This document shows positions 1-64,000 of a stretch of 64,000 bases of DNA, one piece after another. Origin of the DNA: Flavobacteriales bacterium (GTDB taxonomy: Bacteria > Bacteroidota > Bacteroidia > UBA10329). Position numbers and translations under genes: made by a program. The stretch covers positions 1 to 64,000 of the forward strand of contig JAIOYP010000067.1 in the NCBI GenBank assembly GCA_021741155.1. Direction: 5' to 3'. The first letter of the stretch is position 1. Each line of letters starts with the position of its first letter. The notes beneath the pieces were generated by a model that saw nothing but the letters and a program-made list of their open reading frames with translations, was not told where the DNA came from and searched no databases.

Positions 1-138
1 TAGGTAATCTCCAAAGCAGAAATGCTTTCTGGAATTGCGATTGAAGACAATAATGATAATTTCGACATTGCTGGAAAGAGCTGGACTAATGGTTGGCTTC
101 AACCCTTGAGATAAAAGCTGAAGAATTTGACATCTACT
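1..138. other. window edge, no supported gene
   Basis: No complete gene is visible. Any plus-strand reading frame entering from the left is closed by a stop at 3, 7 or 44. The frame open from 4 to 114 encodes only about 36 residues and has an in-frame TAG just before it. It may be a remnant, but I cannot assign it. The terminator that follows could serve a gene lying to the left. Confidence 0.4.
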
Positions 139-167
139 AAAAAGGCCTCCGAATGGAGTCCTTTTTT
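139..167. terminator. bidirectional intrinsic terminator downstream of engB
   Basis: A stem AAAGGcCTCC / GGAGtCCTTT with a GAAT loop is flanked by an A-run on the left and a T-run on the right, so it can end transcription from either side. It overlaps the engB stop codon (166-168). Confidence 0.75.
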
Positions 168-780
168 ATGCAGTAAACTTCGATTTGAAATCCGAATTGA
201 GGGTCTCGATATATTCGAGTAGTGCTTCCTTGCCATCGCTCTTTTCGGCTGAGGTTAACACCTGAAGTGGTAACTCATCCCATGTTTCGAGCATTTTCGT
301 CCGGTACTTCTTCAGCATGGGCTCAATTTCTCCGCGTTTAAGCTTGTCGAGCTTGGTAAAAACCATTGTAAATGGAATTCCCGAAACACCCAGCCATTCC
401 ATAAATTCCAAATCAATCTGCTGCGGAGTATGTCTAATATCAACCAGAACGAACACAGTCACCAAATTTTCCCTTTGGAGAATGTAATCGTTAATCATCT
501 TCTCAAACTTCTTCCTGTGTGATGGTGGAACTTTGGCGTATCCATATCCTGGAAGATCAACCAAATACCAAGATTCATTTACCAAGAAGTGATTGATGAG
601 CTGAGTCTTTCCTGGAGTAGAGCTGGTCTTAGCCAAGTTCTTTCTTCCCATCAACATATTAATAAGGGAAGATTTACCCACATTCGAACGACCAATGAAT
701 GCGAATTCAGGTCGGTCGGGTTTAGGACACTTTCGCATGTCCGAGTTGCTCATCACAAACTCGACATCTTTTATCAGCAT
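166..780 (-). CDS. engB: ribosome biogenesis GTP-binding protein EngB (YsxC/YihA)
   Basis: A TRAFAC-class GTPase of 204 residues, the usual family length, needed for late 50S subunit assembly. All G motifs can be read: G1 GRSNVGKS at about 30-37, a switch-I region with STPGKTQ near 53-60, G3 DLPG at 75-78, G4 TKLD at 142-145 and G5 SAEKSDGK at about 177-184. It lies 4 bp downstream of the alpha/beta hydrolase stop and is therefore probably transcribed with it, divergently from the dcw cluster. The order hydrolase-engB next to mraZ is common in Bacteroidota as far as I recall. Confidence 0.95.
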   Translation of the reverse strand: MLIKDVEFVMSNSDMRKCPKPDRPEFAFIGRSNVGKSSLINMLMGRKNLAKTSSTPGKTQLINHFLVNESWYLVDLPGYGYAKVPPSHRKKFEKMINDYILQRENLVTVFVLVDIRHTPQQIDLEFMEWLGVSGIPFTMVFTKLDKLKRGEIEPMLKKYRTKMLETWDELPLQVLTSAEKSDGKEALLEYIETLNSDFKSKFTA

Positions 781-784
781 AAAA

Positions 785-1543
785 TCAATCTTTAAGAACG
801 TGTTTTTTCAGCCAAGGCGACAAGAGCGCGTTGAACTGCTTCGGATGCTCCATCATTGGCGCATGTCCACATTTATCAATCCAATATAACTCCGAATTCG
901 GAAGCAGTTCATGAAACTCTTCCGCAACCTCAGGTGGAGTAACGCCATCATTCTTTCCCCAAATCAAACAAGTGGGAATTGTAATGGTGGGAAGATCATC
1001 CTTCATATTGTGACGAATCGCTGACTTAGCAATGGCCAAAACACGAATCAGCTTATTCCTGTCATTAATAATATCAAAAACCTCCTCAATAAGGCCTTCG
1101 GTGGCATTGGCTGGATCGTAGAATGTGTCTTCAACCTTCTTCTTAATGTACTCTCGGTCTTCTCGTCTTGGGAAAGAACCACCAAAAGCATTCTCATACA
1201 AACCAGAACTTCCAGTCAGAATCAAAGCCTTCACCTTTTCTGGATGCGCAACTGAATAAACAAGCGACACGTGACCACCAAGTGAATTGCCGAGTAAAGT
1301 CAAGTCATCGAAGTTTTTGAAAACGACAAATTCGTGGATGTAAGCCGCCAATTCCTTCACGTTGGTCTTTAACAACGGTAGTTCGTAGATAGGCATAATC
1401 GGAATTACCACTTTGTAATCCTTGGAGAATTCCTCCAACACATCCTGAAAATTACTGAGCGCCCCGAACAGACCATGAAGCACGAGCAAGACTGGACCCT
1501 CGCCCTGCTCAATGTATTTATGTCCTGATTCCTCTTTTACCAC
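785..1543 (-). CDS. alpha/beta-fold hydrolase
   Basis: A predicted cytoplasmic alpha/beta hydrolase; the substrate is unknown. Counting from the longest possible start at 1609, the oxyanion motif HGLFG is at 45-49, the nucleophile elbow GNSLGG has its Ser at 109, the acid is in WGKNDG (Asp 221) and the His is in KCGHAPMMEHP (His 249). I prefer the GTG at 1543 (252 residues). A good promoter (TTG, 18-nt gap, TAATTTTG on the minus strand, 1562-1590) lies inside the longer ORF, and the shortened N-terminus resembles the family start I remember. The longer ATG form (to 1609, 274 residues) cannot be excluded. The gene is followed at 4 bp by engB. Confidence 0.8.
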   Translation of the reverse strand: MVKEESGHKYIEQGEGPVLLVLHGLFGALSNFQDVLEEFSKDYKVVIPIMPIYELPLLKTNVKELAAYIHEFVVFKNFDDLTLLGNSLGGHVSLVYSVAHPEKVKALILTGSSGLYENAFGGSFPRREDREYIKKKVEDTFYDPANATEGLIEEVFDIINDRNKLIRVLAIAKSAIRHNMKDDLPTITIPTCLIWGKNDGVTPPEVAEEFHELLPNSELYWIDKCGHAPMMEHPKQFNALLSPWLKKHVLKD

Positions 1544-1561
1544 TTGGATTGACGCTTTCGC

Positions 1562-1590
1562 CAAAATTAACCAAAAATGAGGGGGCACAA
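1562..1590 (-). promoter_or_regulatory. Bacteroidota-type promoter for hydrolase-engB
   Basis: On the minus strand, TTG (complement of 1588-1590) is followed after 18 nt by TAATTTTG (complement of 1562-1569). This matches the -33 TTG / -7 TAnnTTTG pattern of Bacteroidota sigma-70-type promoters. Transcription would start near 1558, giving a leader of about 15 nt before the GTG at 1543. Confidence 0.6.
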
Positions 1591-1634
1591 TCTCGAATAA
1601 ATCAATCAAAAAGTGGCGTGGTTATTAACATTAA

Positions 1635-1650
1635 TACCACTTTCTACCAC
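1635..1650 (-). promoter_or_regulatory. possible MraZ-type repeats facing the hydrolase operon
   Basis: Two GTGGTA hexamers on the minus strand (plus-strand TACCAC at 1635-1640 and 1645-1650) are exactly 10 bp apart. This is the same word and period as the triplet ahead of mraZ but in the opposite orientation. They lie about 45 bp upstream of the predicted hydrolase promoter. A regulatory role is inferred. Confidence 0.4.
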
Positions 1651-1703
1651 CACCATATTTGTACTAAAATGTACTTGAATAGCGCTGTACCGTAACCTTT
1701 TCG

Positions 1704-1711
1704 TAAATTTG
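1704..1711 (+). promoter_or_regulatory. -7 box (TAAATTTG) of probable dcw promoter
   Basis: A perfect TAnnTTTG match 93 nt upstream of the mraZ GTG. No TTG lies at the usual 17-23 nt spacing (the nearest is 26 nt upstream), so the -33 element is weak. The predicted start near 1715 falls just before the GTGGTA repeats. Confidence 0.45.
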
Positions 1712-1733
1712 AACTATAAAGTTTTCAACAGTT

Positions 1734-1759
1734 GTGGTAAACTGTGGTAAAGAGTGGTA
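1734..1759 (+). promoter_or_regulatory. MraZ operator: three GTGGTA direct repeats, 10-bp period
   Basis: GTGGTA occurs at 1734-1739, 1744-1749 and 1754-1759, separated by 4-nt spacers, so each copy sits on the same face of the helix. In E. coli, MraZ represses its own operon by binding TGGGN repeats spaced to a 10-bp period, so the position and geometry here fit autoregulation by the MraZ encoded 38 bp downstream. The hexamer itself differs from the E. coli word. Confidence 0.7.
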
Positions 1760-1796
1760 GATAATCCATTCCTTTACCTGATAAATTCTAGTGTAA

Positions 1797-2270
1797 GTGA
1801 CCAACATTATCGGCACATATGAATGCAAAGTGGACGCCAAGGGCCGACTCATGCTACCTACAGCGTTGAAGAAGCAATTGACGTCTCAACTCGAAAGCGG
1901 CTTCGTTCTGAAGCGCAGCATGTTCGAGAAATGCATTGAATTGTACCCGATGAGTGAGTGGAATGATACGATGAGTGACGTGACTAAATTGAGCAGGTTT
2001 AAGCGCAAGAATGTCGAGTTCATCAGGTTATTTACAGCTGGGGTGAGGATCGTTGAGCTGGATGTGACGGGCCGATTGCTGATTCCAAAAGATTTAGTGG
2101 GATTCAGTTCAATCACCAACAACATCGTTCTCGCAAGTGCCGGTACCTATGTGGAAATATGGGACAAGGACGCTTACGAGGAGAAGTTGAGCAATCCTGA
2201 AACAGACATTGCCACACTGGCTGAAGAAGTCATGGGCAGCCTAAAAGACAGGGCTGATGACCTACCATGA
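1797..2270 (+). CDS. mraZ: transcriptional regulator MraZ
   Basis: 157 residues with two SpoVT-AbrB-like halves, each containing the conserved DAKGR/LP-type element (VDAKGRLMLP near residue 12; VTGRLLIPKD near 90). This is the ring-forming DNA-binding regulator of the dcw operon. The GTG start gives the canonical N-terminus ending in IGTYECKVDAKGR. It is the first gene of the cluster, and its 3' end overlaps rsmH by 14 nt, suggesting translational coupling. The GTGGTA repeats upstream are its likely operator. Confidence 0.95.
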   Translation: MTNIIGTYECKVDAKGRLMLPTALKKQLTSQLESGFVLKRSMFEKCIELYPMSEWNDTMSDVTKLSRFKRKNVEFIRLFTAGVRIVELDVTGRLLIPKDLVGFSSITNNIVLASAGTYVEIWDKDAYEEKLSNPETDIATLAEEVMGSLKDRADDLP

Positions 2271-3153
2271 CCCCGTCCTGTTACAGGATTGCGTTGACGG
2301 CTTAAAGATCGATCCCAACGGGATTTACGTGGATCTCACCTTCGGTGGAGGCGGTCATTCACGAGAGATTTTAAAGCATTTGAAAGGCGGACATCTGTAC
2401 GCCTTCGATCAGGATAAAGACGCACAAATGAACCTGTTGCAGGACGAACGTTTCACATTTATACCACACAACTTTAGGTATGTGCGCAACTTCCTGCGGT
2501 ACTTTAAAGCCGTTCCTGTTGATGGCGTTTTGGCCGATTTAGGAATCTCTTCCTTTCAGATTGATGAGCCAAGTCGCGGATTCAGCACACGAGCAGATGG
2601 TCCATTAGACATGAGAATGTCAGATGGAATTGAGCTTACAGCGAGAACCATCATCAATGAGTATTCAGTAGAAAATCTATCGCGAATTTTTCGGGAAAAT
2701 GCGGATTTGAATGAGGCCTGGAAACTCTCAAAAGCAATTGTTGCTGCTAGAGGAGTTCAGCCAATTGAAACCATAGAACAATTTAAAGTGGTAATTCTTC
2801 CCAGCGCGCAGCGCGGAAAAGAAAACAGCTTCATGTCGCGCGTTTTTCAGGCGATAAGAATAGAAGTAAACGATGAGATAAATGCATTGGAAGAAATGCT
2901 TGTTCAAATGCCAAACATCCTTACCGAGGGCGGGCGATTGGTGGTTATTTCTTATCACTCGCTAGAAGACAGATTGGTAAAAAATCTTGTAAAAAGCGGA
3001 AACATTGAAGGTAAAATGGAGAAAGATTTCTTCGGAAAACCTCTTGTTCCATTCAATGCTATTTCAAGAAAACCCATCATACCAACGGATGAAGAAATAG
3101 CACGAAATCCACGCGCCAGAAGTGCGAAATTGAGAATTGCAGAAAAAATCTAA
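2257..3153 (+). CDS. rsmH: 16S rRNA (cytosine-1402-N4)-methyltransferase RsmH
   Basis: A 298-residue SAM-dependent methyltransferase (old name MraW) that modifies C1402 in the ribosomal P site. The N-terminus TYHDPVLLQDCVDGL and the glycine-rich SAM loop DLTFGGGGHS (about 26-35) are typical. The C-terminal half has the ADLGISSFQ and VISYHSLEDRLVK signatures. The start overlaps mraZ by 14 nt; the stop overlaps the next start by 1 nt (TAATG). Confidence 0.96.
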   Translation: MTYHDPVLLQDCVDGLKIDPNGIYVDLTFGGGGHSREILKHLKGGHLYAFDQDKDAQMNLLQDERFTFIPHNFRYVRNFLRYFKAVPVDGVLADLGISSFQIDEPSRGFSTRADGPLDMRMSDGIELTARTIINEYSVENLSRIFRENADLNEAWKLSKAIVAARGVQPIETIEQFKVVILPSAQRGKENSFMSRVFQAIRIEVNDEINALEEMLVQMPNILTEGGRLVVISYHSLEDRLVKNLVKSGNIEGKMEKDFFGKPLVPFNAISRKPIIPTDEEIARNPRARSAKLRIAEKI

Positions 3154-3521
3154 TGAGTCAGGAAACGGAAAATACAACAGAGGAAAGAGGCGCTGCAAAG
3201 CGCGTTCTCGGTGTGCTTGACGGGAGTTTCCTCACGCGAGATAATATGTTGAACAACATTCCATTTCTGTTATTCATGTTCGGCATTGGCATATTCTACA
3301 TCGGCAACAGCCACTTTGGAGAAGGTACCATTATCGGAATGGAAAAAATGAATCGTGAAATCAAGGAATTGAAATCAGAATTCATCTCCACACGATCAGA
3401 GTTAATGTTTGCAAGCAAGCAAAGTGAAGTAGCAAAAGCAGTGGCACCGATGGGAATTTACGAAAGCGTGGTGCCGCCTAAGAAAATCGTGGTCAAATCA
3501 AAAGAACATCCTGAGAATTGA
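3153..3521 (+). CDS. ftsL: FtsL-like divisome membrane protein
   Basis: A 122-residue bitopic protein: a charged cytoplasmic N-terminus of about 35 residues, one transmembrane segment (about 36-55, IPFLLFMFGIGIFYIGNS), then a periplasmic stretch rich in K/E/S that could form a coiled coil. FtsL sequences are poorly conserved. The assignment rests on position between rsmH and ftsI, size and topology, which match the Bacteroidota FtsL-like family. It overlaps both neighbours by 1-4 nt. Confidence 0.75.
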   Translation: MSQETENTTEERGAAKRVLGVLDGSFLTRDNMLNNIPFLLFMFGIGIFYIGNSHFGEGTIIGMEKMNREIKELKSEFISTRSELMFASKQSEVAKAVAPMGIYESVVPPKKIVVKSKEHPEN

Positions 3522-5617
3522 GCCACGAAAAGGAAATAAAAACCCGTGTCTATGTCTCTTATGGACTGATGTGTGTCTTCGCCATCGCAATTGTTGCGCG
3601 CGTAGCTCAGATACAGTTCGTTGAAGGCGAAAAGTGGAAAGAAAAGGCTGAGACACAAACCACCGCTTTCCGTGAAATCGAGGCATCGCGCGGCAATATT
3701 TTTGCTACTGATGGTAGCCTTTTGGCCACTTCAGAACCAATCTACGAAATCCGTTGGGATGCAGCAGTTCCAACATTGTCGGATGATTATTTCAATGAAC
3801 ATATCGGTAAATTATCACGTCAACTTTCTGGGCTTTTCGGAGACAAATCTGCCGAATCTTACAAACGAGAACTAACCAAAGCCAGACTCAATAAGAGTCA
3901 GTATTACCTTATTAAAAGGAAGGTCGGGCACAAGGAATTGAAGGCGCTCCGTGAGTTTGAGATTTTTAATCTTGGAAAGTACAGCGGTGGCCTCATCTAC
4001 AATCAAAACAGTAAACGGGCAATGCCATTCAAGCAATTGGCTGCCAGAACCATTGGTTATGACCAGCCTGGAACCAGCGTTGGTCTAGAAGGTGCTTACT
4101 CTACCGAATTGGCTGGGGTTGGAGGCAAACGTCTCATGCGAAAAATTGCTGGCGGAAACTGGAAACCATTAAGCGATGAGAACGAAATTGAACCTGAGGA
4201 TGGTTCTGATTTGGTTACAACCATTGATATTAACATTCAGGATGTGGCACAAAACGCGCTACTCAACCAATTACAAAAGCACGGTGCGCATCATGGTTGT
4301 GCCATTCTGATGGAGGTTCAAACAGGCAACATCAAGGCCATTGCCAACCTGACTTCTCAGGGTGATGGTTCTTATGCTGAAACATACAACTACGCTATTG
4401 GATCAACTACTGAACCCGGTTCTACATTCAAATTGGCCAGCCTGCTTTGTCTTTTGGAAGATGGATTCGTGGACATCACCGATTCGGTTGATATCGAAGG
4501 AGGCATCAAACGCTTTCACAACGCCACGATGAAGGACTCGAAAACGGGCGTTTACAACAAGATAACGGTAGCCAAAGTATTTGAGATTTCATCCAATGTT
4601 GGCGTTTCAAAACTGGTGAATCAATACTACCAGAAAGATCCTCAGAAACTGATTGACCGCATGGTTGCCATGGGTCTGGACAATCCATTAGGATTGGAAA
4701 TTCCTGGAGAAGGAAAGCCATCAATTCCTTCTCCTAAAGATGCTAGCTGGTCGGGAATCTCACTTCCTTGGATGAGCATTGGATACGAAGTACTACAAAC
4801 CCCAATACAAATTCTGGCATTCTACAATGCGATTGCGAATGATGGAAAAATGGTGCGTCCAAAGTTTGTCAACAGCATCACCAAGCACGGAACTGTAGTG
4901 AAGGAATTCCCAACTGTAGTCCTCAAAGAACGCATCTGTTCTCAGAAAACTGTTGACAAGTTGAAATTGATGATGGAAGGCGTGGTGGAGCATGGCACTG
5001 CCAGTAACCTGAAACACGCCAACTACAAAATTGCGGGCAAAACAGGAACCGCTCAGATTTCCAAAGGTGGAAGTTATCACAAGGACAAGAGCTACCAAGC
5101 ATCGTTTGTGGGTTACTTCCCTGCTGACAAACCGCGGTACACCTGCATTGTGGTTATTGATTCACCTACCAGTTCTGTCTATTACGGAAACGTGGTTGCT
5201 GGACCAATTTTCAAAGAGATTTCGGACAAAGTTTACTCCACGCAAGTGAAAATGTTGGAAGAAGTTGAGACAGACCCACTACTAGCGAATTCCATCATTC
5301 CGTTCTCAAAAATCAGCGAAAAACACGATCTCGTTAAAGCTTTTGAGACTCTAAACATTAAAACGGACGTAAAAGATCCTGACGCGAAATGGGCATTAGC
5401 TTCTTCGGATTCCAATTCAGTGAACATCATTGAGCGTGAGGTAATCGAGAATCTCGTTCCGCGAGTTATAGGTATGGGCGCGATGGACGCACTCTTTCTA
5501 TTAGAAAACTCAGGACTGAAAGTAAGCATGGTTGGTTCTGGTGTTGTGCGTCAACAATCTATCACCCCAGGAACCCGCACGATGCGTGGCAATGAAATAA
5601 TCCTTCAACTATCATGA
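3518..5617 (+). CDS. ftsI: division-specific transpeptidase (PBP3/FtsI) with PASTA domain
   Basis: A 699-residue class B penicillin-binding protein that cross-links septal peptidoglycan. It has an N-terminal membrane anchor (about 11-30), a dimerisation domain, and a transpeptidase domain with STFK (302-305, active Ser), SSN (358-360) and KTGT (508-511). A single PASTA domain occupies about 645-699. The start is TTG at 3518, overlapping the ftsL-like stop as TTGA; no better ATG fits the membrane anchor. The stop overlaps murE as ATGA. Confidence 0.94.
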   Translation: MSHEKEIKTRVYVSYGLMCVFAIAIVARVAQIQFVEGEKWKEKAETQTTAFREIEASRGNIFATDGSLLATSEPIYEIRWDAAVPTLSDDYFNEHIGKLSRQLSGLFGDKSAESYKRELTKARLNKSQYYLIKRKVGHKELKALREFEIFNLGKYSGGLIYNQNSKRAMPFKQLAARTIGYDQPGTSVGLEGAYSTELAGVGGKRLMRKIAGGNWKPLSDENEIEPEDGSDLVTTIDINIQDVAQNALLNQLQKHGAHHGCAILMEVQTGNIKAIANLTSQGDGSYAETYNYAIGSTTEPGSTFKLASLLCLLEDGFVDITDSVDIEGGIKRFHNATMKDSKTGVYNKITVAKVFEISSNVGVSKLVNQYYQKDPQKLIDRMVAMGLDNPLGLEIPGEGKPSIPSPKDASWSGISLPWMSIGYEVLQTPIQILAFYNAIANDGKMVRPKFVNSITKHGTVVKEFPTVVLKERICSQKTVDKLKLMMEGVVEHGTASNLKHANYKIAGKTGTAQISKGGSYHKDKSYQASFVGYFPADKPRYTCIVVIDSPTSSVYYGNVVAGPIFKEISDKVYSTQVKMLEEVETDPLLANSIIPFSKISEKHDLVKAFETLNIKTDVKDPDAKWALASSDSNSVNIIEREVIENLVPRVIGMGAMDALFLLENSGLKVSMVGSGVVRQQSITPGTRTMRGNEIILQLS

Positions 5618-7074
5618 AGCTCCTGAAGGACATATTATATAAGGCAGGCCTTGAGGAAGTTGTCGGCTCCACTAACGTGGCGATTGAGAACGTTTGCACT
5701 GACTCTCGGCAGGCAAAGAAATTCTCGCTTTTTGTAGCTGTGAAGGGAACGCAAACGGACGGGCACGACTACATCGCTCAGGCCATTAAGCAAGGTTCGT
5801 TGGCAATCGTGTGCGAAACTCTTCCTGAGCATCTTGAAAAAGACGTCAACTACGTTCAAGTGAAGAACAGCCACTATGCGGCTGGCATCATTGCTTCAAA
5901 CTTTTTCGACAATCCATCTCAGTACATGAAATTGGTTGGCGTAACTGGCACGAACGGAAAAACAACCACAGCTACATTGCTTTACGGGCTTTTCGTGGGA
6001 CTTGGCTATAAAGTTGGCCTTATCTCTACTGTTAGAAATCTGATTAATGGAGTTGAGGTAGCCGCTACGCACACAACTCCAGACCCCATTAACCTAAATA
6101 AACTATTGGCCGAAATGGTTAATGCTGGTTGCGAATTCTGCTTCATGGAAGTGAGTTCACATGCCTTGCATCAGCATCGTGTGGCTGGATTGAATTTCGC
6201 GGGAGCGATTTTCACAAATATCACTCACGATCACCTCGATTACCATGAAACATTCAGCAATTATATCGTTGCGAAGAAAATGTTGTTTGATGGTCTATCT
6301 TCCAAAGCATTTGCACTCATAAACGTGGATGATAGGCATGGTGAAGTGATGGTGCAGAACACCAAAGCCAAGGTCGTTACCTACGGATTGAAGTCCATGG
6401 CTGACCGCAAGGCGAAAATCCTTGAGAACAATCTTACTGGCCTCATTCTCAATATTGACGGACAAGAAGTAATCACGCGATTGATTGGCTCGTTTAACGC
6501 TTACAATATCTTGAGTGTTTACGGAGCTGCGCTTGAATTGAAGGAAGAGAAACTTCAGATTCTGACCACGCTTAGCAATCTTCATTCGCCAGAAGGAAGG
6601 TTCCAATTCTTCAAAACCCCGAACAATATTCTCGGAATTGTGGATTACGCCCACACGCCAGATGCGTTGGAGAATGTACTTTCTACCATAAAGGAACTGA
6701 GAACAGGCAACGAAAAACTGGTAACACTTGTAGGTTGCGGTGGTGACCGCGACAAAACCAAGCGACCAGAAATGGCGCGTATTGCAGCCGAGGGAAGCGA
6801 CAAGGTGATTCTTACTTCGGACAATCCGCGAAGCGAAGAGCCTCAGCAGATTATCGAAGACATGAAAAAAGGTCTTGACCCTGTAACGGTGAGAAAAACG
6901 GTAACGATTCTTGATCGCGCAGAAGCTATTCGCACTGCTTGCATGTTGGCTCAACCTGGCGACATCATTCTTGTGGCAGGAAAAGGGCACGAGAAATACC
7001 AAGAGATTAAAGGGGTGAAAACGCCTTTTGACGACATGGAAATATTGACTACTAACCTCAAACAGATTAACTGA
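5614..7074 (+). CDS. murE: UDP-MurNAc-L-Ala-D-Glu:meso-diaminopimelate ligase
   Basis: A 486-residue Mur ligase adding the third residue of the stem peptide. The ATP loop GTNGKTT is at about 112-118, the carbamylated-lysine candidate is in VAKKMLF near 221, and DNPRSEEP is near 403-410. DNPR is the signature associated with meso-DAP rather than L-lysine, so a DAP-type cell wall is predicted. It overlaps ftsI by 4 nt and mraY by 1 nt. Confidence 0.96.
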
Positions 7075-8324
7075 TGCTATATCATCTGTTCGAATTTCTT
7101 GAAGCCAATTATGATTTGCCGGGCACGGGAGTGTTCCAGTACATCTCATTCCGAGCAGCTGCCAGCGTCATTACTTCGCTCATCTGCTCCATGATTATTG
7201 GCAAAAAGGTGATTGAGTATTTGCAACTAAAGCAAGTAGGAGAAATTGTTCGTGATCTTGGTCTCGCGGAGCAAACCCAGAAGAAGGGAACGCCAACGAT
7301 GGGTGGCATCATCATTCTGTCATCCATCCTCATTCCGACAATCCTTTTCGCGCAACTAAATAACGTTTATGTGCTTCTGATGATTGTGTCCACCATTTGG
7401 CTTGGAACAATCGGCTTCATTGATGACTATATCAAGGTTTTCAAAAAAGACAAAGAAGGTCTTGCTGGCAGATTCAAGATTATGGGTCAAGTTGGCATCA
7501 GCCTTATTGTGGCTTGCACACTTTATTTTAATGATAGCGTCTCTGTTAAGGACAGACTTGTGAGCGGTGGACAAATCATTGACGTAACCATTGATGGAAA
7601 AGTAGTAAAAGGTGAAACTCACCCTGTTTATGGTGAAGCAGAACATTCACTCGTTACAACAATTCCGTTCGTAAAAGACAACGAATTTGATTACAGCTCG
7701 CTCCTATTCTTCCTTGGCGATAAAGCAAAAGATTGGGGCTGGTTGGTGTTTATTCCGATTGTGATTTTCATCGTCACAGCCGTATCAAACGGAGCAAATC
7801 TTACCGATGGACTGGACGGATTGGCCACAGGAACATCCGCCATTATTGGAGTGACGTTGGCGGCATTCGCGTACGTTTCGGGTAACATCATTTTTGCCGA
7901 TTACCTGAATATCATGTACATCCCAGGTTCGGGCGAATTGGTTGTTTTCATCTCTGCATTTATCGGTGCCTGCATCGGATTCTTGTGGTACAATCAATAT
8001 CCAGCTCAGGTTTTTATGGGCGACACAGGAAGTCTTGCCTTGGGTGGAATCATCGCTGTTTTTGCACTGGCAATCAGAAAGGAACTTTTGATTCCGATTC
8101 TGTGCGGTGTGTTCTTAATGGAAAACCTCTCTGTAGTAATGCAGGTGAGCTATTTCAAATACACGAAGAAGAAATTCGGTGAAGGCAGAAGGATTTTCCT
8201 CATGTCGCCACTTCATCATCATTTCCAGAAAAAAGGCATGCACGAAGCCAAAATCGTTGGTCGGTTTTGGATTGTGGGAATCATGCTTGCTGTACTCACC
8301 GTGGTAACTCTCAAACTTAGATAA
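7074..8324 (+). CDS. mraY: phospho-MurNAc-pentapeptide transferase MraY
   Basis: A 416-residue polytopic membrane enzyme making lipid I from UDP-MurNAc-pentapeptide and undecaprenyl phosphate. Family motifs visible are GTPTMGG (near 75-81), FIDDYIKV (near 118) and [10 protein letters not shown] (near 243-252), plus the late [11 protein letters not shown]. It is longer than the roughly 360 residues of E. coli MraY. The extra length lies in a polar insertion near residues 150-215, as is usual in Bacteroidota to my knowledge. Confidence 0.95.
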
Positions 8325-9655
8325 TGGCTGAGAGACTGGTCATATTGGGTGGTGGCGAAAGCGGTGCGGGCGCAGCGTACCTCGGTAAGATGAAAGGCTA
8401 CGAGGTCTTCCTTTCTGATAAAGGAAAGCTGAAGGACGTGTACGCCAAAAAACTGCGTAGCTGGAAGATTGCTTTTGAGGAAGGAAAACATTCTGAGGAA
8501 AAGATTCTGAATGCTGATTTGGTCGTCAAAAGCCCAGGAATTCCTGATTCGTCTCCTTTGGTTCAAGCCCTTTTGAAGAAAGGCGTGAAAGTCATTTCAG
8601 AAATTGAATTTGGCTTGAAATACACCAATGCCAAAATCATCGGCATCACAGGAACCAACGGAAAGACTACGACTACACTCCTCACCCATCACATGCTTAC
8701 CAAAGCAGGTTTGGATGTGGGATTGGCTGGTAACGTTGGCAAGAGTCTCGCTTGGCAAGTAGCCGATTCAGAGTTTGATTACATCGTTCTTGAACTTAGT
8801 AGCTATCAATTGGATGGTATGTTTGAAAGCCGAGTTAATGTGGCTGTGTTGATGAACATCACGCCAGACCACTTAGATCGCTACGGAAGCATGGAGAACT
8901 ACATCGCTTCTAAGCTTCGAATCACTCAGAATCAGACAGTGGAAGATGCTTTCATCTATTGCGCTGATGACGTGAATATCACCAATGCTTTGAATGATTC
9001 CATGAAGGCAAAACGCCTTCCTTTTACCCTCAATGGCACAGTTGCCGAAGGCGCTTACATCGAACAGAACAATCTCAACATAAACCTCAATAATTCAAAC
9101 CTAACCATGTCAATCCACGAACTTGCATTACAAGGCCGACACAATTCCTACAACTCAATGGCTGCGGGAATTGTGGGTCGCCTCTTGGAACTGCGCAAAG
9201 ACGTAGTCCGTGAAAGTATGAGCGATTTCAGCGCTGTTGAACATCGATTGGAGCCAGTCGGAAAAGTTCAGGGCATCGAGTTCATCAACGATAGCAAGGC
9301 AACCAACATCAACTCCACGTGGTACGCGCTTGAGTGTCAGAACACACCAGTTATCTGGATTGTGGGTGGCGTTGACAAAGGCAACGACTATTCGATGGTT
9401 GCCGAATTGGTGAAGGATAAAGTGAAGGCCATCATCTGTCTGGGAACGGATAACGAGAAAATCCACGCGGCTTTTGAGGGAATTGTTGAGACGATTGTAG
9501 ACACGCAAAGCGCAGTTGAGGCGGTAAAAGCGAGCTATTATTTGGGCAAAAAAGGAGATACCGTTCTGCTTTCTCCTGCATGCGCCAGTTTCGATTTATT
9601 TGAGAATTACGAAGACCGAGGACGTCAGTTTAAAGCTGCCGTTCGATCACTATAA
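8324..9655 (+). CDS. murD: UDP-MurNAc-L-Ala:D-glutamate ligase
   Basis: A 443-residue three-domain Mur ligase adding D-Glu. The N-terminal UDP-binding fold starts with ILGGGESG, the ATP loop GTNGKTTT is at about 109-116, and the C-terminal ligase domain has VEHRLEPV, NDSKATN, the Lys in GGVDKGNDY and SPACASFD. These are the regions that position D-Glu. It overlaps mraY by 1 nt. It is followed after 19 nt by a gene duplicating only its C-terminal domain. Confidence 0.95.
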   Translation: MAERLVILGGGESGAGAAYLGKMKGYEVFLSDKGKLKDVYAKKLRSWKIAFEEGKHSEEKILNADLVVKSPGIPDSSPLVQALLKKGVKVISEIEFGLKYTNAKIIGITGTNGKTTTTLLTHHMLTKAGLDVGLAGNVGKSLAWQVADSEFDYIVLELSSYQLDGMFESRVNVAVLMNITPDHLDRYGSMENYIASKLRITQNQTVEDAFIYCADDVNITNALNDSMKAKRLPFTLNGTVAEGAYIEQNNLNINLNNSNLTMSIHELALQGRHNSYNSMAAGIVGRLLELRKDVVRESMSDFSAVEHRLEPVGKVQGIEFINDSKATNINSTWYALECQNTPVIWIVGGVDKGNDYSMVAELVKDKVKAIICLGTDNEKIHAAFEGIVETIVDTQSAVEAVKASYYLGKKGDTVLLSPACASFDLFENYEDRGRQFKAAVRSL

Positions 9656-9674
9656 ACCTAGGAACCATCAACCT

Positions 9675-10217
9675 ATGAAAGACAAAAACTGGAATAAAGA
9701 AGTGCAAACGGAACAGGAAATGTTCAATAGTCTGCTTGAATTGAGGAAGCAGATTCTTGAAGAAAGTGTTTCGGATGTACAAAGCACACGTCACCGTCAA
9801 GAAGTGATTGGTGTATGGAATGATATTGAATTCATCAACGATTCAAAGGCAACAAACGTGGATTTGACGTGGTATTCGTTGGAGCGTTTGCAAGGAACTG
9901 CCGTTTGGATTGTGGGTGGCCTTCAAGCTGGACAGGATTACAGCATGCTGAAAGAATTGGTGTCTGATAAGGTACGTGCGGTGGTTTGTCTGGGTAGAGA
10001 GAACGGCAACGTTTTTAAAACGTTTTTGACAGATGCAGAAGTGATTGTTGGAGCCAGCACAGCCGATGAGGCGGTGAAAGCAGCTGTAGCCCTTGCCAAA
10101 CCGGGCGACAAGGTTATCCTTTCACCAGCATGTTCTTCGCACGACCTTTTTGAGACCTACGAAGACCGAGGGAATCAATTCACGAAAGCTGTTTTAAAAT
10201 TGATTGAGAGTAAATAA
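9675..10217 (+). CDS. stand-alone MurD C-terminal-domain paralogue
   Basis: A 180-residue protein that aligns by eye with only the last third of the adjacent MurD. Shared elements are HRxE, EFINDSKATN, WIVGG, DYSM, SPACxS and YEDRGxQF. It has neither the UDP-binding nor the ATP-binding domain (no GTNGKT loop). The Lys of MurD GGVDKGNDY is replaced (GGLQAGQDY), so it should not ligate D-Glu by itself. I start it at ATG 9675, just after murD; an upstream in-frame ATG at 9600 would lie inside murD. Its intact frame and place between murD and ftsW argue for a retained function, perhaps structural or regulatory. The function is unknown. Confidence 0.85.
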   Translation: MKDKNWNKEVQTEQEMFNSLLELRKQILEESVSDVQSTRHRQEVIGVWNDIEFINDSKATNVDLTWYSLERLQGTAVWIVGGLQAGQDYSMLKELVSDKVRAVVCLGRENGNVFKTFLTDAEVIVGASTADEAVKAAVALAKPGDKVILSPACSSHDLFETYEDRGNQFTKAVLKLIESK

Positions 10218-10220
10218 ATA

Positions 10221-11405
10221 ATGAATCAACTAATACGGAAATATCTACAGGGAGACATGGTCATTTGGGTCGTGGTGTTTCTGCTGTCGCTAGTTTCCAT
10301 ACTTGCGGTTTACAGCGCGACCAACAATTTGGCGCACTACAAACATCAAGGGAACACCGAATATTATCTATTCAAGCATTTCCTGATTATCGTGTTGGGT
10401 TGGGCAATGATTTATGGTGTTCACAAGGTTCCTTACACCTATTTCTCACGCGCAGCACAAATTTCCTTATGGGTTTCCATTCCACTTTTGGCAGTTACGC
10501 TGATTGCTGGAACATCCGTGAATTCAGCTTCGAGATGGCTGACCTTACCCGTCATTAATATTTCGTTCCAAACTTCCGATTTGGCCAAGTTGGCACTCAT
10601 CGCATTTCTAGCTCGACAGCTTGCCAAGCGACAGGATTCAATGGATGATTTCAAGGATGGATTCCTCAAAGTCGTTTGGCCTGTTTTGATTGTTTGCGCT
10701 TTGATTTTGCCAGCCAACTTCTCAACGGCAGCAGTGCTTTTTGCCACATCGTTGGTCGTCATGTTTATTGGTCGAGTAAAGTTTAAATACTTAGCAGGAT
10801 TGATTGGTGCGATAATCCTGTCAGGTGCGTTCGTGTTCTTGCTTTCACTCGCGTTGCCAGTTGAAAAAGTACTTCCTCGATTTGGAACTTGGAAACAACG
10901 GCTTGAAACATACATCAGCAACGAAGAAACGCCCGAATCTGCTGACGCAAACTACCAAACCGAACAGGCAAAAATTGCCATTGCAACTGGCGGCATAACA
11001 GGTGTGGGACCAGGAAATAGCGTTCAGCGAAACAGGCTTCCTAGTGCGTATGCGGATTTCATCTATGCTATCATCATAGAAGAATGGGGATTCGTTGGCG
11101 GCATGGGCATTCTCTTCCTATACCTGATTCTGCTCTTTCGGGGACTGAGAATCGTACACAAAGGCACCAGCACATTCGGAACGCTACTCGCATTTGGCTG
11201 CACGTTCAGCCTCATCTTTCAAGCATTCATCAACATGGCTGTTGCTGTGAATTTGTTTCCAGTAACAGGCCAAGCGTTACCGCTTTTGAGCATGGGCGGA
11301 ACCTCCATCTGGTTCACATCCATTGCCATTGGAATGATACTGAGTGTGAGTCGCTCTTTGAATGAAAAACAACCTGAACCAGAACTAGCTAATGTCGAAG
11401 GTTAG
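10221..11405 (+). CDS. ftsW: septal peptidoglycan polymerase FtsW (SEDS family)
   Basis: 394 residues with about ten membrane segments, the SEDS glycosyltransferase partner of FtsI. Characteristic stretches are GASRWL-like (here SASRWLTLP near 103), the large extracellular loop with QTEQAKIAIATGG and GVGPGNS (near 255), and FPVTGQALPLLSMGGTS near the end. It begins 3 nt after the MurD paralogue stop and overlaps murG by 14 nt. Confidence 0.94.
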   Translation: MNQLIRKYLQGDMVIWVVVFLLSLVSILAVYSATNNLAHYKHQGNTEYYLFKHFLIIVLGWAMIYGVHKVPYTYFSRAAQISLWVSIPLLAVTLIAGTSVNSASRWLTLPVINISFQTSDLAKLALIAFLARQLAKRQDSMDDFKDGFLKVVWPVLIVCALILPANFSTAAVLFATSLVVMFIGRVKFKYLAGLIGAIILSGAFVFLLSLALPVEKVLPRFGTWKQRLETYISNEETPESADANYQTEQAKIAIATGGITGVGPGNSVQRNRLPSAYADFIYAIIIEEWGFVGGMGILFLYLILLFRGLRIVHKGTSTFGTLLAFGCTFSLIFQAFINMAVAVNLFPVTGQALPLLSMGGTSIWFTSIAIGMILSVSRSLNEKQPEPELANVEG

Positions 11406-12498
11406 GGTCATCATATCAGGAGGCGGCACTGGAGGACACATCTTCCCTGCCATTGCGATTGCCAACGCGCTGAAGAAACTTCAAGCGGATGTCGAAATCC
11501 TATTCGTAGGTGCCATCGGCAAGATGGAAATGGAGAAAGTTCCTGCGGCTGGCTACGAAATTATCGGACTCAACATTGCTGGATTGAACCGAAGCAACAT
11601 GCTTAAGAATTTGGCTTTCCCATTCAAGCTAATCGGAAGCCTGTTGAAAGCCTTGAAAATCATCAAGGAATTCAAACCTAACGTGGTTGTGGGAGTTGGC
11701 GGCTTTGCTTCTGGCCCTGTGATGTATGCCGCTAGTACCAAAGGCATTCCAACCGTGATTCAAGAACAGAATTCGTATGCTGGAATCACAAACAAACTAC
11801 TTGGAGCAAAAGCTAAGAAAGTCTGTGTGGCGTATGATGGAATGGAGAAATTCTTCCCAGCTAAGAACATCATCCGAACAGGAAATCCAGTTCGTCAGGA
11901 CATTCTGAATTTGGCAGGAAAACGAGAAATCGGGCACAAAACATTCAACCTTGACCCAAGCAAAAAAACGCTTTTGGTAATCGGAGGAAGTCTGGGTGCG
12001 CGTTCTATCAACTTGGCAATGAAATCTCATATCGAAGATTTCAAGAAAGCCGATGTGCAAGTGGTGTGGCAGACAGGCAAACTCTTCATTGAAGAAGCGA
12101 AGAAAGCTGTCGCTGATGCAAATGCCACTAACTTTTATGTGTCAGATTTTATCTACACAATGGATCAGGCATACGCAGTTGCGGATGTAGTGCTTTCTCG
12201 TGCTGGTGCAAGTTCCATTTCAGAACTGTGCATCGTTGGAAAGCCATCAGTTCTGGTTCCATTCCCATTTGCGGCAGAAGATCATCAGACCAAGAATGCG
12301 CAAGCATTGGTTGATGTTGATGCAGCCATTCTCGTGCCTGATAGCGAAGCTGAAACGCGAGCTTGCGAAGAGTCTTTGAAACTGCTTTCAGACGAAGCAA
12401 CACAGGCGAAATTCAGAACGAATATTCAAAAGTTGGCGTTGCCAAATGCAGACGAAGACATTGCGAGGGAAATCCTAAAACTGGCGAAAGCGGCATGA
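11392..12498 (+). CDS. murG: UDP-GlcNAc:lipid I GlcNAc transferase MurG
   Basis: A 368-residue GT-B glycosyltransferase converting lipid I to lipid II at the inner membrane face. The N-terminal glycine loop SGGGTGGH is at 9-16, GVGGFASGP is near 101 and QEQNSYAG is near 123. The C-terminal donor site shows SRAGASSISE, then PFPFAAEDHQTKNAQ. The start overlaps ftsW by 14 nt, and the stop overlaps the murC start as ATGA. Confidence 0.96.
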   Translation: MSKVRVIISGGGTGGHIFPAIAIANALKKLQADVEILFVGAIGKMEMEKVPAAGYEIIGLNIAGLNRSNMLKNLAFPFKLIGSLLKALKIIKEFKPNVVVGVGGFASGPVMYAASTKGIPTVIQEQNSYAGITNKLLGAKAKKVCVAYDGMEKFFPAKNIIRTGNPVRQDILNLAGKREIGHKTFNLDPSKKTLLVIGGSLGARSINLAMKSHIEDFKKADVQVVWQTGKLFIEEAKKAVADANATNFYVSDFIYTMDQAYAVADVVLSRAGASSISELCIVGKPSVLVPFPFAAEDHQTKNAQALVDVDAAILVPDSEAETRACEESLKLLSDEATQAKFRTNIQKLALPNADEDIAREILKLAKAA

Positions 12499-13862
12499 AA
12501 GGATTGACCAACATAAAAGCTGTCTATCTAATCGGTATCGGTGGTATCGGAATGAGCGGTCTTGCGCGCTATTTCGCGGCACAGGGTAAACTTGTTGCTG
12601 GTTACGACCGCACACCAACTGATTTGACTAAGGAACTTGAATCTGCTGGAATTTCGGTTCGTTTTGCTGATGATGTTGATGCCATTCCAGCGGAATTCAA
12701 GAATGCGGAAACAACATTGGTGATTTATACTCCAGCGGTTCCGACCAATCATTCCGAACTCAATTACTTCCGAAACAATGGATTTGAAGTTCTGAAGCGT
12801 TCGCAAGTTTTGGGCGAGCTTTCGAGAACCTACAACACTGTTGCCGTAGCTGGAACACACGGTAAGACAACCACCAGTTCCATCATTGCACATTTGCTTA
12901 AATGTTCATCTAAAGATTGCAACGCATTCTTGGGTGGAATTTCTTCCAACTACAACACGAATCTTCTCACCTCCACAAGTAGCAACTTGATGGTGGTTGA
13001 AGCGGATGAATTCGATCGTTCGTTCTTAACTCTTTCGCCAGATATTGCCATTGTGACTTCCGTAGATGCCGACCACCTAGATATCTATGGTTCGGCTGAT
13101 GAAATGCTGAAGTCCTTTCACGAATTCACAGAAAAGATAACGGCTGATGGAACGCTGATTTATCGTTTCGGACTTCCATTCTCAGGCACGAAAAAGAAGC
13201 ATTTCACTTATTCTCTCAGCGAGGCAAGTGACTATTACACTTCCAATCTTTCCATCGAATCTGGTCAGTACAGATTCAACCTTCATTCTCCTTCGGGAAT
13301 AATAAAAGACTTGAAATTCGGAATGCCAGGATTGCATAACGTGGAGAATGCCGTTGCTGCTTTCGCAGCTGTTGATCAACTCGGATTATCGGAAGACGAA
13401 ATCAGAATTGGCTTTGCCACTTACAAAGGCGTGAAGCGCAGATTTGAAGTACACATCAACACAGAAGAGTTGGTTTACATTGATGATTACGCGCATCATC
13501 CAACGGAAATTTCAGCCTGCGTGAATTCAGTCCGTGAACTCTTTCCTGGAAGAAAAGTGAAGGCTGTTTTTCAGCCGCATTTGTTCAGTAGAACGAAAGA
13601 TCACATGGAAGAATTTGCGCATTCGTTGAGTGCGTTGGATGAAGTGACCTTGCTTGAAATTTATCCTGCACGGGAAGAACCAATGGCTGGAATTACCTCT
13701 TCGGTTCTGCTTGATAAAATCACGGCTAAGAACAAGAAACTACAGAGCAAAACGGCTGTTTTGGAATCCATCACGAAGGAAAACACAGACGTGCTTTTGA
13801 CTTTGGGAGCTGGCGATATCGACCAATTAGTTTCACCTATTAAAGCGAAACTGCTGTCATGA
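12495..13862 (+). CDS. murC: UDP-MurNAc:L-alanine ligase
   Basis: A 455-residue Mur ligase adding the first stem residue. From the ATG at 12495 the N-terminal nucleotide fold GIGGIGMSG follows at about 14-22, the ATP loop GTHGKTTTS near 119, and DDYAHHP near 332, with the PHLFSRT signature after it. An upstream in-frame extension exists but lies entirely inside murG, so the ATGA-overlapping start is chosen. It overlaps ftsQ by 4 nt. Confidence 0.95.
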   Translation: MKGLTNIKAVYLIGIGGIGMSGLARYFAAQGKLVAGYDRTPTDLTKELESAGISVRFADDVDAIPAEFKNAETTLVIYTPAVPTNHSELNYFRNNGFEVLKRSQVLGELSRTYNTVAVAGTHGKTTTSSIIAHLLKCSSKDCNAFLGGISSNYNTNLLTSTSSNLMVVEADEFDRSFLTLSPDIAIVTSVDADHLDIYGSADEMLKSFHEFTEKITADGTLIYRFGLPFSGTKKKHFTYSLSEASDYYTSNLSIESGQYRFNLHSPSGIIKDLKFGMPGLHNVENAVAAFAAVDQLGLSEDEIRIGFATYKGVKRRFEVHINTEELVYIDDYAHHPTEISACVNSVRELFPGRKVKAVFQPHLFSRTKDHMEEFAHSLSALDEVTLLEIYPAREEPMAGITSSVLLDKITAKNKKLQSKTAVLESITKENTDVLLTLGAGDIDQLVSPIKAKLLS

Positions 13863-14656
13863 TCAGGAAGATTCTAAACATAACCGTTTGGGTTCTGGCG
13901 ATAGCTGGCTTGTTCGTCTCGTTGGCATTCAGCGCGCGCGAATCGGACAAGATTCCGTGCAAGAGCATCAAGATTGAGGTGGACAACAACGCAGGCAACT
14001 TCTTCGTGACGAACGATGATGTGCTGGACATTATTTTCAGTAAAGGCGATAGTTTGGTCGGTAGCCCAATCACTTCTATTCCTATTGCAGTTTACGAACG
14101 TCAAATCACTGCCGACCCATCTGTGAAACGAGCCGAGGTTTACACCAAGCACAATGGTGTGTTTGCGGTGAAGGTTTATCAACGCGAGCCGATCCTGCGT
14201 GTGTTCAACGCGTATGGCGAAAGCTATTATTTGGATAGGGACGGAAACGTGATGCCAACTAGCGAAAACTACACGGCTCGTGTACCTGTTGCAAGCGGTT
14301 TCATCATGGATAAGCAGTTTAAAATGCAACGATACAACGTAGCGGAAATGACGGATAGCATGAATCAAAAATCACGTCTAGACGAGTTGTTCCGGCTCGC
14401 CACCTTCATCCGAAATGATGAATTCTGGAAAGCGCAGATCCAACAGATTACTGTGGAGGCAAACGGAGAATTGACATTGATTCCAACCGTTGGCGACCAC
14501 CACATTCTGCTCGGACATGTAGACAAAATGGAACAGAAATTCAAAAAACTGCTCCTTTTCTATCGTAAAGGACTCAACAAAACAGGCTGGGATCAATATT
14601 CCCACATCAATCTTAAATACAAAGACCAGGTCATCTGCACCAAAAAGAACAGCTAA
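13859..14656 (+). CDS. ftsQ: cell division protein FtsQ/DivIB
   Basis: 265 residues: a short cytoplasmic tail, one transmembrane segment (about 5-24), then a POTRA-like and beta domain in the periplasm (NNAGNFFVTNDDVLDII, then YLDRDGNVMP near 123 and VASGF near 141). FtsQ bridges early and late divisome proteins. Sequence conservation is low, but the order murC-ftsQ-ftsA and the topology make the call secure. The TAATG junction with ftsA implies coupling. Confidence 0.9.
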   Translation: MIRKILNITVWVLAIAGLFVSLAFSARESDKIPCKSIKIEVDNNAGNFFVTNDDVLDIIFSKGDSLVGSPITSIPIAVYERQITADPSVKRAEVYTKHNGVFAVKVYQREPILRVFNAYGESYYLDRDGNVMPTSENYTARVPVASGFIMDKQFKMQRYNVAEMTDSMNQKSRLDELFRLATFIRNDEFWKAQIQQITVEANGELTLIPTVGDHHILLGHVDKMEQKFKKLLLFYRKGLNKTGWDQYSHINLKYKDQVICTKKNS

Positions 14657-16044
14657 TGGAAAATTCAGACATCGTAGTAGGACTAGACATCGGAACAACC
14701 AAGATTGCTTGCATCGTTGGACGCAGGGATGAGCATGGCAAGATTGAGATTCTTGGAATCGGAAAATCGGAATCGCTGGGCGTAAGCCGTGGCGTTGTTT
14801 CGAACATCGACATGACGGTTCAGTCGATTAAAACTGCTGTTGAAGAGGCGGAGAACAAGACTGGAATCGAGATCAAATATGTGAATGTTGGTATTGCAGG
14901 TCAGCACATCAAGTCGTTGCAGCACCGTGGTATTTACACACGAGATTCGTTGGATACGGAAATCAGCAAAGAAGACGTTCGCAACCTGATTCGCGACATG
15001 TACAAGTTGCAGATGCTTCCTGGCGAAGAGATCATTCACGTGCTTCCACAGGAATATATTGTGGATAACGAGCAGGGAATTAAGAATCCTGTTGGAATGA
15101 GCGGCATTCGTTTGGAGGCCAACTTCCACATCATTACGGGGCAGGTTGCTGCTGGAAAGAACATCCACCGTTGTGCGCACAAAGCTGGATTGCAGGTTAC
15201 AGAATTGATTTTGGAGCCTTTGGCTTCTTCGGCTGCCGTTCTCAACGATGAGGAAATGGAAGCAGGAGTCGTGTTGGTTGACATCGGTGGTGGAACAACA
15301 GATATCGCCATTTTTCAAGACAACATCATTCGCCATACGGCTGTAATCCCGTTCGGTGGAAACATCATTTCGGAAGACATCAAAGAAGGCTGCACCATTA
15401 TCAAGCATCAAGCAGAATTGCTGAAAGTGAAGTTCGGTTCCGCTTTGGCAACAGAAGCAAAGGACAACGAAATCGTTTCCATTCCTGGATTGAGAGGACG
15501 TGAGCCAAGAGAAATCAGCTTGAAGAACCTTGCGAGCATCATCCAAGCTCGAATGGAAGAAATTATTGAGCACGTTTATTACGAGATAAAGAACTCTGGC
15601 TACGAGAAAAAACTCATTGGCGGAATCGTGGTAACGGGTGGTGGAGCTATGCTAAAACACCTTCCGCAATTGATGGAATACGTGACTGGAATGGATGTGC
15701 GTGTTGGATATCCAAACGAACATTTGGCTGCTGGAAACCCAGATGATGTAACCAGCCCCATCTTCTCAACAGGTGTTGGATTGGTGATGAAAGGACTCGA
15801 TTTCAAAGACGATTTGGCCGCTCGTGGACTAACCGTTGATGATTGGGCTGAAGGAAGAGAGGGAACCCCTATTGTAAAAAAGGAAGTTCCGAAGGTGGAA
15901 GAAGAAAAACCAACCACCACCATTACTGAGGCCGAGGAAGTAGCTGCGGAAGTGGCAGAAGAAAAAAGTGCAAGCAGCCCGTTTGCAGGACTTGCCAATC
16001 TCAGAAGCAAGCTGGATAAGTGGATGAACGAAGGAATTGATTGA
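14656..16044 (+). CDS. ftsA: cell division protein FtsA
   Basis: A 462-residue actin-fold ATPase that tethers FtsZ to the membrane. The phosphate-1 loop GLDIGTTKIACIVG is at 9-22, the 1C (SHS2) insert lies near 80-160, and phosphate-2 is VDIGGGTTDIAIF near 208-220. The adenosine motif is VVTGGGAMLK near 325. The tail after 390 is acidic and E/A-rich, and ends in a possible amphipathic membrane helix (LANLRSKLDKWMNE). It is the last gene of the tightly overlapping run. Confidence 0.95.
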   Translation: MENSDIVVGLDIGTTKIACIVGRRDEHGKIEILGIGKSESLGVSRGVVSNIDMTVQSIKTAVEEAENKTGIEIKYVNVGIAGQHIKSLQHRGIYTRDSLDTEISKEDVRNLIRDMYKLQMLPGEEIIHVLPQEYIVDNEQGIKNPVGMSGIRLEANFHIITGQVAAGKNIHRCAHKAGLQVTELILEPLASSAAVLNDEEMEAGVVLVDIGGGTTDIAIFQDNIIRHTAVIPFGGNIISEDIKEGCTIIKHQAELLKVKFGSALATEAKDNEIVSIPGLRGREPREISLKNLASIIQARMEEIIEHVYYEIKNSGYEKKLIGGIVVTGGGAMLKHLPQLMEYVTGMDVRVGYPNEHLAAGNPDDVTSPIFSTGVGLVMKGLDFKDDLAARGLTVDDWAEGREGTPIVKKEVPKVEEEKPTTTITEAEEVAAEVAEEKSASSPFAGLANLRSKLDKWMNEGID

Positions 16045-16163
16045 TTAAAAGGATAAAAAGAGTAAACGAAAAAAGAAAAACGTAAGGCTAAACGCTAACA
16101 GCTAAGGCCTACAACCTAAACAGAAACCCAAATAATTAACACTAACCATAAATCGGAGGAAAC
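16045..16163 (+). promoter_or_regulatory. ftsZ leader with a true Shine-Dalgarno sequence
   Basis: This 119-nt purine-rich gap is the only long break inside the dcw run. GGAGG at 16155-16159 is followed by AAAC and the ftsZ ATG. Shine-Dalgarno sequences are uncommon in Bacteroidota, and no other start I inspected in this window has one as strong. I could not find a clear -7 box here, so a separate ftsZ promoter is not shown. Confidence 0.6.
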
Positions 16164-18260
16164 ATGGCTAAGGAAATGATGAATTTCAATCTCCCCAAGG
16201 AGGAAAGCTCGATCATCAAAGTGATCGGAGTAGGTGGAGGCGGCTCAAATGCTGTCAACCACATGTACAAACAAGGCATTCGAGGTGTAGACTTCGTAGT
16301 CTGTAATACGGACCAGCAGGCGCTCGACATGAGTCCCGTGCCGAAGAAGATTGCGTTGGGCTCTAGCCTAACGGAAGGTCGCGGTGCAGGAGCGCAGGCC
16401 GAAGTAGGTCGTAATGCAGCTATCGAAAATCTTGATGACATCAAGGAAATTCTTGGATCAGAGACTAAGATGGTTTTCATCACCGCAGGAATGGGTGGTG
16501 GAACAGGAACTGGTGCAGCGCCCGTTATTGCGCAAGCTGCACGTGAACAGGGAATCCTGACCGTTGGTATCGTTACAATTCCGTTCGGATTTGAAGGAAA
16601 GAAGCGTAAGCTTCAGGCCGATTTCGGACTAGAAGAATTGAAGAAACACGTTGATACCGTGCTTATCATCTCTAACGACAAGCTGCGCGAGATGTACGGA
16701 AATCTGAAACTGAGCGAAGCGTTCGGACAGGCCGATGATGTTTTGACAATTGCCGCCAAAGGCATTGCCGAGATTATCACGGTTGAAGGATACGTGAACG
16801 TGGATTTTGAAGACGTTCGTACCGTTATGACCAAGTCTGGCGTTGCCATCATGGGATCGGCAACTACGTCTGGACCAGACCGCGCCATTAAAGCGGTTGA
16901 GCAGGCTTTGGCCTCTCCTCTACTCAACGACAATAACATTTACGGAGCTAGCAATATCCTCCTGTATATCAGCTCTGGAAGTGAAGAAGTTACGATGGAT
17001 GAGGTGGCCGAAATCACTGATTACATTCAGGAAGAAGCCGGAATGGATGCCGATGTTATTTGGGGTAACGGCAGCGATGAAACCTTGGGCGACAAACTCA
17101 CGCTTACAGTTATTGCAACTGGTTTTTCTGGGGAGAAACTAGAGAAAGTAACAGGAAAGGAGAACGTTATTCGTCACGTACTTGATCCAAGAGCAAAAAC
17201 GGAAACAACAACCGCTGCGCCAACACTAGAGCAGAGATCCTCCATCCCTGCAGGTCTTACGCAGCGTCCAGTGCTTTTCAATTCTACTCCTAACTCAACG
17301 CTAAACACTACAGATGAGCTAACTACACCTACAAATATGAAGGTGGAGCCCGTTGCTGAAACACCTGTTATCAAGCATTCGCTTTTAGATGATACGATTT
17401 CAGAAGTGAAGCCGTCTATTATGGCGTTTAAGGTGGATGAAAGTGATGATGAGATTACTGCGTTTTTGGATGCAGAAGCTCCTGAAATGATTGGCATCAA
17501 GGATGGCGAGGAATTCCCGCTTTACGAAAATGACGAAGACGATGACGATAATAACGGTAGCGAGTTTGAAATGACTGGTGAGTTGGATTCTAATCTTACC
17601 GTGTTGGCCGAATCTGACCTCGAACTAACTTTAGAAACAGAAGTAAACGAGCTTCCTGTAATGGAAGAGAAAGTTGAAGAAGAGGAAATCGCTGTACCAA
17701 CTTTCATCCTATTCAAAGGACGACCAGCTTCTGAGATTACCAAAGATCTTTTTGCTTTGGTTGAAGAGGATGAGAATGTGGATGACGACATCATCACAAC
17801 AGAAACGGCTACTGAGTTTGAATTCGAATTGAAGGCCGAGCTTCCAACTGCGAAAGATGAGGTCAAAACATTCGCTTTGTATGACGATGAGCCTGTTGTA
17901 AGTGAAAAGAGTTATGGAAACGGACTTACCGAAGAGCCAAAACTCATCACAAGAAACCAGCCAATTGAAAACCGTTTTGACAACGGAATCGATGCGGAAG
18001 AAATGCAACGCAAGCAGGCAGAAAGAATGGAACGTTTGAAAAGCATGAACCAACGTTTCCGTTCGCCAAACAACTTGGCAGAATTGGAAAACGTTCCTGC
18101 TTTCAAAAGACGTAACGTAAATCTGAACGACACGCCTCATTCATCCGAAAGTTCTGTCACACGTTTTGATGTGCGCGACACGGACGAAAATGATGAGAAC
18201 GGAAACAAGCGTGGCGGATTGAGTGATAGCAACGAATTCCTACACCAGTCGGTAGATTAA
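16164..18260 (+). CDS. ftsZ: cell division GTPase FtsZ with long acidic linker
   Basis: 698 residues, far above the roughly 380 of E. coli FtsZ. The GTPase core (1 to about 325) has GVGGGGSNA at 22-30, the tubulin signature GGGTGTGAAP at 111-120 and the T7 synergy loop NVDFED at 212-217. A roughly 300-residue acidic, low-complexity linker follows. Then comes a C-terminal peptide (ENVPAFKRR, near 640-650) of the kind that binds FtsA, and a further tail ending NEFLHQSVD. Extended FtsZ tails are usual in Flavobacteriia as I recall. A strong terminator follows. Confidence 0.97.
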   Translation: MAKEMMNFNLPKEESSIIKVIGVGGGGSNAVNHMYKQGIRGVDFVVCNTDQQALDMSPVPKKIALGSSLTEGRGAGAQAEVGRNAAIENLDDIKEILGSETKMVFITAGMGGGTGTGAAPVIAQAAREQGILTVGIVTIPFGFEGKKRKLQADFGLEELKKHVDTVLIISNDKLREMYGNLKLSEAFGQADDVLTIAAKGIAEIITVEGYVNVDFEDVRTVMTKSGVAIMGSATTSGPDRAIKAVEQALASPLLNDNNIYGASNILLYISSGSEEVTMDEVAEITDYIQEEAGMDADVIWGNGSDETLGDKLTLTVIATGFSGEKLEKVTGKENVIRHVLDPRAKTETTTAAPTLEQRSSIPAGLTQRPVLFNSTPNSTLNTTDELTTPTNMKVEPVAETPVIKHSLLDDTISEVKPSIMAFKVDESDDEITAFLDAEAPEMIGIKDGEEFPLYENDEDDDDNNGSEFEMTGELDSNLTVLAESDLELTLETEVNELPVMEEKVEEEEIAVPTFILFKGRPASEITKDLFALVEEDENVDDDIITTETATEFEFELKAELPTAKDEVKTFALYDDEPVVSEKSYGNGLTEEPKLITRNQPIENRFDNGIDAEEMQRKQAERMERLKSMNQRFRSPNNLAELENVPAFKRRNVNLNDTPHSSESSVTRFDVRDTDENDENGNKRGGLSDSNEFLHQSVD

Positions 18261-18284
18261 GTATCGCGTAATAGCAACTAAATT

Positions 18285-18319
18285 GAAGCAATCTCCAAAC
18301 GGGGGTTGCTTCTTTTTTT
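18285..18319 (+). terminator. intrinsic terminator after ftsZ
   Basis: Stem GAAGCAA...TTGCTTC with inner CC/GG pairs, immediately followed by a run of seven T. It ends the dcw transcript 24 nt after the ftsZ stop. Confidence 0.85.
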
Positions 18320-18332
18320 GCTCTAAAACCAT

Positions 18333-18408
18333 GAGACCCCTCGTTCCTCGGGGTAACAAGCAGGCTGAGCTAATTCCGTCTGTCACCCTGACGAAGGAAG
18401 GGTCTTCC
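18333..18408. repeat. degenerate REP-like inverted pair
   Basis: AGACCCctcgttcctcGGGG (18335 onward) and TGTCACCCTGACGAAGGAAG (18381 onward) are imperfect inverted copies separated by about 22 nt. They resemble the GTCATGCTGAGGAACGAAGC / AGATTCCTCGTTCCTCGGAA elements around the GIY-YIG gene near 25 kb. Confidence 0.55.
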
Positions 18409-18493
18409 CATTCGTATATTCGTCTCAAATTCGCACAAGCAACCCATGAAAAACCGCAACTGAATTTACCTCCCCATCATCCTACTCCTACTA

Positions 18494-19534
18494 GTGCTTG
18501 CATGGTATTTCCACACCATCATTGCTTACATATTGGTGGCTGGGGTTATTTCGCTGATTGGCGAACCCATCATCCACTTCCTCATGAAACTCCAATTCAA
18601 AGGAAGACACATGCCACGGGCTTTGGCCGCCTCCATTACCATACTGGGACTGCTTTCCTTCTTTGGAGGAATAATCAGCGCTATTGTTCCGATGGTGGCA
18701 GATGAGGCACGCAAACTCTCCACTATTGATGTAGAAGAAACCCTCTACAACATCCAAGGACCCATACAGTCAGCGCAAGACTATTTCAACCAGTTCAAAC
18801 TGACCGAAACACCTATCATACTTGAATTAGAACTCAAAAAACTACTCACCAATTTGTTCGATATTTCTGCCGTTGGCGATAGCGTGCAGTACGCGATTGG
18901 ACTTACTGGCGACATCTTTATCGCCTTTTTCGCCATCACCTTCATCACTTTTTTCTTTCTCAAAGACAAAGGACTTTTCAAAAACATGATTATGACCTTA
19001 GTGCCAGATGAGCACGAAGAGCGCATCGGCAAGGTGCTACATCAGAGCAAAGAACTTCTTACCCGTTATTTCATTGGAGTGATTATCGAAGTGGCCATAG
19101 TGATGACCATTGTTTCCGTTGGATTGGCCATTGTGGGAGTGGATAACGCCATCCTGATTGGGTTCATTGCCGGTCTGTTTAACGTGATTCCATACGTGGG
19201 GCCAATGATTGGTGCGGCTGTTGGAATTACCATCGGTCTTAGCACAAATTCTGTAGGACTTGACTTAGCTGGAATGCTTAGCCTCGCTGGACAAATGACT
19301 ATCGTTTACGCTGCCGCGCAGCTGCTCGACAACTTCCTTCTACAACCCTACATCTATTCGCAAAGCGTAAAGGCGCACCCATTAGAGATTTTCCTTGTCA
19401 TTCTGATGGCAGGAAACGTGGCCGGCATTGCTGGGATGATTCTAGCCGTTCCCACCTACAGTATTGGCCGTGTGTTTGTGGGCGAGTTCTTCAACCAGTT
19501 TAAAGTGGTGAAGGCGTTGACCGGGGAGGGTTGA
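18494..19534 (+). CDS. AI-2E family transporter (possible damaged start)
   Basis: A 346-residue polytopic protein of the AI-2E/PerM exporter family; the substrate is unknown. Membrane segments cluster near 5-25, 45-65, 135-155 and in the C-terminal half. The region with LIGFIAGLFNVIPYVGPMIG (near 225) is the family signature. The start is uncertain. GTG 18494 begins inside the first membrane segment. A better-looking ATG at 18446 is in the same frame but is stopped by TGA at its sixth codon (18461-18463), after which hydrophobic codons run into the ORF. Either the GTG is used, or the native start is broken by a point change. Confidence 0.8.
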   Translation: MLAWYFHTIIAYILVAGVISLIGEPIIHFLMKLQFKGRHMPRALAASITILGLLSFFGGIISAIVPMVADEARKLSTIDVEETLYNIQGPIQSAQDYFNQFKLTETPIILELELKKLLTNLFDISAVGDSVQYAIGLTGDIFIAFFAITFITFFFLKDKGLFKNMIMTLVPDEHEERIGKVLHQSKELLTRYFIGVIIEVAIVMTIVSVGLAIVGVDNAILIGFIAGLFNVIPYVGPMIGAAVGITIGLSTNSVGLDLAGMLSLAGQMTIVYAAAQLLDNFLLQPYIYSQSVKAHPLEIFLVILMAGNVAGIAGMILAVPTYSIGRVFVGEFFNQFKVVKALTGEG

Positions 19535-19546
19535 GATTCTAGTTGT

Positions 19547-19690
19547 GGGTTTGATGCATCGAACCCTAAAAGCTGCACCATTGAAGTTAGGGTTCGATGC
19601 ATCGAACCCTAACATCCGCCTGGCGGACTGACCCCGACTTTTCATCGGGGGAACGCCCTAGAAGTAAGGGTTTGATGCATCAAACCCTAA
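19547..19690. repeat. cluster of three GATGCATC-centred palindromes
   Basis: Copies are at 19547-19566, 19587-19612 (perfect 26-bp palindrome TTAGGGTTCGATG / CATCGAACCCTAA) and 19667-19688 (perfect 22-bp). Copy 2 carries TTCGATGCATCGAA and copy 3 TTTGATGCATCAAA: paired substitutions that keep the symmetry. Between copies 2 and 3 lie two small hairpins (TCCG..CGGA and CCCCGA..TCGGGG). The 290-bp gap 19535-19824 holds no gene. Confidence 0.8.
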
Positions 19691-19824
19691 CAAGCCCGAA
19701 ACGACCCCTCTTTTTAATGGTTTAGAATCCGTCCAGAACCTGACCAAAGTTAGCTAGAGATTGCGCTTCTTAATCCTTAAATTCGCGCTCGATTTTAGAA
19801 AACAGTAATTCAATAATATATAGC

Positions 19825-20565
19825 ATGAAAATCTTAGTACCTATCAGCAAAGCGCCTGATACTACGTCCAAGATTGCCTTCACGGATGGAGATTCAAAAT
19901 TCAACGAAGAAGGAATCCAATGGATTGTGAACCCTTATGATGAATGGTATGCGCTTGTACGCGCATTGGAATTGGTTGAAGCTGGCGGTGGTACCGTTAC
20001 CGTTATCAACGTTGGAGACGCAACTTCTGAGCCTGTTATTAGAAAGGCATTGGCTTTGGGTGCTAACGAAGCGGTGAGAGTGGATGTAAATCCTACCGAT
20101 TCGTACGTAATTGCAAAAGAAATTGCGGCTTACGCTGCCGATAAAGGCTTTGACTTGGTGCTTCTTGGAAAAGAGACCATCAGCTACAACGGTTCTGAGG
20201 TGGGCGGTATGCTTGCCGAGTTTATGAACTTGCCTTTCATCTCTCTTGCTTCTAAATTGGAAGTAACCGGTGGCACTGCAACACTTGACCGTACAACTGA
20301 GGGAGGTACTGAAGTGGTTGAGGTAAAAATGCCGTTTGTGGCAAGTGCTGCCAAAGGAATGGCAGAGCAACGTATTCCAAACATGCGTGGCATTATGGCT
20401 GCACGTACTAAGCCTTTGACGGTTGTTGCGGCAAGTGGTGCAGCTGCGAAGACTGCTTATGTGAAGTATGGTCTTCCTGCACCAAAATCGGCCGTTAAAC
20501 TGGTTGACCCAGAGAACATGGACGAATTGGTTAGACTCTTGCACGAAGAGGCAAAATCTATCTAA
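19825..20565 (+). CDS. etfB: electron transfer flavoprotein subunit beta
   Basis: A 246-residue beta subunit of ETF, which holds AMP and half of the FAD site and shuttles electrons from acyl-CoA and other dehydrogenases to the respiratory chain. Family features include the N-terminal KILVPISKAPDTTSKIAF, INVGDATSEPVIRKALALGA near 53-72 and LGKETISYNGSEVGGMLAE near 115. etfA follows after 33 nt. No ETF:quinone oxidoreductase or acyl-CoA dehydrogenase gene is adjacent. Confidence 0.95.
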   Translation: MKILVPISKAPDTTSKIAFTDGDSKFNEEGIQWIVNPYDEWYALVRALELVEAGGGTVTVINVGDATSEPVIRKALALGANEAVRVDVNPTDSYVIAKEIAAYAADKGFDLVLLGKETISYNGSEVGGMLAEFMNLPFISLASKLEVTGGTATLDRTTEGGTEVVEVKMPFVASAAKGMAEQRIPNMRGIMAARTKPLTVVAASGAAAKTAYVKYGLPAPKSAVKLVDPENMDELVRLLHEEAKSI

Positions 20566-20598
20566 GTCCTATTTACGAACGATCAAAAAAGAATTAAG

Positions 20599-21570
20599 AT
20601 GTCAGTACTTATAGTAGTAGATACGAAGAACGGTGAGGTTAAGAAATCATCGTTAGAAGCGGCTCAGTATGGAGTCAACGTGGCAGCAGCCTTAGGTGGA
20701 GAAGCTGTTGCGCTTTCTTTAAACGCAAGCAATGCCGAGGTTCTTGGAACTGTAGGTGTAAAAAAGGTTTTGAACGTAACAGATGCTTCTGTTTCGGCTT
20801 CTGACCCACAAAAAGTGGTTGCAGCCATTGTTGCCGCAGCAAACCAAATTGGCGCAAAAGTGGTTGTGTTTGCACACGATTCAACTGGTAAAGCAGTTGC
20901 CCCACGTTTGTCTGCAAAATCAGGTGCAGGATTGGTAACCAACGTTACTTCTTTGCCTGATACATCAAACGGATTTGTGGTTAGCAAAAACGTTTTCTCA
21001 GGAAAAGCTCACGCACAAGTGAACATCCTTAGCGATGAAAAAATTGTTTCAATCCTTCCAAACGCTTTCGGAGTGAAGGCTGGCGAAGGTTCGGCTACGG
21101 TAGAGTCTTTCTCGGTAGATGTAAGCGGAATCAATTCTGGAATTACGGTGAAAGAAGTGAAAGGTGGTAACAGCAAAGTTGTTCCATTGCCAGAAGCTGA
21201 ATTGGTTGTTTCTGCAGGTCGTGGTCTAAAAGGACCAGAAAACTGGGGAATGATTGAAGAAATGGCTGAGATTCTTGGCGCTACAACTGCTTGTTCTCGT
21301 CCAGTGGCCGATATTGGTTGGAGACCTCACCATGAGCACGTAGGACAGACTGGTGTTGCCATTCGTCCAAATCTGTACATCGCTATCGGTATTTCTGGAG
21401 CCATTCAGCATTTGGCTGGTGTGAACGGAAGTAAGGTAATTGTTGTGATTAACAAGGATCCTGAAGCTCCTTTCTTTAAAGCTGCAGATTACGGTGTTGT
21501 TGGAGATGCGTTTGAGGTCGTTCCACGTTTGAACGAGGCTTTTCGTAAATTCAAAGCTGCCAACGGTTAA
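20599..21570 (+). CDS. etfA: electron transfer flavoprotein subunit alpha
   Basis: The 323-residue alpha subunit that holds FAD. The C-terminal FAD domain is clear: GRGLKGPENW (near 209-218), ACSRPVADIGW, then the conserved stretch GQTGVAIRPNLYIAIGISGA and NKDPEAPFFKAADYGVVGD near the end. The N-terminal domain I is typical, with a KAVAPRLSAK-like element. It forms an operon with etfB, and the bifunctional nuclease gene starts 33 nt downstream. Confidence 0.95.
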   Translation: MSVLIVVDTKNGEVKKSSLEAAQYGVNVAAALGGEAVALSLNASNAEVLGTVGVKKVLNVTDASVSASDPQKVVAAIVAAANQIGAKVVVFAHDSTGKAVAPRLSAKSGAGLVTNVTSLPDTSNGFVVSKNVFSGKAHAQVNILSDEKIVSILPNAFGVKAGEGSATVESFSVDVSGINSGITVKEVKGGNSKVVPLPEAELVVSAGRGLKGPENWGMIEEMAEILGATTACSRPVADIGWRPHHEHVGQTGVAIRPNLYIAIGISGAIQHLAGVNGSKVIVVINKDPEAPFFKAADYGVVGDAFEVVPRLNEAFRKFKAANG

Positions 21571-21603
21571 ACTAAGGTTGGTTTCGCACTAGCGGATTGC
21601 TGC

Positions 21604-22188
21604 ATGGATAAGATCAAAATGGGCATATTTGGGCTGCAGTACAGCCAAACTCAGACTGGTGCTTATGCGTTGGTTTTGGAGGAGGAAAGCGGTACGCGCA
21701 GGTTGCCAATCATTATCGGTAGTTCAGAGGCTCAGGCTATTGCCATTGAATTGGAGAACATGGCTCCTACCCGACCGTTGACCCACGATCTTTTCCGCTC
21801 ATTCGCACAATCCTTTCATATTGATATCCAAGAAGTCATCATCTACAATTTTGTAGATGGTGTCTTCTATGGAAAAATAGTCTGTACTGACGGTACCGAA
21901 GAGGTGGAGATAGATTGTCGCCCTTCCGATGCCATTGCACTTGCCGTGAGGTTTAAGTGTCCCATTTTTACCCACGAGTTTATTCTGAATGCCGCAGCCT
22001 TTGAGAAGGACAACAGCGGAACAGGCATTCGTGCCATTGCCATTGCAGATGACACTCCTGTTGATCAGGGCGGATTCTCTCAACTCACCGAAGACGAGCT
22101 AGAAGAATCTCTCAATGCCGCCTTGGCAAAAGAAGATTACGAAGAAGCATCGCTCATTCGAGACGAATTGAATCGAAGAAAGAAGTAG
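21604..22188 (+). CDS. bifunctional nuclease (DUF151/BFN) with UVR motif
   Basis: 194 residues. The N-terminal 135 residues match the bifunctional nuclease family (DUF151), with RRLPIIIG, EAQAIAIELE and the conserved DCRPSDAIALAVR stretch. A C-terminal UVR-like helical pair (LEESLNAALAKEDYEEASLI) is of the kind seen in UvrB/UvrC and Clp proteins. Members related to plant BBD have reported DNase and RNase activity; the physiological role in bacteria is not settled. It is probably in the etfBA transcript. Confidence 0.85.
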   Translation: MDKIKMGIFGLQYSQTQTGAYALVLEEESGTRRLPIIIGSSEAQAIAIELENMAPTRPLTHDLFRSFAQSFHIDIQEVIIYNFVDGVFYGKIVCTDGTEEVEIDCRPSDAIALAVRFKCPIFTHEFILNAAAFEKDNSGTGIRAIAIADDTPVDQGGFSQLTEDELEESLNAALAKEDYEEASLIRDELNRRKK

Positions 22189-22389
22189 GGGCGTATGGAA
22201 ATACGCCCGTCTATCGGGTCAAGTATCCCGAAACCCTTTATACACATACATTTTCTTAGCCACAGATGCACAGATTTGCTCTGATTTCGCTGATGAGATT
22301 TTATTCTCTGTGAAAAATCTGTGTAAATCTGTGTTCTGTGGTTATTTCATGTACAGTTTAATCTAAGATGCGTATTTCCATACGCCCCC
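22188..22389. repeat. nested MITE-like element with 20-bp inverted ends
   Basis: Outer ends GGGGCGTATGGAAATACGCC (from 22188) and GCGTATTTCCATACGCCCCC (22370-22389) are inverted copies, and each is itself a small palindrome. Inside, 22256-22344 is a second palindromic element: AGCCACAGATGCACAGATTT on the left and AAATCTGTGTTCTGTGGTTA on the right. No ORF is inside. It fills most of the 254-bp gap before nupC; the first copy touches the nuclease stop codon. Confidence 0.75.
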
Positions 22390-22442
22390 ACCGTGTTCCA
22401 TTTTTGCTTATCCTTGAAAAGCCCTTTTAGACAGAAACGAGA

Positions 22443-23780
22443 ATGACGAATTTCTTATTGAGCATACCATTGATGGACGCAGGTTTTTCCTTCATGAGCA
22501 TCGCTCGCGGACTGCTCGGCACCGCCACACTGGTTCTCATTGGTGTCTTATTCAGTCAAGATCGAAAGGCCATCAATTGGAAACTTATTGCAACAGGTCT
22601 TCTTATTCAACTCGTACTTGCCATTGGCATACTGAAGGTGTCTTGGTTTCAATACGGATTTGATGTGGTAGGACAAGGCTTTGTCAAACTCATTTCCTTC
22701 ACCGATTTCGGTACCGATTTCCTCTTCTCGTCTTTCGTTACGGGCAGTTCAGAATCGGCCGTTATCAGTTTCGCCTTCCGCATTCTGCCTACCATCGTCT
22801 TCTTTTCTGCCCTCACTAGCCTGCTCTATTATATAGGAGTGCTGCAGAAAGTGGTTTACGTTTTTGCTTGGTTGATGAAGAAAACCATGAAGCTTTCAGG
22901 AGCAGAAAGTTTGGCTGCGGCAGGCAACATCTTTCTGGGGCAGACCGAATCGCCATTCCTCATCAAACCCTATTTGGATAAGATGACCAAGAGCGAGATT
23001 ATGTGCTTGATGACGGGCGGCATGGCCACCATTGCTGGAGGCGTTTTGGCTGCCTACATTGGTTTTTTGGGTGGCGATGACCCTGCACAGCAAGCGCTTT
23101 TTGCCAAACATCTTTTGGCTGCTTCGGTTATGTCTGCTCCTGCCGCTGTTGTAGCCGCCAAGTTGCTCGTTCCGGAGAAGGAAAAGTTTAACGAGAGCAT
23201 GGAGATTAGCAAGGATAAAATGGGCGCCAATGTGTTGGAAGCCGTTGCCAACGGCACTTCTGATGGAGTAAAACTGGCCGTAAACGTTGGTGCCATGCTA
23301 CTTGTATTCACCGCATTCGTTTACATGGGCAATTGGATATTGCGCGATCTTATTGGAGATGTAACTGGCCTCAACGCCATTATCCTCAACACTACGGGTT
23401 ATGACGGCCTCAGCTTTCAGTTTTTGGTAGGCTACGCCTTTGCTCCTATTGCTTGGTTGATGGGCGTTCCGAGCGATGACATTTTCCTAGTAGGACAGCT
23501 GCTTGGAGAAAAGACCATCCTCAACGAGTTCTATGCCTACAAAACCTTGGGCGAAATGAAATTCAGCGGCATGTTCGTTCACGAAAAGTCGATGATTATG
23601 GCCACATACATTCTCTGTGGCTTCTCCAACTTCGCCTCCATCGGCATTCAAATTGGCGGCATAGGCTCACTCATCCCAAACCGAAAAGGACTTCTTTCTA
23701 AACTGGGTCTGATTGCACTACTTGGCGGAACGCTGGCGTGTTTGTTTACCGCTGTGATGGTGGGGATGTTTTTATCGTAG
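22443..23780 (+). CDS. NupC/CNT family nucleoside transporter
   Basis: A 445-residue inner membrane concentrative nucleoside symporter. The family signature is clear: SAESLAAAGNIFLGQTESPFLI (the GQTE substrate motif, near 157-169), MTGGMATIAGGVLAAYIGFLG and, late, SMIMATYILCGFSNFASIGI. Several membrane helices are evident. It ends tail-to-tail with the serine hydrolase gene, overlapping it by 9 bp. Confidence 0.92.
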   Translation: MTNFLLSIPLMDAGFSFMSIARGLLGTATLVLIGVLFSQDRKAINWKLIATGLLIQLVLAIGILKVSWFQYGFDVVGQGFVKLISFTDFGTDFLFSSFVTGSSESAVISFAFRILPTIVFFSALTSLLYYIGVLQKVVYVFAWLMKKTMKLSGAESLAAAGNIFLGQTESPFLIKPYLDKMTKSEIMCLMTGGMATIAGGVLAAYIGFLGGDDPAQQALFAKHLLAASVMSAPAAVVAAKLLVPEKEKFNESMEISKDKMGANVLEAVANGTSDGVKLAVNVGAMLLVFTAFVYMGNWILRDLIGDVTGLNAIILNTTGYDGLSFQFLVGYAFAPIAWLMGVPSDDIFLVGQLLGEKTILNEFYAYKTLGEMKFSGMFVHEKSMIMATYILCGFSNFASIGIQIGGIGSLIPNRKGLLSKLGLIALLGGTLACLFTAVMVGMFLS

Positions 23781-24905
23781 GTCTTTCATCAGCTCCTCTA
23801 CAATCACCCTGAAATCGGTTGTATGATTGTGGTCGTTTCCGAGTCGTTCGTGACCTAAACGAACCACTACCATATCGTACTCGGGGATTACAATTATGTA
23901 TTGCCCGAGGATGCCACGCTGATAGAAGATGTGCGTTCCGTATTCATCGGTCATCCAAAAGCTATGTCCGTAATATGGCTCTACAAACGGAACGGTGGCC
24001 ATATCGACAAAAGCGGTATCTAGAATTTGAACCCCGTTGTAATTCCCTTTTTGCAGCATCATTTGCCCAAAACGAGCAAAGTCGCGCGCGTTAGAATTGA
24101 AGCAACAGAAAGCCAATTCCTTCCCATCTTCGCTATCCAAGTGCCATTCTACCGAATGCGTTGCGCCCATTGGCTTCCACAATTTTTCGGAAGCATATTC
24201 TGCAAGCGATTTGCCCGTGGCGGTCATCACAGCTAAACCCAAAAGTTGCGTAGCACCACTCTGGTACTCGTAGGTGCCTGGTTTAGTAATCACAGGGACA
24301 TTCTCCAGCATGAGTTCCCTAGCATCAGGGCCATAATACAGTTTGGCGGTGATATCAAACGGATTCGTGTAATGCTCGTTGAAATCCAGTCCTGCCGTCA
24401 TGGTGCTGAGGTTTCTCAAGGTTAATTCCTCAGCATATTCTCCTTTCAATTCAGGAAGTAATTTGATAGCCTTCGCATCCCAACCATCAATATAGCCGTC
24501 TTGAATGGCGCACTGAGTAAGCATGGTTGTAATGCTTTTTGCCATGCTGAAAGAGTTGCTTCGCGATGAATCGGAATAACCATCCCAGTATTCCTCATAC
24601 GTAATCTCACCACCCTGAGCAATGAGAAAAGCCACGGAGCGTGTGTCTTCCAAACTTGATCGCAATCGATCAGAGAGTGGCTTCTTGTTCAACTCAGCAG
24701 CTACTTTCCACGGATTGGCTGTTCCAGCCTCAACGGTTCGTGTGTCAAAGAATTTGGCATCGCTAATGGTTGCCGAAGTGTTTCCGTGCAGATATGCGGC
24801 CCACATTCCTTTCAGTAGGAATTGATTCCCTGATAGATATAACCCAGCAACCAATATCACCACGACAATTGCTACCCACTTGACGACTTTAAGAACTGTT
24901 TTCAT
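23772..24905 (-). CDS. serine hydrolase, beta-lactamase (class C-like) family
   Basis: 377 residues with an N-terminal membrane anchor (about 8-27), so it probably acts outside the cytoplasm. The active-site SMAK is at 120-123 and a Y-Q-S motif is at 214-216 (where class C enzymes have YxN). This variant is typical of 6-aminohexanoate-dimer-hydrolase/esterase-like members rather than true beta-lactamases. The substrate is unknown. Its upstream side faces the REP-like repeat cluster. Confidence 0.85.
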   Translation of the reverse strand: MKTVLKVVKWVAIVVVILVAGLYLSGNQFLLKGMWAAYLHGNTSATISDAKFFDTRTVEAGTANPWKVAAELNKKPLSDRLRSSLEDTRSVAFLIAQGGEITYEEYWDGYSDSSRSNSFSMAKSITTMLTQCAIQDGYIDGWDAKAIKLLPELKGEYAEELTLRNLSTMTAGLDFNEHYTNPFDITAKLYYGPDARELMLENVPVITKPGTYEYQSGATQLLGLAVMTATGKSLAEYASEKLWKPMGATHSVEWHLDSEDGKELAFCCFNSNARDFARFGQMMLQKGNYNGVQILDTAFVDMATVPFVEPYYGHSFWMTDEYGTHIFYQRGILGQYIIVIPEYDMVVVRLGHERLGNDHNHTTDFRVIVEELMKDLR

Positions 24906-24976
24906 ATCACTTTAAATTATTGGTCTTGTTCATTTCGGATAAAATGATTGTCCGCGTTCTGACGCCTGCCTCGTTT

Positions 24977-25100
24977 GTCATGCTGAGGAACGAAGCATCT
25001 CTTTTCTTATCATAAAGATTCCTCGTTCCTCGGAATGACAACTGGGGTCACCTACCCGAAGCATCCATCCCGTTTGTCATGCTGAGGCACGAAGCATCTC
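24977..25100. repeat. REP-like repeats, left group of GIY-YIG locus
   Basis: Three copies: GTCATGCTGAGGAACGAAGC... (24977-25000), an inverted copy AGATTCCTCGTTCCTCGGAA... (25016-25039) and GTCATGCTGAGGCACGAAGC... (25076-25100). Copies 1 and 2 form a hairpin-capable inverted pair. The third runs into the stop codon of the GIY-YIG gene. The gap 24906-25098 has no gene. Confidence 0.85.
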
Positions 25101-25410
25101 AATAGCAGTCCTTCACATCTTCATTCAGGTATTTCCGTTCTGGATTGAACGCAGAAATGAGGTCATCCTTTTTCTTTCTTGTCCAACCTTTAATCTGCTT
25201 TTCTCTGGCAATTGCCTCTTCAGCGTACTGAAACCGCTCCCAATACAGCAAGTGGTGGCATTTATATTTTCCTGTGAATCGGTTTGTATCCGGCTGTTCG
25301 TGTTCCGACAATCTTCGTTCAAGATTGTTGGTCATGCCTGTATAAAGCACCGTTTTCATCTTATTGGTAATGATGTAGACGAAGTAGTTGTGAGTGCCTA
25401 TTGGTTTCAT
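25099..25410 (-). CDS. small GIY-YIG nuclease
   Basis: A 103-residue single-domain GIY-YIG (UPF0213/URI-like) protein. The motif pair is VYIIT (11-15) and LYTGMTNNLERRLSEH (22-37), with R32 or R33 as the catalytic Arg candidate and the later Glu in EAIAREKQIKGW (near 65-76). The true start is ATG 25410; the longer ORF upstream runs through the repeat region and looks non-coding. The last codons overlap a REP-like repeat. The gene sits alone between two groups of the same repeat family, which suggests a link between enzyme and repeats; this is an inference. Confidence 0.85.
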   Translation of the reverse strand: MKPIGTHNYFVYIITNKMKTVLYTGMTNNLERRLSEHEQPDTNRFTGKYKCHHLLYWERFQYAEEAIAREKQIKGWTRKKKDDLISAFNPERKYLNEDVKDCY

Positions 25411-25462
25411 CCTTAAGTTGATTGCCACGAATTTAAGAGAATTCTGTGGGGTCTTAAGGTAT

Positions 25463-25585
25463 GAGATTCCTCGCACACTCGGAATGACAAGCGTGATTAC
25501 GCACCGAAGCATCTGCACCGGCTGTCATGCTGACGAAGGAAGCATCCCTATTGAATTTAGATTCCTCGCACACTCGGAATGACAG
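25463..25585. repeat. REP-like repeats, right group of GIY-YIG locus
   Basis: Three more copies: GAGATTCCTCGCACACTCGG... (25463-25489), GTCATGCTGACGAAGGAAGC... (25524-25547) and AGATTCCTCGCACACTCGGA... (25559-25585). Two are in one orientation and one is inverted between them, so alternative hairpins can form. The rest of the gap 25411-25631 shows no gene. Confidence 0.85.
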
Positions 25586-25631
25586 GAACCACCTCCTGTA
25601 GTCTAATTCATTCAGGATGTGACGCAGAAAA

Positions 25632-25943
25632 TCAAGCAGCGAGGGAGACATACTCAACTTCTTTGATGATATGCCTACCAATAAAAGGATTGAGCGACTG
25701 AGGAGTAATTACCTCCACCTTCCGTTGAAGCAATTGCTGAAGAAAATTGGAAAGACCCACAAGGTTCTTCAAGGTCTTGCTTTCTGTTTGAAACTCAACC
25801 AACAGGTCAACATCACTTTCGGTATCGGCTGTATCTCTCACAAACGAACCGAACAAACCAAGACGAACCACCCCGAACGAACATATTTCTGCGCTGTTTA
25901 AGTGCAGTAATTCAAGTAATTCCTTCTTCGTGTTCGCTTTCAT
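25632..25943 (-). CDS. MNT-type minimal nucleotidyltransferase (orphan MntA-like)
   Basis: 103 residues, DNA polymerase beta-like minimal nucleotidyltransferase. The signature GSFVRD (32-37) and SDVDLLVEF (43-51, catalytic Asp 44 and 46) is present. In MntA/HepT modules such proteins AMPylate and neutralise a HEPN toxin encoded next door. No HEPN ORF is adjacent on either side, so this is an orphan or its partner has been lost or lies elsewhere. Confidence 0.82.
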   Translation of the reverse strand: MKANTKKELLELLHLNSAEICSFGVVRLGLFGSFVRDTADTESDVDLLVEFQTESKTLKNLVGLSNFLQQLLQRKVEVITPQSLNPFIGRHIIKEVEYVSLAA

Positions 25944-25958
25944 GTGTAAAACGACAGT

Positions 25959-26540
25959 TTATTTCCTGTCAAACTTGGAATCTTCCACTTTGGATGGCTT
26001 CACCGAAACGACATCCTGCGTAAGAACCACCTTTCCTTCAGCGTTCCGCTTTTCCATTCTCACCGGAAATCCGTTAGAATCAATAGTTGGCATGTTTCTT
26101 CTGATGATGGCTGGAATGTCGTTAAACGCCAGACCCAAAGCATCCGTCAACCAATACGTGGTTTGGGTCTTTCCATCAAAATAAACCTCCTGCTTGCAAG
26201 CATAACCATTCATTTGAACGGCACTCTTCTCAGAAAGTAGCGTAACGGTTTGAAGTCCTAAGTCCAAAGCTGCTTTATTAATAGCAGTTACATGACCTTC
26301 GGCCACCATATCAAGTCCTTTCTCATCAGCGATAATGGCATATTCGGTGCTGATTTCGCCAGCCTGAGAAGAAATGTCCATTCGGCTTTTGTTTCCTTTC
26401 AAATACCACGTAAGAGAAGCTTTTTCCTTCATCGCCTCGTTGGTAGTATTCATGGTAATTACTCCCTCAAAATTCTGGGCCATTGACCAACTTGTCATGG
26501 TCAGAATGAGTAGCGTAAATATCGTTTTCATCGTTTTCAT
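25959..26540 (-). CDS. secreted DUF4412-like protein
   Basis: 193 residues with a signal peptide (MKTMKTIFTLLILTMTSWSMAQ), so it is exported. The rest (FEGVITMNTTNEAMKEKASL, YLKGNKSRMDI, later YWLTDALGLAFNDIPAI) resembles the DUF4412 family common in Bacteroidota; the function is unknown. I chose the ATG at 26540; one at 26531 is equally possible. It lies 15 nt upstream of the nucleotidyltransferase gene and could share its transcript. Confidence 0.75.
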   Translation of the reverse strand: MKTMKTIFTLLILTMTSWSMAQNFEGVITMNTTNEAMKEKASLTWYLKGNKSRMDISSQAGEISTEYAIIADEKGLDMVAEGHVTAINKAALDLGLQTVTLLSEKSAVQMNGYACKQEVYFDGKTQTTYWLTDALGLAFNDIPAIIRRNMPTIDSNGFPVRMEKRNAEGKVVLTQDVVSVKPSKVEDSKFDRK

Positions 26541-26558
26541 GTCTAATATCAATTCAAA

Positions 26559-28364
26559 TTATGGCCCTACAGTTCCTCGTAGGAATGATGTGTTGTAAAG
26601 GTTGTCTGGAATGTTGGTTGTAAAACCATTGCGTTTAACCGCGTGTCCTCCATTTCCGGCCAACGGAGGCGGAATCGGAATCGGCAAAGCCATGTTGGTA
26701 ACAATTGGAATAACAATCGGGCCAATGAAAGGAATGTTCACCACCACACTTACCGAGATCAGAATCTGCATAAATCCTTGCGTTCCAGGGTAACCGTAAG
26801 GGCCTCCATTTCCGCCAACCGCATTTGGGTTGATGTCAATCTGTGCTGGACCAATAGCAAATGTAATCGGGAAGTTCAAACTACCTCCTAACCCAGGAAC
26901 TCCAAACTGTCCGCCAGTACCGTCCATTCCAGGACTGTACCAAGAAAGTCCAATCATGTTCGGTGGCTGGGCTCCTCCCACACCCAAATTGGCACCACCT
27001 CCTCCACCTGCTCCGAGAAAGAATCCGAATGAGGGTGCTGGCGGTGGAATCAGGTTTCCTGTACTGATTGAAAATGCCATGGAACCTCCACCACCTCCAC
27101 CACCGAAGATGTTGAAGTTGTTTACGATATCGGCATCTAGTGTAAGTTCAATAGCATTTCCTCCAACAAAACCATCGCCCGTTAGTCCAAGAGCAGGATC
27201 GTAAGCATCGCCACCATCACCACCTCTTCCGAGAATGTTTCCTTCGTTTACGATTGCAACCAACGAACCTGCAGGCAAAGTTCCAGTTGTAAATGCTGGT
27301 GTAGCAGTTGTTGGGCTAGAAATCTCAACACCTGGATCAATTAGACATACCACGCAAACAGGTGATGTAGTTGGCGCATTTGGGTAAAGATTGTAGAATT
27401 CCGTTCCTAGGTTGTAGTTATTGGTTGTATTAATAACTGGAACCTGATAGCAAGGAAGAATCGTTATCGAGTAAATGATATTGTATGTACTATTATTACA
27501 TAGCACTTGAATCACAACAGGATACGTTCCTGCTGGAGCAAAAGGTGTTGCAAAAAAATCAATATTCACTACACCTGTTGATGGTGCTGGATTCGGAGTG
27601 ATTGTAGCAGTAAGTCCAGCAGGCAGCGTTGACAGAATTGAAATGGCAAGCTGCTGCGGATTACCTGCAGTCTGAACAATATTCAAAGAAAGGTTTTGAG
27701 TCTGCGAAACAACCCTGTCGATTGTATCGGCAATGCTACTTGGCGTTACGTTCAGGTAACATGAGTTGCAATCTTCTGCGAATGAGGGCAGCCAACAACT
27801 ACCATTGTAATAATCCAAGGTGCTGTCAGTCGTATTTACGATAACCAAACCAACTGCCGGATTGAGAATGTTGTTCCTCATGGTCTCGTCCATCTGCGGA
27901 GCGAGGAATCCCTTATTCTCAGAAACCAAATGCATCACCGCGCTAGAGTCTGGTGTATCTGTATTTATTCCAACATGGAATTCATTGTTCCAAATGAAAC
28001 TATTAGCAACCCAATCATGGAAGAAAACAGTGTCGTACCGCATGGTTTGTCCTTGCAAACCTGGAATAAGCGGCCCTGGATCTCCTTGTGGACCAAGCCC
28101 CTGCCTCCAATAGATTCCATCAAAATACCAAAAACTGCTATCCGTAACTGTATAGATTAAGAGTCCCGTTGCTGGACTGGTAATAGCCAGCGTATCCGTT
28201 CTTGGAATCAGAAGTCCTTTATTGAGTGCTTGAATTTCAAGCAATGCGCTTGGATCTGGGGTAATAGTCCCGATACCCACATTATCTTGAGCAAGAAGAC
28301 TAGATGCTGGAATGAAAAGAATTAAAGCTAAAAAAGCTATCAGCAGTGTGCGGGAATTTCGCAT
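26559..28364 (-). CDS. secreted glycine-rich surface protein
   Basis: 601 residues. A signal peptide (MRNSRTLLIAFLALILFIPA..) is followed by two copies of the Bacteroidota fibre-type motif (VGIGTITPDPSALLEIQ..KGLLIPR near 30-55 and VGINTDTPDSSAVMHLVS near 130). Then comes an Ig-like region with Cys residues, and a glycine-rich C-terminal third (GGGGGGS, GAGGGGGANLGVGG). No T9SS sorting domain is visible at the end. The ORF has an upstream ATG, but the signal peptide fixes the start at 28364. A near-consensus -7 box (AATATTTG, complement of 28371-28378) lies 6 nt upstream, implying an almost leaderless mRNA. Confidence 0.75.
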   Translation of the reverse strand: MRNSRTLLIAFLALILFIPASSLLAQDNVGIGTITPDPSALLEIQALNKGLLIPRTDTLAITSPATGLLIYTVTDSSFWYFDGIYWRQGLGPQGDPGPLIPGLQGQTMRYDTVFFHDWVANSFIWNNEFHVGINTDTPDSSAVMHLVSENKGFLAPQMDETMRNNILNPAVGLVIVNTTDSTLDYYNGSCWLPSFAEDCNSCYLNVTPSSIADTIDRVVSQTQNLSLNIVQTAGNPQQLAISILSTLPAGLTATITPNPAPSTGVVNIDFFATPFAPAGTYPVVIQVLCNNSTYNIIYSITILPCYQVPVINTTNNYNLGTEFYNLYPNAPTTSPVCVVCLIDPGVEISSPTTATPAFTTGTLPAGSLVAIVNEGNILGRGGDGGDAYDPALGLTGDGFVGGNAIELTLDADIVNNFNIFGGGGGGGSMAFSISTGNLIPPPAPSFGFFLGAGGGGGANLGVGGAQPPNMIGLSWYSPGMDGTGGQFGVPGLGGSLNFPITFAIGPAQIDINPNAVGGNGGPYGYPGTQGFMQILISVSVVVNIPFIGPIVIPIVTNMALPIPIPPPLAGNGGHAVKRNGFTTNIPDNLYNTSFLRGTVGP

Positions 28365-28462
28365 TTCAATCAAATATTTCAGGTTGTGACCTCCTTCGGT
28401 CAATTCAGGTTCGAAAATTAAGCAATTCACGTGTTTAAATGCTAAGATTAATTGGATAAGGC

Positions 28463-28470
28463 TATTTTTG
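28463..28470 (+). promoter_or_regulatory. -7 box (TATTTTTG) of the tRNA-Val promoter
   Basis: A perfect TAnnTTTG, 11 nt before the tRNA 5' end. A TTTA at 28434-28437 is the only weak -33 candidate, and its spacing is long (25 nt). Confidence 0.5.
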
Positions 28471-28481
28471 CGGCCGTCTTC

Positions 28482-28556
28482 GGGCGTTTAGCTCAGTTGG
28501 TTTAGAGCACCACCTTGACAGGGTGGGGGTCACTGGTTCGAATCCAGTAACGCTCA
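28482..28556 (+). tRNA. tRNA-Val (GAC anticodon)
   Basis: A 75-nt cloverleaf read by eye: acceptor GGGCGTT/AACGCTC with one G-U pair, D-arm GCTC/GAGC, anticodon stem CCACC/GGTGG with loop TTGACAG (anticodon GAC at 28517-28519), and T-arm ACTGG/CCAGT with loop TTCGAAT. The discriminator is A. CCA is not encoded, so it must be added after transcription. Confidence 0.95.
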
Positions 28557-28568
28557 CGAAAGTGAAAT

Positions 28569-28606
28569 GGGAGGTTATCATGCAAATGGCATCCTCCCTG
28601 TTTTTA
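28569..28606 (+). terminator. terminator after tRNA-Val
   Basis: GGGAGG (28569-28574) pairs with CCTCCC (28593-28598), with an inner ATGC/GCAT pairing, and is followed by TGTTTTT. It lies between the tRNA and the next gene. Confidence 0.65.
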
Positions 28607-28611
28607 TTCCA

Positions 28612-29151
28612 GTGAAAGCAATAGCAAAACTCCTTCTGTCTTTAATCTTTACCATTGGATTGGCAACAATGGCCGTTGCCGACATTGGCGAAACCTTTGA
28701 TTTGAAGCAGAAACGCACGCAACTTCAATCCGAATTGGAACAACTGAAGAACGATTCAACCTCCTCGTTCACACAAATAGTTGACGTTTCTAATCATATC
28801 ATTCGTTTAGATCAACAGATTTTCGATAGCTACAACGAAACTGTTGATCGACTATCAAACAATCAATTGAAGAGTAACGCACAAGATCAGGGATTGGTCT
28901 GGTTGGCGCTTATCACCACATTAATTTCAATTTTCTTCGCTATTCTTTTAGCCATGGCGCGAGGTCGAGTAATTGATAAAGGTGGGTTTGGCCTCTTGGA
29001 TGTTTACAAGCAATTATCGCAAGATTTTTTCCAGAAAGTCTCGCCTGAAAAGGCTGGGTCTCAGCGGATGTTACGCATCAATGTGGTAATTATTTTAGGA
29101 ATGGTTTGCATGAGCATTTCCATCCTAGGGTTTCTGATTAGCAAATTCTAG
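28612..29151 (+). CDS. small membrane protein of unknown function
   Basis: 179 residues from a GTG start at 28612. An ATG 45 nt upstream lies inside the terminator hairpin and would put polar residues before the hydrophobic segment. Visible parts are a signal peptide or anchor (MKAIAKLLLSLIFTIGLATM), a polar heptad-like region suited to a coiled coil (about 30-90), a second membrane segment (LVWLALITTLISIFFAILLA), a short loop and a final membrane segment ending in LISKF. I do not recognise a family. Confidence 0.65.
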   Translation: MKAIAKLLLSLIFTIGLATMAVADIGETFDLKQKRTQLQSELEQLKNDSTSSFTQIVDVSNHIIRLDQQIFDSYNETVDRLSNNQLKSNAQDQGLVWLALITTLISIFFAILLAMARGRVIDKGGFGLLDVYKQLSQDFFQKVSPEKAGSQRMLRINVVIILGMVCMSISILGFLISKF

Positions 29152-29195
29152 GATTCCCGAATCCTCAGTCCGTAACTTTACGGAAATCATTTTTC

Positions 29196-31403
29196 TTGAC
29201 GCTCAGAAAACTACTCTTCTCCGCTTTCGTTATTCTGCCCCTCTTCGCTGCGGCACAACAAACGGTGGATTACAGGGAACTCGAATGTCAAGGCCACATT
29301 CCGAGCGAGTTTCTCACACTTTCCTCGCAGAAATATAAGACTGCCGCTGACAGTTTGCTTTCTGCCAGTAAGGGCGAAGAAAAGAAAACCAAGCAGACCT
29401 TTCTGCTCGAAAGTAGTTTCCTAATCAATCAGGTTTTGGGCAGTGGAAGGGTTCTTTTTAATGATTCCGTTTCAACATATCTGAGTCAAATTCTCGATAC
29501 GGTTCTGATAAACGAACCTGAACTCCGATCAAAAGTTAGAGTTTATGCTTTACGTTCATCGTTGGTCAACTCTTTCACAACGGATGACGGAATCATTCTA
29601 GTCAGCCTAGGTCTTGTGGCCCAATTAGAAAACGAAGCTCAATTAGCATTTGTCCTTTGTCACGAACTGGCGCATTTCACAGAACACCACGTCATTAATG
29701 CTTATGTTCAAAATGAGGAACTAAAAAGAGGTGCAGGTGAGTATAAACGCGGCTCATTCGATGAAGGAATGCTTGCCAAAAGCGGTTATTCCAAAGACTT
29801 TGAAAAGGAAGCCGATAGATTGGGTCTAAAGCGATTTCTGGATACACAGTACAGTTCTGAAACAGTCTCAAATGTGTTTGATGTGATGCGTTACGCCCAT
29901 TTACCGTTCGATGATATTGCCTTTGAAAAGGAATTCTTTAATGAGGCGTATTATCGAATGGATGATTCCTATTTCCTAAATCAAGTTCGGCCAGTTGAGG
30001 CTAATGAGAGCGAGAATCCTGAAAGTGATACACATCCAAGCCCAACCGAGCGTCAGCAACTAATTGGGAGGTACATTAACAATGGCGAACCGAGAGCAAA
30101 TACCTCAAACCACTTGATTTCCGAAGAACGTTTCAAAGCACTTAGAAACTCTTGCCGATTTGAACTTTCCAACCTTTATCTGAAGAGCAATCAACCAGTA
30201 CTGAGTATTTACAATTCGTACCTCCTTAGAAAGTCGTTTCCCGAAAATCCATTCTTGCAGAAAAATATTGCCAAAGCACTTTACACGCTGTCTAAGTTCA
30301 AAACAGGTGGCAACTACGGCTATGTTCATCCTGGATTTTCTCATATCGAAGGAGAATCGCAACAGCTTTATCACCTATTCTACCGCCTGCAACCAGAGGA
30401 GCTGTGCATTCTTGCAACAGGATTTATTTGGCGGCTTAGACTCAAATATCCTGATGATGTGGACATCACGGCAATGAGCGAAGACATCCTCAAAGACCTC
30501 ATCAAATTCTATCACACCCCAGGAATGTTTGCTCAGGAGCGGCCGTTAGAAGGCTGGGATATTCCAGACACGACTGCCATCACAAACAAGTACGACCGCC
30601 TCAAGCAGAAAAGCAAGGAAAACCCGAAGTTGACCATGGTGACATATGCATTGGTCGACCTTTTTGAAAATGACGGGTTTGTGGAGCTTTTCGACATACT
30701 GGAACAAAAAAGATGGGGAGGTGAAGACAAATCGATTGCGCGAAATGAGCTAATTAAGCAAAGCAAAGACGACCAAAGGCGTTGGAAGAATCACGGGTTT
30801 TCTCTCGGGCTTCAGCGAGTGGCGGTAGTCACACCAACATATACCAAACTCGACCTACGAAAAAAGCAGCAGCACAAATTCCTCCATTCAGAATCTGCAA
30901 AACAGAAGTTGGTAAAGCAGATAGAAAAATCAACCGACCTTCTAAATCTCGACACCAAGATATTGGATGTAACGCTACTCGATTCAAGTGAAGTCAACAC
31001 CTTCAACGATATTACTTTCCTCAACGAATGGGTTGACCAACGATTTCTTCATGTAGATGTGGATATGGTCAATCTCAATCAAACTCGGATTGACTCCATC
31101 ATTGCCCGATACGGAACCGAATACTATGCTTGGACGGGCGTTATCAATTACCGCGAGAACAAACCGCTGATGTTATTCTACCTGCTCTATGCGCTGATTC
31201 CTCCTGCCATTCCGCTTGCGATTTACTATTTGGCACGACCCAATTACGACACCTATTACTACTGCATCACCTTCAATCTAAAAACAGGAGAACCCGTGCA
31301 GGTCAACTACAACAATTACCGCAAGCGGGATGCACGCGATTTGATGAACAGCAGCATCTACGACTCCTTTTGGCAGATGAAGCAAAAACCGAAGAAAGGA
31401 TGA
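29196..31403 (+). CDS. M48 family zinc metalloprotease
   Basis: 735 residues with a signal peptide (about 1-20). The zinc site HELAH is at 156-160, with the third ligand in FEKEAD (Glu 203), as in M48 peptidases. The long C-terminal region contains a candidate membrane segment (about 655-680, LFYLLYALIPPAIPLAIYYL). It is much longer than HtpX or BepA and has no recognisable TPR array. A role in envelope protein quality control is a guess. The start is TTG 29196, the only one giving a signal peptide. The stop overlaps the next gene as ATGA. Confidence 0.85.
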   Translation: MTLRKLLFSAFVILPLFAAAQQTVDYRELECQGHIPSEFLTLSSQKYKTAADSLLSASKGEEKKTKQTFLLESSFLINQVLGSGRVLFNDSVSTYLSQILDTVLINEPELRSKVRVYALRSSLVNSFTTDDGIILVSLGLVAQLENEAQLAFVLCHELAHFTEHHVINAYVQNEELKRGAGEYKRGSFDEGMLAKSGYSKDFEKEADRLGLKRFLDTQYSSETVSNVFDVMRYAHLPFDDIAFEKEFFNEAYYRMDDSYFLNQVRPVEANESENPESDTHPSPTERQQLIGRYINNGEPRANTSNHLISEERFKALRNSCRFELSNLYLKSNQPVLSIYNSYLLRKSFPENPFLQKNIAKALYTLSKFKTGGNYGYVHPGFSHIEGESQQLYHLFYRLQPEELCILATGFIWRLRLKYPDDVDITAMSEDILKDLIKFYHTPGMFAQERPLEGWDIPDTTAITNKYDRLKQKSKENPKLTMVTYALVDLFENDGFVELFDILEQKRWGGEDKSIARNELIKQSKDDQRRWKNHGFSLGLQRVAVVTPTYTKLDLRKKQQHKFLHSESAKQKLVKQIEKSTDLLNLDTKILDVTLLDSSEVNTFNDITFLNEWVDQRFLHVDVDMVNLNQTRIDSIIARYGTEYYAWTGVINYRENKPLMLFYLLYALIPPAIPLAIYYLARPNYDTYYYCITFNLKTGEPVQVNYNNYRKRDARDLMNSSIYDSFWQMKQKPKKG

Positions 31404-32164
31404 GGCGACTCACCTTCATACTCATCCTGTTGGCCGAATTAAGCTTCGGACAAGCACCCGGCTACATGGGCAGAAAATTGCTCATCACCAGCGAAGTGAG
31501 TTTTTTCAATGCCCTTTTCAATCCCAATCACAACTTTAATGAAGGGATAAGAAAATTCAGTTTCAACCTCCGTTCCACAACCGACATCGACTATGTAGTA
31601 GCCCGAAACGGAACCATTGGCGTAACCTTCGATGTGTTTTCCACTAGCATGAAATACCATTGGAATTCGGATCAGCACGCCCAATTACTAATCCCAAACA
31701 TCGACCGAAAATTCGAGCACTCTCGCATCACGGGTTATGGTTATGGCATCAACTATAAGGTGTTCCGGAATCCGTCTCGTGGTGGCATCGCTCCAATTGG
31801 TAGCTACATAAAATTTGACGTAATGCTGTTGGATGTGCGCCTGCGCCCATACAATTTGACCACCGAAACGGCCCACTCCTACTCCGATAGGTTCTTCACT
31901 CCCGCCTTTTCATTCACCCTCGGACAACAGCGCATCTTCTGGGATTTCCTCATTCTTCGCACAGGAGTTCAACTTGGTTTTGTACCCATGGGCATTTCGC
32001 CTTATCTGCAAGATATGGGCGATGGTATCGTTCGCGGCACCCAACAACAAGAACTTCGCGCCTATGCCGAATCCCGACTTCTCACCTACTATCTGCTCAA
32101 TATCAATTTTGGAGTTGGCTTCCTATTGCCTTTCAGGAAGAACTACAAGAACAATCTCCATTGA
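31400..32164 (+). CDS. predicted outer membrane or secreted protein
   Basis: 254 residues beginning with a signal peptide (MRRLTFILILLAELSFGQ). The remainder alternates polar and hydrophobic residues with many aromatics (KYHWNSDQ, HSRITGYGYGINY, TYYLLNINFGVGFLLPF), as in small outer-membrane beta-barrels. Its start overlaps the M48 protease stop by 4 nt, so the two are co-translated and may act together at the envelope. No family is recognised. Confidence 0.65.
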   Translation: MRRLTFILILLAELSFGQAPGYMGRKLLITSEVSFFNALFNPNHNFNEGIRKFSFNLRSTTDIDYVVARNGTIGVTFDVFSTSMKYHWNSDQHAQLLIPNIDRKFEHSRITGYGYGINYKVFRNPSRGGIAPIGSYIKFDVMLLDVRLRPYNLTTETAHSYSDRFFTPAFSFTLGQQRIFWDFLILRTGVQLGFVPMGISPYLQDMGDGIVRGTQQQELRAYAESRLLTYYLLNINFGVGFLLPFRKNYKNNLH

Positions 32165-32169
32165 TATTT

Positions 32170-32325
32170 GGGCGTGTCCCTCCCCCACACACAGCGCCAC
32201 CCACATTCGGGTCAGGCTTTGCGCTATATCTTTTCTTCGTTCCTCAGAAAAGGATGCCGCTCCAATCCTTCACGCGGTGCAACCCGCTAGGTTTTATGCG
32301 GTAAGTGAGGGTTTGTTGCCGCATA
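32170..32325. repeat. structured intergenic repeat
   Basis: The 167-bp gap between convergent genes begins GGGCGTGTCCCTCCCCC and contains two hairpins: ATCTTTTCT (32228-32236) with AGAAAAGGAT (32245-32254), and TATGCGG (32295-32301) with CCGCATA (32319-32325). The segment GGCTTTGCGCTATATC...GGATGCCGCTCCAATCC...CACGC resembles, from memory, a repeat scattered in many Bacteroidota genomes. It may also end transcription of both flanking genes. Confidence 0.5.
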
Positions 32326-32331
32326 GACCCC

Positions 32332-33384
32332 CTAAACGTCCTTAAACTCCGCCCCACTCACTTCGCAAATAATATCCTTTCCATAAGCCAAACTCGGAGT
32401 TTGCCATCCAGCTTTGAATTTTCCTGATACGATTCTTTGCGCTATATCAACAGCGGACATGGCCGTAAGTGTGTAGCCTTCTTGTGTTTTCATGGTTGAT
32501 GTCAGCGACTTGCCATTTTTATCAGTCACCGTTCCAATCAAATAGGTGGTGGCTTTCTCTCTCTGTATATCGCTCGGACCTGCTTTTCCAGCCACAATTT
32601 TTGCGCGGGCTCGGCTCTTGACAAACTCAGAACGCATCAACCATCCTAAATACTTACTCCATTTCATTCCGTTAATCACTCTCTCTGGCAAACCCATATA
32701 CACCTTGATATTCGGAATTCCAGTGCTAAAAAAAGCCGTGTAAACATCTCCCCAAGGAATGGTGACGGCTGTCATGTTGGTGGGGCCAAAATCAAAGCGT
32801 TTCACATCGTGGGCATCTTCTACCTGTTTCAATTTTCCGTCTTGGCGAATGGTTCCGCCCGTTCCCAATCCTTCTACAACGGTCAAACTCGTTCCTCGCG
32901 AAGCACGCCCCGTTCCGTAAAAAGCCAAAACCAAATCCTCCGCGTCTGGCATTCTCGATTTGAGATGAGCCGCCAAACAATCACTCGGAACCACATCAAA
33001 TCCACTTCCAGGAAGCAACATCACGCCAGCCAACTTCGCTTGCTCATCATATTTTCTTGCTTGTGCAAAAACGGCAATCTCACCCGTTATGTCCGTATAA
33101 TGCACTCCATTCCTAATACACGCCTCCACCATCGTCTTAGACGTATGGATGAATGGCCCGGCAGCATGAATAACCACCTTAGAACCTTTCAGCAACTTAT
33201 CCAAATCATCATTTTTCAAGTCCGCTACTTGGTACTCCAAAGCATACTTCTCTGCAATTGGCTTCAGTTTAGCCTCATTTCTTCCCGAGAGAAGTGGTCT
33301 AATTCCGAGTTCTTGGCAGCGCCTCACAATCAATTCGCCTGTGTATCCGTATGCTCCGTATATAATGATGTCTTTGTTTTCCAT
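32332..33384 (-). CDS. saccharopine dehydrogenase-like NAD(P)-binding protein
   Basis: 350 residues from ATG 33384 (a longer ORF start at 33408 adds eight poorly fitting residues). The Rossmann start IIIYGAYGYTGELIVRRC and the following LLSGRNEAKLKPIAEKY are typical of the saccharopine dehydrogenase / trans-acting enoyl reductase group. AAGPF and GVHYTDITGE follow near 80-110. Substrate specificity cannot be told. It is convergent with the outer-membrane-like gene and divergent from the ethanolamine permease. Confidence 0.85.
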   Translation of the reverse strand: MENKDIIIYGAYGYTGELIVRRCQELGIRPLLSGRNEAKLKPIAEKYALEYQVADLKNDDLDKLLKGSKVVIHAAGPFIHTSKTMVEACIRNGVHYTDITGEIAVFAQARKYDEQAKLAGVMLLPGSGFDVVPSDCLAAHLKSRMPDAEDLVLAFYGTGRASRGTSLTVVEGLGTGGTIRQDGKLKQVEDAHDVKRFDFGPTNMTAVTIPWGDVYTAFFSTGIPNIKVYMGLPERVINGMKWSKYLGWLMRSEFVKSRARAKIVAGKAGPSDIQREKATTYLIGTVTDKNGKSLTSTMKTQEGYTLTAMSAVDIAQRIVSGKFKAGWQTPSLAYGKDIICEVSGAEFKDV

Positions 33385-33435
33385 AGTGCTGAATTCAATC
33401 GTTCGCAATTTGTCTAAATTAGGCGAAATGAAGTT

Positions 33436-33515
33436 GTTTCACAGAGACAAAAAGAGACCGCACAGAGTTTCACGGAGAATTTCTCTGCGTTCTTTGCGAA
33501 ACCTTTGCGGTTAAA
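33436..33515. repeat. CACAGAG/CTCTGCG-type intergenic repeat
   Basis: TTTCACAGAGACAAAAAGAG and CGCACAGAGTTTCACGGAGA are followed by TTCTCTGCGTTCTTTGCGAA and CCTTTGCGGTTAAA. The two halves are loosely complementary and can fold back. It resembles the inner part of the element at 22256-22344 in style but not in exact sequence. The 183-bp gap holds no gene. Confidence 0.5.
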
Positions 33516-33567
33516 GAACATTCGTCATATTCGCACTCATTCGTAATTCGTATCAGCTGATAAGCGT

Positions 33568-34923
33568 ATGCAACAGACCGAAAATTCATCACCCAAATTA
33601 GAACGCACGCTCGGCCCCGTCATGCTTTGGGGCTTGGGCGTTGGCTACGTTATCTCAGGCATGTATTTCGGTTGGAACCTCGGTCTTGCCGAAGGTGGAA
33701 CCCTCGGATTGGCCATCGCCACGTTCTTCATCGTGATTATGTACGTTACGTTCACCTTCAGTTATACGGAATTGGCTTGCGCCATTCCGAAAGCTGGAGG
33801 CGCGTTCGATTATGCCGATAAAGCGCTTGGCCGCAACTGGGGATTTATGGGTGGCATGGCACAGATTATTGAATTCGTGTTTGCACCACCTGCTATTGCT
33901 GCCGCGATTGGAGCCTATTTCAACCTCTTTCTTAAGACCGAACCACTCATCCTTGAACTTGGAACTTTGAACCTTGAACTCCCGTGGATGGCGATTTTGG
34001 CCTACTTCGCGTTTACCGCACTCAACATTTTTGGAGTACGGGCTGCCGCGATGTTTGAGTTGGTCATCACCATTTTGGCTGTGGCCGAGCTGCTCATTTT
34101 CGCTGGCGTTACGCTTCCAGAATTTGAAGTAGTCAACCTTACAACTAACTCATTCCCGAACGGAATTCCCGGAATTTTTGCAGCCATTCCGTTTGCCATT
34201 TGGTTTTTCCTAGCCATTGAAGGTGTGGCAAACGTGGCCGAAGAAACCAAAAATCCACAGCGGAACGTGTTGCTTGGTTTTGGCTCGGCCATTTTCACCT
34301 TGGTCATTTTATGTGTATTGACATTCGTTTCTTCGGTTGGAGTTGGTGGCTGGGAAGCAGTGGTGTATGATGCAGAAGGAAACATGTCAGATAGCCCGCT
34401 GCCATTAGCCATTGCGCAAGTTGTAGGCAATAGTGGATGGATGTATCACCTTTTGTTGACAATCGGTTTACTTGGACTGGTTGCTTCCTTTCACGGAATT
34501 ATCCTTGCAGCAGGTCGCGCCACTTACGAGTTTGGCAGACAAGGACTTGCTCCAAAAGCACTAGGAAGAGTGCACTCTAAGTTCAAAACACCTGCAAATG
34601 CGTTAATCGTAAACATGATTATTGGCATCATTGCATTGATGACAGGCAAGACGGGCGAAATCATCACCATTGCATGTTTCGGTGCCTTGGCGCTGTATAT
34701 CATATCGATGATTTCGTTCTTTAAGCTGAGAAAAAACGAACCCGACATGGAACGTCCTTTCAAGGTTCCCTTCTACCCTCTTTTCCCAGCATTGGCATTA
34801 ATTATTGCTAGCATTTCGATGGTGGCCATGATTTATTACAATCTACAACTGGCATTTATTTTCTTTGGGCTTATGATTGGCTCATTCATCGCATACAAAC
34901 TGACTTACGGTAAAACTTCATGA
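33568..34923 (+). CDS. eat: ethanolamine permease (APC family)
   Basis: A 451-residue transporter with about twelve membrane helices. The N-terminus PVMLWGLGVGYVISGMYFGW, AIPKAGGAFDYADKALG and IEFVFAPPAIAAAIGAY match the ethanolamine permease branch of the amino acid/polyamine/organocation family closely in my memory. The gene overlaps the glutamine-synthetase-like gene by 4 nt (ATGA), so substrate import and gamma-glutamylation are probably made together. Confidence 0.82.
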   Translation: MQQTENSSPKLERTLGPVMLWGLGVGYVISGMYFGWNLGLAEGGTLGLAIATFFIVIMYVTFTFSYTELACAIPKAGGAFDYADKALGRNWGFMGGMAQIIEFVFAPPAIAAAIGAYFNLFLKTEPLILELGTLNLELPWMAILAYFAFTALNIFGVRAAAMFELVITILAVAELLIFAGVTLPEFEVVNLTTNSFPNGIPGIFAAIPFAIWFFLAIEGVANVAEETKNPQRNVLLGFGSAIFTLVILCVLTFVSSVGVGGWEAVVYDAEGNMSDSPLPLAIAQVVGNSGWMYHLLLTIGLLGLVASFHGIILAAGRATYEFGRQGLAPKALGRVHSKFKTPANALIVNMIIGIIALMTGKTGEIITIACFGALALYIISMISFFKLRKNEPDMERPFKVPFYPLFPALALIIASISMVAMIYYNLQLAFIFFGLMIGSFIAYKLTYGKTS

Positions 34924-36287
34924 ACGAAAAAGAACTTTCACGCGAACACATCCTGAACGAGGTTCGCAACTCATCTCACAACAAAATAAAGGTTGCCGTT
35001 ACCGATATTGATGGCGTGCTGCGTGGCAAACTCATGCGCAAAGACAAGTTCCTTTCGGCAGTAGAAGGTGGTTTCGGATTCTGCGATGTGGTCTTCGGAT
35101 GGGATAGCGGAGATGTGGCTTATGATAACGTGAGTTACACTGGTTGGCACACTGGATATCCAGATGCCCAAGCGCGAATTGACCTCAGTACCTTCCGACT
35201 TGTTCCGTGGGATGACGATATTCCATTTTTCTTGGCAGATTTTGTGAATGCGAAGGAAAAACCGCTTGGCGTTTGTCCACGAAGTTTGCTAAAAACCATT
35301 AAAGCCAAATCTGAGAAAATGGGCTACAGACCATTCTTCTCTCAAGAATTTGAGTGGTTCAATTTTGCTGAGAACGCAGATGATCTTCACGCACGCGGTT
35401 TCACAAAACCGCAGCCGCTTACTCCGGGTATGTTCGGGTATTCGCTTTTACGCAGTTCGCAGGAGAAGGAATATTTCAACGACATTTTCGAGTACATGGA
35501 TCAGTTTGATGTACCAATTGAAGGCTTGCACACCGAAACCGGTCCAGGCGTTTACGAGGCAGCCATCATGTATGGAGATATTTTGCAATCTGCCGATAGA
35601 GCTGTCCTTTTTAAAGGTGGCGTGAAGGAAATTGCTCATTTACACGGAGTCATTCCAACGTTTATGGCGAAGATTAGCCCTACTCTACCTGGTTGCAGCG
35701 GCCACATTCATCAAAGCCTTTGGGATGAAAAAAAGAACCTTTTCTCCGATGCCAAAGGCCAAAAAGGCATGAGCAAATTGATGGAAAGCTACATGGCTGG
35801 GCAGCTTGCTTGCTTGCCTTACATTTTGCCAATGATTGCTCCAACCATCAACAGCTACAAGCGTTTGGTAGAAGGTGCTTGGGCTCCAACTACGCTCACG
35901 TGGGCAGTTGACAACAGAACGGTTGCTCTGCGTTCACTTCCAGCAGGAGAAAAGTCCTGCCGATTGGAAACACGAATCGTTGGTTCAGACACAAATCCAT
36001 ACATCGCTATGTCTGCTTGTTTGGCAGCTGGTTTATACGGAATTGAGAATAAATTAAAACTAACACTTCCTGAAACGATAGGAAACGGCTATGCAGATGC
36101 AGGTGCTGGAAGGCTGCCTAAAAACCTTTGGGACGCCACACAAGCCATGAAGAACTCAGATATTCCGAAGCAATTGTTCGGAGAAGAGTTCGTGAATCAC
36201 TTTGTAGCCACCCGCGAGTGGGAATGGCGAGAATTCTCTAAGGCTGTTACCGATTGGGAGACCAAGCGGTATTTTGAGATTATTTGA
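34920..36287 (+). CDS. glutamine synthetase-like gamma-glutamyl ligase
   Basis: 455 residues of the glutamine synthetase fold. The N-terminal beta-grasp has VTDIDGVLRGKLM. The catalytic domain has the Glu-containing SQEFEWF and ETGPGVYEAA, GCSGHIHQS, and NRTVALRSLP with ETRIVGSDTNPYIA. Sequence style is that of GlnA-like amine ligases (PuuA, GlnA3/GlnA4 type) rather than of housekeeping GS. Co-translation with an ethanolamine permease suggests the substrate is ethanolamine, giving gamma-glutamylethanolamide; this is inferred. A strong terminator follows. Confidence 0.8.
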   Translation: MNEKELSREHILNEVRNSSHNKIKVAVTDIDGVLRGKLMRKDKFLSAVEGGFGFCDVVFGWDSGDVAYDNVSYTGWHTGYPDAQARIDLSTFRLVPWDDDIPFFLADFVNAKEKPLGVCPRSLLKTIKAKSEKMGYRPFFSQEFEWFNFAENADDLHARGFTKPQPLTPGMFGYSLLRSSQEKEYFNDIFEYMDQFDVPIEGLHTETGPGVYEAAIMYGDILQSADRAVLFKGGVKEIAHLHGVIPTFMAKISPTLPGCSGHIHQSLWDEKKNLFSDAKGQKGMSKLMESYMAGQLACLPYILPMIAPTINSYKRLVEGAWAPTTLTWAVDNRTVALRSLPAGEKSCRLETRIVGSDTNPYIAMSACLAAGLYGIENKLKLTLPETIGNGYADAGAGRLPKNLWDATQAMKNSDIPKQLFGEEFVNHFVATREWEWREFSKAVTDWETKRYFEII

Positions 36288-36302
36288 CCTTATAAGATGA
36301 GA

Positions 36303-36342
36303 AAAAAGAAAGCCGCCCCGATAAATCGAGGCGGCTTTCTCA
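36303..36342. terminator. strong bidirectional terminator
   Basis: AGAAAGCCGCC (36307-36317) pairs with GGCGGCTTTCT (36330-36340) around CGATAAATCG, with an A-run on the left and T-rich sequence on the right. It sits between convergent genes. Confidence 0.85.
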
Positions 36343-36358
36343 TTCAAAATTGTTTGAA

Positions 36359-37618
36359 TTACTTGCTTTTCAACAATTCAATCTCCTTTTGTAATTGTAG
36401 TATCATTTCTTGTTGCTCCTGCATCCCTTTTATCAGTACAGGAACTAACTCGGTATATGACACCATTCTAAGGTCAGTAATTCCGTTTCCATTCGAATCA
36501 TCACCGTTAATGGTAACAAACTCAGGAAACACTTCTTCCAGCTCTTGCGCAATAAGACCATAGCACTTGGCCTCATCATCAGACTGCGTTTTGAAGTTGT
36601 ACTTGCTTGGATTAAGAAGCATAATTTTACCTAACATTCCATCCAAACTTTCAATGTTCTTCTTAAGTCGCTTGTCTGACACCGAAGTATATACTCCAGT
36701 AGAATTATTGAATCCACCTCTGTCAGCCCCATTAAAGTACAATTTAAGGTCGCTGGTAGATTGGGAAACATAAATAGTCCATTTATCATTAGTGCTTGTT
36801 TGCTCCAGTTCCAATCCTCCAGCACCACCACCACCAGTAAACTGGTCTTGTACCAAATGAAGGTTTCTTATAGGTGCAGCTGTACCGATACCTACGAGAC
36901 CAGCAGCATCAATACGCATTCTTTCAGCGTTAGATGTTCCAAGTTTCAGATAATTGGCCTCCCACTGCCAAAGGTGTGCTCCACCATCGGCTTCTACACC
37001 GATTGAGGCTCCATCTGCGCCAGTTACTCCTGTGGTCGTATTTCCAACCTGAATGTAGGTCGAAGATGCAGATGCGCCAGCCACCTGAAGGCGTCTGGTT
37101 GGACTGGACGTGCCGATACCTATACTGCTACCGTTGTTGTAAAGGAATGAATTGGCCGCCCAAGCCGTACCGTCATGCCTAAGGGTCTGACCACTTGTGC
37201 CTGTTGCCAATGGACCAGCGGTTTCTGCATAAAGAGCGTACGGAACTGCAAGCAATTGCGAGGTTCCCATATCAGCATAGGCCGTTCCTCCTGCTGGATC
37301 CATTTCTACCTGGACAAAGAAGTCATCTGCACCCCAACCTATTGAGCCGAAGGTTCCAGACACCACGGTTCCTCCCCCAAGAACAAGATCAAAGAGACCA
37401 AAATCATTCGTGGTAACTGCATGTGTTTCCTTATATACCGTTGTACCTGCCGCTGTACCGCTATGAACCGTTATCCGAACGCCTACAGCTTGATTATCAA
37501 GTACTTCACCTAGGGCATTTCGAGCAACGCCTTGGTAGTTGAATTTCTGCCATGTTTGCGCCATCGAAATGGAAGCAACAGCAAAGAACAATAGTGTTAT
37601 TAAAAGTATTTTTTTCAT
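36359..37618 (-). CDS. secreted fibre-like protein with S74 chaperone domain
   Basis: 419 residues: a signal peptide (MKKILLITLLFFAVASISMA), a globular Bacteroidota domain (FNYQGVARNALGEVL), and fibre-type repeats (SIGIGTSSPTRRLQV near 165, LVGIGTAAPIRNLHL near 241). The C-terminal peptidase S74 / endosialidase chaperone domain begins at SDKRLKKNI (314-322, with the Ser/Lys residues of the self-cleavage site). The last 30 residues form a likely coiled coil. S74 domains guide trimer folding and then cut themselves off, so a trimeric surface fibre is expected. Confidence 0.85.
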   Translation of the reverse strand: MKKILLITLLFFAVASISMAQTWQKFNYQGVARNALGEVLDNQAVGVRITVHSGTAAGTTVYKETHAVTTNDFGLFDLVLGGGTVVSGTFGSIGWGADDFFVQVEMDPAGGTAYADMGTSQLLAVPYALYAETAGPLATGTSGQTLRHDGTAWAANSFLYNNGSSIGIGTSSPTRRLQVAGASASSTYIQVGNTTTGVTGADGASIGVEADGGAHLWQWEANYLKLGTSNAERMRIDAAGLVGIGTAAPIRNLHLVQDQFTGGGGAGGLELEQTSTNDKWTIYVSQSTSDLKLYFNGADRGGFNNSTGVYTSVSDKRLKKNIESLDGMLGKIMLLNPSKYNFKTQSDDEAKCYGLIAQELEEVFPEFVTINGDDSNGNGITDLRMVSYTELVPVLIKGMQEQQEMILQLQKEIELLKSK

Positions 37619-37636
37619 AATTAATGTATTTAAGGT

Positions 37637-38128
37637 TTATGGTTGAATTTTTTGAATGTTGAATGTTGCTTGTAGACCTGCTTTGGTTACAAGCCTAAGT
37701 AAATATGTGCCATTGGCAATTCCTGTAAGACTAAGCTGACTGAGCGTGCTGCCCGATGTCAATTCATCAGACAAAACCATTCTACCAGCTGAATCATAAA
37801 GACCCAACGTCACATCATTCTGCTGTCCTTCCAAACGGATGTTCAACAGTTGGTCGGTCGGATTTGGATAGACCGAAACGCCTTCCAAAGCCATTTCCGT
37901 TTCATGAATTCCAGTTACCGTTATATCCGGTTGATGGAATCCTTGAGTGAGAATGTTACTTCCATTATCATGGGTATTAATAACGGGTTCTCCGATAGTC
38001 CAGCTCAATTGAGTTGATCCATTTGAGAAGTGCGTTCCAGCAGATGCCACAACATCAGGCGAAATGCTTTGCGCATTCGCCCAACAAGTAGCACCCAGAC
38101 AGAAGCATACAATTGTTAGTATTTTCAT
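37637..38128 (-). CDS. small T9SS sorting-domain protein (copy 1)
   Basis: 163 residues: a signal peptide (MKILTIVCFCLGATCWANAQ), a short conserved N-domain (VVASAGTHFSNGSTQLSWTI, then ILTQGFHQPDI), and a type A T9SS C-terminal sorting domain (VSVYPNPTDQLLNIRL ... GTYLLRLVTKAG). It should be exported through the outer membrane by the Type IX system and anchored or released. Nearly the whole chain is paralogous to the next gene. The start at 38128 is set by the signal peptide. Confidence 0.85.
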   Translation of the reverse strand: MKILTIVCFCLGATCWANAQSISPDVVASAGTHFSNGSTQLSWTIGEPVINTHDNGSNILTQGFHQPDITVTGIHETEMALEGVSVYPNPTDQLLNIRLEGQQNDVTLGLYDSAGRMVLSDELTSGSTLSQLSLTGIANGTYLLRLVTKAGLQATFNIQKIQP

Positions 38129-38329
38129 GTGTTTTAGATTTACACCACAATGTATCAATTATATTGTTGTAGTTGCAATAAACTCCCACCAAATATTTAA
38201 ATACTTATCGACTAGGAAACCTTGTGCAAACGAAAAGCACACAAGATCACATTAAGAAGTTCCACAGCGAGGCTTAAACAAAAAAAAGCCCCCGATAAAT
38301 CGAAGGCTGCACTTTTCAAGTTTGATATT

Positions 38330-38824
38330 CTACTGAGCAACCCCCATCTTCACCACCTTGTGTGTCGTGTTCATTTTACCATCAACGCTTTGCATACGCA
38401 CTAGGTAGTTTCCAGTTGCAACCTTGTTCATTGGCAACACATACTTGGTTTGGTAAGCTTCAATCTTATCTGAATGGATAAGTTTTCCGCCCATATCAAA
38501 CAATTGAAGAGTAATGTCTGCCTCGTTGTTTCCCAACTCGATATTCAGCAATTCTGAAGTTGGGTTTGGATATAAGTTCAAACGGATATTAGCCAATGTT
38601 TCTTCAACAGAAGTAACTGTCAATTCCGTCTGATGAAAACCCTGCGTGAGGATGTTTGTCCCATTATCATAGGTATCAATCATCACCTCTCCAAGCGTCC
38701 AGCTCAATTGAGTAGTTCCGTTATCGAAATGCTCTCCAGCACTTGCAATAACTTGTGGTTCGATGGATTGTGCCATTCCAAAAAATGGAAGTGTGGCAAG
38801 CGAAAGGGTGGTTAAAAACTTCAT
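38330..38824 (-). CDS. small T9SS sorting-domain protein (copy 2)
   Basis: 164 residues: a signal peptide (MKFLTTLSLATLPFFGMAQ), the same N-domain as copy 1 (VIASAGEHFDNGTTQLSWTL, then ILTQGFHQTEL) and a T9SS sorting domain (LNLYPNPTSELLNIEL ... GNYLVRMQSVDGK). The copies have diverged throughout, so the duplication is not recent. The N-domain is too short for an enzyme; its function is unknown. The 201 bp between the two genes hold only a weak hairpin near 38290-38310. Confidence 0.85.
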   Translation of the reverse strand: MKFLTTLSLATLPFFGMAQSIEPQVIASAGEHFDNGTTQLSWTLGEVMIDTYDNGTNILTQGFHQTELTVTSVEETLANIRLNLYPNPTSELLNIELGNNEADITLQLFDMGGKLIHSDKIEAYQTKYVLPMNKVATGNYLVRMQSVDGKMNTTHKVVKMGVAQ

Positions 38825-38868
38825 GTCTTTTGTTTTGATGTTACGAATATACAGATCAATGCGTGGAT

Positions 38869-38876
38869 TAGTTTTG
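38869..38876 (+). promoter_or_regulatory. -7 box (TAGTTTTG) ahead of the Fe-type alcohol dehydrogenase
   Basis: A perfect TAnnTTTG, 33 nt before the ATG at 38910. No TTG lies at the usual spacing upstream, so the promoter call is tentative. Confidence 0.4.
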
Positions 38877-38909
38877 CAACTCACATTAAATCACATCAAT
38901 TTTGTCAAA

Positions 38910-40052
38910 ATGAGTGTCGTACAATTCAATTTTCCTACAGTAATCCGCTTCGGATCAGGTGCGGTAAGAGAACTTTCAGGTCATTTAAAAGAGCAAGGAA
39001 AACTGCGACCACTGGTTGTAACAGACCCAATAGTTGCCACACTTCCTTTCTTTCTTGAGATTATCGATGACCTTAAAAAGGCTGGCCTCACTCCTACTGT
39101 TTATGCCGAAATGCACAAAAATCCCGTAAAGTCGGATGTACTTTATGGGAAAGCGGCATTTGCTGGCGCTGATTGTGATAGCATTGTCGGAATTGGCGGT
39201 GGCGTTGGGTTAGATGTAGCACGCGCCATTGCCTTGGCCATCAATCATCATCGCGATTTGTTTGACTATGATGATTTAATCGGAGGTGATCAATATGTGA
39301 CTGAAGATGTTCCTTATTTTGTGACTGTTCCAACTACAAGCGGAACAGGAAGTGAGGTTGGCCGAAGCGCCATTATTGCTGATGATGTAACACATCAAAA
39401 GAAAATTCTGTTCTCACCAAAATTATTGGCAAGCCGCGTTTTTGCAGATCCAAGCTTGACTTTCGGTCTTCCACCTTTTGTTACGGCCGCAACGGGAATG
39501 GATGCGTTGACGCACAACATGGAAGCCTACGTAGCGAAGAACTATCATCCAATGTGCGATGGAATTGCTTTGGAAGGAATTAAGTTGATTGGAAAATCAA
39601 TCGAAAAAGCCACTCATGATGGACAAAACGAACAAGCGCGTGCCGATATGATGCTTGCAAGCATGATGGGCGCAGTTGCATTCCAAAAAGGATTAGGCGT
39701 GGTGCATTCGCTGGCACATCCGATGTCGCAGTTGTTAGACACACACCATGGTTTGGCAAATGCGGTCAATCTTCCTTACGGAATGAAATTCAACTTAGAA
39801 GGATTTGAAGACCGATTTGAGGCTATGGCTCATGCTTTCGGGATGAAAAATGGAAACGGCATTCAATTGATTGACGAGCTTTTCAAGCTGAATGAGCGAT
39901 TGGGTCTGCCTACCAAATTGTCAGCCGTTGACGTAAAAATCGAACATCTTGACACCTTAGCAGATCTTGCTTTTGCAGATTTCTGCCATCCAAATAACCC
40001 AAAACCTGTCTCAAGAAATAATTTCTACGAACTTTACCGTTCGGCACTCTAA
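38910..40052 (+). CDS. iron-containing alcohol dehydrogenase
   Basis: 380 residues of the group III (Fe-dependent) alcohol dehydrogenase family. The NAD loop is GIGGGVGLDVA (94-104, usually GGGSxxD), PTTSGTGSEV is at 141-150, and metal-ligand candidates are Asp 198 and His 202 in GMDALTHNME, with further His residues in HSLAHPMSQLLDTHHG. The start at 38910 removes an N-terminal extension antisense to the T9SS gene. The substrate is not readable from sequence. The local context suggests gamma-glutamylethanolamide or 4-hydroxybutyrate as candidates. Confidence 0.88.
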   Translation: MSVVQFNFPTVIRFGSGAVRELSGHLKEQGKLRPLVVTDPIVATLPFFLEIIDDLKKAGLTPTVYAEMHKNPVKSDVLYGKAAFAGADCDSIVGIGGGVGLDVARAIALAINHHRDLFDYDDLIGGDQYVTEDVPYFVTVPTTSGTGSEVGRSAIIADDVTHQKKILFSPKLLASRVFADPSLTFGLPPFVTAATGMDALTHNMEAYVAKNYHPMCDGIALEGIKLIGKSIEKATHDGQNEQARADMMLASMMGAVAFQKGLGVVHSLAHPMSQLLDTHHGLANAVNLPYGMKFNLEGFEDRFEAMAHAFGMKNGNGIQLIDELFKLNERLGLPTKLSAVDVKIEHLDTLADLAFADFCHPNNPKPVSRNNFYELYRSAL

Positions 40053-40086
40053 TTGATAAAGGAATTTTAAACTAAATCTATTACTA

Positions 40087-40521
40087 ATGAAAAACACAGT
40101 TATTGCCCTTGTTGCGTTGTTCGCAACTTCAACTTTTACCTTTGCTCAAGATAAAGCAGCAAGTGGTGCAGCGTTCAAATTTGAAACGGAAACTCTTGAT
40201 TACGGAACAATTGAAAACGATTCTGATGGTAATCGTGAGTTCAAATTCAAGAACGTTGGTAACGAACCATTAATCATTTCGAACGCGAAAGGATCTTGCG
40301 GATGTACAACTCCCGAATGGCCAAAAGAGCCAATTGCTCCAGGTGCTTCGTCTAGCATCAAAGTTCATTATGACACAAAAAGAACTGGTGCTTTTGAAAA
40401 GACTGTAACACTTGAGTCTAATGCCGTTGAATCTTCAAAGGTTATCCGAATTAAAGGTGTGGTAAATGCGCCTGCGCACGACCCAAATGACGGAACAGAT
40501 CATTCTGGTCACGGTCACTAA
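40087..40521 (+). CDS. secreted DUF1573 protein
   Basis: 144 residues: a signal peptide (about 1-20), then one DUF1573 (ASH/MSP-like) domain with FETETLDYGTIENDSDG, FKNVGNEPLIISNAKGSCGC and VHYDTKRTGAFEKTV, and a His/Asp-rich tail (DHSGHGH). DUF1573 is abundant in Bacteroidota envelopes but has no defined function. It lies between the alcohol dehydrogenase (34 nt) and the CoA transferase (0 nt), so it is probably co-transcribed. A second DUF1573-like domain occurs in the VWA protein nearby. Confidence 0.85.
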   Translation: MKNTVIALVALFATSTFTFAQDKAASGAAFKFETETLDYGTIENDSDGNREFKFKNVGNEPLIISNAKGSCGCTTPEWPKEPIAPGASSSIKVHYDTKRTGAFEKTVTLESNAVESSKVIRIKGVVNAPAHDPNDGTDHSGHGH

Positions 40522-41781
40522 ATGAGTGTCTCAGCAGAAAATGCTGTGAAAAATATTAAGTCGGGCGATTGCATTTTCATTCACTCGGCTGCTGCTGCGC
40601 CCCAGGAGCTTATTCGGAAGCTGTTTCAGCGGAAAGATGAGCTTAGGGGCGTAACTATTTATCAGATTCACACAGAGGGAATTGCGCCTTATGCAGATGA
40701 GTCCGTGGAGGCTTTTACTGTCAAGTGTCTGTTCGTTGGGCCAAACATTAGAAAGTCCATTCAACACGGCCACGGGAGTTATATTCCTGTCTTCTTGAGT
40801 GAAATACCAAGATTATTTAGAGACAGAGTATTACCTGTTGATGTTGCGCTGATTTCGGTTTCACCACCTGACGAGCACGGATTTTGTTCGTTGGGGCCAT
40901 CAGTAGATGTTTCCTTAGCTGCTGTATTAGCGGCCAAAACAGTCATTGCTCAGGTCAATAAATACGTTCCACGCACCCATGGCGATGGTTTGATTCACAT
41001 AAGCAACATCAATCATCTGGTAAAACACAACGAACCAATTGCTGAAGTCAAGTCAGAGGAACTATCGGCTTCTGAAGTAGCAATAGGTAGACATATTTCA
41101 GAATTGGTTGAAGATGGTGCTACGCTACAAATGGGAATTGGAAACATTCCTAATGCTGTTTTAGCTTCTCTCAATAATCATAAAGACCTCGGCATACACA
41201 CCGAAATGTTCTCAGATGGAATTCTTCCTTTAGTTGAAAAGGGAGTGATTACTGGTAAATACAAGAAAAAACATCAAGGTAAAATCGTTTCATCGTTCGT
41301 AATGGGAACAAGAGCCATTTACGATTTCATTGACGACAATCCGTTGGTGAACATGCTTTCGTCCGAATACGTGAACAACACGCGAATCATTAGTCAGAAT
41401 CCGAAAGTTACAGCTATCAACAGTGCCATTGAGGTTGACCTTACGGGACAGGTCTGTGCTGACAGCATTGGACATAGAATCTATTCGGGCGTTGGTGGAC
41501 AGATGGATTTTATTCGCGGAGCTTCTCTTTCTGAACGTGGAAAACCAATTATTGCGCTGCCATCAACCACCAAACGAGGTGAATCTAAAATTGTGCTTAC
41601 ACTGAAGCCTGGTGCGGGCGTAGTTACCACGAGAGCGCATGTTCACTACGTGGTTACGGAATTCGGAGCCGTAAATCTTTATGGCAAAACATTGGAAGAA
41701 CGTGCCAAACTTCTCATCGGTATAGCGCATCCTCAACACAGGGAACAGCTAGAAAGAGATTGGTACGCAATGACCAAATAG
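40522..41781 (+). CDS. acetyl-CoA hydrolase/transferase family protein
   Basis: 419 residues of the acyl-CoA transferase group that includes acetate and 4-hydroxybutyrate CoA transferases. The catalytic Glu candidate is in IHTEMFSDG (near 229), and the CoA-binding loop is YSGVGGQMDFIRGA (near 325). The C-terminus EFGAVNLYGKTLEERAK is typical. The ATG follows the preceding stop directly. With the Fe-type alcohol dehydrogenase it could act in 4-hydroxybutyrate metabolism, or simply activate an organic acid; I cannot decide. Confidence 0.85.
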   Translation: MSVSAENAVKNIKSGDCIFIHSAAAAPQELIRKLFQRKDELRGVTIYQIHTEGIAPYADESVEAFTVKCLFVGPNIRKSIQHGHGSYIPVFLSEIPRLFRDRVLPVDVALISVSPPDEHGFCSLGPSVDVSLAAVLAAKTVIAQVNKYVPRTHGDGLIHISNINHLVKHNEPIAEVKSEELSASEVAIGRHISELVEDGATLQMGIGNIPNAVLASLNNHKDLGIHTEMFSDGILPLVEKGVITGKYKKKHQGKIVSSFVMGTRAIYDFIDDNPLVNMLSSEYVNNTRIISQNPKVTAINSAIEVDLTGQVCADSIGHRIYSGVGGQMDFIRGASLSERGKPIIALPSTTKRGESKIVLTLKPGAGVVTTRAHVHYVVTEFGAVNLYGKTLEERAKLLIGIAHPQHREQLERDWYAMTK

Positions 41782-43473
41782 TTACTTCAGCGACCGCAGT
41801 TTTATCTCTTCTGCCAACAACTCTGTTGGATCTTCATTATCTCTAACCTGAAGAAAACTGCCTTCTCCAAGGTCAGCAAGCTTTTTCATTAATCGACCAG
41901 CTTCCTTGTCTTCTCCGAAGCCGATAATAGACAGTACAATTCCTTTGTCAGAATTATCCTTTACCATCTGAACGGCTTCGTTTTCCGAGAATTTGGAAGA
42001 ATTGAATTTCCCGTCAGTGGCAATAATGAGTTGGTTATTTCCTCCTTCAATAAGCTGCGTCTCTAAACTCTCGTATGCAGTTTCCATTCCTTTCACACCA
42101 TTCGTATATCCATATGGCCGAAGGCTATCTACAAGCTCAAGAATAGGCTGATTATCGGCTACTGGCGTTGGCGGAAGCAATACCCACGAATCTGAATTGT
42201 AAGCAATCATAGTGAGTACATCCTCACCTCGCAGCATCATTACTAGCCTACGAATGGATGATTTAAGCTTATCCATCTTTCCTTCATCATTCATCGAACC
42301 AGAAACATCCAGCAACAACAACACATTATTTGGTCGGTATTTTTCGGTTGAGAATTCAGGTTCTGGTTCAACGGCAATTTCCTTCTCAATTGGAGCGGAT
42401 TCAGCTTTAGCCAAGGCAGCTTCAACCTCTTCTTCGATTGGCGATGAACGATTATCGATTATCGATTGGCGATTTTCCTCATCCAACTGGTCATTGGTGG
42501 TTATTCCGAAATCGAACGATTCTTCAGCAGGCTCTTCTGATATCTGAAATCTGTCATCTGAAACCTCAAACACTTCTTCTGCTAAAACTTCATTGGTGGT
42601 TATTCCAAGGCTTGCGCTGAGCGAGGTCGAAGTGTCAATTTCTTCCAATGGTCGAGCACTTTCTTCCTCCAAAAGGACATTGGTCGTAACTCCCAAATGC
42701 TCAGATTCTGGCGTCTCAAATCTTTCGTCTGAAACCTCTTTAGGTTCTTCCCAACGATTATCGACAGAAGCAATAATTTCCTCCTCGTTGAATTCAGGTT
42801 CCAAACTTTTTCGATTCAAATAAATGACCTGCGTTCTATCTCGTTTGGTGAACACAATCTCTTGCTCGGCCTTTTCATAACCCTCCTTTGATGCGACTGC
42901 TATGTATTTGTCGGGCTCAATCCAATTGACGGCCACACCATCCAAATTGGTTCCATTGATGGCTTTCCGTATTCCACGGTCATAAATCTCAACACTCGCA
43001 TTTGGAATCGGTCTATTAGTGGCAGCATCCACAACCTGAACCACATTAGGTTCTGAAGACCGAACTGGTGCTGTTTCATGAAATGACGGACAAGCAGTCA
43101 ACGCATTTGCGTAGATGCTCCTAATGTTCCCCTTCATCGTCAACTTTTCAGCCTTGTTCGAAGCGTTTGAGTAAACCTCAACCGTTCTTGAAAACGAACC
43201 CGTTTGACTCGTGTAATAAAGAATTTCAATCTCACCTGTTTCTCCTGGTTGAATAGCTCGGTTTGGATAACGCACCAACACTTCACGGTCGTGATGTTGC
43301 GGCAAGAACATCAACCTCTCATTCCCAGAGTTTGTAAACTTGAAAGTTGCTGGTGGACTGTTCCAGTCACCAATGCTTCCGAAATTGACGGTAGTCGTTT
43401 CCCACCTGACGTTTTGAGCCCAAAGTCCAAATGGCAATTGTACCAAAATAAGTATGAATAAAAACAGTCTCAT
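41782..43473 (-). CDS. secreted VWA-domain protein with DUF1573-like N-terminus
   Basis: 563 residues: a signal peptide (about 1-20), a DUF1573-like domain (21-118, FGSIGDWNSPPATFKFTNSG), a carboxypeptidase-regulatory-like beta domain (145-225, VVDAATNRPIPNASVEIYD), and a low-complexity acidic linker. The linker has three copies of a short repeat (LGVTTNVLLEEE at 260, LGITTNEVLAEE at 289, FGITTNDQLDEE at 322). A VWA domain follows, with a perfect MIDAS DVSGSM at 389-394. It is probably a surface adhesion or assembly protein. It ends directly against the CoA transferase stop, tail-to-tail. Confidence 0.85.
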   Translation of the reverse strand: MRLFLFILILVQLPFGLWAQNVRWETTTVNFGSIGDWNSPPATFKFTNSGNERLMFLPQHHDREVLVRYPNRAIQPGETGEIEILYYTSQTGSFSRTVEVYSNASNKAEKLTMKGNIRSIYANALTACPSFHETAPVRSSEPNVVQVVDAATNRPIPNASVEIYDRGIRKAINGTNLDGVAVNWIEPDKYIAVASKEGYEKAEQEIVFTKRDRTQVIYLNRKSLEPEFNEEEIIASVDNRWEEPKEVSDERFETPESEHLGVTTNVLLEEESARPLEEIDTSTSLSASLGITTNEVLAEEVFEVSDDRFQISEEPAEESFDFGITTNDQLDEENRQSIIDNRSSPIEEEVEAALAKAESAPIEKEIAVEPEPEFSTEKYRPNNVLLLLDVSGSMNDEGKMDKLKSSIRRLVMMLRGEDVLTMIAYNSDSWVLLPPTPVADNQPILELVDSLRPYGYTNGVKGMETAYESLETQLIEGGNNQLIIATDGKFNSSKFSENEAVQMVKDNSDKGIVLSIIGFGEDKEAGRLMKKLADLGEGSFLQVRDNEDPTELLAEEIKLRSLK

Positions 43474-43521
43474 TCAGCGATAAAGTTAACGAACGCGACT
43501 CGCGTGGATGTATTGCGAATG

Positions 43522-43529
43522 TATCTTTG
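43522..43529 (+). promoter_or_regulatory. -7 box (TATCTTTG) of the puuD-like/ALDH operon
   Basis: A perfect TAnnTTTG ending 4 nt before the ATG at 43534, so the mRNA should be leaderless or nearly so. The -33 element is not clear. Confidence 0.55.
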
Positions 43530-43533
43530 CAGC

Positions 43534-44283
43534 ATGATTAAAATCGGAGTTTCTGCGTGCTTTTTTCATCCTGACCTGAACAGGGCAACCTTCGGGCCGA
43601 AAACACTTTCGTACCTCGAAAACGACATGGCTGTTTATGTTGCACGACCAAACGTGATGCCTGTTCTCATTCCTGAATTGCCGAAAGCTGAGAAGCTGGC
43701 AATGATTAAGGAAATGGATGGATTGGTGTTGCAGGGCGGAGTGGATTTAGCTCCTGAATCTTACGGAGAGCAACCAATTGGAAGATGGCTCGGAGATCGC
43801 ATTCGAGATGAATACGAACTTGAATTGATGAAGCTTTTTCTTGATGCTGGAAAACCAGTTCTCGGTATTTGCCGAGGTTTTCAAGTGATGAATGCATATT
43901 ACGGAGGAACACTTTTTCAGGACATCGAAACACAACGACCAGAAAGCATTAAACACCGTGATGCGACTGAATACGACCACGTACATCATGGCGTACGCTT
44001 TGAAAAAGGTTCATTTTTCGAATCGCTATATGGCAATGGGAAAAATCCAATGGTGAACTCCGTACATCATCAGGCAGCAAAGGATATTGGCAAAGGACTT
44101 ATTCCCCAGGCTTATTGCGCTGAAGACGGAATACTGGAGGCATTCATTCATGAGAGTGCTGAACCAGGTAAGATTATGGGCGTGCAGTGGCATCCAGAAT
44201 TTTTCCATACAATGGGCGACAAACTCATTAACCCATTCAAAATCATCGATACATTTCTAACATTCGCTAAAACAGATAAATGA
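43534..44283 (+). CDS. PuuD-like gamma-glutamyl hydrolase (class I amidotransferase fold)
   Basis: 249 residues, peptidase C26 family. The nucleophile elbow GICRGFQ has Cys 113, QGGVDLAPESYGEQP is near 67-81, and the His/Glu of the triad are in WHPEFF (220 and 222). In the Puu pathway such enzymes hydrolyse gamma-glutamyl-GABA. Here the local genes suggest gamma-glutamylglycine, an inference. ATG 43534 is chosen because the upstream in-frame ATG lies before the -7 box. The stop overlaps the ALDH start as ATGA. Confidence 0.87.
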   Translation: MIKIGVSACFFHPDLNRATFGPKTLSYLENDMAVYVARPNVMPVLIPELPKAEKLAMIKEMDGLVLQGGVDLAPESYGEQPIGRWLGDRIRDEYELELMKLFLDAGKPVLGICRGFQVMNAYYGGTLFQDIETQRPESIKHRDATEYDHVHHGVRFEKGSFFESLYGNGKNPMVNSVHHQAAKDIGKGLIPQAYCAEDGILEAFIHESAEPGKIMGVQWHPEFFHTMGDKLINPFKIIDTFLTFAKTDK

Positions 44284-45641
44284 AAATCATCAATCCCGCC
44301 ACAGAGGCGGTCATTAAGGAAGTGGCTGAAGACAACGCAACTTCAATTCAAACCAAGTTTGAAACCGCGAAATCCGCTCAGAAATCGTGGGCAAAAGTTC
44401 CGCTAAAAGAGCGTATCGCTTGTATCGTCAAGTTCAATGAATTGATGTTGGCCAATGCAGATAAGATTGCGGCTGACCTCACTTCCGAAGTGGGAAAACC
44501 ATTGCAACAAGCCAAAGGCGAAATCAATGGTGGCCTTGGTCGAAGCAAATTCTTTGTGGAAAACAGCGAAAAATACCTTGCAGAGGAATGGATGGTTTCG
44601 GAAGGTGCAACTTGTGAGAAAATCACTTATGAACCGCTCGGTGTCATCGCAAACATTTCAGCATGGAACTATCCAATCCTAGTTGGTTTCAACGTGTTCA
44701 TTCCTGCCTTGATTGGTGGAAACGCGGTGCTTTACAAACCATCAGAATTCAGCACACTTACGGGGTTGAACATGGCAGAAATGCTGTGGAAAGCTGGAAT
44801 TCCTAAGGACGTTTTCCAAGTGGTTATCGGAGCTAAAGAAGCTGGCGAAGCTTTGCTTAACCTTCCTTTGGATGGTTATTTCTTCACCGGTTCGTACGCC
44901 ACAGGGAAATACATTGCCGAACGCGTTGCAGGAAAACTTGTTCCTGTTGGATTGGAGTTGGGAGGAAAAGACCCAATGTATGTATGTGAAAATGTAGATG
45001 TAAAGGCCGCAGCTGCCGCGGGTGTTGAAGGGGCTTTCTACAACAACGGCCAAAGCTGTTGCGCAGTGGAACGCATCTATGTTCACGAGAACATTTATGA
45101 TGCTTACGTTTCAGCTTTTATTGAAGAAACGAAGTTGATGAGATTGGGTGACCCGACTGCGGAAGACGTTTTTCTTGGTTCATTAACACGCCCTCAACAG
45201 TTATCTGTTTTGGAAGATCAAGTGAAAGATGCAGTTGAGAAAGGTGCCTCACTCCTTTTCGGTGGGAAACGTGTAGATAAAAAAGGATTCTATTTCGAGC
45301 CGACCGTTTTGACCAACGTGAATCACTCGATGAAAGTTATGATGGACGAAAGTTTCGGTCCTATTATCGGAATTCAAAAAGTAAAAAACGATGAGGAAGC
45401 CGTCAAATTAATGCTGGACACGCAGTACGGACTAACGTCAGCAGTATACACACAAGATGAAGACCGTGCCTTAGATTTGATGCAACAGCTTAACTCAGGA
45501 ACGGTTTACTGGAACTGCTGCGATCGTGTAAGTCCAAATATCCCTTGGAGCGGCCGTGGTGCTTCTGGTTTAGGCTCTACCCTGTCTCATGCTGGAATTA
45601 GAACCTTCGTTCAGCCAAAGAGCTATCACTTGAGGAAGTAA
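44280..45641 (+). CDS. NAD(P)-dependent aldehyde dehydrogenase
   Basis: 453 residues, ALDH superfamily. Catalytic residues are present: Asn 130 in SAWNYP, Glu 226 in LELGGKDP and Cys 260 in NNGQSCC. FFTGSYATGKY (near 201-211) forms the cofactor loop. It is co-translated with the PuuD-like hydrolase, which suggests that the aldehyde is gamma-glutamylated, as in the Puu pathway where PuuC precedes PuuD. Specificity is not readable. Confidence 0.9.
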   Translation: MKIINPATEAVIKEVAEDNATSIQTKFETAKSAQKSWAKVPLKERIACIVKFNELMLANADKIAADLTSEVGKPLQQAKGEINGGLGRSKFFVENSEKYLAEEWMVSEGATCEKITYEPLGVIANISAWNYPILVGFNVFIPALIGGNAVLYKPSEFSTLTGLNMAEMLWKAGIPKDVFQVVIGAKEAGEALLNLPLDGYFFTGSYATGKYIAERVAGKLVPVGLELGGKDPMYVCENVDVKAAAAAGVEGAFYNNGQSCCAVERIYVHENIYDAYVSAFIEETKLMRLGDPTAEDVFLGSLTRPQQLSVLEDQVKDAVEKGASLLFGGKRVDKKGFYFEPTVLTNVNHSMKVMMDESFGPIIGIQKVKNDEEAVKLMLDTQYGLTSAVYTQDEDRALDLMQQLNSGTVYWNCCDRVSPNIPWSGRGASGLGSTLSHAGIRTFVQPKSYHLRK

Positions 45642-45652
45642 CCTCATTTATT

Positions 45653-45700
45653 ATCATAAACAAGAAAGGCCCGAAATATCGGGCCTTTCTTGTTTATGAT
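45653..45700. terminator. perfect 22-bp stem bidirectional terminator
   Basis: Positions 45653-45674 and 45679-45700 are perfect inverted copies around an AATA loop, with GGCCCGA/TCGGGCC at the top and an AAACAAGAAA/TTTCTTGTTT base. It separates the convergent ALDH and giant T9SS genes. Confidence 0.88.
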
Positions 45701-45711
45701 CTAAGCAGTTT

Positions 45712-48700
45712 TTACTGCTTGATTATCTTCTGAACCGTCATTTGATTATCAGCATAAATACGAAGGAAGTAAACTCCGTTAGGAATGTCTGTCATGTCGT
45801 ATTGCTTGCGCAAGCTATCGGTGTTACCCAAACGGCTATCTAACCAAACTTGCTTGCCAACCATGTCGAAAAGTCCAACGGTTATATCCATTTGACGAGC
45901 CATCTCAACCTCAAGTGTAAACTGTCCGTTGTTTGGATTAGGATAAACGCTCACATTGCCTTCAAAATTAGCCTCTTCAATTCCAACACAACAAGTTAAT
46001 TCAAAGTTCGGAGAACAGTCAGAACATCCATTGGCATCGGTAACGCACACGTGGTAGTTTCCACTTCCTGTTGGATTTATAGCGTAAGCTGCACTCGTGG
46101 CTCCCGGAATTGGATTTCCATTATGAAACCACTGGAATCCTGTAAAGTCTCCCGGATTGGTTACTGTAAGTAAACCAGCATCTTCACTAACAATTGGTTC
46201 TGGATTCCAAACGGTTACCGTAACTGGAGCTACCTGTAGCATACTGTCGATACAACCATTACCATCCATAAGAATCGGCCAATAATCTCCAGACTCAATT
46301 ACTGTCACGCTTTGCGTTGTAGAACCACTGTTCCATAAGTAAGAAGCATATCCTGGTGCAACACTCAAATTAACCGAACCACCAACGCAGAACTCAAGCG
46401 GACCGTCAGCAGTGATTGGTGAAGCAGTCATCGGTTCATTCATAATTAGTTCTACCTCATTTGTGCCTTCACAACCATATTGGTTGGTCACAGTAAGAAC
46501 TATGATTCCTGACTGTCCCCATTCTGTCGTTTGAGTATTATCACCCGTTGTCCAAGAATATCCATCGTATCCTGGTTCAGCAGAAAGGATAACTGTATTT
46601 CCGATGCAAAACTCTACAACCCCAGCTGGCGTTATAATTGGAGTAGGAATTGGATTCACAGTAACCACTATGACGTCAGTTCCAATACAACCGTTTGCAT
46701 CCACTACTGTCACTTCATAACCAGCGCTTTGGCTTGCAGAAGTAGTTTGTGTAATGTCCCCAGTCGGTGTCCAAGCGTACGAAGCATATCCTGCTCCAGC
46801 ATCTAACGTGATTAAACAAACCGTTGTGTCGTTTCCTAGGTCAACTTGAGGAGCCTGAAGAACGTTGTACACAGCTGAAGCAGTAGCATCACAGCCATTA
46901 GCGGCTTCGTAAGTATAATCAACGTTAGTAGCTCCCGGCCCCGCTAGGTCTGGGAAGAAAAGATCTCCGATAATGGAGAAGTTACCATACACAACTGTGT
47001 AATCTCCACCCACTGGGCTACCACCCATAAATTCAACGAAATCCTCGTTAGAACAAGCGTGCGATGGCAAAGTAAGAGTAACAACAGGTGTTGGCAGGAC
47101 ATTATATTGAAGTCCTGGGCTTGTAACCGAACAGTTGTTGGCATCAGTACCAACCACTGCTACCGTTTGACCATCCTGTAATGCTGAGTTTGTGTATGGA
47201 TTTGTGCTTCCAGCAGATACTCCATCAACAAAAAACTGATATGTGCTTGCACCAGATGCAGTGAATTGCACCGGAGTTCCCTCGCAAATTGTCAGGCCAG
47301 ATGGAGTCGCTGCAAGTGCAATCACCAATGTTCCAGGATCGCTGAGCGAGACGGCATCAGTAGATTGGCATCCATTTACGTCTGTAACAGTTACTGAATA
47401 TTGTCCAGCGCTCAATCCTACTGCAACTGGAGTTGTCTGAGCACTTGGTGTCCATAAGTAATCATAGGCAGGTACGCCACCGATAGTCAAAGCATTTGCA
47501 AATCCATCGGATGCTCCACATGATGAAGGATTGACGAAAGAGGTTATACCTACTTGAATTTCGGGATGTACTAGGAATGTTGCTGGTGCGCTTGTTGCTG
47601 CACAAAGCTGAGTATCAAGACCCATCACCGCAATGATGTCTCCATCAACCAGCGTGTCAGAAATGTATGGATTCTGAGTGCTTACTTGGAATCCATTCAC
47701 ATAAAACACATAAGTAGTTGCTCCTGAACCCGTAAAAGTGACTGTTTCTCCACCACAGATTGTGCTGTTGGTGGCATCTGAAGTAAGGGTTACAGGGCTT
47801 GAACCGACATCACTAAGTGACTGACTGATAACCGCTGTACATCCAGCATCATCCGTTGCCGTTACGAAGTACGAACCTGCATTCAAATTTGCTACAGTTG
47901 GTCCTTGCGGTCCGTGACTCCACTGATAGGTGTATCCAGGTGTTCCGCCAGTAGCGGCCGAAGTTATTACACCGTCAGTCGCACCGCAAGAAGTTGGATC
48001 AGAAAAGCTAGTGATGGTTACCGTAGGACTTGGGTTAACCGTTACTGTCATTCCAGCACTTTCCACATCACAAAGATTACCGTCCGTAGCGATAACAGAA
48101 ACTACCTGACCGTTGGTTAATGTAGAAGTAACAAATACACTAGTCGAACTTGGAAGGCCTACAGGAACTCCATCCACTAGGAATTGATAGACCAAACCAC
48201 CAGAAGCGAAGAATGAAATGCTCTGACCAACACAAATGGTCGTGTCCGCATCATTACACACAAGCAAGACGGTAGGACCTGGATTAACAATCGGATAAAT
48301 GATGTTGCTTGTGGCAGTACAGTTATTACCGTCAGTCCCTGTGGCGGCAACTGATTGGCCATCTGTCAAAGTTGCAATAATGAAAGGGTTTGTAGTAGAT
48401 GTTGGCTGACCATCAACATAAAACTGATATGTATTAGATCCAGATGCTGTGAACACAATACTCTCACCAGCACAAATCTCATTATTAGGGTCTTCGCTGC
48501 TAGTCATAGTGACAGGCTGTGCACCCGGATCACTTAGAGCATATGTTTCGCTTGAAGAACAACCATTATCGTCCGTAACGGTCAGGAAATATGGAGCCGC
48601 TGGCAAGCCAGAAATGTTTGGTGTGACTTGACCATTACTCCATAGATAAACATAAGGAGGCAAGCCACCAGACACTAATGTTTGAATTACACCATCAGAC

Positions 48701-50511
48701 AAAGCGCAACCAGAAGGGTCTGCAACGGTTTCTGTGATAATCGGATTATCTCGTACGGTGAAGTTGATACCTGTGGATGTAGAAGTACAGAAATTGTAAT
48801 CCGTACCGGTAACGTAAACGGTTTGACCATTAAGTAATCCAGTGGTGGTGAACGGATTTTGCGTGCTTACTGGAACCCCATTAATATAATACTGGTATTG
48901 AAACGCTCCAGATGCAGTGAAAGTCACTGATTCTCCGGCACAGATTGTATTATCACCATCACTGCTAACCAAAGTTACTGGAGATGCTCCGGGATCGTTC
49001 AATGAAACAGAAGAGAAGTCTGTACATCCAGTAGCATCAGTTACAATAACTTCATAAGGTCCTGCAGCCAATCCACTAATTGTTGGCCCAACTGAACCAT
49101 TGCTCCAAGTAAATACATAAGGAGCTGTTCCGCCTCCAGCGATAGCAGTTATGATTCCATCGGCCGCACCGCATGCAGATGGGCTTGTAATTCCGCTAAA
49201 CCCTACCGAAGGAGCTGGAGTTACGTTTATAAGCACGTTCACGCACGCAGAGTTATTACAAGGCCCTTGAGCTCTTACAAAGTAATTGGTAGTTGATAGC
49301 GGATTCACCACGATTGAAGTTCCACTACCTACCAACTGACCTCCACAACCACCGATATACCAAAACCATTGTGCGTTAGTCCCCAATGAACCGCCACTCA
49401 CGGTGAGCGTTACAGGAGAGCCAGAACAAACAGTAGTACCGCTGGCAACTATTGACGTTGGATCCGTTGATTCAGTATCAACTATAACATTAAAAGAGCA
49501 TGAAGCTGTTAGTCCTGCATCATCAACAACCTCATAAGTAACCAGTGTTGTTCCTAACGGAAACGTGCTTCCAGAAGGGAGTCCAACGGTAACACCACCA
49601 CCTGCTAACGAACAGTTGTCAGAAGCCGTAGGGTCTGGATAATTAACAATCGGATTACATCCTGCAAAAACAGTTGGAGGACAGGTAATTACTGGATTTT
49701 GGGTATCAACTACAGTAATCGTAAAGGATCCACTGACAGTATTTCCAGACGCATCGCTGGCAATGAAGGTCTGAGTAGTTACTCCGACAGGAAAAAATGT
49801 ACCACTAGGTAATCCCGCTGTTTGATTAATGGTTGAGCTACAATTGTCAGTTGTTGTAGGTGCAGCAAACGTTACTGTCGCACCACATTGCCCAGTAGTA
49901 GCGTTTACTGAAATGTTTGAAGGAACCGAAATTGTAGGGGGCGTAACATCAGGAGCGCTGGTTATCTCAACCTGATACCAAACCAAACAAACTGGCGCGC
50001 CTGTTGCATTATCTCCAATATCCAAGTTCCAGGCACCATAAGGCGACTGACCATTATAGGCCGCCAAGTTTCCATTATTGGGACCGAAGGTTCCAGTAAC
50101 TGGAGTACCACTTGGAATCGGATTTCCAGTACTAAATCGAGTTATTACAGAGGAAGTTGAAACAGCTCCACTCCAAGTACCAGGCAAAGCCAATATTTGA
50201 GGACCAGCAGGGCCATTAATCCGAAAACTGGTTTCTTGGTGCTGAGAGTTTCCTCCTGTGGGACTGGTACAGGTTCCTGCAGTTTTGGCCCATGCGATGA
50301 TAACATCCACATCCGTTACCTGACATCCTTGTGTAAAGTCGCTAGGAGCAAATGTAACACTGGGCATTGGAGTTCCATAATTACCAACTCCATCAACAGA
50401 GGTTGATGATGGTGCTACATAGGCTTTGGTAACGGTCTGTCCATACGTGGTCACGTATGACATCAACACCAAAACAGGAATGGATAATCGTAAAAAAAAC
50501 TTCATTTTCAA
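45712..50511 (-). CDS. giant T9SS cargo: P-domain, HYR, SprB and Ig-like repeats
   Basis: 1599 residues. In order: a signal peptide (about 1-24), a proprotein-convertase P-like domain (to about 185, GAWNLDIGDNATG), and two HYR domains (to about 345, VTCPP-type starts and DNCS). An alternating array follows, with four SprB-like units (PSxCGAxDGxI ... GPYEVIVTDATGC) interleaved with Ig-like units (TICAGESVTFTASG ... YVDG/YINGV). Then come several PKD-like units (YASYAWTPTGD, YDGYSWTTGDN) and a T9SS type A sorting domain in the last 80 residues (VSVYPNPNNGQFTLEV). SprB itself is a gliding adhesin, so a surface adhesin is likely. Confidence 0.9.
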   Translation of the reverse strand: MKMKFFLRLSIPVLVLMSYVTTYGQTVTKAYVAPSSTSVDGVGNYGTPMPSVTFAPSDFTQGCQVTDVDVIIAWAKTAGTCTSPTGGNSQHQETSFRINGPAGPQILALPGTWSGAVSTSSVITRFSTGNPIPSGTPVTGTFGPNNGNLAAYNGQSPYGAWNLDIGDNATGAPVCLVWYQVEITSAPDVTPPTISVPSNISVNATTGQCGATVTFAAPTTTDNCSSTINQTAGLPSGTFFPVGVTTQTFIASDASGNTVSGSFTITVVDTQNPVITCPPTVFAGCNPIVNYPDPTASDNCSLAGGGVTVGLPSGSTFPLGTTLVTYEVVDDAGLTASCSFNVIVDTESTDPTSIVASGTTVCSGSPVTLTVSGGSLGTNAQWFWYIGGCGGQLVGSGTSIVVNPLSTTNYFVRAQGPCNNSACVNVLINVTPAPSVGFSGITSPSACGAADGIITAIAGGGTAPYVFTWSNGSVGPTISGLAAGPYEVIVTDATGCTDFSSVSLNDPGASPVTLVSSDGDNTICAGESVTFTASGAFQYQYYINGVPVSTQNPFTTTGLLNGQTVYVTGTDYNFCTSTSTGINFTVRDNPIITETVADPSGCALSDGVIQTLVSGGLPPYVYLWSNGQVTPNISGLPAAPYFLTVTDDNGCSSSETYALSDPGAQPVTMTSSEDPNNEICAGESIVFTASGSNTYQFYVDGQPTSTTNPFIIATLTDGQSVAATGTDGNNCTATSNIIYPIVNPGPTVLLVCNDADTTICVGQSISFFASGGLVYQFLVDGVPVGLPSSTSVFVTSTLTNGQVVSVIATDGNLCDVESAGMTVTVNPSPTVTITSFSDPTSCGATDGVITSAATGGTPGYTYQWSHGPQGPTVANLNAGSYFVTATDDAGCTAVISQSLSDVGSSPVTLTSDATNSTICGGETVTFTGSGATTYVFYVNGFQVSTQNPYISDTLVDGDIIAVMGLDTQLCAATSAPATFLVHPEIQVGITSFVNPSSCGASDGFANALTIGGVPAYDYLWTPSAQTTPVAVGLSAGQYSVTVTDVNGCQSTDAVSLSDPGTLVIALAATPSGLTICEGTPVQFTASGASTYQFFVDGVSAGSTNPYTNSALQDGQTVAVVGTDANNCSVTSPGLQYNVLPTPVVTLTLPSHACSNEDFVEFMGGSPVGGDYTVVYGNFSIIGDLFFPDLAGPGATNVDYTYEAANGCDATASAVYNVLQAPQVDLGNDTTVCLITLDAGAGYASYAWTPTGDITQTTSASQSAGYEVTVVDANGCIGTDVIVVTVNPIPTPIITPAGVVEFCIGNTVILSAEPGYDGYSWTTGDNTQTTEWGQSGIIVLTVTNQYGCEGTNEVELIMNEPMTASPITADGPLEFCVGGSVNLSVAPGYASYLWNSGSTTQSVTVIESGDYWPILMDGNGCIDSMLQVAPVTVTVWNPEPIVSEDAGLLTVTNPGDFTGFQWFHNGNPIPGATSAAYAINPTGSGNYHVCVTDANGCSDCSPNFELTCCVGIEEANFEGNVSVYPNPNNGQFTLEVEMARQMDITVGLFDMVGKQVWLDSRLGNTDSLRKQYDMTDIPNGVYFLRIYADNQMTVQKIIKQ

Positions 50512-50670
50512 TTGCTATAGGGGTTTTGGAAAATCTTTTTCAACACTTTAAAATCAACCGTCTAAATTAATTTTTTTTAACACTAAAATGATAAACCCAA
50601 AAAATGCGGCTTTAGGTTCGAACTCACTGGTGCTAAATAAAAACTTAAAATCAAAATTCATTCAAGTCAA
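50512..50670. other. intergenic, nothing recognised
   Basis: A 159-bp AT-rich gap between the first and second giant genes (same strand). I see no convincing hairpin, -7 box or repeat. Confidence 0.5.
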
Positions 50671-53600
50671 CTATTCTTTCACAACGGAGCGAACAACAAC
50701 TCCACCATCGGTCATCAATTTCAGATAATAAATTCCGGCACCGAGATTTTCGACATTAAACTGTCGTTTAATCCTTGAAACATCTTTAAGTTTTTCTGGG
50801 TTCAGAATATCGCGGCCAGTAATATCTGACAATGAAATCGTTCCAGTTATCTGCTTACCAAAGTCAACCTCCAACGTAAATTGATTACGCGTAGGGTTTG
50901 GATAGATATTAATGTCATAATCCAAATTGGCATCAGCAATTCCAGTAAATGTGAATTCAACATTAAAAGAAGTACCGAAACATCCATGATTATCCCAACC
51001 TATCACGCTGTAATTGCCGCTGACTGTAGGTGTAATTGTTGAACCTGTTTGCCCTGGTAGCGGTAAGCCATTGAAATACCACTGATATTGGTCAAATGGA
51101 CCGTTGGTCACGGCAATTATATCTGCCTGCTGCTCAACCGTTGGCTGAGGGTTCCACACTTCAATGTGAATTGGGCTTCCAACTAGCGTGCTATCTATGC
51201 AATTATTGGCGTCAAGAACCGTAACGCAGTAATCTCCTGTTTGAGTAACTACAATAGATGGCGTGGTAGATCCGCTGCACCATAGATACGAACTGTATGG
51301 TCCAGGCTCAACTGTTAAGCTTACACTTCCTCCTTGGCAAAATTCTGTAGCGCCACTTGCAACAATTGTTGGCGGAACAGTCGAATTCACGACAACTTGA
51401 ACTGAAGCTGACGTATTCAAGCATCCATTATTAGGGTCTTCAACCGTTACGGTATAGATTCCAGATTCCCAAACCTCAATTGCAGTTGTCGTCTCACCAT
51501 TTAGATTCCAGAGATAAGAGGCTAAACCTCCATTTGCAGAAAGTGTTGCCGTATCTCCATCACACAATGTAACGGTACTACTTGGCGTAATAATGGCATT
51601 TGGAAGTTGCAACGTGGAAACGATAACTTCATCAGTACCACTACAACCAAACTCATCCCAAACCTGCAAACCAATAACGCCTGGAGTTGTTACTGTAATG
51701 CTCTGTGAAACTTGGCTTGTGCTCCATTGGTAGGAATCATATCCTACACCTCCATTCAATCCTACTGAACCGCCAGCACAAAACTCAAGAGGACCATCAG
51801 CAACAATAACTGGATTGAGCAGATTGCTTACTGTAACAGCGATATTATCCGTTCCAACACATCCGTTCTGATCAGTAACAGAAACGATGTACGCCCCAGT
51901 TGAATTAACCGTAATCGATTGCGATATTTCTTGAGTTGACCACGAGTAAGATGCCCCCGAGTTACCAGCATTAAGCGTTACAGAGGAAGCCGTACAAATG
52001 GTGGTGTCGTTACCTAGATTAACTACTGGTGGTTGATTTACAACCACCTGAACAGCTGGAGAAGTTCCAGAACATCCCTCTGCTGTGGTAACAACCACAT
52101 TGTAAGTGCCAGCCTGAGTTACCGTTGTTGTCTGCCCATTTGTGCTGTTGCTCCAACTGTAAACCGAGTATCCTCCACCAGCGTTCAACACAAGATTGCT
52201 TCCAGCGCAGATTGCCGAAGTTCCGCTAGGAGTAATGGTTGGCAAAGGATTGGCATTGATGGTAACCTGCTGACTAGAAATATTAGTACATCCATTACCA
52301 TCCGAGAATGTGTAAGTAACGGTATGGATTCCTGTGCCAGCAGCAACTGGGCTAAAGGAAGCACCGATAATTCCCTGCCCGCTGAATGTTCCGCCAGCTG
52401 GGCTTCCTGTTAATGGGGCATTTGAAGCGTTGGCACAATAGGATGACGCCAATCCCGTGAATGCTACTGTCGGCAATGCGTTGATTGTAACCTGTTGTTG
52501 ATTAAGACTAGTGCAACCGAACGGGTCGGTGTATGTATAGGTTATCGTGTTAACGCCAACTCCAGCATTATCAGGAACAAAATTATTCCCAGAAATACCT
52601 GAACCGATAAATGTACCTCCAACTGGCGAACCAAGAAGTGTGTAAGCATTGGCATCGTCCTCACAATATGCTAGACCCAAACCAGAAAAAGAAACGTTGG
52701 GAAGTCCATTCACATCAACAGATTGTGTTTCAGTATTGGTACATCCATTGCCATCTGTATAGGTGTAAGTGATGAATATCGTTCCAACACCAGCAATGGA
52801 TGGAACAAATGAGTTTCCACTAATTCCAAGTCCGCTGAAAGTTCCACCTGTTGGAGTACCTGTCATTGGAACTGGTGTAGTTTGATCAATACAATACTGG
52901 GCGCCCAATCCTGTAAAACTTACAACTGGAAGCTGATGAAAGACAACATTGACGTTTTCAGAATCTGTACAACCATTATTGTCTTCGGTCCAGGTAAAGA
53001 CGTATGGCCCATCTGTATCAACAGTAACTGTAGCATTTGGATCGGTATCGGATGGAGAGAAAGTGGCGATTCCTGGCCCTGAATAAGACCAAAGACCGTT
53101 TCCGATGCTTGGTGTTGCATTCAAATCAAAATCGAGGTCGCATTCCGACCCTCCATTACCAGCATCAGCAATTGGTTGCTGATAGAAATTCACCGAAATG
53201 GTTGCATTGTCTGAACAAACGCCATTTACTTCTGTCCAAGTGAAACTGTAAGTACCGTAAGCATCAACTAATACAGTTGCCGTTGCGCTATTGACGTTAC
53301 TGAAAAATGCGTTTCCAGCTCCCGTATACGTCCAAGTGCCTGTTCCAAAACTTGGAGTTCCTGAAAAAGTAAAATTCAAATCACACTCATCGCCACCTGT
53401 TCCAGCATTGGCCACTGGTTGGTCGTAAAGATTGACCGTTACCACATCAGCATCAACACAAACACCGTTTGTTTCTGTCCAAGTGAACGTATAAGCTCCT
53501 GATTGAGACACGGCAACCGTTGTTGTTGGGTCTGAATCATCAGCAAATGATGCTGAACCAGGACCAACCGATGTCCACTGCCCTATACCACTGCTTGGAA

Positions 53601-56600
53601 CTGCCGACAGCACGAAATCAAGATCACATTCATTACCGCCTGTTCCAGCGTTTGCCACTGGTTGTAGATAGAAATTAACTGTAATTGTTTCAGAATCCGA
53701 ACATGTACCGTTTGTCTCAGTCCAAGTTAGATCGTAGCTTCCGTAAGTATCAACTGTTACTAACGAAGTTGGAGAACTCGAATTATTGAAGGTTGCTGTA
53801 CCTGGCCCAGAAGTTTGCGACCATGCCCCAACGCCAACGCTTTGCGTGGCTGTTACCAAGAAATTGAGATCACATTCATCTCCGCCAGTACCAGCATTTG
53901 CAACTGGTTGTTGGTAGAAATTGACCGTAACCGAAGAGGCGCTGGTACATGTTCCGTTAATCTCTGTCCATGTGAAAGTATATGTTCCATAAGCAGAAAC
54001 GGTAACATCCGTATTCACATCCAAATCATTTACAAAGGTTGCTGTTCCCGGACCAGTTGCAGTCCAAAGACCGACCCCTACCGAGGCTGTTCCGTTAAAT
54101 GTGAAATCAAGATCACACTCATTTCCACCAGTACCAGCATCTGAAACTGGTTGATTGTAGAAATTGACGAGCACGGACGCATTGGAAGAACACGTTCCGT
54201 TAGTCTCAGTCCAAGTAAAGTTGTATGCTCCATACGTATCAACAGTAACTGTTGATGTCGGGCTAGCTGAATTAGCAAAAGTTGCAACTCCTGGCCCTGA
54301 GTACGTCCAAACACCTAACCCAGCACTTGGAACAGCGTTGAAAGTGAAGTTAAGGTCGCACTCGTTTCCTCCAAGACCAGCATTGGCAATTGGTTGCTGA
54401 TAAAAATTAACAATCACCTGATCAACCGCAATGCAGTTTCCATTGGTTTCAGTCCACGTAAATGTGTATGCTCCGTAATTACTCACAGTAACCGAAGTTG
54501 TTGGATTTGCAGCATTTACGAATGTTGCTAGACCTGGACCAGACCCTGTCCAAACACCACCTCCAACACTTGGAACTGCCGAGAAAGTAAAGTTAAGGTC
54601 GCATTCATTACCACCTGAACCAGCATCTGCCACCGCTTGTTGATCAAATGTTACGTTGATGGAAGCTGCGTTTGAGCAGCCTCCGTTGTTCTCAGTCCAT
54701 GTCAAAACATAGGCTCCGTACGTACTCACAGTTACGACCGCATTTGGATCATTTGCATTTGGAGAATACGTAGCTGTTCCTGGACCAGTGACACTCCACG
54801 TTCCAGTTCCAACACTTGGCGTAGCTCCCAATTGGAAGTTCAGGTCGCATTCCCCACCTCCGAATCCGGGATTTGGGGTAGGAACTTGATAGAAATTCAC
54901 AGTAATCTCTTCATAATCAGAGCACTGCCCATTCACCTCAGTCCATCTAAAAACATATGTTCCAACGGCTGAAACTTGAACAACTGAACCCGCTCCATTG
55001 ATATTAGAAAAGAAAGGAGTTCCTGGCCCTGAAATCTTTGTCCATGTTCCAACACCAACGGTTGGAACGGCTGAAAACGTAAAGTTCAAGTCACATTCGT
55101 TGCCACCTGAACCAGCATTTGCCACTGGTTGCTCGTCAACATAAACTTGTTGCACATCAGAATCTGTACAGTTATTCAAATCCGTATAGGTGTAGGTAAT
55201 GCTGTATGGACCAGTTGGGCCAGCAGCACTAGGACTGAACTGTCCTTGTCCTCCTCCTAAACTAGTAACACCCGTTCCTGTGAATGTTCCACCATTCTGA
55301 TTTCCCGTTAATGTTACAAGCGCATTCGTCTCACAATAAACGGGATTCAAACCTGTAAAGCTTACAGAAGGAAGCGGTGTCACTATTACCTGAGCCGTTC
55401 CAAGGAAACCTGAAGTTCTGCTACAGCCACTGGCATCTTGAATTGCCACATAGCTATAAGTAACAGTCGTTGGTGGGGTCACGTTATAGGTTGCTCCACT
55501 GCTAATTCCGTTCACGTTATATGTATTTACACCATCGGTGACAATAACGTTAAATGGCGCCTGACCAGATGTAAATGTGAAAGTCAGTGTGGTCTGATCT
55601 CCAAGACAAATAGGAGATGGCGACAAAGAAATCGTTCCATTAGGAATTGGATTAACTGTTACATTGAATGAGCAGGAAGCAGCGTTGGACGATGCATCTG
55701 TAGCGGTATAGGTAACAAGTGTTGTTCCAACAGGGAAAATTCCAGGAGGATAGCCTGCTGTCAAAGCTGTACTCACTGCACAATTATCGGTTCCTACGGG
55801 AGGTGTATAACTAATATTCGCACTGCAATTGGCAGTGGTTGATGTGACGTTTATATTACCTGGACACGTGATGGCAGGTACCTGAAAGTCTGAGACCGTA
55901 ACCGAAAAAGAACAGTTGGCAACATTCCCAGATGGATCAGTTGCTTGATAAGATTCGGTGGTTGTGCCAACCGGGAAGAAGCCACCAGAGCCGATTGCAG
56001 TAACTACCACTGGAGTCGTTCCGCAGGCATCAGAAGCACTGACATTATAATTGACGATTGTACCACATTGGCCTACCGTAGTGTTGGTGTTAATATTGGA
56101 AGGGCAAGTGATGACTGGATTAGTAACATCTCTATTAATCACCACATCGTCTGTAGATGACGTACAGCTACCGTTAGATATTGTCCATCTAAAAGTGGCA
56201 GAACTACTTGTTATTGTAACCGAACTGGTTGGGCTGCTTGGCACGCTAACGATGGCAGTACCAGAAACTACCGTCCAAGCACCTGTTCCAATAGTTGCGG
56301 CATTGCCAGCCAAGGTGGCAGTATTACCGCAGATACTCTGATTTGGACCAGCATTAGCAGTTGTAGGAGCACGGTAAACCAAAATATTTTGCGTAGCAGT
56401 ACAATACCCGAATGTATAGGTGATGGTATACGTTTGAGAGGCACCACCTGGCGTTGGGGCAGTGAATGTTGTTCCTGCAACACCAGATCCGCTAAAGGAA
56501 CCACCGTTTCCACTACCTGCTATAAGCGAGCCAGAAATAGAGGCTGGAGTGGCCGTGAGTGTTCTTGTCTGCCCTTCGCACATGGCGGTTGAGGCCGAAG

Positions 56601-57111
56601 TTATGCTCAGGTTATTGTTCTGTCTAACGCTTACAGTGATAGATGCACTACCTCCTACTTGACAACTGAATTGACTTACTTGAACCCTTGTGTAATCCGT
56701 GAAAGTTGGGGTAATGTCTACGGATGCTTGAAGCCCCCCGCATGAAGGACCACTGTCATCATCATAGGCAAAAGGTCCTGATACCGCGTTACCTTGAAAG
56801 CAGCCAATCTGAGTGTCAATACCGTTTCCACACGTGCTAATTGAATAGCAGCCCCCAGCAAGTACTGGCATTTGAAAGTATTGACCCGGACCATATCCTG
56901 AAACCGTATTCCAGACACCACAGCCCGCATTTGGGAGAATCGTTCCATAAAGATATGGGATACCACTTGGGGAGTTGCCAGCTGGTGCGCGACCACATGA
57001 ACCTCCTAATTGCGTGTTGGTTCCGCACTGAGCCAAAGCACCCAATGTGCTTAAAGAAAAAATGAATGTTAATAGGCTGAAGTAGAATCTATTCATAGGA
57101 ATGGTCTTCAA
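50671..57111 (-). CDS. giant T9SS cargo with nine tandem ECDL-type PKD-like repeats
   Basis: 2146 residues: a signal peptide (to about 27), a Cys-rich N-domain, two HYR domains (near 330-490), and Ig-like units. Nine tandem repeats of about 82 residues follow (about 655-1394), each starting PVANAGTGGNECDLNF-like, with GxWTxxGPGTATF and YTFTWTExNG. These look like degenerate PKD/REJ domains. Next are three units with VSFTGL..YC and GGTFSGxGI, several PKD-like units, and a T9SS sorting domain (NIYPNPTRNQFTLEV) ending VVKE. DNA-level similarity among units is high enough to favour recombination. Either ATG (codon 1 or 6) is possible. Confidence 0.9.
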   Translation of the reverse strand: MKTIPMNRFYFSLLTFIFSLSTLGALAQCGTNTQLGGSCGRAPAGNSPSGIPYLYGTILPNAGCGVWNTVSGYGPGQYFQMPVLAGGCYSISTCGNGIDTQIGCFQGNAVSGPFAYDDDSGPSCGGLQASVDITPTFTDYTRVQVSQFSCQVGGSASITVSVRQNNNLSITSASTAMCEGQTRTLTATPASISGSLIAGSGNGGSFSGSGVAGTTFTAPTPGGASQTYTITYTFGYCTATQNILVYRAPTTANAGPNQSICGNTATLAGNAATIGTGAWTVVSGTAIVSVPSSPTSSVTITSSSATFRWTISNGSCTSSTDDVVINRDVTNPVITCPSNINTNTTVGQCGTIVNYNVSASDACGTTPVVVTAIGSGGFFPVGTTTESYQATDPSGNVANCSFSVTVSDFQVPAITCPGNINVTSTTANCSANISYTPPVGTDNCAVSTALTAGYPPGIFPVGTTLVTYTATDASSNAASCSFNVTVNPIPNGTISLSPSPICLGDQTTLTFTFTSGQAPFNVIVTDGVNTYNVNGISSGATYNVTPPTTVTYSYVAIQDASGCSRTSGFLGTAQVIVTPLPSVSFTGLNPVYCETNALVTLTGNQNGGTFTGTGVTSLGGGQGQFSPSAAGPTGPYSITYTYTDLNNCTDSDVQQVYVDEQPVANAGSGGNECDLNFTFSAVPTVGVGTWTKISGPGTPFFSNINGAGSVVQVSAVGTYVFRWTEVNGQCSDYEEITVNFYQVPTPNPGFGGGECDLNFQLGATPSVGTGTWSVTGPGTATYSPNANDPNAVVTVSTYGAYVLTWTENNGGCSNAASINVTFDQQAVADAGSGGNECDLNFTFSAVPSVGGGVWTGSGPGLATFVNAANPTTSVTVSNYGAYTFTWTETNGNCIAVDQVIVNFYQQPIANAGLGGNECDLNFTFNAVPSAGLGVWTYSGPGVATFANSASPTSTVTVDTYGAYNFTWTETNGTCSSNASVLVNFYNQPVSDAGTGGNECDLDFTFNGTASVGVGLWTATGPGTATFVNDLDVNTDVTVSAYGTYTFTWTEINGTCTSASSVTVNFYQQPVANAGTGGDECDLNFLVTATQSVGVGAWSQTSGPGTATFNNSSSPTSLVTVDTYGSYDLTWTETNGTCSDSETITVNFYLQPVANAGTGGNECDLDFVLSAVPSSGIGQWTSVGPGSASFADDSDPTTTVAVSQSGAYTFTWTETNGVCVDADVVTVNLYDQPVANAGTGGDECDLNFTFSGTPSFGTGTWTYTGAGNAFFSNVNSATATVLVDAYGTYSFTWTEVNGVCSDNATISVNFYQQPIADAGNGGSECDLDFDLNATPSIGNGLWSYSGPGIATFSPSDTDPNATVTVDTDGPYVFTWTEDNNGCTDSENVNVVFHQLPVVSFTGLGAQYCIDQTTPVPMTGTPTGGTFSGLGISGNSFVPSIAGVGTIFITYTYTDGNGCTNTETQSVDVNGLPNVSFSGLGLAYCEDDANAYTLLGSPVGGTFIGSGISGNNFVPDNAGVGVNTITYTYTDPFGCTSLNQQQVTINALPTVAFTGLASSYCANASNAPLTGSPAGGTFSGQGIIGASFSPVAAGTGIHTVTYTFSDGNGCTNISSQQVTINANPLPTITPSGTSAICAGSNLVLNAGGGYSVYSWSNSTNGQTTTVTQAGTYNVVVTTAEGCSGTSPAVQVVVNQPPVVNLGNDTTICTASSVTLNAGNSGASYSWSTQEISQSITVNSTGAYIVSVTDQNGCVGTDNIAVTVSNLLNPVIVADGPLEFCAGGSVGLNGGVGYDSYQWSTSQVSQSITVTTPGVIGLQVWDEFGCSGTDEVIVSTLQLPNAIITPSSTVTLCDGDTATLSANGGLASYLWNLNGETTTAIEVWESGIYTVTVEDPNNGCLNTSASVQVVVNSTVPPTIVASGATEFCQGGSVSLTVEPGPYSSYLWCSGSTTPSIVVTQTGDYCVTVLDANNCIDSTLVGSPIHIEVWNPQPTVEQQADIIAVTNGPFDQYQWYFNGLPLPGQTGSTITPTVSGNYSVIGWDNHGCFGTSFNVEFTFTGIADANLDYDINIYPNPTRNQFTLEVDFGKQITGTISLSDITGRDILNPEKLKDVSRIKRQFNVENLGAGIYYLKLMTDGGVVVRSVVKE

Positions 57112-57122
57112 TTGAAAAAGGA

Positions 57123-57165
57123 GTAACCCTATTATTTGTCCACAGTGGGCAAATAATAGGGTTAC
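57123..57165 (-). terminator. 43-nt near-perfect hairpin between giant genes
   Basis: GTAACCCTATTATTTG and CAAATAATAGGGTTAC pair fully, extended by a T-G wobble and CCAC/GTGG around a single-base loop. On the minus strand it is followed by TCCTTTTT, fitting a terminator of the upstream giant gene. It lies only 12 nt before the next ATG, so it could also act in that gene's 5' region. Confidence 0.7.
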
Positions 57166-57262
57166 GAAAATACCTAATTTCTACAACTGACGATAATCCC
57201 TCGACCAACTGTCACATTTACCTCACGACAAAGAGCCGTCTTGGAAGCTAGATGTCTGCCAG

Positions 57263-60200
57263 TTAGTTTCTGATGATGCTTTTCACAGCAACACCCTCAT
57301 CAGTAATCAATCTGAGATAATACACTCCTAGGCTCAGATGTTCGATATTAAACTGACGTCTGATACTCGACACATCGACCAATTTTTCGGGTACCATAAT
57401 ACCACGACCAGTAATATCCACTAGAGATATTGTGCCCGTAATCCTTCCTCCAAAGTCAACTTCTAAGGTGAATGAACCATTGGTCGGATTCGGATAAACC
57501 CGAATGTCATATCTATCGGATAGGTCGGCAATGCCCGTAAAGGTGTACTCGTAAATAAATGAGTTTCCAGCACAATCATGCGAATCCCAAGCTACCACGT
57601 AGTAATTTCCACTAGAAGCAGGTGTGTGTTGCCCAACCGTTGCGCCCGGTATCGGTGCACCATTAAAGTACCATTGGTATTGCTGAAACGGTCCATTGAC
57701 AACCACCAAATTCGCTCCTTGTTGCTCAATTACTGGTTCAGGATTCCAAACTTCAATATGAATTGGGTTCCCTAGTAGCGTGCTGTCAAGACAACCGTTA
57801 CCATCAAGTACGGTCACCCCGTAATCTCCAGTTTGAGTCACAACAATAGATGGCGTGGTTGACCCACTACTCCATAGATACTCGCTGTAAGGCCCAGGCA
57901 CTACTGTAAGACTTACACTTCCTCCATCACAGAATTCGGTGACACCGCTTGGCACAATAGTAGGCGGAGTAGAGTTGTTCACAATAACGCTTACTGGCGT
58001 TGAAGTTGCCACACATCCGTTGTTTGGATCAACAACAGTTACCGTGTATGTTCCTGATTGCCAAACTTCGATTGAAGAAGATGTTTGTCCTCCAGGATTC
58101 CAGTGGTAAGAAACAAATGTGTTGCTTGCAGAAAGCGTAATGGTATCTGAACTACATATCTGGATTGGACCTGTTGGCTGAATAACCGCATTCGGAAGTT
58201 GAAGAAGTGAAACAACCTCATCATCACTGCCAGTGCAGCCAAATTGATCTATCACGACCAGTTCAATTAGACCAGCTGTTGAAACGGTAATTGTCTGAGA
58301 AGTTGCTCCTGTGCTCCACTGATAGTTGGCATATCCTGAGCCACCATCAAGCGTTACAGAACCACCAGCACAGAATGTAACTGGGCCACCAGCAACAATA
58401 ACTGGGTCAAGCAAACTGCTAACTGAAACCAGCACTTGATCTGTTCCAACACAACCATTCTGATTGGTCACATTGACGGTATAATTACCAGTGGTAGTTA
58501 CAGTAATTGATTGAGAAATTTCCTGCGTAGACCATGCATAGGTCATTCCTGGGTTTCCTGCATTAATAGTGAACGATGACCCCGTACAAACAACCGTGTC
58601 TGGTCCAAGATTTACAACAGGAAGTGGGTTCACCGAGATATTCACATCGGCAGAAGTACCGACACAACCAGCAGCTGTTGTAACAGTTACGTTGTAGGTT
58701 CCAGCAGATCCAACAGTAATAGACTGTCCGTTTCCACTCGTGCTCCATGCGTATCCAGCATATCCAACACCAGCATCTAATGTAATATTGGTTCCAGCGC
58801 AGATAGCGGTAGACCCAGAAGGTGTAATTACCGGAAGCGGAACTGCATTTACAGTTACTTGATGTGTACTAGTATTCGTACAACCGTTACCATTAGTATA
58901 TGTGTAAACAATCGTGTGTTGTCCAACACCTGCTGCTACGGGACTAAAGGTATTTCCTGTGATGCCCGTTCCTGAGAACGTTCCTCCAGTAGGTGTTCCT
59001 ACAAGTTGGGCGTTGGAAGCATCTGAGCAATAAGCTGCAGATAATCCTGTAAACGAAACAACTGGAAGTGCATTCACCGTAACTGGTTGCGGTTGCGAAC
59101 TAGAACATCCGAAAGCATCCGTATAGGAATACGTTATCGTATGATTTCCAATGTTTGCAACTGAAGCGGTGAACTGATTGGTCGAAATCCCAGGGCCAGT
59201 ATACGTTCCACCAGTAGGAACTCCAGTTAACGTATGCGCCACGGCATCATCTACACAATAAGGTGATGATAGCCCAGTGAACGATACGTTCGGAAGTCCA
59301 TTTACATCCACGCTTTGCGTTTCGCTATCAGTACATCCATTAACATCCGTGTAAGTGTATGTTAAGAAGATTGTTCCAACACCAGCTACTGATGGTACGA
59401 ATGAGTTACCACTCACACCAAGTCCGCTGAACGTTCCGCCCGCTGGCGTTCCTACCAAAGGAACTGGGGTTGTACGATCAACGCAGTAACTAGCAGCCAA
59501 ACCTGTGAACGAAACAACAGGAAGCGCATTGAAAGCAATAGTAACATTGGCTGAAGCTGTGCAACCATTGTTATTCTCTGTCCATGTAAATGTGTAAGAA
59601 CCTGTAGCATTTACTGTAACCGTTGCGTTAACTGCGTTTGCATTTGGACTGAACGTAGCTGTTCCAGGACCAGTATACGTCCATGTTCCGATTCCTACCG
59701 AAGCTGTTCCATTGAATGTGAAATCTAGATCACATTGATTGGTTCCTGTACCTGCATTTGCAACTGGTTGCTGATAGAAATTAACAGTAACCGATGCGGC
59801 ATTAGAACAAATTCCATTCACTTCAGTCCAAGTGAAAATGTATGTTCCATATGCATCAACCGTTACAGTACCAGTAGCGTTGTTTGCGTTTGTGAATGAT
59901 GCATTGCCTGGTCCAGTAGCGGTCCATGTTCCTGTACCGAAACTAGGTACAGCAGAGAACACGAAATTCAAATCACATTCATTTCCACCGCTTCCAGCAT
60001 TTGCAACTGGTTGATTGTAGAACGTAACGACCACGTTATCCGCATTCGAGCAGATTCCATTCGTTTCAGTCCAAGTAAACGTGTAGGCACCTGATTGTGA
60101 AACGGTAACAACTGTGCTAGCTGAAGAAGCCGAAGCGAATGTTGCAGTTCCCGGCCCTGTGTAAGTCCACGTTCCATTACCAACGCTTGCATTGGCCGCC

Positions 60201-63200
60201 AACGTGAAATCAAAATCGCACTCATCTCCACCCAAACCTGCATCGGCAACCGGCTGTTGATAGTAATTGACAGATATAGATCTGAAATCCACGCACGTTC
60301 CGTTGGTTTCTGTCCATGTGTAATCATACGTTCCGTAGGTATCAACCGTAATGGTATTGATGGCAGAAGATGCATTGCTAAACGTTGAATTTCCAGGGCC
60401 AGAGGTCTGCGACCACAGACCTGTTCCGATACTTGGAACAGCACTAGTCAAGAAGTTAAGATCACATTCATCTCCGCCCTGTCCTGCAACGGCAACTGGT
60501 TGCAAATAGAAATTGACAGTCACAGAAGCACTGCTTGAGCAAGTACCGTTAATCTCCGTCCAAGTGAAGATGTATGTTCCATAGTTTGATACGGTAACAT
60601 TGGTACTGGAAGAAATATCATTAACGAAAGTCGCGGAACCTGGTCCTGAAGCCGTCCAAAGACCGACCCCGACAGAAGCAACTCCATTCAAGCTGAAATC
60701 AAGGTCGCATTCGTTTCCTCCTGTTCCAGCATTTGCAACTGGTTGCTCGTAGTAATTGACAACCACGGTGGCACTATTTGAGCAAACACCGTTTGTCTCA
60801 GTCCAAGAGTAAGTATATGTTCCATACTGGCTAACCGTTACGGTTGAAGTAGCACTTGTATTAGAAGTAAACGTTGATGTTCCGGGGCCATTTGTTTGCA
60901 ACCAAAGTCCGTTTCCAACACTCGGAACTGCGGCAAATTGGAAGTTGAAATCACACTCGTTTCCTCCAAGTCCAGCATTCGCCACTGGTTGCTGATAGAA
61001 ATTAACGTTAACCTGATCGGTAGCCGTACACGTTCCGTTCGTTTCTGTCCAAGTAAACAGATAAGCCCCATAAGTATCAACGGTAACTGTTGCCGTTGGG
61101 CTAGCTGGATTGCTAAAGAATGCGTTTCCTGGACCAGAATAAGTCCAAACGCCTGCGCCAATACTTGGCGAACCGTTGAATGTGAAATTTAAATCACACT
61201 CATCACCACCATTTCCAGCGTTTGCATTGGTCTGCTGATCAAAATGAACCGTGATATTACCGCTATCAGTACAACCATAGTTATCCTCACTCCATGTGAA
61301 AATGTAAATCCCATAAACTGAGACGTTTGCAACTGCATTCGGATCAGTAGCACTTGGACTGAACGTTATCGTTCCTGGCCCTTGAGCAGTCCAACCTCCA
61401 TTTCCTACACTTGGAACAGCTCCAAGTTGGAAATCAAGATCACATTCTGAGCCTCCAAATCCAGGATTGGCCACTGGTTGAGCAAAGTAGTTTACTGTTA
61501 CTGTGGCGGCCGATGAACACGTTCCGTTCACTTCTTGCCATTGATAAACGTATTGTCCTATTTGAGTAACCGTTACTGTAGTAGTGGCAGAAGATGCATC
61601 CACAAATGATGAAGTTCCTGGCCCACTCACTTGCGTCCACGTTCCATTTCCTACACTTGGCACAGCATTGAACACATGATCAAGGTCGCATTCGTTGCCG
61701 TTTGTTCCTGCATTGGCAACTGGCTGCCAGTAGAAATTGACAGAAACTGCTGAAGCGTTTGTGCAATTCAAGTTAGTCTCTGTCCAAGTGAACTGATACG
61801 TTCCGTACTGCGAAACACTCACCACTGCATTGGCTGCAGCTGCATTCGGTACGAAATTCGAGAATCCCGGGCCTCCAGTCTGAGTCCAAACTCCAGCACC
61901 AACCGATGGCGTTGCGCCAAGATTAAAGTTTAGGTCACACTCATTTCCTCCAGTGCCAGCATTTGAAACTGGTATCCCAACTTGAGTTATGGTTATTTGA
62001 TCTGAAGATGAGCAACCATTAACTGTTACCGTAACTTCAAACACATAGGTTCCAAGTATTCCTGAAGAAACGATAGCTGCAACCGGTGCGGCATTATTAA
62101 CAATTGTAGCCGCTGGGCCTGATATCTGAGTCCACGAATAAGATGTAACTGGAATGTTTGTGGTTGGCGTAAGGCTATACGTCAATTGACACTGACTCTG
62201 GTCAACCCCAAGCGAAACGGTCGGTTGCTGATAGAACGTAACCGTAATCTGCTCGTTATCTGAACACTGGCCGTTCACCTCTTGCCACTGGAACGTATAC
62301 GTTCCGTATGCAGTAACCTGAACTCCAGACGTTGCCGAATGAGCATTGGAGAAGAATGCACTTCCAGGACCTCCAAAAAATGACCACGTTCCTACTCCAA
62401 CAGATGGAACTGCAGAGAAGGTGTAATCAAGATCACATTGATTAACGGAAGAACCAGCATTTGCTACTGGCTGCGCATCCACTATCACCGATTGCGATGT
62501 ACTATTTGTGCAGCTATTGATGTCTGTAAAGGTGTATGTAATAGTATGCGTTCCAACTCCAGCACTAGCAGGACTGAAGATTGCCGTACCGTTTCCATTA
62601 TTAGTAATTCCCAAGCCGGTGAATACTCCTCCAGGAGCATGATTTCCTGTTAGGGTTGCAGATGCACCTGTTTGGCAATAAGCAGCAGCCAACCCAGTAA
62701 AACTTACCGTAGGCAACGGGTTTACGATTACTTGAACGTTTCCTGCAAATCCACTGGTTCGGATACATCCATTATTGTCCGTGATAGATGTGAAATTGTA
62801 CGTCACACTCGTTGGCGGAGTCAGATTGTATGTGGTTCCACTAGTAACATTAGCCAATGAGAAGTTCGTGATTCCATCGGTGAAAGCTATACTGTAAGGA
62901 CCTGTTCCGTTGGTGAAGGTGAATGTGAGTGTGGTCTGATCTCCAAAACAAATTGGAGTGAACACCGCCATCGTTCCGTTAGGAAGCGGATTAACGGTAA
63001 TGGTAGTTGAACTCGCAACTGGAGTTCTTGTACATCCCAAATCATCTGTTATAGAGACAATGCTATAAACTGTTGTAACCAACGGAGAAACCGAAACCGT
63101 GTGTCCGTTAGGGATGTTAACTAAGTTGTAAGAACTGGTGCCGTCTGAATACGTTACATCAAAAGGCCCCGTTCCAACCGTGAAATTGAACGTGAGGTTG

Positions 63201-64000
63201 GTAGGATTACCAGAACAAGTAGTAGTTGCACCAGAAATAGTTCCTACAGGAAGAGGATTTACTGAGATGGTAGCCGAACCTGAGAAACCAGAAGATCTGG
63301 TACAGCCATTGCCTGCCGCATCAATAATGCTCACAAGCGTGTAAGTAGTTGCTGAGGTTGGGCTTACAGAAACTGTATGACCAGAGTTAATATCATTAAG
63401 GCTAAAGGTGGTTACACCGTTAGAATAAATCACATCATAAGGAGGTGTTCCAGCCAAAAAGTTAAACGTGAGGTTAGTGCTTCCTGTGTTACAAATTGTG
63501 GTTGTACCCGAAATAGAACCTTGTGGCAAAGGGTTGATATTGACCGTGGCCGTACCTCCTGTGCCTGGACAAGAGTTGGCAGACGAAGAAATGGTATACG
63601 TAACAGTTCCTTGAACCGTTCCTGTATTAGAAAGCGTTTGAGCAATGGTAGAACCAGACGAAGCTGAATAGCCACTAACCTGTGGATTACCACTTGAAGC
63701 AGTCCAACTATATGTTGTGCCTGCAACTGAAGAAGTTAATACAACGTTAGATTGAGCCCCAGAACAGATGGTAGAAATGCTTGGAGTTGCAACAACATTC
63801 GAAACTGGATTGACCGTTACTATAGTTTGAACCGCTGCACCAGGACAACCATTAGCCGTAGGAGTTACCGTGTAAGTAACAGTGCCTGTTGAAGTTCCAG
63901 AATTGGTAAGCGTTTGGCCGATGGAAGCTCCAGAACCATTTGAATAACCGCCAATGTTTCCGTTAGAAGGAGAAGCAATATAAGCAAAAGTGCTTCCTCC
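57263..64000 (-). CDS. giant T9SS cargo, 5' end beyond window (partial)
   Basis: The reading frame is open from the stop at 57263 to the window edge (I translated 63530-64000 in frame and met no stop), so at least 2245 residues. The N-terminus is missing; a TTG at 63529 is not the start. Seen from the N side: Ig-like units with GTVTYT...GCPG and NPLPxGxISG; eleven ECDL-type repeats of about 82 residues plus one divergent copy with SYSWTQISGP (DNA about 59530-62480); VSFTGL..YC units; PKD-like units; and a T9SS sorting domain (RVYPNPTNGSFTLEV) ending SIIRN. It is closely paralogous to the neighbouring 2146-residue protein. Confidence 0.9.
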   Translation of the reverse strand, partial: GGSTFAYIASPSNGNIGGYSNGSGASIGQTLTNSGTSTGTVTYTVTPTANGCPGAAVQTIVTVNPVSNVVATPSISTICSGAQSNVVLTSSVAGTTYSWTASSGNPQVSGYSASSGSTIAQTLSNTGTVQGTVTYTISSSANSCPGTGGTATVNINPLPQGSISGTTTICNTGSTNLTFNFLAGTPPYDVIYSNGVTTFSLNDINSGHTVSVSPTSATTYTLVSIIDAAGNGCTRSSGFSGSATISVNPLPVGTISGATTTCSGNPTNLTFNFTVGTGPFDVTYSDGTSSYNLVNIPNGHTVSVSPLVTTVYSIVSITDDLGCTRTPVASSTTITVNPLPNGTMAVFTPICFGDQTTLTFTFTNGTGPYSIAFTDGITNFSLANVTSGTTYNLTPPTSVTYNFTSITDNNGCIRTSGFAGNVQVIVNPLPTVSFTGLAAAYCQTGASATLTGNHAPGGVFTGLGITNNGNGTAIFSPASAGVGTHTITYTFTDINSCTNSTSQSVIVDAQPVANAGSSVNQCDLDYTFSAVPSVGVGTWSFFGGPGSAFFSNAHSATSGVQVTAYGTYTFQWQEVNGQCSDNEQITVTFYQQPTVSLGVDQSQCQLTYSLTPTTNIPVTSYSWTQISGPAATIVNNAAPVAAIVSSGILGTYVFEVTVTVNGCSSSDQITITQVGIPVSNAGTGGNECDLNFNLGATPSVGAGVWTQTGGPGFSNFVPNAAAANAVVSVSQYGTYQFTWTETNLNCTNASAVSVNFYWQPVANAGTNGNECDLDHVFNAVPSVGNGTWTQVSGPGTSSFVDASSATTTVTVTQIGQYVYQWQEVNGTCSSAATVTVNYFAQPVANPGFGGSECDLDFQLGAVPSVGNGGWTAQGPGTITFSPSATDPNAVANVSVYGIYIFTWSEDNYGCTDSGNITVHFDQQTNANAGNGGDECDLNFTFNGSPSIGAGVWTYSGPGNAFFSNPASPTATVTVDTYGAYLFTWTETNGTCTATDQVNVNFYQQPVANAGLGGNECDFNFQFAAVPSVGNGLWLQTNGPGTSTFTSNTSATSTVTVSQYGTYTYSWTETNGVCSNSATVVVNYYEQPVANAGTGGNECDLDFSLNGVASVGVGLWTASGPGSATFVNDISSSTNVTVSNYGTYIFTWTEINGTCSSSASVTVNFYLQPVAVAGQGGDECDLNFLTSAVPSIGTGLWSQTSGPGNSTFSNASSAINTITVDTYGTYDYTWTETNGTCVDFRSISVNYYQQPVADAGLGGDECDFDFTLAANASVGNGTWTYTGPGTATFASASSASTVVTVSQSGAYTFTWTETNGICSNADNVVVTFYNQPVANAGSGGNECDLNFVFSAVPSFGTGTWTATGPGNASFTNANNATGTVTVDAYGTYIFTWTEVNGICSNAASVTVNFYQQPVANAGTGTNQCDLDFTFNGTASVGIGTWTYTGPGTATFSPNANAVNATVTVNATGSYTFTWTENNNGCTASANVTIAFNALPVVSFTGLAASYCVDRTTPVPLVGTPAGGTFSGLGVSGNSFVPSVAGVGTIFLTYTYTDVNGCTDSETQSVDVNGLPNVSFTGLSSPYCVDDAVAHTLTGVPTGGTYTGPGISTNQFTASVANIGNHTITYSYTDAFGCSSSQPQPVTVNALPVVSFTGLSAAYCSDASNAQLVGTPTGGTFSGTGITGNTFSPVAAGVGQHTIVYTYTNGNGCTNTSTHQVTVNAVPLPVITPSGSTAICAGTNITLDAGVGYAGYAWSTSGNGQSITVGSAGTYNVTVTTAAGCVGTSADVNISVNPLPVVNLGPDTVVCTGSSFTINAGNPGMTYAWSTQEISQSITVTTTGNYTVNVTNQNGCVGTDQVLVSVSSLLDPVIVAGGPVTFCAGGSVTLDGGSGYANYQWSTGATSQTITVSTAGLIELVVIDQFGCTGSDDEVVSLLQLPNAVIQPTGPIQICSSDTITLSASNTFVSYHWNPGGQTSSSIEVWQSGTYTVTVVDPNNGCVATSTPVSVIVNNSTPPTIVPSGVTEFCDGGSVSLTVVPGPYSEYLWSSGSTTPSIVVTQTGDYGVTVLDGNGCLDSTLLGNPIHIEVWNPEPVIEQQGANLVVVNGPFQQYQWYFNGAPIPGATVGQHTPASSGNYYVVAWDSHDCAGNSFIYEYTFTGIADLSDRYDIRVYPNPTNGSFTLEVDFGGRITGTISLVDITGRGIMVPEKLVDVSSIRRQFNIEHLSLGVYYLRLITDEGVAVKSIIRN

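Follow-up and report, generated by a model that had tools for sequence, protein, structure and literature searches.

Scattered genes for a probable gamma-glutamyl route of ethanolamine assimilation in Flavobacteriales correspond to a conserved five-gene operon

Ethanolamine is derived from a lipid that is a major component of membranes, and bacteria draw carbon and nitrogen from it. The locus described here raises the question of whether a permease, a ligase, an alcohol dehydrogenase, a hydrolase, and an aldehyde dehydrogenase lying apart from one another encode a single route for its assimilation. The window (the whole 64,000-nucleotide stretch of Flavobacteriales DNA that was analyzed) contains all five ORFs, each open, where the original prediction had placed them, and all on the forward strand. 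An APC-family ethanolamine permease (EAT; 33568..34923) and a glutamine synthetase (GS)-like gamma-glutamyl ligase, the proposed gamma-glutamylethanolamide synthetase (34920..36287), overlap by 4 nt. An iron-type alcohol dehydrogenase (Fe-ADH; PF00465/PF25137), the proposed gamma-glutamylethanolamide dehydrogenase, stands by itself (38910..40052). A C26 (PuuD-like) hydrolase, the proposed gamma-glutamylglycine hydrolase (43534..44283; PF07722, Peptidase_C26), and an aldehyde dehydrogenase (ALDH), the proposed gamma-glutamyl-aminoacetaldehyde dehydrogenase (44280..45641; PF00171), again overlap by 4 nt. The five genes of the window thus form three separate blocks.

Genes coding for one Peptidase_S74-domain protein and for two Por_Secre_tail proteins separate the first two blocks (36359..38884, reverse strand; Pfam), and a VWA/DUF1573 gene (41782..43473, reverse strand; PF07610, PF00092) lies between the second and third. 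These gap genes, on the strand opposite to the pathway genes, were absent from the original prediction, as were the genes for a DUF1573 protein and an acetyl-CoA hydrolase/CoA-transferase-family protein (40087..41781, forward strand; PF07610; PF02550/PF13336) close behind the Fe-ADH gene on the same strand. A homolog of the VWA/DUF1573 gene occupies the matching position in loci L034, L036, and L037, and in L036, from a genus-mate, the gap from ligase to Fe-ADH is only ~650 bases.

To place this arrangement in context, we compared ligase loci from named genomes, using the best 80 of 547 confirmed loci, many of them broken by contig ends. Among these best 80, the order permease-ligase-FeADH-PuuD-ALDH was fixed and on one strand in 51 loci, and nine further loci carried the last four genes only, in the same order; the alcohol dehydrogenase, ALDH, and hydrolase genes thereby all followed the ligase gene in 60 of the 80. 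The four-gene core was absent in 20 of the 80, for some of which, not all, contig ends account. An ORF-based count, in which starts were set at the first possible codon, gave 50 operons with median gaps of -4, 15, 4.5, and -4 nt (the last from 46 operons) and individual gaps of up to 1.8 kb. The ligase ortholog anchors the operon and ALDH orthologs form its last gene. Exactly five families were widely shared in the best 80 of 547 loci (in 80, 65, 59, 58, and 54 loci), and the sixth occurred in five; within 7 kb and among ORFs of at least 100 aa, no regulator or other further family was common to more than five of these 80 loci. Outside Bacteroidota, the intact operon was found twice, in a locus labelled Proteobacteria and in another labelled Bdellovibrionales. 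Some genomes retain the genes in scattered form, with all five far apart on one contig (G209) or on five contigs (G049). A chance association, suggested by the loose spacing in the window, was rejected, since relatives have the operon in compact form and some genomes keep all five genes even when scattered. The window holds a broken-up copy of an operon that is intact in many relatives. The original prediction had named beforehand a lack of conserved linkage as the outcome that would count against it, and it survived with linkage of all five genes in 51 of the best 80 of 547 loci.

Co-occurrence was then assessed across 395 genomes of the class, a set that overlaps with the 80 named loci (e.g., L151/L050 and L137/L042, pairs whose contigs match in length). 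Ligase and Fe-ADH were both present in 38 genomes, ligase alone in 13, Fe-ADH alone in 3, and neither in 341, by thresholds set after the tables had been seen. The association exceeds chance, with 38 of the 41 Fe-ADH genomes having the ligase (Fisher p ~3e-38, with genomes treated as unrelated). The association has exceptions: Fe-ADH was missing at E 1e-90 from 13 of 51 ligase genomes, including one of the same genus that is 95% complete (G008), and among 45 genomes with the permease (identity at least 55%), nine were without Fe-ADH and eight without the ligase. PuuD and ALDH were searched in 80 chosen genomes out of the 395; all five genes were present in 32 of these 80, from 15 families, with EutB in none of the 32. 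EutB and EutC had no match in the window genome (estimated 94.7% complete), in which the Eut ammonia-lyase pathway was accordingly not found. EutB was likewise found in none of the 41 Fe-ADH genomes and none of the 45 permease genomes (identity at least 55%); these absences are not significant by themselves (p 0.23 and 0.39) because EutB is rare (16 of 395 genomes).

Taken together, the five genes probably encode one route of ethanolamine assimilation through glutamate tagging, as judged from sequence comparison, here split into three blocks. The permease would import ethanolamine, and the GS-like ligase would join it to glutamate at the expense of ATP, giving gamma-glutamylethanolamide. The Fe-ADH would oxidize the hydroxyl group of this amide to the aldehyde, the ALDH would convert the aldehyde to gamma-glutamylglycine, and the PuuD-like hydrolase would release glycine and return glutamate. 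Ethanolamine would in this way be used with neither an ammonia-lyase nor a microcompartment. The presence of an alcohol dehydrogenase where the Puu pathway has PuuB is in keeping with a substrate that is an amino alcohol. The conserved operon and a Trp at the Glu327 position of the ligase support the original prediction of gamma-glutamylated ethanolamine, although ethanolamine as the substrate, all the intermediates, and the order of the steps are what we infer from sequence.

Next, we focused on the evidence for the substrate. The window permease scored 440 bits against the TIGR00908 ethanolamine permease family (cut-off 381.75). Among the best 80 of 547 loci, a permease gene leads the operon in 51, placing a predicted ethanolamine transporter within the cluster. 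The same cut-off was passed by all six other permeases tested, namely two from five-gene operons, one from a second cassette, two beside EutB, and one from Streptomycetaceae. In the permease tree, from which ORFs outside 410-500 aa and duplicates were excluded and which carries a long-branch warning and modest branch support, the window permease grouped with those encoded in gamma-glutamyl-ligase cassettes and not with the three eutBC-linked ones. Permeases of this group are found in a second cassette as well (L086, L088), which has an Eto/GlnA4-like ligase, SDR, ALDH, and GATase. Of 11 more distantly related permeases in the family, 10 came from genomes that have EutB. The same chemistry acting on another amino alcohol (alaninol or 3-aminopropanol, for example) to give the matching amino acid is an unlikely alternative. 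The amine of the ligase is not fixed by its sequence, a plasmid gene annotated ipuC (gamma-glutamylisopropylamide synthetase), with SDR, GATase, and ALDH genes nearby, is 40% identical to it, and its clade has members in other gene settings; however, the permease score above the TIGR00908 cut-off, the permease group shared, at modest branch support, with the Eto/GlnA4-like cassette, and the distant relatives in EutB genomes all argue for ethanolamine.

The ligase tree gave long-branch warnings for PuuA, GlnA, and IpuC and excluded ORFs outside 400-520 aa, short duplicate loci, and L058. The window ligase belonged to a 51-row clade (support 100/99), and the Eto/GlnA4-like rows formed a separate 12-row clade (100/94) that did not include it; identity to Eto-type and second-cassette ligases was ~35%. 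Members of the window's clade were also found in 10 class genomes close to genes for a HAD hydrolase and an uncharacterized protein, with no adjacent permease or Fe-ADH (EutB was present in 7 of these 10), and in two Alphaproteobacteria beside aminotransferase and polyamine-type ABC genes. Because of these other settings, clade membership does not fix the amine.

The Fe-ADH matched 16 NCBIfam families, in each case below the cut-off, and its alignment retained Asp/His motifs that we take to be metal ligands. Its top match was 4-hydroxybutyrate dehydrogenase, although at 344 bits against a cut-off of 500. Together with the nearby CoA-transferase-family gene, which adjoins Fe-ADH in L037, this match could point to 4-hydroxybutyrate or similar metabolism, with amines concerning the permease-ligase pair only. 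Such a reading is very improbable, as the Fe-ADH gene directly follows the ligase gene in relatives (median gap 15 nt in 50 operons among the best 80 of 547 loci), whereas a CoA-transferase-like gene was present in one of these 80 loci (L168, on the opposite strand) and was not found in the genus-mates L034 and L036. The CoA-transferase-like gene was rejected as a pathway member on the same count.

The hydrolase matched 16 NCBIfam families and the ALDH 43; scores were below the cut-off for all 16 of the former and for the 25 listed of the latter. The Cys and His/Glu motifs of the hydrolase align with E. coli PuuD, and the Glu and Cys motifs of the ALDH with PuuC; we presume both sets to be catalytic. 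Many operon PuuD-like proteins are only 29-40% identical to that of the window, and distant ones also occur in four genomes that lack the set of FeADH, ligase, and ALDH (G015, G022, G023, and G173). The window ligase matched PF00120 at 312 bits as well as four NCBIfam families, reaching the cut-off of none of these four. Its metal, glutamate, and ATP positions were mostly conserved among those compared, with Pro257 at the N264 position as an exception; in the alignment, Phe172 takes the Y179 position, Trp321 the position of Glu327 in ammonia-using synthetases, and Asp69 the D50 position, the last counting against the proposed pathway. The E. coli Puu pathway follows the same gamma-glutamylation logic and shares PuuA-, PuuC-, and PuuD-like families with the window, but it acts on putrescine with a PuuB oxidase and a PuuE aminotransferase and has no alcohol dehydrogenase (L129). 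The least credible alternative would make the ligase a glutamine synthetase, whether ordinary or auxiliary, or an enzyme acting on putrescine in a Puu cluster, as its PF00120 domain, the Asp at the D50 position, the PuuD- and PuuC-like neighbors, and partial scores of 225 bits to GlnA and 198 bits to gamma-glutamylputrescine synthetase might suggest. It was rejected, since both scores lie below cut-off (429 and 650), Trp stands at the E327 position, the window genome has two further synthetases (a type III GS and a GlnII-like GS), and the conserved partner is an alcohol dehydrogenase.

The proposed ethanolamine route was compared with described systems. In Streptomyces coelicolor (SCO1610-1615), the cited passages report that GlnA4 was assayed and is required for growth on ethanolamine, and propose a ligase, a dehydrogenase, an aldehyde dehydrogenase, and a gamma-glutamylglycine hydrolase (PMC6529630), i.e., the same steps and products as for the window, although the first dehydrogenase there is a short-chain dehydrogenase rather than an Fe-ADH. 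The ligase of Embleya L134, a Streptomycetaceae locus with the GlnA4-type gene set that stood in for the GlnA4 sequence, was in another clade than that of the window. For Phaeobacter sp. MED193, the cited passages give the steps of the Eto operon as named enzymes and describe Chromohalobacter salexigens and Agrobacterium tumefaciens C58 as having closely related genes (PMC10132767). The Phaeobacter gene order was also seen on a plasmid of Ruegeria; there, the position of the gamma-glutamylethanolamide dehydrogenase is taken by an iron-containing alcohol dehydrogenase with 40% identity to the window Fe-ADH, as matched by order and not by Phaeobacter sequence. As far as these passages describe it, the Eto operon shares with the window the ligase, the ALDH, and, in Ruegeria, the iron-containing alcohol dehydrogenase, but has a TRAP transporter instead of an APC permease, an N-formylglutamate-amidohydrolase-type instead of a C26 hydrolase, a ligase of the other clade (35% identical), an RpiR regulator, and another gene order. 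A Legionella lytica plasmid cluster (GS-ALDH-FeADH-GATase; L123) shares Fe-ADH and a GATase-fold hydrolase with the window, and its ligase (48% identical) lies inside the wider clade of the window; its Fe-ADH and ALDH are closer to the Eto type (52 and 55%), its GATase differs, and no ethanolamine permease was found beside it.

The scheme of the original prediction is therefore not new in its steps, which the cited passages already give for Streptomyces and Phaeobacter; the version predicted here differs in ligase clade (~35% identity), hydrolase, and phylum. A review passage includes Flavobacterium in a list of genera with reported ethanolamine use and names no route, so that use of ethanolamine within the phylum has precedent as well. 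In the open-licence papers searched, no description of the route in Bacteroidota was found. It seems reasonably likely that Bacteroidota have a widespread ethanolamine-to-glycine route whose ligase clade and C26 hydrolase were recruited independently of the Eto and GlnA4 systems, some members having a fused hydrolase-ALDH. Genome surveys scored on eutBC would count these organisms as ethanolamine-negative. The five-gene operon would offer a ready marker and a specific role for genes that broad family names alone leave unspecified, and it is intact in cultured species suited to testing, for example the soil isolates Pedobacter soli DSM 18609 (L178) and Chitinophaga niastensis DSM 24859 (L183).

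Finally, the PuuD-like and ALDH domains formed a single protein in six of the best 80 of 547 loci and partially in a seventh (L141 is one locus with such a fusion), alongside 68 separate PuuD-like ORFs, and both domains were confirmed by Pfam in the two fused proteins checked. If the proposed route holds, the fused protein would carry gamma-glutamyl-aminoacetaldehyde through to glycine and glutamate on a single polypeptide. The hydrolase homologs in these fusions are 31-37% identical to the window hydrolase.

The five open reading frames were all located on the plus strand at the positions of the original prediction: the permease and the GS-like ligase within 33568-36287, the Fe-type alcohol dehydrogenase (Fe-ADH) from 38910, and the C26 (PuuD-like) hydrolase and the aldehyde dehydrogenase (ALDH) within 43534-45641. 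The permease-ligase and hydrolase-ALDH pairs each overlapped by 4 nt, and Fe-ADH was located between them. The window permease exceeded the cut-off of the curated ethanolamine permease model; the other four proteins matched their families but fell below every curated NCBIfam cut-off shown. Genes for a DUF1573 protein and a CoA-transferase-family protein (40087-41781) directly followed Fe-ADH on the same strand, and homologs of both were found near the Fe-ADH of L037, a locus from the window's genus. Genes for a Peptidase_S74 protein and two Por_Secre_tail proteins on the opposite strand separated the first pair from Fe-ADH, and one for a VWA/DUF1573 protein preceded the second pair. The minus strand at 45712-63529 carried three very long ORFs rich in repeats (1599, 2146, and 2088 aa).

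The five window genes are a scattered version of an operon conserved in other genomes. Of the 395 genomes of the window's class, 51 contained a complete ligase ortholog, or long pieces of one, with at least 53% identity, and six more gave matches at 35-36% identity. The order permease, ligase, Fe-ADH, PuuD, and ALDH on one strand was seen, for example, in loci L050, L051, L056, L062, L064, L067, L082, and L083. The linkage in relatives anticipated by the original prediction was conserved: among the ligase loci of named genomes (the best 80 of 547 confirmed), 51 carried all five genes in that order, including L191, where ALDH is split in two. The last four genes were present in nine, ligase and Fe-ADH in five (three also with the permease and one with a divergent Fe-ADH), permease and ligase in five, and the ligase without any of the other genes nearby in 10, one of which had a 26% Fe-ADH match at a distance of 5 kb. 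Clustering of ORFs from these best 80 of 547 loci gave five families, in 80, 65, 59, 58, and 54 loci; the next most common family occurred in five. The median intergenic gaps in the 50 operons identified from their ORFs were -4, 15, 4.5, and -4 nt (largest, 1770 nt). PuuD-like and ALDH domains formed one ORF of ~700 codons in six of the same best 80 of 547 loci and a partial ORF in a seventh, alongside 68 separate PuuD-like ORFs; Pfam detected both domains in the two fusions checked, one from the isolate Terrimonas pollutisoli (L141). The fused enzymes would carry out both final steps of the proposed pathway.

Stages of operon break-up were observed in the window's genus: ~650 bases separated ligase and Fe-ADH in L036, the arrangement in L034 and L037 resembled the window, and the blocks were on different contigs in genomes G004 and G008. 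All five genes were kept far apart on one contig in G209 and on five contigs in G049. Six ligase loci among the best 80 of 547 (L161, L165, L176, L187, L188, and L199; 61-66% identity) came from MAGs labeled Proteobacteria, Bdellovibrionales, Bacteriovoracaceae, and Gamma- and Betaproteobacteria, and five of them carried the four-gene core or more.

Fe-ADH was found in 41 of the 395 class genomes, 38 of which also encoded the ligase (counts uncorrected for kinship); the others were two incomplete genus-mates and G326, which had a 35% ligase in place of the ortholog. PuuD and ALDH were searched in 80 chosen genomes, within which ALDH and a PuuD-like protein each accompanied Fe-ADH in 38 of 41, again uncorrected for kinship. 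The predicted co-occurrence of the five families in Bacteroidota without eutBC was supported: when distant PuuD-like proteins are included, 32 of the 80 chosen genomes had all five genes (15 families; uncorrected for kinship), and no Fe-ADH genome of the 41 had EutB. Counter-evidence came from 13 ligase genomes without Fe-ADH, among them G155 with an Fe-ADH piece at a contig end (L047), and from distant PuuD-like proteins in four genomes without the gene set. Fe-ADH was not found at the threshold used in G008, a 95%-complete genus-mate.

Judging from sequence, the operon very probably encodes a pathway that handles an amino alcohol through gamma-glutamylation; ethanolamine is the most likely one. 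An alcohol dehydrogenase replaces the PuuB oxidase, which fits an amino alcohol substrate. Six other permeases were scored against the ethanolamine permease model and all passed; two belonged to five-gene operons, one to a second cassette, and one to a Streptomycetaceae cluster, and two lay beside EutB. In the permease tree, three eutBC-linked permeases formed a separate group (100/99), and the second-cassette permeases nested among those of five-gene operons with modest support. The second cassette (L086:9273-14791 and L088:9200-14801, same class) comprised an Eto/GlnA4-like ligase, SDR, ALDH, GATase, and ethanolamine permease, a gene set like that of Streptomyces, and its ligase grouped with Eto-type ligases of Ruegeria and relatives. 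Among the 395 class genomes, EutB was also absent from all 45 with a window-type permease, and it was present in 10 of 11 with a more distant permease (41-50%). The absence of EutB from the Fe-ADH and window-type-permease genomes had the expected direction but, EutB being rare, did not reach significance on its own (p 0.39 and 0.23). On an Aminobacter plasmid (L135:5143-13314), Eto-type genes lay beside bhcABC of the beta-hydroxyaspartate cycle, which uses glycine; this agrees with glycine being the end product.

By gene content, the window system belongs to a known pathway and would work like it. The S. coelicolor study presents a four-step scheme to glycine and glutamate, with the ligase step shown and later steps predicted (PMC6529630), and the Phaeobacter study describes a rise in proteins named for each step during growth on phosphorylethanolamine (PMC10132767). 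A Ruegeria plasmid operon with the Phaeobacter order ends in a gene for an iron-containing alcohol dehydrogenase. In contrast, the window ligase shared 35% identity with both the Ruegeria Eto-type and second-cassette ligases, and its sequence places it in a separate clade outside the Eto/GlnA4-like one. A review lists Flavobacterium among genera reported as ethanolamine users, so its use in the phylum is not in itself novel; searches of open-licence papers found no description of the five-gene operon in Bacteroidota.

Sequence features point away from ammonia or putrescine as the amine substrate of the window ligase. At the positions compared with GlnA, this ligase kept the metal, glutamate, and phosphate residues except N264 (Pro257), with Trp replacing Glu327 and Phe replacing Tyr179. 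The GlnA4 study describes E327, D50, and Y179 as not kept in the amine ligases PauA7 and GlnA4 (PMC6529630); the D50 position was Asp in the window ligase alignment. The window genome encoded two other glutamine synthetases, GSIII and a GlnII-like protein (386 versus the GlnII cut-off of 500).

Ligases of the window's clade also occurred in other settings, and clade membership thus does not fix the amine. A sister group within this clade came from ten loci (L065, L066, L068-L073, L076, and L077). Close to the ligase, which lies at about 9.3 kb in every locus, all ten encode a HAD-family hydrolase and a 345-aa protein lacking any Pfam match, and in six a small gene of one family adjoins the ligase gene (GGACT/AIG2-like in L068, the one scanned). 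EutB was present in seven of these ten genomes, and the loci perhaps represent a different gamma-glutamyl pathway. In two Alphaproteobacteria, a window-clade ligase was found with aminotransferase and polyamine-type transporter genes.
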